64,000 nucleotides of DNA from Pempheris klunzingeri (Eukaryota; Chordata; Actinopteri; Acropomatiformes; Pempheridae). The translations under genes were made by a program, and so were the position numbers. Positions 1 to 64,000 of this stretch are shown piece after piece (position 1 is the stretch's first letter; every line of letters begins with the position of its first letter). The notes beneath the pieces are model-generated. The model did not search any database. It saw only the letters and a program-made list of their open reading frames with translations, and was not told where the DNA came from. Location of the stretch: the NCBI RefSeq assembly GCF_042242105.1, contig NC_092013.1:19026618-19090617 (forward strand). Reading direction: 5' to 3'.

Positions 1-3000
1 GCATTTCAATCTTGAAAATGTACTGTATGTGAGTTTATTATAGAGCTTGTGTAGAAACGGCAGTGGATGTAGATGTAATACAATTGATGCCTTTCTAATA
101 ACCCTGCAATATGCAATAATGATAACGTGTGGGTGGAAAGCAAATATGTTGCTGAAATTGTATTTTTCACCCATGGAAAGAGCAATACCTGTAATTAAAT
201 AGAATGAAATGCAATAAGGTGACATCAGTTAGTCACGTTGGTACTCAGCACTTTACTATGTTATGAAGCACTTAATATTTGAGGACTGTTACTGTATGTG
301 TCAACATTGTACAGTATACAATGTCATAATGTTTTATTTATCCTGTAAAGAGTGCCTTTAATTAAACATGTATCCTAACTGTGCGAAGTTTCCCTCTGGT
401 GATTTAATATCTGCGGTAAATTGGACATCAAGCAAGTTTAAACTTTTTAAACTTTTTTAGTTTTCCTCCCATGTTCAACAATAGTAGTGATGAATGGAGG
501 TGGAAGTGTCAGTGTTTGGCTTCAGGGCTGAACACTCATTATCACCTCATGTTAGCTGTTATTAACGCCTTCACACTGCTGGTTCTCTGCACTGATATCA
601 TGATGGCATCCCTCCCTCTCTCCCTCTCTGTCTCTCTGTGTCTCTATAGCTCTCATCCAGGCATTCTCCCCAGCGAGTCCTGTCAAACAATGTGTCACAT
701 CACAAGAAGGAAAAAGAGCTGGGTTAGATTTTTTTATTTTTTATTTTTTTAAATATATCTGGTGTCGTGGTGTAGATGGCAGACTGGAGGAGCAGACGTT
801 TATCCTCTGGATAACAAGCCTGTTATCTAATTAAGAAATGAGTAGGATACAGCCAGGCTAAAAATAGATGGGAAGATCAGAAGGGATTATCAAATCACGC
901 ACAAATCCAACAGACTGAAAAGTGACACATTGAGGAGTCTTTGCTGTTTTCTGGGATATCAATCAAAAGAGGGGGATTGAAACACAATTAGCTTCCTTTT
1001 CCCTAGATGGAGAAATTGTAGTGCTGTGAACTTGACATTGCCTTTGACTGGGATAGCTTCAAAAGCAAAAACACCAAATTAAATATGCAGACCAAATGAA
1101 TCATTTATAAGATTATCTATCTTAGCCTCCATTGCTAGGAGCTAGCTGTTTCTCTTGATTCTTTACTGTCCCGTACTGTCACATCAAGGACATATTCTCG
1201 GTTAATGTGCTAAAACAATATCTAATATCTAATCTGTTTAAATGCCACGTAAGATGAAGCTGTTGAGGTGGTTTCCTGCTGAAACGTGCCGGCTATGTTC
1301 TTGCAGTCTGTTGAGAGGCTTGCTCGTGTTGTCACTAGTTGACAGTCAGGTCAGCGGGCCGCCCTTCTGCCCTGCTGATCACTGATCGTACAGTGATACA
1401 CCAAAGACGAGCCCTGATAGCATTTTAGCATTTAACAGACAGGTGGCTCCGGCAAGGTCAAAGCCAATGTGAGGCTGTCATTTATAATTCATCGGGTGTT
1501 CCACGATGAGATCACATCCATCTTGGCTTTGATAGAGATTCACCCCAAGAAGCTCAGAAGACCAGCAGATGGTCTAATCACTGTGACACAGCAGACTGCA
1601 CCGCAAACCTTAATGAATCTAAAAATACCACCGTTGCACGACTCTGTTCTTCCCTTTACTCGCCGGGTCAGTGACGAGAGCTGTGTCCCACTCCTTTAAG
1701 GGAAACAATGGACGGGTCTCACACGACAGCTCAGACAGTGAGTCCCATACCAGTAGATTGGGTTACTGTTCTGTCAGCAGACACGTTATAAGCCATTTTA
1801 AGAGCTGCACAGACAGCAGCCTGTGTACTGTAGCTCGCTCCCTGCAGAGGGCAAAGTCACTTGGAACTGGGCAGCCTGTGTTTGTATTAAATCACTCCAA
1901 AGTCTCCTGTTTCTTCCAGTGACGGGAAACTCTTCTGGATGCAGGAGAGTGCACGGTAGCATCGGGCTGGATCACCGCTGCGGTGACCTTGCCATTTGGT
2001 TTTTGATCAAAGTGCGAACGCAGTGCTGCTTTGGAGCGCAGCAGGCGTAATATTGAGTGGCACAGCAATCCCCATGGGTTTTATATTGATCAAAGTTCAG
2101 CTGCACTCACCTCCAGTATTACTTAGGCCATTGATTCTGTGCCCTGACTTTGCTGACCAAGAACATTCAGACATGGGTTTTGCATTACTTTTATAGCTTC
2201 TTTATTGACTACAGGGCTAATATGGTTACACTGAAAAGCAAAAAAAATAAAAAAAATCCCCACCAAAACATAAAAGCGACATCACAGCAAATGAGCAGCA
2301 TATTTTTGGCACGAGATAAACTAAGCTTGTGAGCTGCTCCATCTGCTCTCTCAGCACTGGAGAGGATGAAGGACAGACAGGTGGACGCAACTTGCTTCTC
2401 ACTGGGGGGGCGATGGAGGATCAGGCATCCTGACACAGTGTGATGAAACACTCCTCCTCTAAAGGAGCATTTTTGGGAAGTCATACTGTTTTTCATTTTT
2501 AGTTTCATTTGCTCCACCCATGCTGGAAATCCCTAATGTCACTGAGTCATCCCACTCATCCGCCCATTTATTGCTGTCTCAAATTATAGCCTGAACATTC
2601 ACAGCCCTGACTCCTGGGACTTACTGTTATATACGGCTAATTTGCAACAGTAAATATGCTTTGGAGGAAATGTAATGCCACAGACAGACTGGGAAAGTGT
2701 TGAGAGACGGACTAACACATTTGTTGGTTTTGGTCTTTTCTTGAGATCTGTTGGCACAAATCAAAAAATTAGATTATTGCGAGCCTTATCATGTAATGCT
2801 AGCTACCAAAGAGAACAGATACGGGCATGCTCTGTATTTTTGTTAAGAAAATCTAATATAATATAATAATATGTTTACGAATCACATTCTACCTGTTGTT
2901 AATGTCGGTATTTATGGGCGAAGTGAAAGTGTTTCACTTGTTATTAGGAGAATACATTCATGTTACACATGAACAATTTCTCTATTATACTCTCCTTTTA

Positions 3001-4136
3001 GTGATATGACGAGAAACTCCTGTGATCCTGATTGAAAGTTTGTGGTAGAAGGACTTTGATCCTAAAAACTCTTCAATTATTCAGACATTTTGGTCTACTT
3101 TAATAATTCACATTGGCTTAAAGGAGCGTTTCTGATGACAAGCTCCCGTAACATAAAATACATCATTATAATTAATATCATAGTAAATCAATAAAGCTTT
3201 TGGGGTTCATTGTATGTACAGGCTATTAATAATTTTGCATGTAGACAGAGCCAGAGGTATTCTCCAGTGTCCGCCTGAATATGCTTTGTTAGCTCAGTTC
3301 TGCTCTGCCTGGGTGCACTTAATCCCATCTATCATTTTAAGGGTGGAGAGTGGATTCCCACGACAGAGAGGGCCAGCAATGATTCAAGGAGAAAAAGATT
3401 TATGACAGGTAACTGCACGGTGACTGCTCCGCTGCAGTGCGTCAGCCCTGGAGGTCAATGGCCAGACTTTGTGGGACGAAACATGAGTCTCACATTTGTC
3501 CTGCTTAACGCCCATGAAAAATGAAGAAGGTGACCTAAGTATCACCCGGGTTCAGACAGTAGACTGCGTGTTGAATTCGGATGACCACTGGCTGCTCTCC
3601 ACATCTGGGACGACTAATAATGTTTACAGCAGCTGATTAGAGAGCCAGCACGAGTGTGCAAACAATATGCATCATCCAGCTGTAGAGCCTGACAAAAGAG
3701 GAATCTGGCTAATGCTGCACAGACAATTACCTTTATTATTCTGACAACGGGTGCATAAACACATTCATTTGTTTAGTAATGAAGTAGGTTATTGTACTTG
3801 TTAAAAAAACAAACATTACACAAAATAACAAATGTACGCAATTTCTGTAAAGGTTATTGTTTAGAGATGCTCAGGGTGGATTTGGAGAAGTGGGTAGGCA
3901 ACGACTGGTTGCAGTACTGTACTAACACTGGTATAAAAAAAATATCCCATTTCATGTTTAAGTCCTGCTTTGAAAAAGTCAGAAATGTATTATTCACTAA
4001 ATGCACTTGAAGTAGAAAAATAGTCCCTGTGAGCGAAGTACTATGTCATTATTGCATGAAGCATTCACGTGTAAGTAGCATTTTCTGTTGTAAATCTTAA
4101 TATGTACAGCAAATAACTTGCAAACACAGCTGTTAA

Positions 4137-4250
4137 ATAAATGTACTGGAGTAAAAAGTACAATATTTCCCTCTGAAATGAAGTGGAGAGGAAACACTTC
4201 ACTTACAATACTTCAAGTACCTCCCTCTTGATAAAAAGAGTAGTTACAAT
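4137..4250. repeat. Dispersed teleost repeat, 'acttaagta' type
   Basis: The segment holds a run reading like 'gtactggagtaaaaagtac', then 'ctctgaaatgaagtggag' and 'acttcaagtacct'. This matches the pattern of a very common short interspersed repeat of teleost genomes. Related diverged pieces occur in this window near 6035-6195, 6378-6420, 19150-19215, 58385-58475 and 58970-59150. The class (probably a non-autonomous DNA transposon) is inferred. Borders are approximate. Confidence 0.5.
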
Positions 4251-5254
4251 CCAGCGCTGCAACAGGGAACACAAGTGACTGATGGGGACAGGATTGGATT
4301 TGTCAGAGGCGGCAGGCGGACGTTGTTTCAGTGTTTAGCCTGACACCCTGTGGCTTCACTGAGCTTCTACACTAAAGCAAAACTGGTGGTGGAAGGTTTT
4401 TACTCATTTGTTTGCTTTTGTGTAAATATGCTGTCTGATGGGTTTTAACTTTCCTGGGCAGTTATAAATGTGTCATCACTTTTCTCAACCTAAAGTAAGC
4501 GAAGGATTTGTCCAACCAAAGCTGACATAAAGCAGATTAAATGACAATTACAATTTAGATTCTTAGAATGAATGTAATAAACCAGTCGTTTATATTTCCA
4601 GAGAATTAAAATATCTTAACAGAACAATGCCGTTAGGAGAAATGAAAATAATTCTAAAACCTGAGTTTCCTTTATAACATAAAAGAGTCTGATATAATAA
4701 TATAATAGGCTCAAACAAGCGTTAGAGCTTTAGTTAAATCTAAAACCGGTTACACCACATGCTAGGGAACTACCTAGCAATGTTGCTCTCAGTTACTGAA
4801 AACGTGTCATGTTTCAGGTAAAAAGTCAGATGAGAGATTACTCATGAAGTGAGATGCACAGCTGGTAAACACTGTATGTGGACTGGGGAATAAGGAAGGA
4901 CACAGATACTCTTTCTAACCACAAAGACAGACTTTCTCTGATCACAATCACTTCCTGGAAATCTCTGACAGCACCGTTCCTGCTTTGTTACGCTGAGCTC
5001 AGCTCACGCATGTCTGTACAGTAAAGGGAGTAAAGGGGTGATTGTAAAACTGTCTCAGGTGAAGTCGTAACAGTTTCAGTTTTACCAGTTGACTGGCATG
5101 CTGCTGGTGATGAATGATTAACAAATGAATTACAGAGGTGAGATAAGAAGATATGGCTCATAAAAATACCCTGGAAGAAACAACAAATTCAACCATGGAA
5201 ACAAATACGTAAAACCTTTTCTTGAAAGAGATAAGACACAAGGATACCTGGGTA

Positions 5255-5480
5255 TTAAGCTACAACTGAAAAAAATATTTTGATGAGCAAAAACTCAAAG
5301 ACTTTCTCTCTTTCCAGCTCCTGAAATGTGAGGATTTGCTGTTTTTCTCTCTTTTCTGTCACTGTTAACAAAATATAATGAAATATATTGATTTGAATTT
5401 TGCACACAAAGAATTGACATTCATTAGATGAAACAATCAATTGTAAAAATGAATGAAAACACTAAAAAGTTGTGACCTCA
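5255..5480. repeat. Dispersed teleost repeat, 'gattaatcg' family, diverged copy
   Basis: The stretch from 'ctcctgaaatgtgagg' through 'gattatgaaac'-like sequence to 'aacaatcaattgt' follows the order seen in other copies in this window (7090-7640, 9690-9830, 14040-14175, 45415-45600). No open frame belongs to it. Borders are approximate. Confidence 0.4.
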
Positions 5481-6034
5481 CGTCACAGTAGTATCTTATA
5501 ATTCTATAATTATAATTTATAAACTGTATATGTATACACTAACTTTACTACTGTAACTACAGCCTGTATTCAGTTAAAGGTATGTTTTGTATTAACCTAT
5601 GAAGTATTTCTAATATATTTGTCTGCCTTCATTGATGTACATAACATGGACAAAATATGACATACATATTTATGTTAATTTTGTTTTATTTGATTTAATT
5701 GATTTATGGATAAAGAAAAACATACCAATCCAAGGGATAACAGGTTACAGTACAAAAAACACTAACGACTCAAGTAAACTTTGATTAATAACCTTCCACC
5801 TTTCTCCATACATGAGCTGTAACCTCTGAAAGTCCGTCCTGTTTCAGTCAGCCTCACACGTAATGACTGTCCCACAGTATAAAACCAGTTTATAGAGATA
5901 AGAGTTTCTGGCTCCATTATTTACTGAAGGCATTACGAACACACACACTGGTCCTTGTATTATAACCTGTGTAGTACGTGATGTTTACTTTGGGTGACTG
6001 GTTGCCGGCTGATTGTTATTTCTTTTTATACGTA

Positions 6035-6195
6035 CTGATGGTACGTAACTCAGTACATTTACTCTGGTAGTGTAGTAGAGTATTTCCATTTTATGCCACC
6101 TTATGCTCCTACTCCACTATATTTCCTATATTAAGGCCAGTGTTATACATTCTACTGCACTACTTGTAAATGAGCTTTAGCGAATCAGATCAATC
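6035..6195. repeat. Dispersed teleost repeat, 'acttaagta' type
   Basis: The phrases 'cagtacatttactctggtag', 'ttatgctcctactccactat' and 'attctactgcactacttgt' match the arrangement of the same short teleost repeat found near 4137 and 58970. A further fragment of the family follows at about 6378-6420. Borders are approximate. Confidence 0.5.
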
Positions 6196-6934
6196 AGAAT
6201 CAGATCAATAACACAAATTATGAATCAATGACGTGCTGTTTTAGATGAAGTTACCCAGCAGTATATGAAGTTAGGTTAAAGTTAGCACCACCTTTACCCG
6301 CTGCTGCATCAGTGATGCCTACACATTAATGCATCAATCATTATAATACAGGCCACATTTTCTGAAAGGAACCATTCTGCATACTAAGTGATTTTACTTT
6401 TAGTACTTCAAGTGTATTTTGATGCTAAACTTTGTGTAGTTAGACCACAGTAAAAGACATTTATTACAACAATGATTTCATGGTAAACTCAACAGGCTGA
6501 AGTGGCCTGAAGACTGTAGAGGACACTTAGAGAATGAACACATGGTGTCTGATAGGAAATGAACCCTGCAGCTTTTACTTCCTGTAAAACGTGGCCAAAC
6601 CATTGGGTGGGGGTGGAAGTGGAGGAGGTTGTGTGAGAATTACAGCACAACTGAGCGACGAGGAAGCTGTAAACCCGCAGAAAAGCCTGACGTCTCCATG
6701 TAAGGCAGGAAAAGTTTTTTTCCCTCACCCTCTGCCTTCCTCCCTCCCTCCTTCCCCCGCACAGAGGACGCTGGGTGGGTCCAGGTAAGCCGGGAGGGCC
6801 GCGACGTGCTGTGACATGGGTGGAGTGCGTGAGCACGTAGACGCACTTCGGAGAGTCCCTTCAGGAGAGAGGAGACTTTAATAAGCCGAGCTGCTGCGGG
6901 TCGATCACTAACTAACTAACTGCCGCGCGCTGTT

Positions 6935-9900
6935 ATGGATCCCTGCGGGTCTGCAGACGCTCGAGGAGACCAGGTGAGTCCACAGATCCTGTTCAATGTT
7001 TGCAAATGTCTCCTCTTCCTGTTTCACACTTCTTCTACCCGCTCCTCTGACTCCTGAGCCATGTCAAGACAAGCACTAACCGTGATGACTGATTATATGG
7101 ACATAACAAGTAGACATAGAAGTATTTCTTTTGTTTATTTGTAGTTCAAATAACGATTAATCGACGATCGAGTGGGAGAAATATAGTTGGCAACTGTTTT
7201 AATAGTCGATTAATTGTTAAAGTCATTTTTAGGCAAACATTCTTTAGTTTGTTGTGATTTGTTGTCTGCTGTGATTAAAACCTTTTGGGGTTTTGGACTG
7301 TTGCACAGACAAACCAGCTCTTTGAATAAGTCGACATCGGCCACAGAGAACTGTGTCGGGTGTTTTTCACTCTTTTCCTATTCTTTAATGTAAAACCATC
7401 ATATTTTTAACTGATTTAACATTAAATTCTTTGACAGTTTAATTGATTATGAACAGATTCACTAGTTGCAAACTCAGTAGAGTTTAAGGCTGCAACTAGT
7501 GGTTACTTTCATTGTGGATTAACATTAATCTTTTGGTATATTAAATGTCAGAAAATCAGTCAGAAAATAGTGGAAATTTTTTTTACATTTTTCTACAATC
7601 TAAAATGACTTGTTTTTTTCCAGCACTGTAACTCTTTAAAAATATTATCACAAAAGCAGCATAGAACTGCAACAAAGCATTGTTTGGCATTCATACTTGA
7701 AAACTGACTAAAGTGATTTCTGACTAGAAATAGCAAATGTTTGATGCAAAACAATCGTAAAAGCTATTGTATGTGATGTTGTTTTTTTCTCTCTGGCGCA
7801 GCCGCTCACCATGGAGACACAGGCAGAGACACAAAGGCCCAACAACGGCCAGTTGATCTTTGTGCCCCACAAGGATACAATTCGTCTGCTGGAGGTGTAC
7901 GTCAAGCGCAGCCTCAGCCTAAATGATGGGGCGCTTGGGGACAAGAGGGCTCAGAGGAAAGAGAAGTGGGTGACAATGCCAAGAAAGCAACGACGACACT
8001 CTAGTGACCCTTCCCTGCACTTGGCAGAGGGATTGAACGACGAGGAGATTGGCACATTTTCAGGGGTCGAAACTCCCGCAAATCCGCCCGAGCCACAGCC
8101 CGAAGAGCCACTGAAACCCATCAAAAAATCAAAGAAGAGCAAGAAGCCCTCGTTTTGGAAAAGCCTATTTGGCATTTTCTCTCGGAAGAGTAACGAAGAG
8201 AAAGATGAAGAGCAGGACGGCTTGTCAGAGATAGCCGAGATCTCCCAAGCAGAGGAGGCCTCTGACAGCGCGACCACCTGCCTGCCCACCACTCCAGTGG
8301 CTTTGCAGAAAAGAAAGTCCATGAGAAGAAAATCCATCAAGAAAAGGTTCTCTAAAAGGCGGCTATCTTTTACAAAACCAAATAAAACCGGTAAAGATCT
8401 CATCCCTGCTGACATCACCCGAGTTGAGGGTAAGTTTGAGGGTTGAACGTGCTGCATTGATTATTCTTACATGATTCAGTGTTAAAATGATTCTTAAACT
8501 AGAATTAGTAGAAACCTGGGTCATGCTGCTTCTCTGCTTTTTCAGCGTCCTGTTTTTGCATTTCATTTTACATTCACTGAGAACTGAATTTTGCTTTGCA
8601 GCTGTTGTCAGTGTGGAACCAACATACTCTTACTACGAGAAGGTGTCAGAGGAACTGGAAAAAATAGTCCACGAGGTCCAGGAAAAAGAGGAAGTTGAAC
8701 GCCTCTCCGATGGTGAGAAACGGTTTCTCTTTGTGTTCATTGAGCAATTATTTAAGAGTGAACGTGCCCAAACTTTAACAGAAAACGTGTAAAGACAACA
8801 AAACCAATCAATGTAATGCACATCCGACAATAAACAGCATTTCCCTGCTAAATGTAGATCATGAAGTTATGAAATGTATCAGCATCCTGTCATTTCTATC
8901 GGCTGTGCATCTTAAGAGAAGAAGTTACTATCCACACGCCTATAACTGTCTTGGTAAAAGTGATCGATCATAAGTTGTTCAGCACATTGATTATACCCCC
9001 CCCTGCTTTTGTTTCATCCCAGAGGAAGTCATCAACAGGATCATCGCTCTGATAAAGGAGCAGGGTGATGCCATAGACGACAAGGTTGGTGTTCTGTGTT
9101 TTAAGTAAAGCATCAGTTGGTGAAAGTATTATTTCATAATTTGAGAATATTGACAGCATATTTACTTTAAATGCTTCAAACAGAGTCCAGTTCTTAATGA
9201 GATTATGTGTTGAGTTAATTATTAAGTACGTGATGGTCAGATCAGCATAATGCGTGAAGTATTTTAACAAGCAGGTGCTTCGACAGTTTCAGCAGAAAGC
9301 AAAAACACCAATAAAACACCAATATACCAATAAAAGGCATAGCATCATAAAGTCTGGATAATAAAATGTCCAAACTCCATGACACAACATCATGCTGAAA
9401 CGAAACCCCCTCCCTTTTGAATGGTTGCGTGCTATCGGTCTGTCTTATTTATTTATTTAAAGTGAGTTTCTTTTCTGATGAAAGAGCTTTTTTTTTTTAA
9501 ACTGTCCTCCTTTACGTCTGCATGAGTTACATATGATCTGTTTCCCAGAAAGCGAACGATAGTGAAAGTGTAATAACGGCAAGAGAGAAGCAAATGTAGA
9601 GAGTCATGCAGTCTGCTATGCAAAACACAGCACGGCATGTGACTGCATGTGAATTGGTCGTAATTCAGTGGATTAGAAGTGTGTGTGGGGCTGTAGCGAT
9701 TAGTCAATCGACAGAAAAGTGGTTTACAAGCATCTTTCACCATTTCTGGACATTTTAAAGACCAGATGAGCAATCGAGAGAATTATCTGCCGATTCATTG
9801 ATGATAAAAGGAAATTGTTTGAGGCAGTTAAGCTGCAATGCCAAGGTCATCTAAGTGTGGCCAGTTACCTCCTGGAGTAGGAACAACATATTTTACCAAT

Positions 9901-10464
9901 AGCTGTGTTTTTAGGAGTGTTTATGCTATTTTATGGTGCATTTTACGTCATTTTACCATGAATGTTTATCAGCAGTATACTGTATTTACTGACAGCTCCC
10001 TGCTCCTTCTGTCCTCCAGCTTAAAGATAACCCCACGCTGAGCAACTTCTTCCAGGGGATGTCATACTCCTCCTTCCAGAAGTTGGCTGATGCGTATCTG
10101 GAGAAAGAAGGATCGCCGACCAACAGTCCTCCCACTGTTCTACCGACCGCACCCGAGCTTGTTAAGTTGGCCTTTACGTACGACTTCACAGCCAGGATAG
10201 CGGGGCTGTCCCGGCAGAATATAGGTCACATCACTGGCCTGGGGAACCGCTATCTACAGGACCGATTTGAATACAAACAGGTAAGAGTCAGACCTGCTGA
10301 ACAAGGATAAATGACACGCATGTATGGATTCATCTTACGTCTAACTTTGAGCGGTATATCTGTGAGAAATGGTAGCGCAACAACAAGCTGTTTGCTTTAA
10401 AACTCTTTCGCGTTGTCTTTTACAGGCTTTAACAGACCATCCAGGGTCCGACAGTGACCCCTGA
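6935..10464 (+). CDS. bcl2l14: Bcl-2-like protein 14 (Bcl-G) homologue, six exons
   Basis: Predicted member of the Bcl-2 family; in mammals Bcl-G is a cytosolic protein linked to apoptosis control. Coding exons, joined in phase: 6935-6973, 7802-8429, 8602-8712, 9023-9084, 10020-10280 and 10426-10464, giving 379 residues. All introns are GT-AG. Residues 1-220 are Lys/Ser-rich and disordered, with a basic cluster (RKSMRRKSIKKRFSKRR) near 195-215. A BH3-like helix (IIALIKEQGDAIDD) lies near 265-279. The Bcl-2 core (GMSYSSFQKLAD ... YDFTARIAGL ... GLGNRYLQDRF) is at about 290-365 and matches the order of motifs in mammalian BCL2L14. There is no hydrophobic tail and no clear BH2 tryptophan motif. 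The start at 6935 adds 16 residues in frame upstream of the ATG at 7811, which sits in good Kozak context and is an alternative. BCL2L12 is the main rival assignment. Confidence 0.78.
7090..7640. repeat. Dispersed teleost repeat ('gattaatcg' family) inside bcl2l14 intron 1
   Basis: Two parts, about 7135-7260 and 7485-7640, carry 'gattaatcgacgatcgag', 'gtcgattaattgttaaagtc', 'ggctgcaactagtggttac' and 'aaatgtcagaaaat'. The same phrases recur in other copies in this window. The element is non-coding and lies wholly inside the first intron of the bcl2l14-like gene. Confidence 0.5.
9690..9830. repeat. Dispersed teleost repeat ('gattaatcg' family) in bcl2l14 intron 4
   Basis: The segment has 'tgtagcgattagtcaatcg', 'accatttctggacattttaa' and 'gccgattcattgatgataa', in the same order as other copies of the family. 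It is intronic and non-coding. Confidence 0.45.
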
Positions 10465-11016
10465 GGGGCCGTCGTACTGAAACAGAGCCAGCACTGCAAG
10501 TCAAGCATTCACTCCTTCACTTCTCTCAGCACCACACATGTCTAAGCGTGTCTTGCAAGCATGAATTCTGTTTTACAAGCGTTTTTCTAAGAACTCAGTG
10601 AGCTACTTGACACAAATTTTAGACTTGTAAGCAACAAATTGTTGGCATTTTCTTGATACTGATTTCCTTCACGTGGAAGATCAACTTAAAAAGTAAGCAC
10701 AGTCTTAAAAGATGTAGCAGTTGTGAATCTGAAACATCACAGCGACACTACAAATGTTTTATGCTTTTTTTTTTTTTTTTTTTTTTACAAATCCACTGTT
10801 GAATAACGTACTGTCTTTACACTGATTTGTAATACAAAAAGGTAATGCAATAAGCTTTGATATGCTAAACACCTATGTGCAATATGTATATATTATTTTT
10901 TACATTTCTAGGATTTCAAAATGAGCAACATTTTTATTTAATAGAAGCTCAACTGAGAGGGGACATGATTACTATTGTTGGTTGATGTGAATGCTGGCAT
11001 TCATACAGCACACTCA

Positions 11017-11022
11017 AATAAA
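11017..11022 (+). terminator. Polyadenylation signal of the bcl2l14-like gene
   Basis: A canonical AATAAA lies about 550 bases after the stop codon at 10462-10464, with a T-rich stretch following near 11050. It would give a 3' UTR of about 0.57 kb that includes the long T run at about 10767-10786. Confidence 0.55.
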
Positions 11023-11059
11023 AGATATTTTAATTCAACACTCAAATGAGCTTTTTTTT

Positions 11060-12960
11060 GTCATAATGAAACAATACATGTTACACATACATACAACGTT
11101 AAACTCAATTCTTTGGTAAGTGAACATATGTCTCATTGTAGAACTAGGACAGACCCCGCTAATGGTACTTTCAGCCTCGCTCCATCAGGGAAACAACCAT
11201 CCAGCACTTTTCTTCCAAGAAATCCACTCATCCTCCTCCAGAGGAGAAGGTGAAATCTAATAGAGTGGGTAATGTCAAACAGCTCCGGGCGAATACTGCA
11301 TTTGCTTTTAGATGGGAATATCCCTTTTTATGGTTGCTAGTAGTTGCTGTGTGGGGGCTCGGAGCCCTCCGCAGCAGCATTTCACAACCCTGGGGTTGCA
11401 GCACGAATTAAAAAAGTTGTAAAACAATTAAAAAAAGACAGTAATCTCGCCTTTTTTCTGAAGGATTACTGGATACGTTTACGTAACCTTTCTCGTAAAA
11501 TTCCTCTTCAGTGGAACAGGCAACCACGGGTAGAAATATGTTTCCAGTGACGGTGAGTAACACCTTGATTCTGCCACACCTCTGTAGTCCTGCAACATAC
11601 CTACTTAAGTGCAGAGACATCAGCCTGCAGCGTGTGTTTAAATGTGTATTTTTTTAAAAAGGAACATTCCTGCAATAGCTGAGACAGAAATTATCATGTC
11701 ACGGCAATCATTTCTGCAACCACATGCACAGTGCGCCCGTGTGTGTTAAGAATATTGTGGAGACTGTTGACTGCACCCAAGATAGATCTCCAGCTGCCAG
11801 GTAGTTATGAAATGAAATGTGACAGACTGTCACTTACATGGTTAAAGCGTGCAGTGATGGCACTCACCTGTGGAAAAGGCTCCCCCCTGCAGGCGAGAGG
11901 CCTTTCCAACTAAACGCAGGGCTGCCAGAACTAATGGGCTCACAAGGGAAACTCGTGCATCCAGCAGCACAGTGCTACGCAACACATGTATTCACATACA
12001 CCAGAGAGAAGAGGATGGGGGAAGCTTATGGAGAACAAGACGAAGAGACCCCCTCTGATTCACTGCCGTGTGGAAACAACCGCAGAGATCGAACTGGTGT
12101 TGATGTGAAGATAAATCTTTCCGTACATGACATGTCGATGTTTCTCACTTCTTTCAGTTCGGGAGTTTCGTTTCTTTTTCTCTAACATTTAAGGTGCCAT
12201 CTAAAGCTACACTTGCGTAATTTGTTGACACGAGTTCAGGTGACTGTCAGGTGAGACAAAAACAGGATGTGCAAGGGAGCAGGTCATGGAAAAATCTTGT
12301 TTCCTCCAAGGGTTACTGTACGATGTTGACAAGCTCAGCGACTAAATAAGCGGTCACGCAGTCAAAGCTGAAAAAAACTGAAACAACAAAAGAATAATTG
12401 TCGTGTGACAGATGACTCACTCCTTACTTATACTTCACAGCAGACTCTTCATCTGCAGCCACTATTAATGCTATTCAGTCAGTCCTGTGCTTGGCACGAC
12501 AACATTTTTACTGTGAGAAACATCTTGCATAAATCCTTGCTTATTGCAAAACAACACAATCTACATCTCTTCTTTAAATTTGGGAAGTTGTGTTTCACAA
12601 GTTTGTCAACAACCACAAAAAGCTTCGTGACTTGATTTCTTAACAGTCTGATAGTTGCCTTTGTTTTTACAGTTAGATCGTAGCTTGTGCCTTTAAGCTG
12701 GTACCATTATGTGGCTTCAGTTATCTGGCCAACAGCAGGGCAGACTGACCACATGCAGGGTCTGGATTGCCTAATGATGACAGGTTACCCGGTCTGGACT
12801 ATTTTTAGCAGGCAACAAAACAGCTTTCGACATCAAGCCTTGACAGCCGGACAATTTCTAGAACCCTTTCCGGTAAAGTCTTTGGGAATGATTACTGTTG
12901 CACAGTAATAATTTGTGACAGCTACTTTAAACTAAAAAGGACAAAAAGACAATGTGATGT
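11060..12960. other. Intergenic DNA between bcl2l14 and rplp2
   Basis: No coding exon chain is recognised on either strand. The short open frames near 11344-11620 and 11838-12185 resemble no family I know and lack supporting splice context. The two flanking genes converge here, so this is shared 3' flank. Confidence 0.5.
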
Positions 12961-12977
12961 GCGTGAGCTTTTACATT

Positions 12978-12983
12978 TTTATT
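12978..12983 (-). terminator. Polyadenylation signal of rplp2
   Basis: TTTATT on the + strand reads AATAAA on the - strand, about 26 bases after the rplp2 stop codon. The very short 3' UTR is typical of ribosomal protein genes. Confidence 0.75.
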
Positions 12984-13008
12984 GCTTTTTAGACACAGAG
13001 AATGCAGA

Positions 13009-13803
13009 TTAATCGAAGAGTCCGAAGCCCATATCTTCATCTGACTCTTCAGATTCCTCCTTCTTCTCCTCCTTTTTCTCTTCCGCTGGAAATGAGACAA
13101 AAAAAACAAAACAAAACCATCAATACTGCAGACAGATGTCAGAAAGTGCATTTAGGAGCACTGATCTCCAATATGGACTTTGGTTTAGAAAGCTAAATGC
13201 AACTACAGATACATTTGAGACAGCATCATAGTATTTGTACTGCTTTCAAAATGCAATAACATATGATAATTACATTTAGACTGAAAAAAAACATCTGTTT
13301 ATCAATTTAGGAATGAGGTATGTACACGTACCAGCAGCAGGTCCAGCCCCCGCTCCAGCGGCCCCACCAGTAGCAGCGGCAGGAGCCGCCGCAGCACCAC
13401 CACCACCTGCTGGTACGGAGGCTAACTTAGAGAGGCCTGTGGAAAAAGAAAAGAACATTTTAGCCATCTTCAATGTGTGACATCTTGAAATCTTCAGTGT
13501 ATGTTCACTCAGAGGCCTTTACCTGAGTTCATAACTTCATTGATGTCTTTCCCACTCAACTCACTGATGACCTGCAGAATAATATGAAAAGATTAAAAGG
13601 TTTCACTTCAGCCACACACAACATTCAGAAGAAAACCATCTCAACAGTTTACGTAATTGCAGAATATATTGTTTTTATACCTTGTTCAAGCGTTCATCAT
13701 CGGCCTCAATTCCCACGCTGCCCAAGATGGCTTTGATGTCCTTTGCAGAGGGGCTGGTGTTCCCACCGAGCACAGCCAGGAGGTAAGCGGCCACGTAACG
13801 CAT
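13009..13803 (-). CDS. rplp2: 60S acidic ribosomal protein P2
   Basis: Component of the lateral stalk of the large ribosomal subunit, where P1/P2 dimers bound to P0 recruit and stimulate translation factors. Coding exons in order of translation: 13804-13681 (ATG at 13803-13801), 13571-13523, 13436-13332 and 13085-13009. All have GT-AG splice sites and phases that join without shift. The N-terminal domain begins [14 protein letters not shown] and continues through [20 protein letters not shown] and [14 protein letters not shown]. The Ala/Gly/Pro hinge is in the 13436-13332 exon. The tail is [24 protein letters not shown], carrying the diagnostic P-stalk C-terminus. Length is about 115 residues, as expected. 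The 13276-13473 open frame is only the third coding exon read through its introns. It is complete and intact, with no sign of being a processed pseudogene. Confidence 0.97.
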
Positions 13804-14039
13804 TCTGTGTTGACCCAAGAGACACAAACAACTAGTTAACAATTTGTGTGCAACTCTTTAAGTTGTGCAACACTGACGTCAAGTCTGGGAAAGTAAGACA
13901 ATAGAAAACCCACGCAACGTCTCAGCTTTCATTTTAGGCCGTCATGTGTCAAAACCTGCTTGAACTTACAGACGAAATGATCATCAGACAGATGAATCAG
14001 CTAATACTTTGATAACTGACTGTAATCCTTTGCCTTGTG

Positions 14040-14175
14040 GACCTTTCGTCAGACAAAACAAGTCATGTGAATATGTCAACTCTGATAAACTGTGACGGGC
14101 ATTTGTTACCATTTTCAAACATGTTATTGACGAAATGATTAATCGTGATTATACTCATTTTTAGTTACAGGGCTT
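14040..14175. repeat. Dispersed teleost repeat ('gattaatcg' family) in rplp2 intron 1
   Basis: The segment reads 'caaaacaagtcatgtgaata', then 'attgacgaaatgattaatcg' and 'cagggcttcaactatcatta'. This is the same family seen at 7090-7640, in the opposite orientation. It lies in the first intron of rplp2 and is non-coding. Confidence 0.45.
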
Positions 14176-14997
14176 CAACTATCATTATTTGCATTCTAAT
14201 CTGATTACTTCCAGTTATCCAAACAGACATGTTATGATCAGATTTTAACCGACCATTAGACATAGAAGATTAAGGAAATCAGCAATGTTCCCATTCATTA
14301 CTTACTTTTCTAATTATTCAAATAACTGGTTATTCACTTGTGTTATAACTGTGGTCTTGTGTATGGCAGCAGCAGCAGCAACAATGATGCCTGAACTAAT
14401 AAGCATCTCTGTCTTTCAGTGCTCGTGATCACCACTAGGAGGCTGAGATGAAGGGTTTCCCCGCTTGACAGGTATATTTTTAACTCTCCATATCATCTAA
14501 CGACAACGTGGTGTGCGCACTTGAAGAGTTAAGTGTACAGAAATCAGCCATAAAATAGCAGGAAGTCCTTCAAAATGTTGTGAACACTAACTTTTGTTAT
14601 TCTACCATGTCTGGTTTGGTTTGGTTTGCTTGGCAGGAGACAGACATGATGTTAGCTAAGCTAACGTTAGCCTTTGCTGTCTTCAGACGATGCTTTCATG
14701 TCATTCACACACGGACAAAAGGACAATAAAAGGTTACAGTCTGTATCTGACAGCTTTGGACTGAGCTCCGGTGTTGAACCGTGAAACAAACAGAGCCATG
14801 TGGTTCAGAGCCAGCGGGCAGCATGGCGCCCACTGTTTCCCTACAGCAGCCCTCCATTAGTGGAAACGGTCTCTGCCGCAAGAGTGCCGCGTTTTTCAGA
14901 AACTAAACGCTGCTATTCAGTACGTGTGACATTAAAAACACAACGAATCGTTATCTACTCGATCCGCACAGTTTAAATGATCAAAATCTGGACTTAC

Positions 14998-15045
14998 TTA
15001 AGTCTAAACAGACACGAAACGTCGGTCACGCTAAGAAATCCGGAA
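14998..15045 (-). promoter_or_regulatory. rplp2: rplp2 first (non-coding) exon with 5' TOP-like start
   Basis: On the - strand a pyrimidine tract reading CTTCTCTCTTCC near 15054-15043 is followed by a short leader. The leader ends at a strong donor, GTAAGT, at 14997-14992. A pyrimidine tract at the transcription start is the 5' TOP element that couples ribosomal protein mRNA translation to mTOR signalling. The exact start is inferred, and the exon contains no ATG. Confidence 0.6.
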
Positions 15046-15513
15046 GAGAGAAGGAGGCGGAACCGGAAGGTGCAGAAGAGCGGAATGCGTCGATTTCATT
15101 GGTCAATATAATAGAAAATAAATAAATAAATTACAAAAGCCCTCCATGAGTTTCTTAGAGAAGATGTTAGAAGTGTTAAAGCAACAGGAGCTTTGCAGCT
15201 TTGTTAAACCCAGCTAAGTGCAGGTGATTTTTAACATATGCTGTGACACATATTATACTCTGTATCAGAAAGCCTGAAGTCTTGTCTGAACTTCTTCATC
15301 TTTACATATCAGACCTTCTCCGTTACTTTGCCTCCTCTCTGTCTTTCCTCTCATTCTTTCCCCATCCATCCCTCCCCTTCTTTATCTTCTATTATGAATC
15401 TATTTGCTCTTCCTCCCCTTCATCTTCATTGGAAACTCCTAACTGTCCCATGACTCTTTTATTTTATTGCGAGTTATATAATTCCAGTTAAATATAGAAT
15501 ATAATATAGAATA

Positions 15514-15721
15514 TGTGGGACTTGTTAGACTGTGTATAAAATGATCAGCTGACTTTAGAAACATGTCATAAGAGCCTGAGTGACACTGTAGTTGTCAGAG
15601 TTTTATCACTTCAGGTCTCTCAGCCTGCTGGACTCTTCTGAAGAAGTTGTATTTCTTCAAAAAGGTTCCATGGTTGCTATGTTTTGTCTCCACGTGCATC
15701 ATTTGGACTAAAACATCATTG
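15514..15721. repeat. 208-bp direct repeat, copy 1
   Basis: The copy begins TGTGGGACTTGTTAG and ends ACTAAAACATCATTG. It matches copy 2 at 16950-17157 at every position except one (A here, C there, in 'gagttttatcac'). Sequence after it ('ctgaaaaaccttgcaaacgc') is shared more loosely with sequence after copy 2. It may belong to the 5' part of an L2-like LINE, since LINE reverse transcriptase sequence follows copy 2. Confidence 0.9.
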
Positions 15722-16394
15722 CACCTCTGAAAAACCTTGCAAACGCTCACAAAAACACAAACTGCTGCTTTCATCGAGGATTTCACTGAAAAGGAATCAT
15801 CACCTGAGAGTTTTATCCATCTGGACTTTGACTTCAGCCTGACTGTCACCGACAACAGGACTTTTTTCATTGGAGACGTAAGATTTGTTCACTTTTTAAA
15901 AGAGACTTTTGTAGAAAATCTGCAGACTGTGATATAACTAATGGCGACTTGACAAAGTGTTTCGATTTATTGAAGAAGGATCTGAAAGGATGTTGTAGAT
16001 TTGTCAGTCCGCACGAAAACCAAAAAATTAGAATAAAATTGAATGAAGTCTGGTGGAAAATCACAATCACACTGTACATAAATAATTTAAGTTATGTTGT
16101 ATTTGACAGAATTCAGCTGTTTTGATTCAAAAGCTGGTATCCACAGGTCCAACGAGATGTGAGGCTTTGACATTTAAGTGTCCATCTGATTGATAGTTTC
16201 ACATGAAGACATGGCAGATGTCCATTCTGAACTTTATACAGCCCAATCCTTCATATGCTCATTTATAACTAATCCAAAATAATGTTCTGAATATCACTCT
16301 AGGTTTATTTTACATGGGATAATTCAGATCATTAACATTTTTAACACTGAACCACTTACAAAAATCTATTTCAGGTTTTCCAACTTGACCTCTA

Positions 16395-16423
16395 GGGGGG
16401 GGGGGAGGGAGGAGGTGGGAGGG
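16395..16423 (+). repeat. G-rich tract with G-quadruplex potential
   Basis: Eleven consecutive G residues are followed by AGGGAGGAGGTGGGAGGG. At least four runs of three or more G with short spacers lie within 29 bases, which fits the usual G-quadruplex pattern. It lies between the two 208-bp repeats. Any function is unknown. Confidence 0.7.
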
Positions 16424-16949
16424 CAAAACTACGCGTGAACCATCCCTGTAAATGGTGAATGTTCATTTCAAGTTGTTAGTGTTAACTAATGTTATGATTT
16501 CTGAATGATACAAATGAATCTGTGAAATGTGTAACTGGTGTTCTTCATCATCTGATTTTTCAGAGAGAGGAGAATAACGCAGTAAAGAGAGGAGACGTAA
16601 AGAAATGAGAAAAGGAGAGAAAAGACATCAAAAAGAAGAAAATGAAAGGAGAGGAAAGACTGGATGTAAAAGGTGAACTTCAACTCATTTAATGTTAATG
16701 TCAGAACTCCTTAAGTGAGAAACCAAGTGTGTCTGTGATCAAACAGCACCGAACGCTGGTTGAAGAAGGAAATGTCACACTTTGGTTTCTGTTTATGCTG
16801 GAAAATCAAAAATATTGTATTTTCATATACTATTTTATCATTATCTTATCTTCATATTATCATCTAGTTGTCTTTTATTATTATCTTATTCAAGGACAGT
16901 TTTGCCATGAGTGGAGAATTTATTAGTGGACCTGGTGTCGTCTGTGTGG

Positions 16950-17157
16950 TGTGGGACTTGTTAGACTGTGTATAAAATGATCAGCTGACTTTAGAAACAT
17001 GTCATAAGAGCCTGAGTGACACTGTAGTTGTCAGAGTTTTCTCACTTCAGGTCTCTCAGCCTGCTGGACTCTTCTGAAGAAGTTGTATTTCTTCAAAAAG
17101 GTTCCATGGTTGCTATGTTTTGTCTCCACGTGCATCATTTGGACTAAAACATCATTG
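16950..17157. repeat. 208-bp direct repeat, copy 2
   Basis: Same orientation as copy 1, offset by 1436 bases, with a single mismatch. A diverged third partial copy ('gtataaaatcattagctgg...agaaacatgtcaacaag') lies at about 17214-17260. It leads into a short ATG frame and then a LINE fragment. Confidence 0.9.
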
Positions 17158-17246
17158 AAAACAATCATCAAAACAATCATCACTGAAAAACCTTGCAGAG
17201 ACTTTGTACCTGTGCACGTATAAAATCATTAGCTGGTCTTAGAAAC

Positions 17247-17675
17247 ATGTCAACAAGAAGTAAAACTGTTGCTCCACTAAAGGTTAAAAAAAGAGTTTGA
17301 CTGACAGAATCTCCACAATAGTTAAAACGAAAACATTGTTAAGAAGATTAAGAGAGCCTGTCAGGCATCTGAAAGAAAATGGAGGAAAAAGGCTCACAGA
17401 TCACAGTGATTTATATAAAGAAGTCATGACTGTCCACAGCAAAGTGGTACGTCTGGCAAGAAGCGATTACTTTCCCAAGATTATTACAGAGAATGCTGGG
17501 AAGTTATCGACCAGCTACTCAATGCTGCCAGGTGGTAATGCACCAACCAGCTATAGGCAGATATCCAACCTTCATTTCGTTAGCAAGATACTTGCAAAGA
17601 CAGTTTAAGTGGAAATGAAACAAATTCATAAAGAATATAGTATTGTGGGGCAATTTCAGTCAGGCTTTAGAACAG
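17247..17675 (+). mobile_element. L2-like LINE fragment, internally deleted
   Basis: The open frame at 17297-17608 and the codons after it carry YFPKIITEN, then SYRQISNLHFVSKILAKTV, then a QFQSGFRT-like stretch. This is the start of a reverse transcriptase domain of the L2/CR1 group, in the expected order. The endonuclease part and most of the polymerase are missing, and stops interrupt the frame. It is a dead remnant. The copy orientation is +, like the 208-bp repeats upstream, so both may come from one rearranged element. Confidence 0.7.
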
Positions 17676-18970
17676 GGTTCCTCAACTGGTTTTCCCCAAG
17701 GGCCAAATTGTGTCAAGAATATCAAATCGAGGGCCAAAAACACTGGGGTTAAAGTAGCATTAGTAGTGGTGGTGGTAGTTTAATTCAGGCCTGGGGTTAT
17801 CAAATCCTGAGATGAGCCCAAACAATGTAGCCCAAACAATATTATTAGTTTTTATTCTTTTAAATTTCTTATTATTTAGTTGTTTAATTCAATTTTGCTA
17901 CTAAAGTTTGCTGTTGTATTAGTAGTTGTCTACTTTCCACTGTTTCTGTTCTCTCATTTAATCTAGTTGTTCTTTCTAATTAGGCATTGTTGTATTTGAA
18001 GGATGAAAAATGCTTTACAAATGAAACTAATAGTATTATTGTTGTCATTGTTATCATATAACAATAAGATTTACAAATAGACAAAAATAAATGGATGTTC
18101 ACTCACTAATCAGTGAGAGAAGTGACGGCTTTAGATTCTCCTCTTCACGTTCAGCTACAGCCTGTGTGCATATCAAGCATGTCGCTTCAGCATTGGCGTA
18201 GTGCGGTGAAATAACACAAAACTCATTGGTCAGAATTGAACTGACGGTTTTCTTGGTCGACTTTGCGTTTTTCGTGCAGGCCATGGTCTTGGTTTAGGAG
18301 ATTGAATGAAGCTCAATGTTAGGCTCTCAGGACACCACACCCATCTAGATCTACGCTACCAAGCTAGCCAAGGCTAAGGAGCTAGGCATGGATGGATGTA
18401 TATATCCATTGCTCTGTTCATTCCTATGAAAGCTGCTTAGTGACGCATAAAGTCAAAAAAGTTAGATTTACCGGGCATAAATTACCTGCATCTTCTGCAT
18501 TGTTTGGCCCATGGAGCATGTCTGCACTATAATGCATGGGAATAAAATCGTCTCGTTCGGCTCATCTGGACTTCTTCGACTCTGATGACGAAATGAAACA
18601 TTTCACGGGGGTTGTGACCCTAAAAAAAAAAAAATGTATCCACCGATTTACATGCATCTCTTTCGCTATGGAAAAACGTATTTTTGGGCCCATTGGCATC
18701 AACATGTAGCATCAGCTACATGTTACTCTGTGCTGCTCTCTCCTGGTGAGAGACAGCAGACTCTGTGTGTGTGTGTGGTACATCTCAAAAGTGAGTTTTA
18801 ATTGTTTGTAATGTATAAAGTGTTCTGAGTTTGGTGGACAGTGCTATAAAAATAAATCATGACTTATTGATAGAAGTCATCCTCAAGCGGCCAGTCCAGG
18901 AATTGGCAGTGTTTGGCACTTTGGCATTGGCTTCATTTTCTGGACCTGGAGGTTGCAGCTTGTCGCCACC
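17676..18970. repeat. Composite of dispersed repeats
   Basis: The phrase 'ggttcctcaactggttttcc' followed by 'gagggccaaaaacactgggg' near 17677-17745 resembles the end of a hAT-type non-autonomous element. The stretch at about 18500-18970 ('gcactttggcattggcttca', 'ctggacctggaggttgcagc') resembles a common teleost dispersed repeat. No coding capacity is seen. Names and exact borders cannot be set without a repeat library. Confidence 0.4.
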
Positions 18971-19425
18971 TGGTGTGGTTTGATGTTGTAGCTGGTCAAA
19001 ATCACTATATTACAGTTGGGTGAGTTCATCTATAACACTGCATGATTTGTAAGGTGATTGTATGATCTGTATGTAAAATCTTAATAGATGTAAAACAAAT
19101 GTAATGGGTACAGTAGGCCTGTGCCCCTCTCGAAGGGAGGAGGAGGAGTTAAAAGTAGCAAATATGCGGAAATATTCAAGTTAAATACAACTACTGAAGT
19201 ACTGTACAAGGAGTAGAGCAGACTTAACTAATATCCAAGCTCAGTTTATCCCTTTGAACCTGATGTTTTCCCTTAAATTGTCTCTTAAATGGCTTTAAAT
19301 TTGAAACTTTACCAATTTTATAATTAAATGACATTTTATAGAGAATAAGACAAGGAAAGATGTACTGATGCTTCAAAGCTTATGTGCCTACTGTACGACA
19401 GAACACTGATTCAGTCAGTTGCAGT

Positions 19426-19431
19426 TTTATT
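19426..19431 (-). terminator. Possible polyadenylation signal of the 114-aa membrane protein gene
   Basis: TTTATT on the + strand reads AATAAA on the - strand, about 160 bases after the stop codon at 19592-19590. Confidence 0.45.
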
Positions 19432-19589
19432 TCTATTAGTTCACCATCAAAAATATAGCTTAGATATCATTAATACATCGCTGGATCTCTGGTTAAGATA
19501 TAACTATAAATTGATCCTTTCTGGGCATTTGTAACATCACATTGTGCCTACAACATTGTAGAAAACACATAAAAAAGACTGTTAACAGA

Positions 19590-19934
19590 TTACAATTCAA
19601 ACAACTCCTCCTGTCTGTCTTGGGTGAAGAGCCAGTCGAACAGAAAGACCACTGAATCGGACACAAACAATGCAATCTTCTTCAAGTTCGTCACATACCA
19701 CGCTTTGTAGACACATTCTCCCATTAGCACGACCAAAAAAATGATCAGAAACCCGAGGAAGATGCGGTCAATGATAAAGTTTGCCTTTTTTTTGAAGGGC
19801 CATTGCGCCCAAGGCTGCAGATGCTGGGCCTCGAAGTATTTGCCAAAGTGTAGCAAGGTTTCGTATTCGTCATACGCCTCTTCCTCTGGAGCCTCCAAGT
19901 CTTGGTCACTGGCTGCTCCATCCGTGTCTGCCAT
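19590..19934 (-). CDS. Small single-pass membrane protein, SMIM40-like
   Basis: A 114-residue protein in a single coding exon. The ATG at 19934 is preceded on the - strand by an acceptor (tttaatttgcag) 17 bases upstream. A 5' UTR exon with a good donor (GAG|gtaaga, exon edge at 20096) lies about 150 bases further up. The N-terminus is acidic (residues 1-25). A hydrophobic helix (IIDRIFLGFLIIFLVVLMGE) spans roughly residues 53-75, followed by CVYKAW. A second amphipathic stretch (IALFVSDSVVFLFDWLF) comes before an acidic end, EELFEL. The pattern D..F..FL..FL..LM.E..YK, DWL and an EE-L tail resembles what I recall of human SMIM40, encoded at 6p21 like TULP1. That match is from memory and tentative, and SMIM40 itself has no established function. 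Intact frame, fitting splice sites and a membrane segment support a real gene. Confidence 0.6.
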   Translation of the reverse strand: MADTDGAASDQDLEAPEEEAYDEYETLLHFGKYFEAQHLQPWAQWPFKKKANFIIDRIFLGFLIIFLVVLMGECVYKAWYVTNLKKIALFVSDSVVFLFDWLFTQDRQEELFEL

Positions 19935-20095
19935 TTTATTGTGGTTTGATGCTGCAAATTAAAGTTTTCTTCAGTTATTTGATAATATCAAAATCATAAA
20001 AGTAAACCAATTATAAGAAGCACAGGTAGTGCCTATTATGAAGCTTCACAAATCTTTTATTGTAGCTGTTTTATGATGATTGCGATCGGTCTTAC

Positions 20096-20130
20096 CTCAA
20101 AGAAGATTAATCTGGGGTGAAGGTAAGGAC
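20096..20130 (-). promoter_or_regulatory. 5' UTR exon edge and donor of the small membrane protein gene
   Basis: On the - strand the sequence ATTAATCTTCTTTGAG is followed by GTAAGACC, a strong donor. It pairs with the acceptor just upstream of the ATG at 19934. The upstream limit of this exon and the transcription start are not determined. No ATG is seen in the part shown. Confidence 0.45.
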
Positions 20131-21119
20131 ACATACACAAAATGCAAACTCTTGGCTCTTTGTCTCCACAGCTACACCATGCTTGTGCCCCTTCAGTATT
20201 CAGTAGTCCACAGGAGAGTTTGGTGCGAAGGTAGTAAATGCCAGATTGGTGATGCGGCACCTACCTCACTAAGACGGGGGCTGGGGATTAGACCATACTC
20301 AGCAGTTTCAAATCCCTCTACAGGGATGAAGGTGACAGCTGGTAAAATACGCATTGATCTGTTTGTGAGGGAAGGACAGAGAGATAGAGGAAGACGGTTT
20401 CATACAAGAGCACGCTCGTGCGAAACTATTCAACCTTGCAAGTCTCAGGTGGTCACAACATACCAGACAAGTGAATGCACCTAAACCTGAGGAAAATGAA
20501 CATCTCTTTGGACTTCACTGCAGCATACACACAAAATCCATGTATCAGATATGCATATTTCAAACCTGATTAGACCTTTTTTTCTTATGTATCAACTTCT
20601 GTAAGCTGTAGTAGTGTGACGTGGTCTGAAAGCAGACAGAAGTCCAACTGATGACAAAGCAGAACGGATGCAGCTTTAGCAGAAGCTTTAGCTCTGGAGT
20701 CGGAATAAATCACTTCAGCAAAATGCTTGGTGGGTAATTTACTCAAATGCCTCTGTGCCTTTTGAACACCCTGCCACAGCTTTTGAGATATGACTTACTC
20801 TAGCTGAATTAGCCGAAGAGTTGCCTGTGTCCTGTGATGAAGACTAATGGCTGGAGTGCTTTGATGTTGCCACAGTTTTGTTGCATTTGATTTAGTGTCT
20901 TTATTGTTAATTTGCATTCCAGACAGGCCCTTTTCACTTCTCTGAATGGTTTTCTGAGAAACATAACATTTCCAGAACACAATGTGCTCTTGATTGATCT
21001 TACTCAATTAATCTTGGCATTCTGAATCTTCTTGCTTTTTGTTTTTTCTTTGTGCTAAACCTAATCCCATTTGCTAGCAGCGTGGCTCTGTACAGCACTG
21101 TCAGCCTGTCTGTCAGTCA

Positions 21120-21530
21120 GATTAAAATATCCCAACAGCTGTGTGATGGATTGCCATAGCAGTTTGAACAGACATTCCTGGAGCCCAGAGGATGAATCCT
21201 AAAGACCTTTCTTCTTGCCCCAACATCAGGTCAAAGTCTGTCCAGTGAAATGTCTCAGCATCTGCCATGAGTTGCGGACATTCATGTTCCCCTCAGGGTG
21301 AACTGTAATAACTCTGACTTTTCGTCCAGCATCACCACGAGGTCAACATTTCAATTTGTCAATTAATCTGATTTATTACTAAATACTTGTAAAACTCTTT
21401 TAGAGCTGATTATTGAAATTGCATGCTATAATGTTCAGCATCAGCATATAGCATTGTCACTGTGAGCATGTTTAGCTGTACCCAAATACAGCCTCTCACA
21501 GAGCGCTGGCATGGCAAGTCTTGTTTACAG
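21120..21530. repeat. Dispersed teleost repeat, 'gccatgaaatttggt' family, copy 1
   Basis: It contains 'gatggattgccatagcagtt', 'gacattcatgttcccctcag', 'catcaccacgaggtcaacat' and 'cagcatcagcatatagcatt'. The same blocks in the same order recur at about 49720-50005 and 55690-55990, both inside tulp1 introns. Non-coding. Confidence 0.55.
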
Positions 21531-21590
21531 TGTATTTAAATTGTTTTAAATGTGAAAGAATTTGCATATTTAATGAGGAAGCTATGAATA

Positions 21591-21596
21591 TTTATT
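21591..21596 (-). terminator. Possible polyadenylation signal of the - strand adenosine receptor gene
   Basis: TTTATT reads AATAAA on the - strand, about 320 bases after the stop codon at 21920-21918. Other AT-rich candidates exist further down. Confidence 0.35.
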
Positions 21597-21917
21597 CCGG
21601 TGAATTTACCAAGAAGCTTTTTGAACATGAAATGTTTGTTGTATCACTTATTGTGTTGGCATATAATTCAATATGAATCAGTTAAGGAAGTATTAAGTGA
21701 AAACAAAATAATGCACGCTGATGGGGTTGTTCATTTGTTTTACTGATTGCAGGCTAATTTTCTTCAAATCTAACTATGCCAAAGAAATCTGAGCGGATCA
21801 GAAATGAACTCGTCCCATGACATGATGTGACATGATATTCCAAATATCACATAATCCCATGCGTGTCATCGCTGCACTCGCTCGCTAACAAGGTACACTG
21901 GAGTACTGCAGTCCTTG

Positions 21918-23774
21918 TTACATATTTACATCCGCTTTCTCCATCAGGGCTGGTGTGCTGGTGGGGCAGGATGTGGGCTCTGAAGGTTTGCATAACATGC
22001 AACGGCGAGTGATTTGGATCAGCGTGACACGAAACCTCTTTATCCTGAATGCATAAACCAGTGGGTTGAGTGCCGAGTTCACATGGGACATGAAGATGCC
22101 CACATACATGGCGAACTTGGGTATGTAACACTTAGGGCAGAAGAAGTTGATGCAGTTCATGATGTGTATTGGCAGCCAACACACAGTGAAGAGGAAGACC
22201 ACCAAGGCCAGCGATTTTGCCAGCTTCAGCTCCTTCCGATAGTACCTCTCTCCATCACAAGTGGCTTCAGCACGACGGTTAAGCTGTCGCCGGATCACCC
22301 TGAAGATCTCTGCATACAGAGCGATCATGATGGACAGTGGTATGACCACCCAGCCGAAGAAATTGAAGTACACCATGTAGTCCATCCTCATGACAGTGGT
22401 GAATTCACAGATAATTTCACTGGAACTGCTGTGGTTTGTCTGAACATCACGGTTATTCCATCCAATCATTGGAACCAGTCCAGTGAGGAAGGAGAGGATC
22501 CAACACAGACAAACTGCCACATATGCTCTCCTCTCGGTCACTATAATGTTGTACCTGAGAAAAGAAATGATGACAGGTTTTTTTTTTTTTGCAGAATACT
22601 GGATTACTTTGAACAAACACCAGTCCTTAGGTTATTGTTCAGAAGCCTTTTTCTCAGCATTTGACATCAGAATCCAACTGATAAACAAAACGTTGTAGGG
22701 GCGACTGCCAAAATTGCTTAATAAGCAGTGTTTGTCAGTTATTTAGACTGACTGGGACATTTTAATTTGCCTGAAAGCTTCTGATGTCCAGCCTATTGAT
22801 TTGCATTAAACCAGGAAACGATATATGTGGTGCCACGTCTGACAATACTGAAACCCACCTCCTCTTGATTGACTCTGAGGCTATAAGCGATAAAAAAGTA
22901 CGATCGGAGACCAGCGGTACTATAATTAGATGATCTAATTATCATGATTAGATGATTTGATCTTGTAAAATATTCTTGGGGCAACTTGAGAAAGTAGATT
23001 ACCAGAAAAAAAATGTAAATAAAGATGACTTGTCCTCTTTAACTTTTATGGCAAGAGATACATGCGATCTTGATTGAATACTAGTGAAATCAAACTGAAG
23101 AATTAATAGCTTTTGTGCTAATAACATATTTCAGAGTAAGAATAGGTTGGATCATAGTTTATTTTTAGAAAGAAAGCTGCAATGGAGCGGACAGTCACAA
23201 CCAGACAGGCACCATGCAGACATCTGCTTCCTATTGCTCTCTGTTATGAATATTTCATTGTTCTTACCGTAACCATACTCTCAATGACCGTATTGATAGT
23301 GTAATACATTTCTCAATGGTGTCGTCACTGCAGTCATCCAACACAATCTTAAGCAAACCAACCAATCCTCAGAAAATCAGAGAAAGTGCAACCAACTGGT
23401 TTTACAACAGTTCCTCACCTGGTGGGAATCTTGACTCGCAGGTATCGGTCGATGGCGATGGCCAGCAGGGAAAGGATGGAGCTCTGTGTGATGATGAGCA
23501 GCAGGCAGGAGAGGAAGAGGCAGGTGTAGAACTGAGTGTTAAATCCCAGACTAATGATGATCGCCAGAGGGATGACCAAAACCCCCACAGCGATGTCGGC
23601 CACGGCCAGAGACACGATGAAGCAGAAGGTGGTGTTGCGGAGAGCCCGGTTCACACACACAACCAGCACCACCAGCACATTTCCCAGCACTGAGGCCAAG
23701 GCAATGGCTGTCTCAATGGAGATGTACATCATGTCCACATGCTCCCGACGCCTTATACCAGGAGAGGAAGACAT
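21918..23774 (-). CDS. adora3: Adenosine receptor, A3 type (class A GPCR), two coding exons
   Basis: Plasma-membrane G-protein-coupled receptor for extracellular adenosine; A1 and A3 types couple to Gi and lower cAMP. Coding exons: 23774-23419 and 22554-21918, GT-AG, joined after AG of the Arg codon in IPTR|Y, giving 330 residues. Visible features: Glu in TM1 (YISIETAI), DRYLRV at residues 109-114, EL2 CEF with the ligand-stacking Phe, TM6 [15 protein letters not shown] with the binding Asn, and TM7 [14 protein letters not shown] with Ser-His at 7.42-7.43 and the NPxxY motif. Ser rather than Thr at 7.42, MRMDYMVYF in TM5 and a short CKPSEP tail favour A3 over A1. The start at MSSSPG (23774) is chosen because the upstream in-frame codons look like intron or UTR. 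The long + strand frame at 22014-22664 is an antisense shadow. Paralogue naming (adora3a, adora3b, A1-like) is not settled here. Confidence 0.9.
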
Positions 23775-24699
23775 ATTTATCGTTCGCAGATTTTGCTTAC
23801 CTTTATTCAAACTGTAAAAATAAAAAAAAAAGTAAAATTGGTTGTTGGAACTTCTTCCCACCACTCTCCATGCTCTTTAGCTGAAAGAAGTGTACTTTGT
23901 CTCTTTGCCACATTGGCACAAAAAGTGGCCCTTATGCTCATGAGGGGTAGTTGGATAATTAATCCTCAGCATGTTGTTCGAGCTCTGCACCGGACTGGGT
24001 ACTACTGCATCACTACTCCTCTACATCCTCACACTCACTCTCTCTCTCTAGCGAGTCATAAAATGAAGGGGAGGGACTTTGCTTTCTGCAGAACCCTGCA
24101 GCATTAGTTTGGCTCACATTAAGTGTGTTTGATAGGAACTGTACACTGTATGTAATGATTGGCAGGGTGTATTTTGAAAAGAGTGTTAAGAATAACAACT
24201 TAAAATTGATGTGCATCAGAACTGAGTTTATCTTACTGCAAATGTATCTATATTAGCATCAATAGCACTGACAAATGTAATTTACTCAGTGCTAATTGTC
24301 GTCACAATTTTTTATCAACCAAGCTGAGGGGTTCCTTGACAAAGCAGTTTGTTTGTAACTAAAAAATGAATAGTAGCCTGCATAAGTTTTCAGCTAACTA
24401 GGTACCAATTTGTTACTATTAGAAAGAGCCAGGTTGTTTGTTTCACCTGGTCTCAGTCTTTATGCCATGCTAAGCTAACCAGTTATTGGCTGTAAGTTTG
24501 TTTTAAATGGGCAGACATGAGCGTGGTATTAATGAAACTCTTGTCAAGAAAATGCAGCACAAACTTTTTTTTTTCCATATTTAAATTTATTTTCATAGGA
24601 AGTAATCTGTATATGCCTCTGGCAGAGAGCTTTCAGCACCCTCTGCTATTTAACAAATATGTATTTCTGTTCTTTAACGTGCACTATAGTTTTTATTTT

Positions 24700-24895
24700 A
24701 TTTTATTTTATTTAACCCACACATTGGTTTGAATCTTTTTATTAATTTATCTGCTTATTTATTGTTGTATTCATGGTAGTGGTCACTTTTATTCGCTTTT
24801 GCTCTTTTGCTGCTGTAGCACCAGAATTTCCCCTCGGGGATCAATAAAGTATTTCTATCTATATCTATTTCTATCTATCTATATTTCATAACACT
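24700..24895 (+). mobile_element. LINE 3' end with tetranucleotide tail
   Basis: A TTTTA-repeat run is followed by 'ctgctgtagcaccagaattt', 'cccctcggggatcaataaag' and then a (TATC)n tail to about 24890. This is the typical 3' end of a 5'-truncated non-LTR retrotransposon in teleosts. No coding part is left. The clade is not determined. Confidence 0.6.
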
Positions 24896-24899
24896 AATT

Positions 24900-27110
24900 A
24901 AAGGTACTCACGCAAAACCAATTCCATCTATATTTTGTTGCTGTAATGAATGTTGGATCCAGCTCCTTACCTTTAGCCTGAGTCATGTGGGTCGATGTGA
25001 GAAACACAGGCCTAATTGGAGTCTTGTAATGACAGACGTGTGATGATTAAGGTGCAATTCATCACCATGTATGATGCAGCATGAGTAAAATCAGATTTCA
25101 GCGCCGCATTTTATCTCTTTGCCTTTGATAAGAATTCTATCCATCTGCTGCTAAAACCTCTTATTCTTTAGTCACTTTGAGCAGCTGTGATGTTTTTATG
25201 TTCACATATAAGTGGTGTGTCTTAAAAATAGTGAAATGTTTTAGTGTCACTGCCACAGTCGTTTCATTTCAGTGGCACTTTTTGAAGTCTCCTTATCCTT
25301 ATGTTGCTCTCCACATAATTAAGTCTTTCTATAAGTTGGACTCTGCGGGGTTAACTGCAGGTAGGAATTAGGTCCAAACCTTCAATTACTAAAACTTAAT
25401 TTGATTGTCTGTCCGAGCACGAAAAGACTCTGGCAGCAAGTATCACTGAGCAAGCAATCATTGAGATGGTCTTCAGTTGCTTAAGGAAGCAGATTCGACG
25501 TCTGCTTGTAAATATATTCACTCTGATCATTTTCCTTTTTTTTTTTTTTATAGAAAGCGATGACTCAGGATATTGTTTTGGGACATTGCCTCTGATCTCT
25601 GGCTCTAGTCTACGCATTAGACCGTTCATGTGCAGACAGTGAATCAGCTTTATGAGGCTTCTGTCATCCCATATGCCTTCATTAGTTCAAGTGGGAGTCT
25701 CCATGCATTATCACACAATAACTGTAAATGTCAAAAATACCGCAGTATGTACATAACATAACATATTGGTTCAGCACCCAAGAGCACCACTATACTGCAT
25801 TTGTTGCACTGTTATTGTACATATTGTTTCTTTTTTCCCCTCTTGAATCGATTCAGTGCTGTCCTTTGCAGTCGTGTGTTTATACATGAACAATTAATGT
25901 AGCATGACTTAGACGTTATGTCTTTTTTTTTTCTGCAATCTATCACTGATTCAAATTTATTCATCTACATACAGTTGAAACATTTTGGGAACTTGTAGTA
26001 GGTTTCGGTATACTACATAAAGATAAGGATTATTTTGGTCTCTATAACGTCTTCCAGACTCTATACCCCAAACATGTGCCATCATTAATAATCACATGGT
26101 GTACATGTATACATCATAATTTTCTTCCGCTGGTATTCCTCTACAGAAGACTGCCTTTGGTTATACCACACAGTACATCAGCATCAATTAACAGAAGCAA
26201 TGCATTTGATTTTGGTCTTGCGGGGGTCAAGTTGCACTCGTGCCGCAGGGATTACATGAGAGTGAAGCTTCTATTGCCAGTTCCAAAACACAAAATTGAC
26301 ATAATGTCTCCACTGCTTCGCCGCCTCTGTTTGTATCTATATTAATCGATCAACCTCTGCAGTTTTACAAAAGTATGTGAGCGTTCAAATTAATAAACTG
26401 AATAAAAAGGGAGTGGCTTTTAATATTAAATGCACAGACCTCATGAGTTATGGCCTACTCGGCACCAGCCAGAGGGCGCTCTGCACTCACCGGCAACTTT
26501 AGTACGTTACCTAATAAAGTGGCTGGTTGTTTTATCTTGCTCTTTTTGCTCTTTGTTGGTTCCTTTTTCTCTTAGGTATTGCATGTTTTAAACCAGGGGT
26601 AATTCTTGTTTTGCCACATACAGGAAACAGGAATCGGACTGTTAGTGATTCTAGACTGTCTCATTTGTCAATCTACCCGTCAAAGATTTGATCAGAACAT
26701 TTGACGCAAAAGCGACAACAACACTTCCATCAAAGCAGTGGCCGTTTATTGTGCAGCTACATGATAACTCAAATATTTTGTCTACCTCACATTTTGATCA
26801 GACAACTTTACTTCATGTGTAGTATGTCAATTAAAAATCACATTTCCCATGCTTACCAAAGCAATTTTCTCATATAAACTCCTGCAGAATCAGGTCCGGA
26901 CGGGAGTTTCCCTTTTACACATGGAGTACACATCCACGGAGGCTTTGCACACAACAGTATTCCTATGGTAACAAAGGCCCTTTACGTAGCTTTACTCCAA
27001 CTGATGGACCATATCACACTTTATCTTGTTTTCTTGTCACTTCTTGCCACCGTAAGCCTCCTTACAGTAAGTAAGCGTTTACCACAGATTTTATTGATGG
27101 TGATAGATTA
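24900..27110. other. Intergenic DNA between the two adenosine receptor genes
   Basis: No coding exons are recognised. Poly-T runs near 25530 and 25925 and low-complexity AT stretches are present. A fragment with 'ccagagggcgctctg' near 26468 may be a transposon relic. Divergent regulation of the two flanking receptors could lie here, but no specific element can be named. Confidence 0.45.
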
Positions 27111-27114
27111 GATG

Positions 27115-27116
<2 letters not shown>

Positions 27117-27166
<50 letters not shown>

Positions 27167-28260
27167 TAGCGCCGATTCACAACAGCGTTATCTCAAGACG
27201 CTTTACATTAAGAGCAGGTCTAGACCAAACTCTTTAACTAGAGAGAGACCCAACGATTCAGGAATTCAAAATTAAGGATTCAAGAATTCCCACATGAGCA
27301 AACATCAGATATTATATTGAGCAGCAGAGGCAGGAAGAACTCCCCTTTAACAGGAAGAAACCTCGAACAGACCCAGGCTCAATGTGGGCGGCTTCTGTAG
27401 GGTCCGCGTTGGGTGGAGGTTGGGCAGAGAGAGAGAGAGAGAGAGAGACAACACAAACACCAACCAACGTACTAGCAGTGACTATAGCACTGTGTGGGGA
27501 GTGTGACTAAAAGATTAGCAGTTTGATATTATTGAAAAACATGATGAGTGTCAGACGATCCGCAGCAGTAATTCATGAAGCAGAGAACCACATCAGCAGG
27601 ACCAGGATCCACAGGATCCACAGGAACCTGAGAGATGAGAAAGCACAGAAAGGCTCCGGGGAAGATAGCAAGTTAGTGGCAGACATTTGGCTGACATGAG
27701 ACATAATGATGGAGAGGAAGAGGAGGATAGAGAATAGAGGAGCTCAGTGCACCATAGGAGTCCCCCGGCAGTCTGAGCCTATAGCAGCATAACCAGGGGC
27801 TGGTCTAAGGCCTGATCCAGCCCTTAAATATATGCCTTGTCAAAAAGGAAGGTTTTTAGTCTACTCTTAAATGTAGATAGGGTGTCTGCCCCCCGAACCC
27901 AGACTGGAAGGGGGTTCCACAGGAGAGGAGCCTGATAGCTGAAGGCTCTGCCTCCTGAACTACTTTTGGAGACTTTGGGAACCACCAGTAGACCTGCAGT
28001 CTGGGAGCGCAGTGCTCTAGTGGGGTAGTACGGTACTATAAGCTCTTTAAGATATGATGGAGCCTGACCCTTAAGAGCCTTGTAGGTGAGGAGAAGGATT
28101 TTAAACTCTATTCTAGATTTTACTGGAAGCCAATGAAGAGAAGCCAGTACAGGAGAAATGTGGTCTCTTCCTTTAGTTCTCGTCAGAACAGGAGCAGCAG
28201 CGTTCTGGACCAACTGGAGAGTCTTTAACGACTTATTGGGGCAGCCTGATAATAATGAGT
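27117..28260 (-). mobile_element. 5'-truncated L2-like LINE with intact 3' end
   Basis: Read on the - strand, the element starts near 28260. It runs through a 129-codon open frame (28213-27824) carrying HISPVLASLHWLPVKSRIEF, KILLLTYKALKGQAPSYL, SYQAPLLWNPLP and STFKSRLKTFLF, which is the C-terminal end of an L2-group reverse transcriptase protein. A 3' UTR follows, with (GA)n at about 27428-27448, the phrase 'gattcaggaattcaaaatta' and 'tttatatagcgccgattcac' (the + strand view). It ends in a (TGAT)n-type tail at 27117-27156. It is 5' truncated, as usual for target-primed reverse transcription. The frame is open over the retained part, which suggests moderate age. Confidence 0.8.
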
Positions 28261-28604
28261 TACAATGTCATGTCAATGTCAGCATGGAGTCTCAAGACAA
28301 CCACCAGTGTGTGGGTGGTGATGAATGATTTTGTTGTTCCCTCTTTGTTGAATATTGTTAGAGGAAAAAGAACAATCCAGTTCCTCTTTGTACTGCCACT
28401 CTAATCACTTTCACATTTTATTTATAATGTGGTAAAATTGTTGAGAAAGTCATTGTTTGCTTTGCTTGCAAATCTTTTTTTCTTTGCCTTATCAGCTCAG
28501 TATCTAGCTCCATTCATGCTGACAAAAGGAAGTGAAATTGATTTCTCTCTCGTGACTCGTCTGTGCTTGTACGCAACAATCAGATTTGTCATTTCTGTTC
28601 TTGA

Positions 28605-28633
28605 TCACACAATACTCGCCCAGTATTGTGTGA
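28605..28633. repeat. Perfect 12-bp inverted repeat (hairpin)
   Basis: TCACACAATACT at 28605-28616 is followed by a 5-base loop (cgccc) and its exact complement AGTATTGTGTGA at 28622-28633. Flanking sequence is only loosely complementary. It may be the centre of a palindromic non-autonomous transposon. The arms are shorter than a usual microRNA precursor. Confidence 0.7.
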
Positions 28634-29446
28634 CCCAAAAATCGATTTGTCCGTGTTGAACGATCTTTCAGCAAATTTTCAACAAAAATATATGCATTGT
28701 ATGCAATGAGGGGTAACTGCATTACACCATTTAGACAACGTTCCTTCAGCCATTCTTTCTGATTTGTTGATAGATTACTGAGATCATTTTCAAACTGCCA
28801 TGGTAAGGTTTCCAGATATTTCAAAGTCAGTCAATTGAGGTGTGTCAACAGATGACATATATACAACCACCACCACCACAACAAAGACAAGACAGCCCAT
28901 GAGAGAAACAAAAGCATTCCAAGAGTTTAGATTATGATTCAGTGCTTGTTTGAAAAGTACATGTCGTGTAAAAAAAAAAAAGACCAGCACACATTGGAAC
29001 TAAGGAGTGCTTACCACTTCTCTACCAAGTTTACAAGTATCGTCAAATTTGTAAAGCAGTCCTGTTGGTTCTAACCCAAAATGATACCATTACATCAAAA
29101 TTACAGCCTTACCCCTCAAATGTGTGTCTCTCTGTTGCTGATATACTCTCATACTTTTTCTTATCTTATTTCTTTATCTTGCATGTAATCTGTTGCAACA
29201 GCCTACAGTTGGATTTTATTTGGCGCAGCATTAAAAGTTAAAAAGTGCCTTGTAATGACAAACATAGTGCATAGATGCAAAGCTTTGAAAAAAAAAAAAA
29301 AAAAAGCTCAGTGGCTCAAGACTTCCTCAAAGGTTTCACAAGACTGAGATGAATGATAAACGGTACAGCACAGCACGTTCAGGCTCAGACTCACACTCAG
29401 ACAGCTACACCAATAACCATCAAACATTAACCAGGCAAGACGCATC

Positions 29447-30676
29447 ATGGATGTAAAAGTAGTGATCTACACGTTGCTGGAAGTGGTCATCGCCATCAGC
29501 TGCTGTCTTGGTAACATGTTGGTTATTGTGGCATTGTGGACCAGTAAGTGCATTAAACAACCGACCTACTGCCTTATTGTCTGTCTGGCTGTGGCTGACT
29601 TTATGGTTGGCTTCATCGCCATACCGCTGGCTGTGGTGGTGGACGGACGAGTGCAGACTTCATTCCACGGCTGCCTCTTCATCAGCTGTGTGGTCATCCT
29701 GTTGACCCTCGTCTCAGTTTTGTCTCTCGTGGCTATTGCAGTGGACCGATACCTCCGGGTGTACATCCCTTTCAGGTAAAACCTTTTCTGGAAGTGTGCA
29801 GAGAAGCAGCTCAGCGTGACTTTAGATAATAAACTTTGCAATTTTTATCCATTTTATGCCAACCTCATTTCTGACCCTATTGCATGGTTTGCACAGTTAA
29901 GCGGCATTGTTTTAGTGTATCACCACAATGATTTCATAATGTTTTAAAATAATGTCTCATTGTGCAGTGCATCTTATGAATACACAGTTGTACAAGTGAT
30001 GATACCAAACATTACTGCTTTTCTGTTTAGGTACAAACGGACTGTCACACAGAGACATTCTCGCCTTGTGGTTGCAGCATGTTGGCTTGTTGCAATACTA
30101 CTGAGTTTTACTCCCATGCTCGGATGGTACAACCACGAAAATTTTTTGAAGTCACTCAACTCTCCTTTTGTCTGCCAGTTTATAGCAGTGATCCCCTTGT
30201 CATACCTGGTTTACTCCAACTTTTTTCTCTGCACCCTGACACCTCTGCTGGTGATGACTGTGTTGTACAGCTACATTTTCTGCACTATTCGATTAAACCT
30301 TCGGGAGAAACCAGGCAACGGGGCCCAAAATCAGACTCAGAACTACCTGAAGAAAGAGAGACAGCTTGCAGGATCTCTGTCTCTGGTCCTGGCTCTGTTT
30401 GTCCTGTCCTGGCTTCCTCTCCACATAATGAATTGCATTGCTTACTTTGGTAAGAGCAGTGATGTCCCAGAAGCGGCTTTCTATGCTGGCATCCTGCTCT
30501 CTCACGCTAACTCAGCGGTGAACCCAGTCGTGTATGCATTCAAAATACACAAGATCAAGACAGCATACCTGAAGGTTTGGAGACAGTATATTGCATGTGG
30601 AGAAGAAAATCAAGGATCTCAGACAAGTCAGACGACAGACAACAATCTCAGTAGCAACAACAACAGCATTGGTTGA
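29447..30676 (+). CDS. Second adenosine receptor, A3-like (class A GPCR), two coding exons
   Basis: Coding exons 29447-29775 and 30031-30676, GT-AG, joined in the Arg codon of IPFR|Y, giving 324 residues. The intron is only 255 bases. Family features: TM1 LLEVVIAI with the conserved Glu, DRYLRV at residues 100-105, EL2 VCQF, TM6 [11 protein letters not shown] with the binding Asn, and TM7 [14 protein letters not shown] with Ser-His at 7.42-7.43 and NPxxY. TM7 resembles mammalian A3 closely. Elsewhere it is divergent: the N-terminus is only a few residues with no N-glycosylation site, TM2-TM3 is changed ([20 protein letters not shown]), and the tail is Gln/Thr/Asn/Ser-rich, ending NNNSIG. It lies head to head with the - strand receptor and is probably a paralogue from local duplication. 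The start at 29447 is the first ATG after an in-frame stop. Ligand and coupling are inferred from the family. Confidence 0.85.
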
Positions 30677-30689
30677 CTGCTGTGCTTAA

Positions 30690-33400
30690 TGAAACATTGT
30701 TAAACATGTTAACAGTTAAGAAGCTCAATTACAGTATTTGAAGTGTATTGAAATACAAAAGCTAACTTTTATGCAATGTGTGCTGAAAGATCTGTTCAGA
30801 AATCTTCATGTGGGTGATTAAGCATTTGGGTTTGTGTGTATTGCGAAACTGTCTTGCAGGGGAAAAGGGCAACTTCCACATACTCTAAAAGCTTTACATC
30901 AAGTTTCACATCTCAGTTTTGAGGCTCCAGTTCTTCATGTTCATTTCAACAGAGAGCACACTCACACACACACATTGCAGCATTTACAGTAAATGTACAT
31001 GAATCAGGTCTGTCCACATTAACTGATGAAGTCAGACATCTAAAGCACGTTTGTCAGCATGCGTGTACACGTGACCAGAAAAATAGAAACCCATGTACAT
31101 GTATTTTTGAAAAACTTATAATGCTTTGTTCAGACTCTATCAGACAGGTATTAAGTCAACCATGTGCTTTTTTTTAATTTTATTTTTTAAATCTGTAGCT
31201 CTGTTGTTGTAGTTTGATTACAAAACTACATTTACTGCAGTTATAAGATGTTTGACAAAAAAAAACTGCTGTCTGAACAAATTCACAAAATACAGCCCCA
31301 AAAATGACTAAAGAGTTTAGCCAACTAGTCTCTGAAACAGTTTAACAACCTTACGAGCACAATTTGGGACGTTATGTTATACATGGTCAGCTACCAGTTG
31401 TACTACGATTATTTACCAAAAGCCGAACAACATCCTATACGGTTTTTATTATTTTTTACAGGTTTCTAAAAACTGGTTTAGTTTTTACATTTTTTTTAAC
31501 AAGCAATTTATAGAAATTATATTACAAGAAATCATGCATGTCGACTAAACTGAAGAGTTACTTAAAATGAAAGCTATGGGCAATGTGCATTGCATTTTGT
31601 ACAGCTTCATGCGATATTTGCAATGCACCTAGAAGGAATATTTTGACAAGAAACACACCAAACCATCAGTCAATACATATTTCTTCAGTCAGTCCTTTTC
31701 ACCAGCTTTTAACAAACAGTTGCTGGTTGATTCAGTACAAAGATTAACACAACATTTTCTTTCACTCATCAGTATTTATTTCATTCTGTGTTTTTATTGT
31801 TTTTATTTGTCTTAAGTTCTTACTTTAAGTTCTGTTATATAGCATTTGTTCATCAGATCTGTTATCGGGTGTTTACAGGTTTAGAATTAGAATAGTTCCT
31901 TCATTAATCCTTCAAAGAAAATTGCTATGTTACAGCAGCAATTAAAGACTGACACCCCACAGACAACCAACACTTAAGGCACAAAAACAATAGTAAAAAA
32001 GGATATATATGGAATATAAAATATGTAAATACCAGATTGTTTGTGTTTGTTAGTCCATTTCATTTTGTCACTTTAAGGACAAACAGCTGTAATTTTTCTG
32101 TGCATTCTGTATGTGATGACTGAAGTCAAATTAAATTTCTGTTTATTGTTTAAGAATACAGTATAATAGTGAGTATTTACTTCCTTTTTGCTGTTAACAG
32201 TTTATGCATATTTACTAGCCACCATCACCGGCCATAGTGTATCATAATCTAATGTCTTTAGTCTGCACCACACCAGTGCACTTTCAAGCGGCACACAGAT
32301 AAATGTGAAATGACACACTTTTTTTTTTTTTGCAATAGCATAAACCACAAAGCCACATCCGATTACTGCATGTGTTGGCTAACACTGGTACTCTTGTTGA
32401 GCTATCTATTAGGTATAAAGGTATGAATCAGAAGCTATAACCTTTACTCAAGGAATATATTTTTGCCTATTTCAGCAATGGATCCAATTTGGTCACACTG
32501 AAAAACAATTATAAACCTCTGTATCGATGCAGAATTTAGTTTAGATTATTTTTATTCTTTATTTATCTGACAGATCAATGTTTCTAATAGACATCCCTTG
32601 CCATTCAGTTACAAAGAATTTCGTAATACTTAATGTTGCACTGCAACGACGTGTGTAGCTTTTGTTGAGTACTTCTTTTTCACACTTTCGGGCCGTAAAA
32701 GCAGAAGAAAAAGAGCTGCTAACCAAAGAGAAGGGGTGGGGCTGATGATCAGGATGATCATCAAGCTTTCATGAGGTGTGAAATGTGAAATAAGATATTT
32801 TTCAGTACTCAGGAGCATGATGAACAAATCAAATTCAGATTGATAGATACATTTCATAACAAGATATTTTACATACTGTATAAGCACATTTCATGCATGA
32901 AATAAAGTAAAATGCTGACTTGTTGAAGTATATTTCATCAGGCATCAAATACCATCCAGCTGACCCAAAAAAAATGTTACTGTACTTTGATGTGGTAATT
33001 CTAGGCAACATATAGCAGCAATTGTAATGGATAATCCAGCAATGGCCATGAATTTACTTTTTTTATGTGTTCATTGCAGTTGGTGATTATTTAATTCAAC
33101 TTAATGAACTGTCAAACAAGATGGCTTCTGAAGAGTGCTTTTTTTCTATGATGAATAACTGTATCAGAATATAGAAAGCTAGAAAGAGTTTTGCAAACTG
33201 TCTTCTCAAACCGTCGTGGATTGTTTTAATTTGGCCCTGAGCCAGTTGAATCCTTATTATCATTAGGTATTAGTTTGTCCTGACGCCAGATACACACAAT
33301 CGCGGTGCCCAGAGATTAGATCATTTCCAGAGTGATGATAGGCTTCGGTCACAAGATGGCATCAGAGTGGCTCCTTTACCTCCCAGTCCGTGTGAGTGAG
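30690..33400. other. Intergenic DNA downstream of the second receptor gene
   Basis: AT-rich and without recognisable coding exons. The first several hundred bases probably hold the 3' UTR of the receptor gene, with no clear AATAAA nearby. The stretch at about 31890-31990 ('ttaatccttcaaagaaaatt', 'ttacagcagcaattaaagac') looks like a reversed LINE end fragment. Nothing else is recognised. Confidence 0.4.
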
Positions 33401-33425
33401 CCTCAATCCAAGCACTCATTGTACC

Positions 33426-33513
33426 TCTCAAGGAAGGTAATAGACTGTATAGTTATCACCTGAGTAGGATTCTCTCTATCCCACAAACTATACAACCTAC
33501 TACCTCACCTTGC
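33426..33513 (-). ncRNA. let-7a: let-7a microRNA precursor
   Basis: Conserved microRNA that represses growth and developmental-timing mRNAs. On the - strand the 5p mature arm lies at 33507-33486 and begins TGAGGTAGTAGGTTGTATAG. All 22 bases agree with the invariant animal let-7a. The 3p arm at 33452-33432 begins CTATACAGTCTATTACC. Pairing the arms by hand gives about 21 consecutive pairs, including a few G-U wobbles. The loop is about 31 bases. This is the classic let-7 hairpin. It lies about 330 bases from the let-7e-type hairpin on the same strand, so both should come from one primary transcript. No coding host exon is seen around them. Confidence 0.95.
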
Positions 33514-33756
33514 TAGGCTCAACTTCAGGCACCAATGAATATCCTTAAAAACAAGATTTCACTCAAAATGTACCAACTTCAGTGCATGACGTCGTCAGAA
33601 CAGACCAGTTCCACCACTGTGTTTTGTAAATATACTTGTATATAAGTCTTTGTTGTGCCTGTAATCTCCAGCCCAGAGTTGAGGGATGGGTTATCTCTTC
33701 AGTGTACTTTACTCAGTCTTCATCCACGGAGCTTTCCATGTGCAGATCAACCTGTC

Positions 33757-33845
33757 TCCTTAGGAAAGACAGTAGATTGTATAGTTATCTCAGAGGGAGG
33801 ACCCAAACCCCACAACTATTCAATCTACTACCTCAGCCTTAAGGA
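33757..33845 (-). ncRNA. let-7e: let-7e-type microRNA precursor
   Basis: On the - strand the 5p mature arm lies at 33835-33814 and begins TGAGGTAGTAGATTGAATAG. It has the let-7 seed GAGGTAG, with A at position 11 as in let-7f and A at position 17 instead of U. I recall this sequence as zebrafish let-7e. The 3p arm at 33784-33763 begins CTATACAATCTACTGTCTTT. Arms pair along their length except for one A-A mismatch at mature position 17. The flanks (CTTAAGGA and TCCTTAG) extend the stem. It is first in the order of transcription, upstream of let-7a. Fish let-7e should not be equated with mammalian let-7e by name alone. Confidence 0.93.
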
Positions 33846-35589
33846 CAGACATTTCCTCAGGTAGCAGTCTTAACTTGTCAGTCGAACTGTTGGACAAAAA
33901 TAAAGACAGAACACGTGAGTTTTTAGATCCACCTTTGGCAAACAATGCTTGAAATGTAGATAACCTTATATAAGCAGCAGCACTTTAAGCACTTTACAGA
34001 AGAACCCAGCAAAGACAACTTTTAAATTTCCTGTGACTGTTTAAACATTTTGGCATTTATTGGGTTTTTTTTTTAGCATAAACTACTGTAATTGCATCCA
34101 CTAGTAGTGAAAACAAGCACACACACACACACACCATTAATCCACAGTTATTCAAATGACACCTCCTGCCGTGGAATGAGGTGGTCTGGTAACATTTTTA
34201 TCAGGAATTACCTTCTAGGAACAATTTCCTCTCTAGACTCACCACATTGTAGTTGTGTAATCAACATTTGGTTCTCCATGCTCACCACCTGCCAGCAGGA
34301 CAATGCTACTGTGTTTATGTATGCGATATACAGCGTCTGACCTCTTACACTGGTCAGTGCGAATGCATTTGGCTGGTGTTTAACCAAGTGTTTAATGACA
34401 GCCAGGTAATGGACACACGGAACATTAGCATATGCCAGCGTAAAAGAAATGCTGTTCTCTTAATGACTTGCACATTAAAGACAAAATGCGCTTTAGTCAC
34501 CACAGTAAAACATGCAACCCTGCACGGTAACATTCACTTACTTTCAGGGAAATTGGCACATAATAAAGTGCAGCTGTGCCAAGAATTAGTACCTATTTTA
34601 CGTTAGAACTTGGCTTCCTGCTCTACTTCCCAACAGACAGAGAAAAAAGGCATGTGTTCCCCCAGTTAAGTCCTGTTCGCTGCTACAACCAGAAAGCAAT
34701 GCAAAGCAAAGGAGGAAAGATGGAAAATGGCAGTACCTCAGCCATTTTAGGGAGTTGTTTGGCACACATATCCAACATCTGTGGTGCAACCTGTTAACTC
34801 CTGCCTTCTCCTTTCAATCCTTATCCATGGTATTGACTGTTTATTTCCCCCTGAATAATAGGTGTAGGTGATGTTGAGACTGACTTAAGGAATTGCTCGT
34901 TCAGAGAGTTGATTGTTGCTGATTCACAAACGTGATTCAAGACGTCTTGCTGCAGATTTTTGCTTTGGCTTGAGATGTTTTAATAGAGGAGCTGAAGATT
35001 TGACTGCAGAAAATTGTCGTCTTTGCTCAGTGTGAAAGCCACTTCAAGTGCTTTGTAAAAGGAGTGTGTTTACTGTGCCAGCTAGAGTCTGGGACACAAG
35101 CTGGGTAGAGCTGTCTGGGCCCCGACAGAGGCATACTTTGGTTTAGCTGACTGAGCCCAGACACTGTTATGGTAGACGATGGTCAGGCCATGCAAAGCTT
35201 AGGACGCTTTGCATAAATTAGCATGTGAACCATGGTCGCTGAAAAGCGGCTGGGCAGTTCATTAACATTCTGAATTCCTCTTTGGCCTAATTAATGCCGA
35301 CAGTGATTGAAATGTTTTGGCAGGCTGTGCGGCTGCGGTGCCAGGGCATGCTCATCGGGCCAGAATGAAAAGGCACAAGGGCACCAGAGAGTGGGAGGCC
35401 TTAATTGAGATGTTGAATTAATTAGACGGTAAATGGTATCAAACTCTTCTAACTGGCTATCCAATGCAGAGGGGAAGCAGTGAAAGCAGGAGAGGTTTCA
35501 ACTTTTTATGCAAGAAAAGTTGTGTGGACTACAAACAAGATTTGTTGTGGTGATGGGGCCGTCACTGTGCAGTGCTCTGGTGAAAATGA

Positions 35590-35616
35590 ACCCTAACCCC
35601 CAACCCTAACCCTAAC
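35590..35616. repeat. Short interstitial telomere-like repeat
   Basis: The sequence reads ACCCTAACCCCCAACCCTAA followed by CCCTAAC: about four units of the vertebrate telomere repeat CCCTAA with one irregular unit. Confidence 0.75.
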
Positions 35617-38600
35617 GTACTGGTATGATTGACACCTGCATATCCATCTAGAGTAGATGAATTTTAAACAACTAAAAGCTTCCACCACAGCATGGATAGA
35701 GGCAATACAACTTAAAACATCAACAGCTATTTCATTTCCTGTAACTTATTGTAAAAGCCAGATAAATCTAAAATAAAACTCTAAAGAAGAAAAGAGTCAA
35801 CGACGTGCATCTTTTCTTCCCTTTCTATTCAGTCAACACACCATCACATTGCATCCTCTACTCAAGCAACTCTGTTGCTCAGAATAATCACTCTGATTGT
35901 TAGTAATAATGAAGTGTTCACTGTGTGTCTTTCAATTATCAGCACTCGGTCTAATTCAAACATCCGCTCTTCTACCTCAGTTGATTTGAAGATGGCTAAA
36001 CTGCTTCCATAACTTTACACAGAAGTTGTAATTCACAGGCGGAATAGATCTCTCAACCACAGGCCAGTGAGGCATGCAAACAGCTGCACTTTGACTTTTT
36101 CTAGTCACTCTTACCTTGATTGCTTCCAAATATCCTGTTCGTGATTGTGCATCAACTTTTTTTTTAACGAAAGCTCTGTTAGAGGTAAATACTAATTAGC
36201 ACCTCCATTGCGAGTCCATATGGATGGGTAGGTTTGCAGCCAAGAACTAACGCAAATGTTTTCTTTTCTTTTCTTTTTCTACCCCCGGAAGTGATGGTCT
36301 GACTTTCACAGTCTATCCCCAGCTGCTGCTGATAGGAAAATGGCTGCTCTGTTGCAGAGTGTAACGAAGGAATGGTGTTATAAATCCATGACCTTCATCT
36401 AAGACTCAGAACAATCAACATGCCAATCAACGTATGGCTGACACGGCCATTCTCTGTTGCTTCAGAAAGAGATGCCAAGAGCAGTTCGTCTTACAGTGGT
36501 AAACGTTCGACTTGTCAAAGATGTCCATGTTGTCAAATACCCAGGTACCGAAGAAACTGAGAATTTACTAGACAAAGGCACAAAAAAATACCCTTTACAA
36601 GTTGGCGTTGGTCCATGATGATCAGCGCAATACGGGGGATGACTGTGAGGGAAAAGACTGATGTTGGTTTTCTTATGCGGCTCTCTTCAATATTTGGTGC
36701 CAAGAAATGGGCATTGTCTGCATGCCAAGCGGAATCTCAATGAGACAAAAAGGGGGTGATGTCGTGGATGCAGCATGGCAGAGCCCACCACGGAGGGGGG
36801 AGGAGAGTATTGGCAGCCAAGCAATGAGAGGATGCCATGTCAGAAAGGGGGTATGATACCAAACAATAAGGTATGGTGGCATATCTTGCTGCCAGATGTT
36901 CAGTGCAGTGTCCGTGCTACGTGAGCTAGGTGGTCACACATCTAGAGAAAGGTCCATTGTTCCATAAGCAGACTTTGTCCATATGTCAGTCAAGTGGTTA
37001 AGTTTTGTATGAATTTCATCCCCTGTGATGCATCCTGTTTAATAAACTCAGGTCAGCAGGAGTTTTTGTCCGTCCGTGCGGCTGACTCAGTCTGCCGTGC
37101 CTCTTCACTTGCGGTAACTGTCTTGACGTCTTTATTTTCCACTTGATTGTTATTTCAACGGAGCACCAAATAACTGAGCTATCCTTCATGTTTCCTCACA
37201 AAAAGCACTTGCAAATTTAATCCAGAAGAGTAATTCTGTCCTGTCTACTTATACATATATGACTGAGATTGAGTGCATTAAAGTTTCAGCATGTGCTCTA
37301 ATTTCTAATGTGTGGCGCCAAGAAACTTGAGGATTGAGGATTTTTTTTTTTTTTATGCATGAAGTCATTTCTTCAGTTTTAAGTTCTTTATTTTTGTCGT
37401 GTTTCTGTTTCCTCTTTTTTCTGTTGCTGTGGCATTTCTTTCCAAAAATACATTTTCCTTTGAAGTATAAGATGAGCTCAAACATTAAACACTAAAACCT
37501 CCTCAAAATCAAAGATTAAATTTGAATAAAGAATTATTTTTTATTTCACATCATCTTGCGAGTCCTTATAGTCATATCATGTCCCCTTGTGTGGTTCCAG
37601 ACCATTAAAGCTATGTGGCTACACAGTTCAATACCGGGTGTTAATCAGAGAGGAAATGGCCCCCTACAGTATGTCAGGGTGCCATTAGATGAACTGGCTT
37701 TGGTTTTAGGGTGTCAGGTCAAAAAAGAGAAGGCCTTATAAATGGCATGAGAAGATACATTAAAATACACATTTTACTATGTTCTCTGCTGTGGGTGTTT
37801 ATGATCGGTAGTTGTGTTGTGTATTTTACAGTTTGCTTCTTAATACATGCAGTATCATGATATTCAAAATTCTCCTAATATAGAATTCAATTCTATAATT
37901 ATGCAAATAACTGCTATTTTTTTTTACAGCATAATGACGGTTTTAAACATGTTTATTTTACATGATATTTTCATTATCCTGGGAGATGAGCTGTAATGGC
38001 AGATTCTGGACTAAGTAATAATTTACACAGCTACTTAAGCTAATGATGATGACTTTGAAAATATTTTCATATGTATTCCATATGTGGAGTGTTTTTAAGT
38101 GCTAGATTGCAGGCTTTGTTTATTGCACGTTGATTTATTGGAGTGATGAGGCTACATACTACAAGACTTGTTGTTTGTGGTGAATATTTGATTACAGGCT
38201 GTGGAAGTTTCCTATCTTTGGCCTTGTAGGTCATATCCATATTCTTTTGTATTTACCACAAGAGAAGTACGACACATCTGGATGTGGATCTTCCCAATGC
38301 GCACAATGACGTTCTCAAGACGCCAGGGTAAAAAAATGTCTTTTTGAGCACTTTTTGTGGTTCGTTTTAGTCAAAGTTAGCAGCTTGATGTCAATGCAAT
38401 GAACGCCTTTAAGTTTAGACGATCACAGGAGGGTGTTTGAAAGTTTGTACTGAGAACTATGGTCATACGTGGCTCCGTCCCATCACAGGAAACCTGCCAA
38501 TCTAATGTTCCACACAGGTTCATACAAATGCCAGGATGCTGTTGGAACATCTGGACGTTTCAGATGTTATTCTCAAAGTGGGGCTCAAAACTAGAACAGT

Positions 38601-40608
38601 TCTAAATTGCTGTTAATGTAAAACAAATATTGTCAAAAGATCAAATCGGATCAAATGCTGTTTATAGCCCGTGAATCAGCTTTGCTAGCAAGCAGGAAGG
38701 GTTGAATGTGTGTATGCAGTGTGACCTGATAAAAGCAACATCCACAACAAAAAGAGACTTTGATCCTGGTAACCACAGAGTCACTCTAACCATGGGGAGG
38801 AGAGAAACGCAAATAGCGGAGGATATGGCTTTCCAAACAACATGTCATCAAGCAGCACAGCAAGTTCATCTGAGGAGAACTGTGGGGGAGGAGGAAATAA
38901 GTTCATTTTCTCTCTGTCTGCCCATCCTCCATGCGCCCTCCCCTTTTTTTTTTTTGTCATTCACCCTATCTGTACAGTACAGTATGCCATAATCTGTCGT
39001 TATCACACAATCAAACACAAGCCCAAAAGCTGACTCGACTATATGCAAACAAAACCACACACAACTGCACGCAAAGTAGCATGTGCCAAAATGTTTACAC
39101 AGTAAGTTCGCAATGAGTCTGGTTCATATAAGAGAGTAGGCTGTGAAGTATCGAAAATGTTTTTGCAAATGTAACAAAATGGAATATTAATGTTTTTTTT
39201 ATATAGTTTTCACGCTTCTTGTGGTTAAAAGAAACTCAAACAAACTGAAAAGACTTGATCTGAAACCGAGGCCGTGCAATCTTACAATACAAGCCCTTTC
39301 ATGTATAGAACAATGCTTGCAACAGAGGGATCTGGTTCATACTGGTTTGTGAACAAGTCTATCAAACACTTCAGAAAACGATGCAAGCTGCCTGTATGAT
39401 GTGCAAACTGCACATTACGCTGTGGTGTACTCTTTTTCATTTTGAGGTGAATTACATGGCGAACAGTAGCCACAGTACAGCTGAAGAATTTTTATGTTGT
39501 TTCTGGTGCCGTTTTCTCACACCTACATAGCAATCCTGCAACACAGAAACCAAATGTTTAATAAAAAAAAAAAAGTGCTAAAAGCCTATTACCTCTGAGA
39601 ATTTCCTGTTTGAAACATAGAGGTAATAATCACTTTTAATTGGGTGTAGTTTGTTTGTTCTAGCCACTGGGGTTGATGTGTGTTCAGGCTTCGACTTACT
39701 GTAAATCATACTTAAATGTTGCTTTTTACTACAGTCCTGTACTTTAAGAGGCGGTAACACAACCACTATGATGTATTTGTACTCGGGCATGTTTTATCCA
39801 ACAGTGCTATGCAAACAGGCTGCTCATTACAGTTACTACATACAAATGCTTTGATCGTGATTTTTTAAAAATGTGTTTAACTGAAGAAACAACATTATTC
39901 AAACCGAAATCTCAGTGCGACTCAGTCGAACAGAAACGGTGGAGATTATTTAGGCATTGTGTTCGGTGCAAGCAAAGGAGACACGTGTACAGTGTGGAGG
40001 GTGACAGTAAAAGAAAGAACAAAACGAATAAAGGGAGACTTGAGTGCAAAGAGGAATATCAAGGCCCAAACAGAAGCAGAATCAAAAAATGAGAAATACC
40101 TGGAGGTGAGTGAGCTAGAGTTCACCCGCAGAGAATTAGGCGATGGTGGAGGAAAAAAAAAAGAGAGGAAAAAAAAAAAAGGTGGGTTTGAAATGAGACA
40201 AGAATGCATTTCCACATCCCTCTCTTTCGCCTGCAAGACGAGGGAAAGGCTGAGTAGTGTACCAGCAAGCAACCCCACTTGAACAGGGGCTGGGGCTTGA
40301 GAGCAGTTTCTGGGCCATGCCCTCCTCTCTCCCTGCCCACTTTTGCCCCGCTGCCAAGAGGGAGAGACAGCAAGGAGAAAGGGAGGAAGGAAAAGAAATC
40401 ATGAAGTCACAAAACAGTGCTTACATGCGCCTACAAAAGATATGAAATCCACCTGGAATATGCATAAAAGCAGACTGGGGCTTTGCTTTGCGGTGAAGTC
40501 ACAGAGTTCACTCAGTTAACTCGCCGCACAAAGGGGAGCAGTCACATGAACTGTAGATTATGTGTCATCAAATAGACATCTCACTTGACTGTAGGATTAG
40601 GGGCTGAG

Positions 40609-40660
40609 AGGGGGGGGTGTGGGGGGGGGAGAAACAGAGAGAGAGAGAGACAAACAGAGA
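40609..40660 (+). repeat. G-run and (GA)n low-complexity tract
   Basis: Runs of seven and nine G (GGGGGGGTGTGGGGGGGGG) are followed by AGAAACAGAGAGAGAGAGAG. With the preceding 'ggggctgagag' this meets the usual G-quadruplex pattern. Confidence 0.6.
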
Positions 40661-43600
40661 AATAAGCTCGGGTAACGGAATCAGAAGTGAGTACTTACAT
40701 GCTGTCTTGTCACAAAGCCAAAAGGTTTGACAGATTTATCTACAGTTGGCCAAACATTTCAGTGCCAGATATTCCTGAAGCATTTCAGAGCAAATGAGTT
40801 AAAGGCTTCTCTCAGAGCCATGCAGTAAAGTCTTTTGTCAGCAGTTGGCATCATTCCCAGGTAGTACATGCCTCATACTGTAGTTCCCATTTTCGGTAGT
40901 CACTCTTTAGTTGTTCTGCACCTGCCTGTGTTTTTGTTCGGATGAGCTGCAAAGTCTGTAGAAAAGAATGGCAACCTCTGAGTTTCTGATTTAATTCGAT
41001 TGTTCTCATGAATGAAAGGCAGTGTTTACTGTCAATACAGCAAACCAAACAAGTGGTCTGGGATGTTTATCGCAATACATCCTCAAGTAACAAAATGAGG
41101 GCAAGGGAAGGGTCAATCTCTGGGAACAAGCAAATCCAAAGATAACGTAATTGCCACGGATTATCACAGAGAAATCAAAAACATTAATCCCAATGTGCGA
41201 CTCCCGAGTAAGGCACAACGCTTTAATTTTCAAACATTGTCCACGCCAGAGTGCCGCAGACACTCACCAGTATCTTTCCTCAGGCAATATCCAAGACAGC
41301 TTCCTGTGTGACGTCACATCACTGCCATTTTTCAAGAAATAATTCCCATACCTATACTTAAAATCCTTTCCCCTTCCTCATGCAGTCTTCTTTCCAGTAC
41401 AATTCTGTACATGTTCTTGAAGATTTTGTAGTTCAAATGAGCAAAAAAAGAAAAGAAAAAAAAAGCAAGCATGAATCACTGCGTCCGCATCTCAGGCAGG
41501 TCGGAGAAGAGGATATCAGAGCAGAGGAGAGGAGCTGCAAACTCTCCTTTGCCAACCTCAAGTCTGTGTCTCTCTCTTCCTGCTCGCAAACACTGAGCTT
41601 GTAAAAGTTTCAGCTGCAAGAGCTTGGGCCAGCCTCCACTGGCACCGATTCAAGAGATCACTGCCTGTTTCAGAAAAACGGAGGGGACAAGTCTGAGAGG
41701 GGAGTGCTGGCTCTTTGCAGTCTCTCTCCCGCCACCCTCTGTGTCTCTCTCTGGGACTCAGGGCAGTGACCGCTCTCAAGATTTTTACTCTCTGGTCTCA
41801 GGGTAATGCCAGCCTGGGGCAGCTCAGTCGTTACGGCATCTGTTAGAGATCCATGGCAGTCTGGATTGCTCCAATGAGGCTGGTCTGAATCACAGACACC
41901 CAGAGAGTAGGAAATGCAAGCTTCAGCACTATTTCCTGGATACTTTGTCCTCCATTTCAGATGTGTGTCAAGCTCTCACGAGGCTCAGCGCTGCTTGTGT
42001 TACAGTTCACACAAGGTTCTGGCTGCTTTGCTTTTATTTCTGCTCCGAGTGGCTCAGGGATTCTCAGCTAACCCTCCGTGTTGCTTCCTTCTTGACACTT
42101 TATAGTTGTCCAAATGTGCCTTTTTTTTTCTTTTGCCACAGTTTTAAAGGCAGTTTTTGAATATAATGCACACACTCAAACAGCAAATGGTTCCAAAAAT
42201 ACAAAGTAATTTATCTTTTCCTAGTGTTATTCCATGAGTAAGCTCTCCCTCTTATGCTGTGCCTGCTTTGTCGTATCTTTGTAATGTGGAGGACACAGTC
42301 CTTTGAGCACTGTGTAACAGGGCGGGAAAGAGATTTGTGCTTCAAGTTGTTTTTACCCCACTGTGCCCGAAAGTAATTATGGTCCAAACTGATAATATGT
42401 TAAAAGATTATTTACGAATTCTGAAATTAACGTGACACCATCTTTCTTTTCTGTCCCCTGGTAGACTAAAAGCTGTGCAAGGTTGTAAATTACTGCTGGA
42501 ATCCTTCACATAGCTATCTACACAACGGGGAGGGGTGTAAAGGTCACACAACCTACTACTGTAAACATTATGAGAAACAACTACTTCTTCTCTGAGTATA
42601 CATATAAAACCACTGTTGTCTTTGGCAGGTAAGGAGCATACTGTACATACAGAAGGCTGCCAAATACTTAATATTATGTAGAAACATGCTCTTACAGCTG
42701 TTTGATTCAACAGACGGTGCATCAATTAGTACGAAACTCAAAAATGGTCCATACGTGACAAAACCCCTCAGATTATCAGTGTGCTCTTATGTAGCTCATT
42801 GGTCACATATTAAGAATTGCTTAAGTTAGTAACATTAGCTTGGCCGACGTGGACAAAGTGCCTCTAATGAAAACGTAGCCATGTCTGACAATGTATAGCT
42901 GAGCCTCACACGCTCACCCTCAGGATAAGATTTAGCCCTTTTTTTCCTCTGAACCAGTGTGAAGGATCTAAGAATAGTAAACTTGTCGTTTATCAAGACG
43001 TGACCTTGTTGACTCAACAGTGTGAGACTGCGAGTTACATTTTGTCAGACTATTTTGGCTCCTGAATAGCATCTTTCCATTTATAATGAATGATCGAGAC
43101 CTCCTGCCATTGTCTTCTTTTGTACCCTTCCACCTTCCTTGAAACAATCCTTCCTTTGGGGATAGATTCATTTACCCCAGATTTTCCTGTTTCATCTACA
43201 TTGTTTGTCCTTCCTGAGATATGGGCCCGCTCTGAGTTGATGATTCACCCGGCTTTACAGTGCCAGCGGGTTCACGTCCTCAACGACGTGCTGTTTCACC
43301 ACTGAGCCCATGGGTGAACTAAAATATCATCATCGTACCCCCTCCCCAAACACAGGTCACTGCCACTGGAAGCTTACCTTTATGTATTTAACATAATTCT
43401 TCCTGGCTTAGTGTTTGCACAACTGCTGTGAATGGTCCCCGTATCACCATAACTTTGATTGATATGTTTTCATTTCATTCAGGCTTGTTGTTACAGTTGT
43501 TGGTATAGTAAGAGCTGGTTTTACAGCCTCTCTGGTATACTACTGCTGCTTCTCATTGCTTCAACAATGTTTACCATATTGGTCGCAGTAATAAAACACA

Positions 43601-44651
43601 ACTGACATGAAAAATGGACTGGAAACACAGTGCGCAGTATGGTGAGAAACACACTGTAGCGTCTGTCTCTTTAAGATCTTGATGGCTTCTCCGCTGCTCC
43701 CTTGAGGTCGCTGGCCTTCCTTAGGCCGCCTGCCAACTGCCATGTTACTGTCAAGCGTTTGCAGAAATGCCAGCAAAGCCATTAGTCCAGACCCTTTTCA
43801 GCAGTCAGCAGACTGGACAGCGTGAGCAGCACGGAGATGCGGAGAGAGAAAAACAGTCTAAAACTACAAAACACAATGCTTTTCCTTCTTTATTTCCTCT
43901 TTATCACGTGTTATTGTACACTTCAGCTGTGATTACTCTCCTCCCATCTCCACTTGGGAGCTTTGAGACTGCAACCAGACTGGACTGAGATATGTTTGAG
44001 GTTGTAGAAAACCACCGTAGCCGTGGATAGTTGTGTTTTCAACATATCAGAATATTCCTGCACATGGTTTAATCAGCTGTTTTTTGAAAAGTGTTGTATT
44101 CAACTACAGTACCTCCATGTGCCCCCTGGTGCCTCACAGCTGCTGCTTACATTGTTTTTTTTGTTTTTTTTTGTCTCTTGGGGTACAGCAGCATCTGGTG
44201 GCTGCCTGAGGAAATCGCACTTTGTTTGTAATAATGCCGCTTGTGTTTTAATCTGTTGATTTAGAGAAGTTCACATGCCACTCAACCTGCATCATCCTGC
44301 TTCACGCTCTCAGTGCATACTTGGTTAAAGACACACCATCCAGCCGCTCCATGGGAGCAAAGGGAGATCGTGTTATTAGCTGTAGCTGTCAAAGAGAAGA
44401 GAATCTTCCTTTTTCACTTTTTTCTACCTGCGTAGCATGCTTCCTAGTTTGTCTGGAATTTAAGTGAGATACGTTCTGGACATAAACCACTCTCTGTAGT
44501 CATTGTGTATTGGTTCATTTATACACACGTGAATTAAAGTCATACCTGTCAGCCTGAATTTTACACATAAACAAGTCATATTTATTTTTCTTGGGAACCT
44601 CCACAGCTTTTCTATAAAAATCCTAGAAATGCTCACAGATGGCGAGTAGCT

Positions 44652-44665
44652 GATTAGAGTAATCC
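44652..44665. promoter_or_regulatory. Paired CRX/OTX-like sites upstream of tulp1
   Basis: GATTAGAGTAATCC contains GATTA and TAATC as inverted half-sites three bases apart; the right-hand one reads TAATCC, the core bound by CRX and OTX2. It lies about 190 bases upstream of the likely first tulp1 exon. A site with CRE-like 'agacgtcaggtca' and an E-box 'catgtg' are found nearby at about 44738-44757. Photoreceptor genes, of which TULP1 is one, are commonly controlled by CRX. Binding here is inference. Confidence 0.4.
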
Positions 44666-44799
44666 CAGTTGAAGGGTCGGGCGTCCTGGTTGTGTGGTAG
44701 TCGGTGGGGGGACCTGTTGCTTTGTTAAAAATCCTCTTAGACGTCAGGTCATGTGACCCCTTTGTGGGTTACAGGATGTGTGAGGAGCCTTGTGGGCAT

Positions 44800-44858
44800 T
44801 CATAAGCTGGATGGAGAGAGTCACACTGCTGCCTAGAAACACCACAACATTACCATGG
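44800..44858 (+). promoter_or_regulatory. tulp1: Candidate tulp1 5' UTR exon
   Basis: The stretch ends CAACATTACCATG followed by the strong donor GTGAGAG, so an exon may end at 44856-44858. It would join an acceptor such as 'ttctcattaag' (ending 44980) before the coding ATG at 45017. If the ATG in this exon is used, it opens only a very short frame. The upstream limit is unknown. Confidence 0.35.
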
Positions 44859-45016
44859 TGAGAGAGTGCATTCATTATTATCTTCAAACTGATTCACCTT
44901 TACATGCAGGTTTAAATGCAGTGTTTTACAGTGGATGTTCTCCTCTCAGTACAGTCTCTGTCTCGTGTTTTCTCATTAAGACCAAAATCTGGATGTAACC
45001 TCTTCACACATGAACC

Positions 45017-48000
45017 ATGCCCCTGCACAGTCACACCGTGAAAGAGGCCTGGACACACGACAGGTATGTCAGCACAACCACACAACAACAACACTGAAGT
45101 TTGCCAATGAGTTTGTCATCCAAGCATTTTATCCTCTTTGTGAGTTCCATTTGTCATACCTGAGGCCTTGTGGTTTTCTGGATGGTTGTCACTGCTTTAG
45201 CACCACCCACTTTCCACTGGTACAAGCCAAGTAGTGCTAAACCAATAAGTGTCACGGGAAAGGTTAAAATGTTGCTGTGAGGCACACTTACTTGTGCTCA
45301 TACCTGTGTCACCTGCGTGATCTGTTCATGTAAGCACGACACTTTGTACCACAGAGCTCGCTGGGCAACAGGAAGCATATGATGAGACGATATTGGCACT
45401 TTTGTCTTGGATTGAAGGATAGATTGATTAACTGATTAATAATTGTTTCTTGTTCCTGATGGTTTTCTGATGTAAATATTTGCTGGTTTCTTTGTCTTCT
45501 ATGATATTAAACTAAATAACTTTGGGTTTTGTACTGTTAAACAAAACAAGCAATATGAATATGCCAACTTGGGCCTCAGAAAACTGCGATGGACCTTTTA
45601 GAATAACACCCAGATCACTCATGTAAAAGCAAGTGATTCAAATTATATGCTGTTTAGCAAAATACATTAAGTATTTTGTTGACACCAAAATGAATCACTT
45701 GCAATAAATGAATGAATAAGGGAATTGCTAATATAATAAATCACAGCTAAGTTACTAATATCATCAAATTTTGCTGATAACATAACATTGTTTTTGCTCC
45801 AGGAGTGAAGACGATGATGACTCTCATTCATCCCCGCAGCTGCATATTCAGGTACGTCCTTTACTTGCATTACATTTTCAAAAAAATATAAAATCCTGTT
45901 CCATCTAATGAAACTGGTGGCCGTCTGAGCCACAGTAGGTGTGTAGGAAAGACAATAACATCTTCTGACAGCTTCTCTGAGGCTGACATGAGTATGCTGG
46001 ACGCAAACATGAGTTTTAGGTCTCCAGACAGTGGACACACGTGATAAACACGTCTTCTCCCTCCTCCCAAGCCTTTGTTGGTTTGTCCCCTTGACGTGTT
46101 TCAACACAGCAGATGGCTTTACACATAAATCCTATTAACAACTTTCTGCTGATGGAGACGCAGTGAGCACAGGGCTGTCTCACTCTTTCATTATCTCCTC
46201 TGAGAAGCCTGCTTTTTTATTTTCTAACCTCTGAAGAAACGCAGTGGCAGAGCTGAAGTCAGAGGCCACGTCATGTCTGCCGAGAAGGTAAAAAGGTTGT
46301 GGGTTGTCGCTTTGTGGGATTTAAAAATTGTCTTTATTACTATTAACGTTCAAAGAAGATCACTTCACGGTGTTCACTCAGCTGTTTTGTGATGACATGT
46401 AATGATATTTGGAGAGTCACATCTAAGGGATGACAAAAGTTACTTAATTAATACTCAAATAACACTTTTGCTGTTGTTACACAACAGTATTGACAGTTAG
46501 TCTGCCCATACAGGGTTTAGAGTTGGTTTGCAATGCAGTCATGAGATATTTTCAGTCATTTTTTTTGCCTTGTGTGTACTTTGTGATGTAGTAAACTTAT
46601 TTATTTTCGTTATTTTAATCTGAATCAAAGACATTTAGAAGAATGATTACGTAGGAGATGATGTCTGACCCACATCTGATGTAACTGCTCTCTTCCATCA
46701 GAGTAAGACAGGCTATCCAAGAGAGACATTAAACAGACATTAGACATTTAAAACTGGAAAGCATCTCTCAAGGCAGCTACAGCCTGGACTACCGTTGTGT
46801 CTACCATTAAGTTGCATCTCGATTGACAATGACCCTGTTTTATTGGAGACCTTCTGCTGAGCAACGCATCTACAGAGACACGCTTTAGGGATTGAAGGCA
46901 CTCAGTAATCCAGTCACCCAAACCAGTAATAGTGCTACAGTGGTGACGTCGAAACCAAACGCAACAGCAAAAGTATTCCCTTACTTATGTCTGCTCTGTT
47001 TTTTTTTTCTAGCATTGCCATTAACAGTGTATCAACAATTAACTTTTTAGCTAATAGACAAGCAGATTTTGCATTTTCAAATGTAGAAAAATGTAGGTCA
47101 AGATCTTTGCTCCTTTTATCCAATAATGGTGACTATTGGATCATAATTTCAGAAATCTGTTCATTAAATTCAAAGATAAAGTTCAATAATTAGGCAAAAT
47201 ATATCACATCATTTGAAAACACTTTGTGGTAACAGCAAGACAAAATCATTTTCCTGTGATTTTTCAAAGGTTTGAAATGTTTAACCCAGCTTCTGTCAAC
47301 AGTATCAGCAATATAACAAATATGTTAATTTGGGTAGGCTGTGAAATGACATTTTACAGCTTTAATACAGCATTTCATTACATATGACATGTCAAATCTG
47401 CTGCCATTACTCTGTAGTTGTGGACACAAATAGATCTCCATCGATACAGGATCTACATCTAATAGGATTACCTTTACTGTCTCCGCTGGCTGCAATCACA
47501 CTGACCTCCTTCTCTGTGACTTGGAACAGTGACACACTGTTCCTGTCAGAGGTTTACTTATAAAGTGTTTGTTAAAAACAGAACTGGGTTCCATTTTTAT
47601 ACCTTTTAACATGGTTAACAAGGTATAAAAAAAAAAAAAGGTAACATAGTTATTTTATATGAAACATCTGGTAAACAAAAATCATCATATTGAGAAATGC
47701 TTGTAAGAACGCATAACTGGATATTATGTGGAAGGACTAAAGGCCGGGAGTTTCAGCCCACGTTGGACATTAAGCTTGTGTCTAGACTGCCGAGATGAAA
47801 GCTTGTATTGCAGGTGATGACGAAAGAACAGAAATTTGAAGAGTTATGAAGACATACATTTAGGCAAAATATGCACAAAATGTAATTTATTTTAAGTACA
47901 GAACAGACAAAAGAAAATTATTGACAAGAGTCAATAAATGTACAGTAAACTTTCAAATACTTTTCTTTTCCCTACATTTTCTGACCCCCCTTGTATTGTC

Positions 48001-51000
48001 CTCAGTTCAATTTAATCTAATTTACTTGCTGACTTGCTTTCTTGCATGTAAAGTGTGTTTGTGATTAACTGCATGATGTATTTATGACGTGTTTCTCTGT
48101 GCGTGGCAGAAGGGGAGAAGAAAGTTGCATGTTACAAAACCTTTGTGTGTGTTACAAAACTGTACAATAAAAATAGTAATTGAGTATTCAGTTCTAGAAA
48201 ATTCGGGTGTGTGTATAGTATGATTGGTATTACCTCGTGGCCCTGTGGCTTCATTCACTTCCTGCTCTTAAGCTGTAAATCCAAGCTAATATCAGCAAAT
48301 TAACATACAGCTTTGTCAGAGGCTAAACATATTTATCATTACCCTTTACTATTACAGTATGACTGGCTTACTGCACTGATGTGACGATATTCATTATGAA
48401 ATTTAATGTGAGCCACTGAACTTCCAATGAATAAGTCCTATCTTCTTCTGTTTCTATTCTACCCCTTGCTTCACTGACTTGACTTTATAATGGTAAGTTA
48501 TTATTAGTATGTCTCTCACTTTTACCGTGTCAAGTGTTTGTCATCTTTTCTCTTCTTGCCTGCCCTTTATACAATCTAACCTGTTTTATATCTTCGAAGG
48601 AAATCCATAGAAGCCAAAGAAGAAGAAAGAGGAGGTAAATGGCACAACAGAAGCCAAGCTGAATGGGAAAGAGGCCAAGCCCAAAAAAACAAAGATCAAG
48701 AAGAATGAAGATGCATCTGAAGAGGACACGCTCGCCATCCAAAGTGAGTTTAAGAGACTATGATGTTTGCAGCATTTCCTACAGATGACAAATTCAGGCT
48801 TGCATGTTCTCCTATCTCTACTGTGATCTAACCACTCTGAATCACTGCTGCTTCCTTATCGACATTCTAGATGGAAAGAAGGTGAAGAAAAAGAAACCAG
48901 AAAAAGATAAAGACGAAACAGAAAAGGAAAAAGAAAAAGAGAAAGAGCCAAAAAAGAAAGCCAAAAGTGCTCCAAAAAAGAAGAAAGGTACGTCGTTAGT
49001 GGTATGTTAAAGCTCGGCAGTGTGAAAACCTTTCATTTGAAGGCTATTTTAGAAATCAACCTGGAAAATAATAAACAATAGTCTAATGAATATGTTTTTA
49101 ATCTCTGCAGGTTCAGGCACAGATGACGATGACGATGATGACAATGATGAAGACACCCCCAAAAAGAAGACCAAGAAGAAGACAACAAAGGACCCCTCTC
49201 CAGCTCCAAGTTCTGCCAAAGAAAAGAAATCTAAGTCTAAAGGTATGGCACCAAGCAGGAAAACGGTTTTCTAAAGGTGTTAACAGCGTGACCTAAACTA
49301 CAGTTATAAGAGCAGACTAATGTTGTTAAGAGGATTACATGATTTTATTGTGTAATCATGAGTAAATGGAAACACTGACTAGGTAGCAGAGGCAACAAAA
49401 CACAGCAGCCAGTAAGTAGCTTGTCCTTAAGTAATCAACTGTCTAAAATGTTATTAAAGCAATCACAACAGTCAAACCCTGACAATTTTCTCTTTTTCCC
49501 TCACTGCACTTTATTTTGAAATGTTGTTTCCTAACAGGCTATGGTGTTGATTTTGAAACAGGATGGAAAGTTTTATTTCATAGCATGGTTGTTAGGTAGG
49601 TCCCAGTAGAATATTTTGGCTTTTTTGGACACTTTTTATTGCTCCTTTTTTTAATTAGCCACATTAGCTAATGACATTTTAATGTTGGCCCACCACTTTT
49701 AGTCTGGCTATTAGAGTGTCATGAAATGTCGTACACACTTTCATGCCACTGACTCTGGCGATTCCCAAACCTTTCCTCCAGTGTAACACCATCCTGAGGT
49801 CTATACTTGTGGTTTTGAGTGACACGTCAGACCGATCGCCATGAAATTTGGTGCAGTCCTCTCACAGTGAACTTTGGTGATCCTCTGACTTTTCATGTAG
49901 CTCCATCATCAGGTCAGAATATTAATTTGTCTGACTCTTTGTTTTGTGACCAAATACCTGCAAAACTAATGACATCTCCATCAGCCTCATCTTTACTTGT
50001 ATAGAATTGGCAATTTATAAAAAAAGGAAGCCAAAATATCCTAAATATGCGTGTTGCCATACTGCGCTGGCAGAAACGGGGTTTCACCCATAAACTATGG
50101 ATGTATTACCAGGCTGTGCTCAGCCTTGCTTCCAGTATTTCCTGGTGACCACTCATAGTATTGCAACATGCATAATTTTCTCCGTAGACCATAATTGTGT
50201 AAAAGAGACGTCTGTAAAACTGATGACAGGACACTTCCACCTGTAATCATGGCCAATCACTACTCTTTGCATTGTATATCTTTAAGTTATGGAAGTTTAA
50301 ACTTGTCCGAAGCCCAGAAAGTCCATCTTTGTCTGAATGATGTCACCGCTGTGGTACGAGCCATTCACCAGCCTGGCTGGGCCAGAGGCATGATGGGATG
50401 AATATACTACTGTATTTGATCTGTTGGCCACAGACACCCCAGAAGCTAGATACACATGGCAGGCTATAAATTATAAGACTAAAGAAAGACAACATCCATT
50501 TGTCACGAATCCATCTCTTACATCCATGCCAGCCTCAATCATGGGTAACAGTTAGCTGTCAATCATCACATCACACCCTCTTTTTTATAGCATTAAATAA
50601 CCAATTAAAGACAAACTCATCAGGAATTCAAGTTATACTTGAGCAGACATCAGCATGATGAAAGCTACCTAAAATGACAGAAAGTTAGTTTGGCTCATGT
50701 CCCCTGCTAACGTGGAGGGGGCAGGGTTTATGTCTGCAGCCAGTCTGGTGTATTGGCTACAGTCTGGCTGCAAGCTGGATATTTTTACTTCACTTTCAGG
50801 CAGCTGTCATGTCATCCATATTCAAAACAGTTGACGTATATCCTCACAGTGCTGCTGCTGTGGCTGTAGACTAGTAGAAATTTGCACTAACGTCACAACT
50901 TATTCATTTGGAATACACAACATGCTTTAGACAAACCTGACAAACCCGTTTATTTAGTGTGAGGAGGAACTGCATTTGAAATGTGTAGCTCACTATTCCT

Positions 51001-54000
51001 TTGGATCAAACTAAAATCAGTGTCAGCTCAGAGATATAACTTGAGCCATTTATCATTTCAATATTTAACTACAGTGTGACTACAGAGTGTTTCTAATGCT
51101 CCTTTTTATTAATTAGGTTGAATAATCTCCAGAGCTTTTGCCTCTGAGCTTAACTTAACCTTCCTCCACCTCAATGAGCTGTCAGTCATTGTGGGAATAC
51201 CTGCTCTGACATGTGTTTGTGGCTCCCTGCTCCTCCTGTAAAGCAAAGGAAAGCCAGGTGCTGCGTTTATGGTAACCATGAAAATGGATTTAATTATATC
51301 AGCAGCAAACTTTATGGTAGCTATGATAGTATGTTTCACAGCCACTGCTGGCCTTCTGTCTTGCACAATTTAAGTACAATAACAGTGTTTTCGTGTTTGT
51401 GTAGTCATTTTATTTTATTGTAATGTAGAATGGTACCGTTTTTACATTAAATTCTCTTTTTAAATAGATGCCTTTTTTCTACATATCTCTATACGTTTGT
51501 AAAAGTTCAAAGCTCAAACATTACAGTTTGATTTCTCTGCAGTTATTTATCCCTTGCTGTTTTCCATATATACATATTCATAACGTCACAGTCATAAATA
51601 ACGTCTGTTAAGTCTGTTAAATCTTTAGTCACACCAGTTAACATTTAAGTAACCAGTTAACTAAACAGTCAAAGCCATTATTACCTGTGACTAGACATGA
51701 TTAGTGCAATGCTTAAGTGCTTTTATGCTTTCAGTTCACTTACTGTTCGTTAATGCCAAAACTACACAGCGAGCACAATCAATTCTGAGCTGTGGTTAAT
51801 CAGCAGGTCGAGATATAACAGCATTTTGGGAAATATTCAGCGTTGTAGAACAAGTTTTAAGAGTGAGTGTTTACAGTGTTCTGAGTGTTATTGAGGTTTT
51901 AAGGTCAGCAAAACCTGGACCTCTAGATTTGAGCAAAGAATTTGGCATCCTTCGCCTCGATATCTTCAAAGGTAGTTTTTACAGAATGTATCTCTTGCAT
52001 GTCAGCTCGGACTGAGAGCAGAGCAAATGCCTTCCAGTGATGTCAGTCCACTTCCCAATGTGCTGCATCAGCTTTTTCCTTAGTCTAAACCACTTTGACT
52101 GTAAAAGATACAACCCAGACGTAAAGCTAGCAGCCAGATACGGGCGGTTCCTGGTGAAACCTGAAGCCCTCTCACTCTCTCAAGTGCTCAGAATTTGACA
52201 AAACAGCTGGAAGAAACAGTGAGAGCAAATTTCAAACTGAGCGCACACAAAATCAGGATTGCACGCTCAAAATCTGTTTCCAGTCTAAAATCCTTGCTTG
52301 CTGATTGAATACAGCTCGGATTTGTTTCGCACTCACTCCAAATCCACTGTGTAATACATAAAGGAATGAAATTTGCATTATTTGCCTGTCAAAAAAGATT
52401 AAATTCCTCAGTGTGTGCTCATATGATTCCTTAGGTTTCTATCACATTCGAGGACAGGTCAACATTTTTTAAATTTGTACGTGTTTCTCATTTCTCAGAG
52501 GACAAAGATTCTGATGGAAAAGAAAAGAAGTCAAAGTCAAAGGAGAAGGACAAGGACAAGGACAAGAAGAAAGAGCCAGCGTCAATGTTCCAGATAAATG
52601 GAGATAAAGACTCCAAAAGCAAGAAGAAAGGTGAGTACATTTTGACTTTATTTTTAGACTAAAAACTGTTATTGCTTTATAGGAATTCTTCAAATTTATG
52701 AAATTCAGTCAAACATCTTTACACCTGTTCTCCAAGCAGCTGCAAAATCCGAGAGTGATGACAGCGAAGAGGAGACAAAGTCAACCAAATCAAAGAAGAA
52801 GTCCACTGCCGGCTCAGCATCCATGTTCCAGACATCAGGAGACAAGGAGAAGGACAAAGAGAAAGAGAAAGACAAAGACAAAGACAAAGACAAAGACAAG
52901 AAGACAAAGAAGAAAGGCAGGTTTTACCAGTAACTTTATCCACATTTTGAGTCACTGATGAGTATCTAACAAATTTTGTTGTAAATTTCAGCAAAGGCAG
53001 AAGAAAGTGATGATTCTGACTCAGAAAAAGAAGAAAAATCAAAGAAGAAAAAGGGCAAAGGGAAGAAGAAAAAGGTACGGAAAATCTCACCCATTCACCC
53101 ATTACTGAAAAAGCCAACGTGCGATTTCAGTATGAGAGATTCACCACATTCGTGGCTTTAATCCAGATGAACTTATTTATGCTTCTCCACCAGGAGAGAG
53201 CTCCATCACCTGAGATTGAGTTTGACAACTTGGAGAAGTTTGTGATGGAGCCGGCTCCGCAGGGCGTGACCGTCAAATGTAGAGTGACTCGAGACCAGAG
53301 AGGGATGGATAAGAGCCTCTACCCTCTGTATTACCTTCACCTGGACAACGAAAAAAAGGTCAGAGATTCATCATTACTGCAGTTTGATAGTTTCTAGTTT
53401 TAGTTTTTAGCAGATGTATTTATCCATATGTTTTCTAGTCAGATCAAAACTTTTTTATGTATTTGTGTACATCAGATTTCTCTCTGTCCCTTTAAATGTA
53501 ACATGTCTTTTTTCTTTCTTTGCAGACTTTCCTGTTGGCAGGGAGGAAACGAAAGAAAAGCACAACCTCAAATTACCTCATCTCCATAGATGCTACAGAT
53601 TTATCGAGAGGTGGAGAGAACTTTGTCGGAAAGTTGAGGTACGCTGCACTTCAAGTGTTGCCAAGACTACTGCCAAGTATTCTCCTGCTGTGAATCTGTA
53701 ATCCTTTCATATATTGTGTAGGTCCAATTTGATGGGGACTAAGTTCACCGTGTTTGACAACGCTCTCAATCCCGACCGAGCTCTTCCTGACATGTCTAAT
53801 GCGCGGCAGGAGTTAGCTGGCATCATCTACGTGAGACAATTCATGATAGCTTATCTACGTTGCATGTCATGAATACTTTAAAAAAAATTTATTACAACTG
53901 CAAATTTTTGAAAATCCTGATTATTTCTTATTCTTATTTCTGGCATCAGGAAACAAATGTCTTAGGGATGAAAGGGCCCAGACGGATGACGATTGTCATT

Positions 54001-56244
54001 CCAGGAATGAACAAGGACAACGACCGAGTACCTCTCCGACCAAGAAATGTAAGCTAAATAGTTTATTTAACTTTATTTTCATTGTTTTGAGTAAAACATA
54101 AAGACTGCAAAAATAAATGGAATAAAAAGGAATGAAATACTGAGCCACCAGATCAGCAGAGCACTACATACATTCATAAACAATGAGGGTTTTACATGGA
54201 AAACAACTGTATGTGTTAACAAATACACAAATAATACCCCAAAAAGTAAGTCTCAGATATACTGTTAATCAATAATTCATATTTCAACATATATATATCA
54301 ATAATCGATTTAATTATAAAGTTGCCTAAGAGAAATAAACTAGGATAAAAAGGAAACGATATAAAAGGGAGGCTGGTGTGACGTTATGGCCACTTCAAAT
54401 CTCTTGTAGGCTCTTATGGTTCCAACAGCATTTAAAAAAGAGAAGTGGCCTTGTAGATCATCACCTTTCCATTATTCATCATTATTCATTGTAGATGACT
54501 TTGATCAAACTCTTTTCAGCTATGAAAGTGTAATTTATGAAAGTGTGTAAATGGGATTATGAAGTTGGTACATCCAGCTGTGCATACAGTATTTTGACTC
54601 GTGCATTAAACCATCAGATCTGCCGTGAACAATGTCAACCAATGCAGTTTGTTGTCTGTTTATAATGAGAGCAACACAAGCAGCATGTGAACTCGTATTA
54701 TTCTATGATGGTGTTTTCCTCACTTTTGTTTTCCTGACTTGTGCTTTGCAGGAATGTGACGGTTTGTTGATAAGGCACCAGAATAGAAGGATGGAAAATC
54801 TGATCGAGCTTCACAACAAGACGCCTGTGTGGAACGAAGAAAGTGCGTCTCATGTCCTCAACTTTAACGGCAGGGTCACCCAGGCCTCCATCAAGAACTT
54901 CCAGATCGTCCATAACAAAGACTGTGAGTGCTGTCTGCAGTTCTTACCTGCTGATCTATGACGACGGGAACTCCTTGTTCCTCCTCCTCCTTGTTTACGA
55001 CTAATGTACATTTAAAGTTACGAAGACACACAAAGCACTTGAGAAATAAATAATAATAATAACTAACTAATAACAAGAAATAAAACCTTGTAACTGATTT
55101 GTTGAATGTACTTTCTCTTCTTGTCTGGCAGTGATGAGATTTAAATCTATACACTGTAAGCAACCATTTTCATAACATTTGATGTCGTATGGAGATAGAC
55201 ATGGGTCAAACATTTACAGTAAAGAGCATTTGTTAAGGCACTCATTTATAAACGCAAATGTACCATTGTTTAATGCTTAGCTGTAGGTTTAGACTCAAAC
55301 TACACTAAAAATAATTTCTGTTACATTGTGGGTGTTATGCCAATAGATTTTATTTAGAAATACCAATCCTTCAGTATTTACTTTATTAGCTGATCAAAAA
55401 ACAAGAAAGAAAAACTACAGCAGAATTTTGAAAACCACCAACTTGGGTCAATTCAGGAGAAATTTGCATCCAATGAATAAGTGACAGACTGAAGGCTGCC
55501 AGAAGAAGTTGTTGTTGTTGTTGTTGTTGTTGCTGTTGCAAAAAGAACGGAGCTTCTACGAGAGTTTACAGTAACATTACAGCACGAGGGTTTGCAACAG
55601 ATGTTATGCTGGTAAATACCATCGTCATTTTTAACCACACTAGCGGTACGGCTCCGTGGTTGGCACTTGTGGTCCACCTCTTTAATCTGAACTGAAATAG
55701 CTCAACAGCTTTTGGAGGAATCGCCATGAAATTTTGTTCAGGCGTTCATGTTCCCCAGAGGACGAATCATGCTTCCCACTTCCATATTCTTGTCCCCTTC
55801 GGGATGAATTGTTATCACTTGTGACTTTTCATTTTGCTCCCTCATCAGGTCAGTTTGTACTATGTGCTAATTAGCAAATGCTATCGTGCCAACGTGCTTA
55901 GTTACAATAGTCATCTTCAAACATTAAAGCTGCTAAACACTGCTTTGAGTATTTAGCTCAAAGCATCTCTGAACACTGAAGTGTGACTGCAGGCACTTTA
56001 TCTTGTTTCATTTCTATTAGCTTTAGGATTGAATGAATGAATATTCTTGATTTAAATACCTATCTGCCCACCTGTCTATTCTATTTTAACGGTTCTTTTC
56101 CTTTTTTCAGTGGACTACATTGTGATGCAGTTTGGACGAATAGCCGATGACATTTTCACACTGGACTTCAACTACCCGCTGTGTGCCGTGCAGGCCTTTG
56201 CCATCGCCCTCTCCAGCTTTGATGGCAAGATCGCGTGTGAATAA
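45017..56244 (+). CDS. tulp1: Tubby-like protein 1, 15 coding exons
   Basis: Phosphoinositide-binding protein of photoreceptors, needed for ciliary (outer segment) trafficking; human TULP1 loss causes retinal degeneration. Exons: 45017-45063, 45803-45851, 46237-46287, 48611-48743, 48871-48987, 49111-49242, 52499-52630, 52740-52916, 52992-53074, 53194-53358, 53526-53638, 53722-53830, 53950-54048, 54752-54923 and 56111-56244. Phases agree throughout, giving 570 residues (human about 540). The N-terminus [12 protein letters not shown] mirrors human TULP1. Residues 45-307 are Lys/Glu/Asp-rich and disordered. Residues 308-570 are a full tubby domain: [10 protein letters not shown], the basic AGRKRKKS loop (phosphoinositide site in the family), [47 protein letters not shown] and the end [15 protein letters not shown]. 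All introns look GT-AG except the one after 52916, which needs a GC donor. The a/b paralogue is not determined. Confidence 0.94.
45415..45600. repeat. Dispersed teleost repeat ('gattaatcg' family) in tulp1 intron 1
   Basis: It contains 'attgattaactgattaataa', 'tttctttgtcttctatgata' and 'caatatgaatatgccaactt', in the same order as other copies of this family in the window. Non-coding. Confidence 0.45.
49720..50005. repeat. Dispersed teleost repeat, 'gccatgaaatttggt' family, copy 2 (tulp1 intron)
   Basis: It contains 'tggttttgagtgacacgtca', 'gatcgccatgaaatttggtg', 'gatcctctgacttttcatgt', 'ctccatcatcaggtcagaat' and 'aaatacctgcaaaactaatg'. It aligns block by block with copies at 21120-21530 and 55690-55990. 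It is the best preserved of the three. Confidence 0.6.
52860..52905 (+). repeat. Coding hexanucleotide repeat in tulp1
   Basis: Near-perfect repeats of GACAAA/GAGAAA encode alternating Asp/Glu-Lys pairs ([18 protein letters not shown]). A hexamer repeat keeps the frame when it expands or contracts, so length variation between alleles is expected. Confidence 0.85.
55512..55542. repeat. (TTG)n microsatellite in the last tulp1 intron
   Basis: About nine GTT units with one interruption (GCT). The - strand reads CAA repeats. It is not part of an exon in the tulp1 model. Confidence 0.85.
55690..55990. repeat. Dispersed teleost repeat, 'gccatgaaatttggt' family, copy 3 (last tulp1 intron)
   Basis: It contains 'aatcgccatgaaattttgtt', 'gcgttcatgttccccagagg', 'tgtgacttttcattttgctc', 'ccctcatcaggtcagtttgt' and 'gtgctaattagcaaatgcta'. 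Same block order as the copies at 21120 and 49720. Confidence 0.6.
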
Positions 56245-57360
56245 CAGAAAAGAGCCCCATTTGTCAACTCACACTGAAACTCTTTGGACTCCGCCTTTAA
56301 CGTTTCCTGTCATAATGAATGATGGTTCCATGAATGTGACAACACCTGTTGCTGCTCTGTCGCCTTTTTCTGGGGGACAAAAATGGTTTCATATTATCAT
56401 CTGATCCTGCGCAGGAGAGCCCTGGTGCTTGTTTCGATGATTCAGTGGATACATCTGAATTTCTGTGACTGACAGACGGAGACGCGCATCACTTCAAAGG
56501 ACTCCGCTGACTGGAGAGTTGTGGCTTTTTTGAGGGGATGAAGTTACACCTCGATGATGAAGGTGTTAAAAGATCCCCAACATCATCAAAGATCTTAAAC
56601 TGTGTTGTGATTTGGCTTTGCTGTGCTCTTCTTGTATTGCTTTGTGTTGGTCTCAGTTCAAAATACCAATACTAATGTCTTGTGTCAGATGTGACTGTGA
56701 AACACAACAAAAATCAAATCAATATTTCGCTGTTTTTTTGTTTTTTAATTCAAAGAGTTACACTCTCAACAATCGAAACAACACCCAAAAGAGATGACAC
56801 TTTTAAAAGAATAAGGAAATTACTTTCATTTGAAGGACAACAGGTGTTAAGTCTTATAAAAGTCCATATCTTAGTGATCAGGCATTATAGAAGTGCAACA
56901 TTTTTGAATAGCAGTGTGTTCAGTTCATGGTATCTAGTGCTAACACGTGTTGTTTTGATAAAATATTCAGTCTGATTAAGTTTCGTCTCTGCAAAGATTT
57001 CTCACATGTCTGATTTACACACCTCCAGATTTCTCTATTATGTGTATTTTTGGTTCTAACATTTGCAAAATGATTTTACTTTTCTGAACACTGCCTTTGC
57101 TGCATTTTTAGGCGTATTGTATCAATGTTATTTATTAAAGCATCTGAATTCATTTACTTGAAGTCAACATTTATTGCAGGGATACACGTTTCTGTCAACC
57201 TCGCGTTGTTTCTCATTTACTTCAGTGTATGTGACCCAAAATGCTTAAATATTATAACAGGAATCAGTGGACCGTTTATCCCTGTAGTCAATATAACCAC
57301 TATGTCCCCAGTTTGAGTGCAGACAGGTACCTTTTTGCACTCTCTCTACTATTACTATCA

Positions 57361-57366
57361 AATAAA
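57361..57366 (+). terminator. Possible tulp1 polyadenylation signal
   Basis: AATAAA about 1.1 kb after the tulp1 stop codon, followed by an A-rich stretch. It is the first clear canonical signal downstream of the stop. The stretch from 56245 to here would be the 3' UTR. Confidence 0.5.
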
Positions 57367-57399
57367 GATAAAAAAGAAAATAACCTTAAAAAAAAAAGA

Positions 57400-59700
57400 A
57401 AGAAGAAAAGCATGGATTTTGCAGACAATCAGCGGTACTCTTGAAATGACAAACTCTTATCCTGAGTCAGCCCCAGTCCCTCTTTAAAGGCCTATCCTGT
57501 AGGTTTTGGTTATCTATAAGAACAGTCTTAAATGTGTTCTATGACAGTATCATCTTCTGTGCTGGCAGATAATCAGAAAGCTTCCTTCTGGTTGCAAGAT
57601 TTTAAGAGCCGTCCTCCTGCAGTCGTCTGACATGTTGAGAGAGAAAGAGAGCTTCACTCGGGACGAAAAACCTGTTTGAGCTGAGGGCCTCCAGAGTAAG
57701 TGAGAGGTGTGAATTCTGCCTGAACCTGCTCAGGCAGTTGTCCAAACTCGCAGATTAAACGAAGCCTGAAGCTGGCAGCTCCTCTGGACAGATGCTGTTG
57801 GGTGAGTTCTTCTCCCCCACACCATTGTCTTTTTTCTGTTACGTGAGCTCCAGCTTAACAACTGCCAAGATTACTGTTGTCATTCTTAAAGGCCAATACA
57901 ATCAGTCCATCTACAAATTATTCATTTTCTCACCATCTGCACGCACCGTAGGTCTGCTGCTGAGTCTCAGTGGGGGAATAAATACATACTGTAAAAAATG
58001 TTGCAACCATGTTGTTGACCAACAGAAGGAGCTGTTGCTGGATAAGTGTTGCTGGAAGCTATACGTTTATACAGTTCAATACTTAACAGAAAGAAATAAG
58101 CATATACTGGGGTCACAGGCTTTGATTTTGAATTATGGAGTGAAAAAATACTGTCTGTTTTCATACAGTATTTTTAAGTGTGTCACTGATCATGTCTGAT
58201 TAGTTATTTTTGAAATGTATTGCATTTTTCAACTTCAGCTTGTACAGAACTAAGTGATGAATATTAATCTACTGGTTTGATTTACTGTTTCAGAACGCAC
58301 TAAATTAAACACAACTTAAATGGAGTAAATGTAATATTTGTATTTAATTTAATAAACCTACATTGACCTCTGTATGGAGATATAGATATTACGCAGTATT
58401 CAAATACTTTACTCGCAAGTATCAGTACTCTAATAGAGAAATACTCCATTAGAAGTGAAGAAGAAAAAGAAAGATTAAAACATCTTAACAGTCTTAATGA
58501 TGCCTCTGGGTCTGATTACACCATCAACCTTGGTTTTGACCCACAGTAAAGCACCAACTTTTAGCAGAAATGCCCTCTTTTTAGCAGCTAAAAGTTTCAT
58601 CTACAAACTATCAGCATCTACACCCCAGATAACACTGATGATTCCACCCCTTTATTTCCACTTAAGTACCTTTAAGGTTGGAAAAATCATCTTATTCCAC
58701 AGTGACTGACTGGATCACGTTTGTCTTCTGTAGCAGCTCGCTCCAGCACATTGTGGAAAGTGTGAATGTTTACACTGAGTGAAATAGTCAAATCCAAGAC
58801 TGATTTTCTTTCTTGGGTTAAACTATTTTTGACTATTTTTTATTGCTGCACTGTTTCACCAAATGCCAACAGCCTTTTCTAGACACCTTGGAGCGTGAGA
58901 ATCAGACTTATTTACCATTAGTGATTGCCTTGGGCGGCCTTGGGCATCATTTTATCAGTGATAGAGAATACATGAAATAAGTACATTTACTCAAGTAATT
59001 TACTGCAGTACAGTTTTAAAGTAATTCTGCTCCATTCTGTGCTATCTTATAGTTTTATTTCACATACATACATACATCACAGCAAATATTGCACTTTTCT
59101 ATACCACTGCATTTATTTGACAGCTACTTTAGTGATAAAAATGTTGCACATAAAAACATACGAACAGCTTATGAAACACGACGTGTTGTTCAAGATCAAA
59201 CTATCGAGTAAAAAGTAAAGCAGTTAGAAGCAGCCTCACCTTGACAACCTACGTAATTAAAATGCAGATAATGTGTTAAGAGAAATGCAATAACACGACA
59301 CACATAATGAGATAAAACCCTGAAAAGGACCATTATGCGTAATGAGTGCTTCTATTTTGGATATCAAACAACAATTGGCTGATAACATCCCTAAAATTTG
59401 AAAGCAGGACCTTTATTTGCGTTAGTGACTGCGGTATTTCCACTTTATTTCGCTAAAGACTCACTAAGTACGTCTTCCGCCACTGCATCACACACACATT
59501 GCTCCAAAGTCAGATATATTTGGCATGTTTGTGCCTCGGTGGGATCTCCATTATAATCTAGAATAAAGAGTTTGCATTAGTGTGACTGGAGGAAAAATGA
59601 AAAAAAAAAAAAAAACTGCATGTAAGCACTGCAGCTGGTGGATGGTGTTAAAGTCTAAACTCCAGGAGGGACATGCTGGTGTGTGAGCTGTCACAAACTG
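57400..59700. other. Intergenic DNA downstream of tulp1
   Basis: No gene is recognised. Fragments of the 'acttaagta' teleost repeat lie at about 58385-58475 ('tcaaatactttactcgcaag') and 58970-59150 ('acatttactcaagtaattta'). Otherwise it is unremarkable AT-rich sequence. Confidence 0.45.
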
Positions 59701-59750
59701 GTTTTTTTTGGGGACAGGAAGCTGCAGCTCTGGCTGTGCAGGGTTTTGGT

Positions 59751-59808
59751 GGGCGGGGCCTGGAAAGGAGTCACTGCCCCCCAAGCTCGATGATTGACGC
59801 GCACCAAT
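59751..59808 (+). promoter_or_regulatory. Promoter-like region: GC box and CCAAT box
   Basis: GGGCGGGGCC (59751-59760) is a consensus GC box, and CCAAT lies at 59804-59808 in 'gcgcaccaatggctcc'. A candidate exon with a strong donor follows about 200 bases downstream. Together they suggest the start of a further + strand gene. The G+C content rises here against an AT-rich background. Confidence 0.4.
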
Positions 59809-59879
59809 GGCTCCTCCTTGAAAGTCTCTTTTTTTTTTCCCTCCCCCTTCGTTTTCCAGTGTAGTGCGTTGATTTCATA

Positions 59880-60024
59880 CCAAAGTCATACTTAACATTC
59901 CACTTATACTGTCAAACCTCTGAGAAATATTACGGAAAACAACAAGGCGCCAAAATATAACAAACTAACTAAACTGCCCAGCTGCTCTCATTGAGGAGAA
60001 GAAGGTGGCTGCCAGAATAAAAAG
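59880..60024 (+). other. Candidate first exon (non-coding) of a downstream gene
   Basis: The sequence ends CCAGAATAAAAAG followed by a near-perfect donor, GTAAGT, at 60025-60030. It lies just downstream of the promoter-like region. The start is not known. From human gene order (TULP1 followed by TEAD3 in the same orientation) this could be the leader of tead3. No TEAD coding sequence appears before the window ends, so the identity is only a guess. Confidence 0.3.
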
Positions 60025-60282
60025 GTAAGTTCTCCACTGCTGATCCCTCTTTCTGTTTAGGGCTCTTTTTCTGGGCAGTTTTTTCATGCCGCCGTGAAGT
60101 TTTCAGATCATTGTCATTTTTTACATTTTTCCGCGGAGCTCCCTGCGTTGGGAGGGAAGAAAACATTTGCAGATTGATAGTCTATTGTGTTTGACTTTCC
60201 CACTGTGCAGGGATATCTTTGACAGGCTCTGTACAATCAGATTTCCACCGGTGGCCCGCTCACTGGCGCACACTATTACAGC

Positions 60283-60302
60283 AACACACACACACACACA
60301 CA
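60283..60302. repeat. (CA)n microsatellite
   Basis: About ten CA units followed by an A-rich run, between the two candidate leader exons of the downstream gene. Confidence 0.9.
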
Positions 60303-60341
60303 CAAAAAAAGAAAAGAAAAGCAAAGCTTCTCTTTTGACAG

Positions 60342-60525
60342 CGGAGATGTGGGCCAATATGTTTGTTTTCTGTCTGGCACAGTTCGCACCTGGATCCGAC
60401 GCTTCCAGCCTCGTCCCTCAAGAGGAATCCAGCAGTTTTGCCCTCAGACTCAGAGAGAGACGCAAAGTAAAAGCATTTGGAGGAATACACAGCTTCAGTC
60501 TGGTCTGGACCTCTGCATCCCGAAG
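60342..60525 (+). other. Candidate exon with a short open frame
   Basis: The acceptor 'cttctcttttgacag' ends at 60341 and a strong donor, GTAAGAGG, starts at 60526. An ATG at 60347 opens a frame to the end of the exon, beginning MWANMFVFCLAQFAPGSDAS, which looks weakly like a signal peptide, but the rest resembles no family I know. It may equally be an untranslated leader exon of the gene suggested at 59.9 kb. Confidence 0.25.
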
Positions 60526-60549
60526 GTAAGAGGATCAAGCTTTAGTCAG

Positions 60550-63500
60550 GAGTTCGTCCTCCACTAGATATTCACTTGTAACACAAAGAAGTTTGGAGAT
60601 CGAAGAAGATTCAGCAGCTTTCTCTTTAGTTTCTGTCCTGCAGTGATGACATTTCCACTTTAAATCAATGGGACGTACATTTTCATTTTCACATTTTTTT
60701 TTTTTAAATGTCCTTTTAAAAAAAAAAAAAAATTTATTCACCAAGACGTGAATGAATAAAATAATATCCTAATTTTACTGCTGTTTTAATGCAGTTTTAC
60801 TTTGCAGAATAAAATGTTTTTACGCATCTGTGTACACATAAAAAAACAAAAAAGGACTTTTTTTTAAACATGCATACAGAGGTCAGCTGTAAGACAACAC
60901 ATGTATTAAGTTATGTGTGTACTAACAAATGGCAAATGAAAAAGTAAAGCAGGATTCAGGGAAATTTACCAACCTGGAATTACCAAAATGTGCAACCCAA
61001 AAATACCAACAAAAAAAAAAAAAAATTATTGCTATTTTGTCAAATGGTTTTATTTAGAAATACTAAACATTTGATAGAAGTTTGTTAGCTGAACACCAAA
61101 AACACTTTGTAGGAAGAAAACATTGACAAAAACTTTTGTCAATGTAGTGACAGACTTAATACTCTCAGATAAACTAAATTCTCGTAAAAAGAAGTGGGCT
61201 TTGGTGTGTGCTCACCTAGAAATACGACACAAAACAGTATCTTCGGTCGGTATCTTCGCTTTTTAAGATTTCTAACACCTTGTGTTTGGTATGTAATCAT
61301 GTCATACTGTCTTGCTATTATTTAATTTTTAATCTAATCTATCTATCCATCTATCTATCTATCTATCTACACGTTCCTTCTTTTGTTACGTCTTTCTCTT
61401 GAGCCAACAAACAGGCCATGTGATGATACTCTGCAAAGTCCCACTAAGAACATAATTCATAGGTGAGGATTTGAGATGCATGGATCTGTATGCCAGCTAA
61501 TTGTATAATTATACGAGTGCCGCCTCAGGCTACACCTGTTCTCAGTCTGTGCTGTTAGCTCCGGCTCTGGGAAACTTTCTTCTTTCTTTTATTGTGGTTG
61601 CCAAAAGCTTTAACTGATTAGAAAATGAGAAAAAAAAAAAAAAAGCCATGTTAGCATCTCCTTCATCCTCATATGAGCTGCAGAGTTCAATCACTGTCAG
61701 TCAACAGGTTTGACTACCAGCAGAATGCAGTCTGTCAGGTTGGTCACAGTGAGCAGAATAACCTGTTAATGTTTCTGTTTGGCTGCTTACTGGCTTTTAC
61801 TGTCTGTTTTTACTGCAGCTGCATTCCTTAAAGTCCTAGAATGTAATATATGCTTTTGATATATTTTTGTGTTGAAACAAAGCTCTGCAACAGTTTTTAA
61901 TCCATATGGCTGTGAATTCAAACACGACAGACCTGTGGTGTGGTCTTTGAAGTCGGGCAGTGTCTCTGCGAGCTGCGATTCTTTTGATGCAACACTGATA
62001 CAGAGGATGAACAGATATCTTTGACGAAGTTTTCTCTTCCTGTTGGTCGTGGTTCGGTCTTGGTTGTGAGGTCAAGATCGACCGTTCGACTCGTTCTTTA
62101 AGAACTGAGTCTATCAACATGTGGAAATGATGTTCTGAAATAAAATGACCGACCAGAACAAACCAAAAATTCGTCCTTGGTAAAAGAAGACACGCCAAGA
62201 TGCCTAATAATAGATTTTGATGCTGATGGGTAAGTCTGGAAAGGATTAGGCATTCTGCTGCTCCCACAGATTCCCCTTCATTGTTTTTTATGCAGCATGA
62301 ATGCATCAGACCTCCCAATGTATAATGTGGTCTTTTTTTTCCCCTTGAACGTACTTTATGTTTCTCAGCCGTTGTGGATTTAGCTTGTACGCTGTGTACT
62401 TGTGTGAGAGTTAAATGCGACGGGAAAGTTTTACAACTTCACCCGTGTCATGGGGGTCAATTAGATTACGTGGGGTAATATCCCCTTAAAGTGGCCGTTT
62501 TCTCTCTTTTTTCCTCCCCAGCCGCGTTGCCTCCAGGCTGTTTATCAGAGGGAAGAGTTAACGAGCATGTGGTCTCCTCACAAGGGTTAAAAGAAAAAGT
62601 CTGTAATCCTTTGACGCTTTAGATTTTTAAAAGTGTTTCTCAAGCCAGAAACAGGAGAGACACTGTGTTCATTTCAAATCATTTGTGGCGTTCTGCTGAT
62701 ACCAGCGCTGAAGTGCATCCTCTCTTTGCTCTGCTCACTGTTTACTCGGGTGCAGGTCTGTTGACCGTTTGTCAGCAGCGGCTTCGCCAGTTTGTGTTAA
62801 ACCCACAGAAGAATGGCTAATGAGCTTTTGCCCATTTGTGCAGACGTTGGTTGCTTTTTAGCACCATCCCCAGAAGTGCTCGTCCAAATGGTGGACACTT
62901 GCCCCTCTGTCAGCCCAGATCTGAACAAATACCACTTATGTCTGCGTGGTGAGCACACAGAGGGCCTCAGAGAAAAGCCTGCAGCTCTCAGCAGAAGGGC
63001 ATTAATGACAATCTGGAATACAATGTACTAGCAGCGGTTGGGTTAAAGAGTGTAGCTGTGTTGATGAAGAGCATATTGTGCTGTGAGCTGTTTATTGCAG
63101 TGATACAACAAAGGATTGTGTTGCATTCTCTGGCACTCGCCGATCAAATATATCTTTAAACATATACCACTCTCAAAATCCCCAGTAACACAACTTATCA
63201 ACATTGTATTCACGTTAATGCACTGCACATGTTGACATATCCTCCAAACCATGAGGTTTTAACAGATAAGCTTCCTGGCCTTGTATTCAGACCACTCAGA
63301 GGAGGAGCCGGGGAGTGGCCTAGAACAGTATAGTCTTTGTGTCAGTTGTCCCCAAGTTGCTAAATGTTTTAGTTGTTCTTTCTCAGGCGACCAACTGTTA
63401 GGAGTGATATTCCACATAAATGTAACCTAAAGAGGAGGAGCTCAGGGAAAGAAGAAGAAAAAAAAAAAAAAAAAGGTCTGTGAGAGTATGTGTGCCAGTG

Positions 63501-64000
63501 TCTGTGACTCCTCCAGCCTCCATTCTAGATAACAGGAGTCTCAGTCTTGCGCTGAGCCTGTCTGGTGTTTCAGAGACGTGTGTGTGTGAGGCCTGTGTGT
63601 CGCACTGGAGCTCCAGTGACCCAAGGGCACTCATGTGAAACCCCTTTAATCCCTGTGCTCAGAGTGTTTTGGGTTGGGGGATGATCTCCTACAGTACAGA
63701 GTTAGTGTTTTTAGTTGCTCCTAATATAAAACAACACAGGTGTGCGAGTGATTTTTAGGGTGATCCGGCCTGCACGAGTGCGATTCATTAAATGTGCAAC
63801 AGTGCAACAACTTTGTCTTTGGCTCAGTGTCCGATCAGAGTTTTCCCTTCGTGAAAATCCCGTCTATATGTCCCTGATCAAAGCCATGGCTGCTTTTAAT
63901 GCCTTGTTCCACAATTTATATGGTTAGATGAGTTATTGGCTGGTGCGTTCTGCTGCAAAGTTATGCATGTCTTAAAGGTTTCACAGATTATGGCTTCAAA
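60550..64000. other. Gene-poor stretch to the end of the window
   Basis: It is probably intron of the gene whose candidate leader exons lie at about 59.9-60.5 kb. It holds poly-A runs (about 60718-60733, 61009-61024, 61627-61644, 63459-63475) and a (CTAT)n microsatellite at about 61337-61370. The 160-codon - strand open frame at 61836-62318 has no recognisable domain and no splice or promoter support, so I do not call it a gene. Confidence 0.4.
61337..61370. repeat. (CTAT)n microsatellite
   Basis: About eight CTAT units with one CCAT interruption, preceded by 'taatctaat'. It may be the tail of a degraded LINE, but no LINE sequence is recognised beside it. Confidence 0.8.

Follow-up and report, generated by a model that had tools for sequence, protein, structure and literature searches.

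The closest described systems are let-7e/let-7a pairs of teleosts, which have been tabulated for zebrafish, medaka and fugu (PMC5372658, Table 1). Its entries dre-let-7e/let-7a-5, ola-let-7e/let-7a-2 and fru-let-7e/let-7a-3 have the same members, in the same written order, as the pair described here, with no miR-100 or miR-125 listed; each of these species has one such pair there, whereas the genome of Pempheris klunzingeri has two. The 22-nt mature let-7e is also in print for flounder (2 clones, annotated 'oan, tni, fru, dre, gga'), for sturgeon (18,018 reads) and for zebra finch, whose tgu-let-7e (UGAGGUAGUAGAUUGAAUAGUU) is identical to the let-7e reported below; the same 22-nt RNA appears for pig as let-7k with 6 reads, in a row that names chicken. 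Since both the pairs and the mature let-7e are already in print, the present locus belongs to a kind of cluster already described, and its orthology to the zebrafish, medaka and fugu pairs rests on name and mature sequence. Chicken let-7j/let-7k is presumably the orthologous pair in birds. Therian mammals are not known to carry the let-7e form, and the pig let-7k reads argue against a clean loss in that group. No let-7e/let-7a pair stands among the 12 human let-7 loci of a review table (PMC4742387). Human let-7a-3/let-7b resembles the present pair in being a two-member let-7 cluster without other partners.

The window studied here, a 64,000-nt stretch of P. klunzingeri contig NC_092013.1 (C2 below), contains only two Rfam matches at the gathering threshold, both to let-7 (RF00027, gathering score 53.5 bits) and both on the − strand: a let-7e hairpin at 33760..33841, transcribed first (68.1 bits, E 3.8e-12), and a let-7a hairpin at 33428..33513, transcribed second (73.9 bits, E 1.1e-13). 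Folded with short flanks, the two segments reach −41.6 kcal/mol (let-7e, z −4.15) and −44.7 kcal/mol (let-7a, z −6.28), values equalled by 0 of 200 dinucleotide shuffles in either case, and the Rfam and fold scores together rule out chance hairpins as the origin. Mature let-7e-5p (TGAGGTAGTAGATTGAATAGTT) lies at 33814..33835 and mature let-7a-5p (TGAGGTAGTAGGTTGTATAGTT) at 33486..33507, the latter having 7 exact copies in the genome including its own locus; in each, positions 2-8 form the let-7 seed, GAGGUAG. The 3p arms, predicted from sequence and fold with inferred ends, are CTATACAATCTACTGTCTTTCC for let-7e (33763..33784, −) and CTATACAGTCTATTACCTTCC for let-7a (33432..33452, −). The mature 5′ ends at 33835 and 33507 are 328 nt apart on the same strand, well inside the 10-kb rule for a cluster given in PMC5372658. 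An earlier note, made by eye from the letters, had thus correctly placed two let-7 hairpins on the − strand, in this order, with pairing stems and with these two 5′ ends. The let-7 and mir-3596 models also match the + strand, where they pick up the complements of these two hairpins; those matches do not enter the count. A mir-33 match at 31574 (E 0.15, under its gathering score) was dropped.

A let-7 member is also held by the miR-100/let-7/miR-125 clusters, which are recognised by a miR-99/100 and a miR-125 within about 10 kb; neither was found at that distance from the let-7e/let-7a pair. Searches with miR-125b and miR-100 allowing up to 3 mismatches gave no match in the whole window, and the lin-4 and mir-10 families are absent from the 10 window matches listed up to E 5. 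On C2 as a whole lies none of the 8 genome-wide mir-10-family (miR-99/100/10) matches above cut-off and none of the 3 genome-wide miR-125b matches (up to 2 mismatches), and miR-125a-like forms, sought within the window, were not found there. A genome-wide search with the lin-4 family overlooked even the miR-125b genes and is a false negative, so the absence of miR-125 rests on the other searches. Two other let-7 genes, one at C4:28.5 Mb and one at C14:10.1 Mb, serve as a positive control, since miR-100 and miR-125b were recovered within 7 kb of each. One may ask whether the pair belongs to a cluster of this latter kind with partners that are more distant or diverged, given that let-7 is often accompanied and that such clusters exist in the same genome on C4 and C14. 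However, C2 has no mir-10-family match above cut-off and no miR-125b match (up to 2 mismatches), the window has not even weak matches, and the let-7e/let-7a hairpins fall outside the clade of miR-100-linked let-7 genes (98/96); this explanation is largely refuted and is given next to no weight. The pair is thus better read as an unaccompanied two-member let-7 cluster, as the earlier note had proposed from its failure to see miR-99/100 or miR-125 nearby. Its further likening of the pair to the let-7a/let-7f/let-7d type fits only loosely, because let-7e/let-7a is a listed teleost kind of its own in PMC5372658; in the hairpin tree, the window let-7a and its copy on C11 group with let-7f, with weak support (88/78).

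Across the genome, at least 21 let-7 genes lie above cut-off, a lower bound from a family search that returned 22 rows, of which one, below cut-off, was not counted. Seven same-strand pairs account for 14 of the 21: two each of a/b, g/h and e/a, and one of a/f. No mir-10-family match occurs within 600 kb of any of these 14 genes, and the remaining 7 are single in these data, 2 of them adjoining miR-100 and miR-125b. In this genome, let-7 genes thus occur most often in pairs without other partners. Two let-7 genes, at C8:13239297-13239376 and C16:9191445-9191524, have the mature sequence TGAGGTAGTTGGTTGTATGGTT, and their hairpins group with the miR-100-linked clade (98/96); the genome-wide search gave no mir-10-family match on either contig. 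A separate observation concerns C14:2654116-2663063, where a hairpin like miR-99 lies 9 kb from a match to miR-125b and no let-7 was found between the two; the best let-7c match there has 7 mismatches and does not surpass shuffles. A genome-wide pattern search broad enough to include canonical mature let-7c gave 18 matches, none of them with that sequence, and let-7c thus seems to have been lost from this miR-99/miR-125b cluster.

The pair had been described as lying between an adenosine receptor gene and tulp1, with no coding host; protein-level searches recover both neighbours, the second as a Tub-domain gene. To the left, a two-exon, rhodopsin-family, adenosine-receptor-like gene at 29417..30676 (+) matches Pfam 7tm_1 in two frames, and the best solved matches of its second exon are adenosine receptors A1 and A3; it ends 2.75 kb from the pair, which is transcribed leftward, toward its tail, so that the two stand tail-to-tail. 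Profile (Pfam) and protein matches reveal a second adenosine-receptor-like gene at 21921-23876 (−), absent from the earlier note. To the right, a Tub-domain (tulp1-like) gene directed away from the pair is recognised at 53245..56223 (+) by Pfam Tub (69.5 bits for the frame at 54629, and 23.3 bits, under the cut-off of 27, for the frame at 53020) and by exon matches at 53472-53648, 54764-54943 and 56113-56223. These recognised exons are about 19 kb from the pair, and first exons of the gene may lie nearer. No open frame of 90 or more codons overlaps the pair, which at the level of open frames bears out the claim that no coding gene hosts it; a non-coding host transcript is likely. Elsewhere in the window, a lysine/serine-rich frame of 233 codons at 7745-8446 (+) has no Pfam match and is perhaps an exon of a further gene. 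A second frame, of 147 codons at 27824-28267 (−), also has no Pfam match and, judged by eye, looks like the terminal part of a LINE-type protein.

The genome has the pair twice: a further copy, at C11:13222266-13222634 (+), encodes both mature RNAs unchanged, let-7e again ahead of let-7a. Between C2 and C11, identity amounts to 90% over 98 bp for the let-7e hairpins and to 87% over 82 bp for the let-7a hairpins, and in a tree of 87 columns the two let-7e hairpins are sisters (99/97), as are the two let-7a hairpins (99/94). The C11 pair also has an adenosine-receptor-like gene tail-to-tail with it, about 0.6 kb away. In a tree of 10 receptor genes, the ten best places of a genome search, the receptors next to the two let-7 pairs are sisters (98/98), and a second receptor pair joins the same two contigs (C2:8.1 and C11:10.9 Mb, 91/94). 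Identity between the two neighbouring receptors is about 47% for the second exon and, for the first, 56%. The second exon of the window receptor, taken alone, is closest to C11:10.88 Mb (49%), whereas its first exon has the C11 neighbour as best match (56%) among the loci at which a first exon was compared; the sister grouping therefore rests on the tree and the first exon. This conservation of a neighbouring receptor at both copies is a comparison within one genome. Among the literature matches listed (CC-licensed papers), nothing on point was found on duplicated let-7e in teleosts, and no paper was found for the 3p arm of the C11 let-7a.

The common order, receptor neighbour and upstream blocks (below) of the two pairs are consistent with both copies having been retained since the teleost genome duplication. 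A different origin, by a recent segmental duplication or by one of the older vertebrate duplications, could be argued from the hairpin identity of 87-90% and from the Tub-domain gene, which gave no match on C11 in the genome search and is not common to the two copies. However, the flanks of the C2 and C11 pairs hardly align and their receptors have diverged to the extent given above, which speaks against a recent event, and a 1R/2R origin is made unlikely by the same two forms in the same order in both pairs, unlike the other five pairs. With the second C2/C11 receptor pair also counting against it, such an origin is regarded as improbable, though not negligible. A still less credible account would have one or both loci dead, with the hairpin retained by chance; both arms are kept between C2 and C11 though the flanks are not, and the fold z-scores are strong, so that this account deserves almost no credence. 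With high confidence, the locus is a teleost let-7e/let-7a microRNA cluster, one that would be transcribed by RNA polymerase II and cut by Drosha and Dicer, and its second copy on C11 fits the teleost duplication.

Conserved sequence upstream of the pair was sought by comparing the − strand of window 30.7-53 kb with 80 kb of C11. The comparison gave 17 rows, 3 of them within let-7; the 14 others comprise 5 collinear matches, 2 same-strand matches on the far side and 7 on the opposite strand. The five collinear blocks (all −) lie upstream of let-7e in conserved order, one of them being weak. Three are apparently non-coding: 36681..36767 (76% over 88 bp, E 1.9e-9), which is 2.83 kb from let-7e on C2 and 2.87 kb on C11; 40332..40390 (75% over 61 bp, E 1e-4), at 6.48 and 6.45 kb, respectively; and 41597..41668 (73% over 73 bp, E 1e-4), at 7.75 and 8.15 kb. 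The weak block at 38839..38887 (E 0.039, possibly due to chance) is 4.99 kb from let-7e on C2 and 4.43 kb on C11, and the short block at 50778..50818 (85% over 41 bp, E 1e-4) is 16.9 kb and 21.5 kb away. Genome searches with 36681-36767 and 41597-41668 returned only the query itself, the former overlooking its C11 copy, and the two blocks are therefore no common repeats. One of the two far-side matches is of low complexity. The other, a stretch at 49807-49989, is 68% identical over 194 bp to 55464-55645 of the fetched C11 region (E 3e-17) without being collinear; weaker matches in inverted orientation occur another 5 kb along, and the stretch is perhaps a dispersed repeat. Because this strong match is not collinear, and because the opposite-strand matches reach E 2.8e-4 (3 rows with best E 0.002 in a reversed control), the blocks at E 1e-4 rest mainly on order and spacing. 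The upstream blocks could represent enhancers, pieces of a promoter or exons within the primary transcript.

Closer to the pair, a polypyrimidine-AG stretch resembling a 3′ splice site occurs at 33887..33916 (−), with a score on a home-made acceptor scale in the top 1.0% of the AGs of the strand, and a putative exon from 33886 would begin 51 nt before mature let-7e. On C11, the corresponding stretch precedes let-7e by 68 nt and ranks within the top 0.07%. The same scale was applied to 12 other let-7 loci, and 7 of them have, no more than 400 nt away, an acceptor-like site that scores in the top 3%, those at C2:28.3 Mb and C11:22.8 Mb being as strong as the one of the C11 let-7e/let-7a pair; the sites before let-7e are thus weak evidence for a splice signal. 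Such sites may reflect spliced host transcripts of let-7 genes generally, or chance. No CpG-rich stretch that would mark a promoter was found in window 29-56 kb, where the highest observed/expected ratio in 500-base bins is 0.67 (53.5-54 kb, beside a Tub exon). On C11, CpG-rich stretches occur at 18001-19000 (1.08 and 0.78 in its bins) and 26001-27000 of the fetched region, and of the two copies of the block at 50778-50818 it is the C11 one alone that has a CpG-rich setting. A short telomere-like run of ccctaa units, at 35590-35616, also lies in the non-coding zone upstream of the pair.

With respect to processing, the Drosha site is asymmetric in the minimum-energy folds of the window let-7e and let-7a, the 5′ side having one more unpaired base (+1). 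By the bulge classes of PMC4742387 this would assign both to the group II form of pre-let-7, in which a bulge at that site leads to a one-nucleotide overhang. Over the 21 hairpins, the bulge is +1 in 15, +2 in 1 (let-7e of C11) and symmetric in 5, and both miR-100-linked copies are among the symmetric five. The miR-100/let-7/miR-125 clusters on C4 and C14 thus differ from the window pair both in the bulge and in having partners. The following course of events is proposed for the locus. RNA polymerase II would start upstream, above 34 kb in window coordinates, and transcribe leftward, first let-7e and then let-7a, approaching the adenosine-receptor gene from its tail; the transcript would probably be non-coding and would perhaps be spliced. 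Drosha and Dicer would cut both hairpins, whose +1 bulge, as folded here, would make them precursors of the class reported to need mono-uridylation before dicing. The mature let-7e and let-7a, with their common let-7 seed, would repress let-7 targets, as expected from the family. A second copy of the unit is retained on C11, in keeping with the teleost duplication.

LIN28 binds the loops of let-7 precursors and restrains let-7 output, and GGAG, the motif of its zinc finger, is present in the loop of 15 of the 21 let-7 hairpins. Six have no such motif, namely the four hairpins of the e/a pairs and, from each a/b pair, the let-7a member; neither GGAG nor GAAG occurs in the loop of either window hairpin or of either C11 hairpin. 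At the GGAG position, the let-7a loops of the e/a pairs have AGGTG, which fits the looser zinc-finger motif NGNNG, and a match to GNGAY, the motif of the cold-shock domain, is kept in all four loops. Human let-7a-3, reported as the sole human let-7 without the GRAG loop motif, is also reported to bypass LIN28 (PMC5368188, PMC5311490), and the let-7e/let-7a pair differs from that case in missing GGAG from both members. Replacing GGAG in pre-let-7a-1 lowered Lin28a binding more than tenfold (PMC5311490). The same paper also reports that pre-miR-9, which has no GGAG, is still bound by Lin28a, and in PMC4982076 a mir-363 loop without GGAG was 58% bound at high dose. The latter paper further reports that levels of let-7a, let-7c and let-7e were unaltered in gastrula-stage Xenopus lin28 morphants, which makes a knock-down of LIN28 by itself less informative. 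Nothing on point about the loop motifs of fish let-7e was found among the literature matches listed (CC-licensed papers).

Judged by the loop motifs, the let-7e/let-7a pair may be poorly repressed by LIN28. The kept GNGAY, the fit of AGGTG to NGNNG and the binding of GGAG-less loops elsewhere make escape likelier for let-7e than for let-7a, and a partial repression of the two is possible. The fuller proposal, a two-copy cluster that escapes LIN28 because both members are without the zinc-finger motif, supplies let-7 to cells in which the other let-7 genes are silenced by LIN28 and has its own conserved upstream control, is put forward only tentatively, as an idea that may well prove wrong.

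As a bare let-7 pair, the locus is an ordinary teleost microRNA cluster. Two features are worth notice, namely the survival of a duplicate whose upstream zone is conserved in part, and the lack of GGAG in both loops. The two copies with their conserved upstream blocks offer a comparison of how let-7 control regions change after genome duplication. If both precursors evade LIN28, fish, and perhaps birds, would gain a source of let-7 outside the LIN28 switch.
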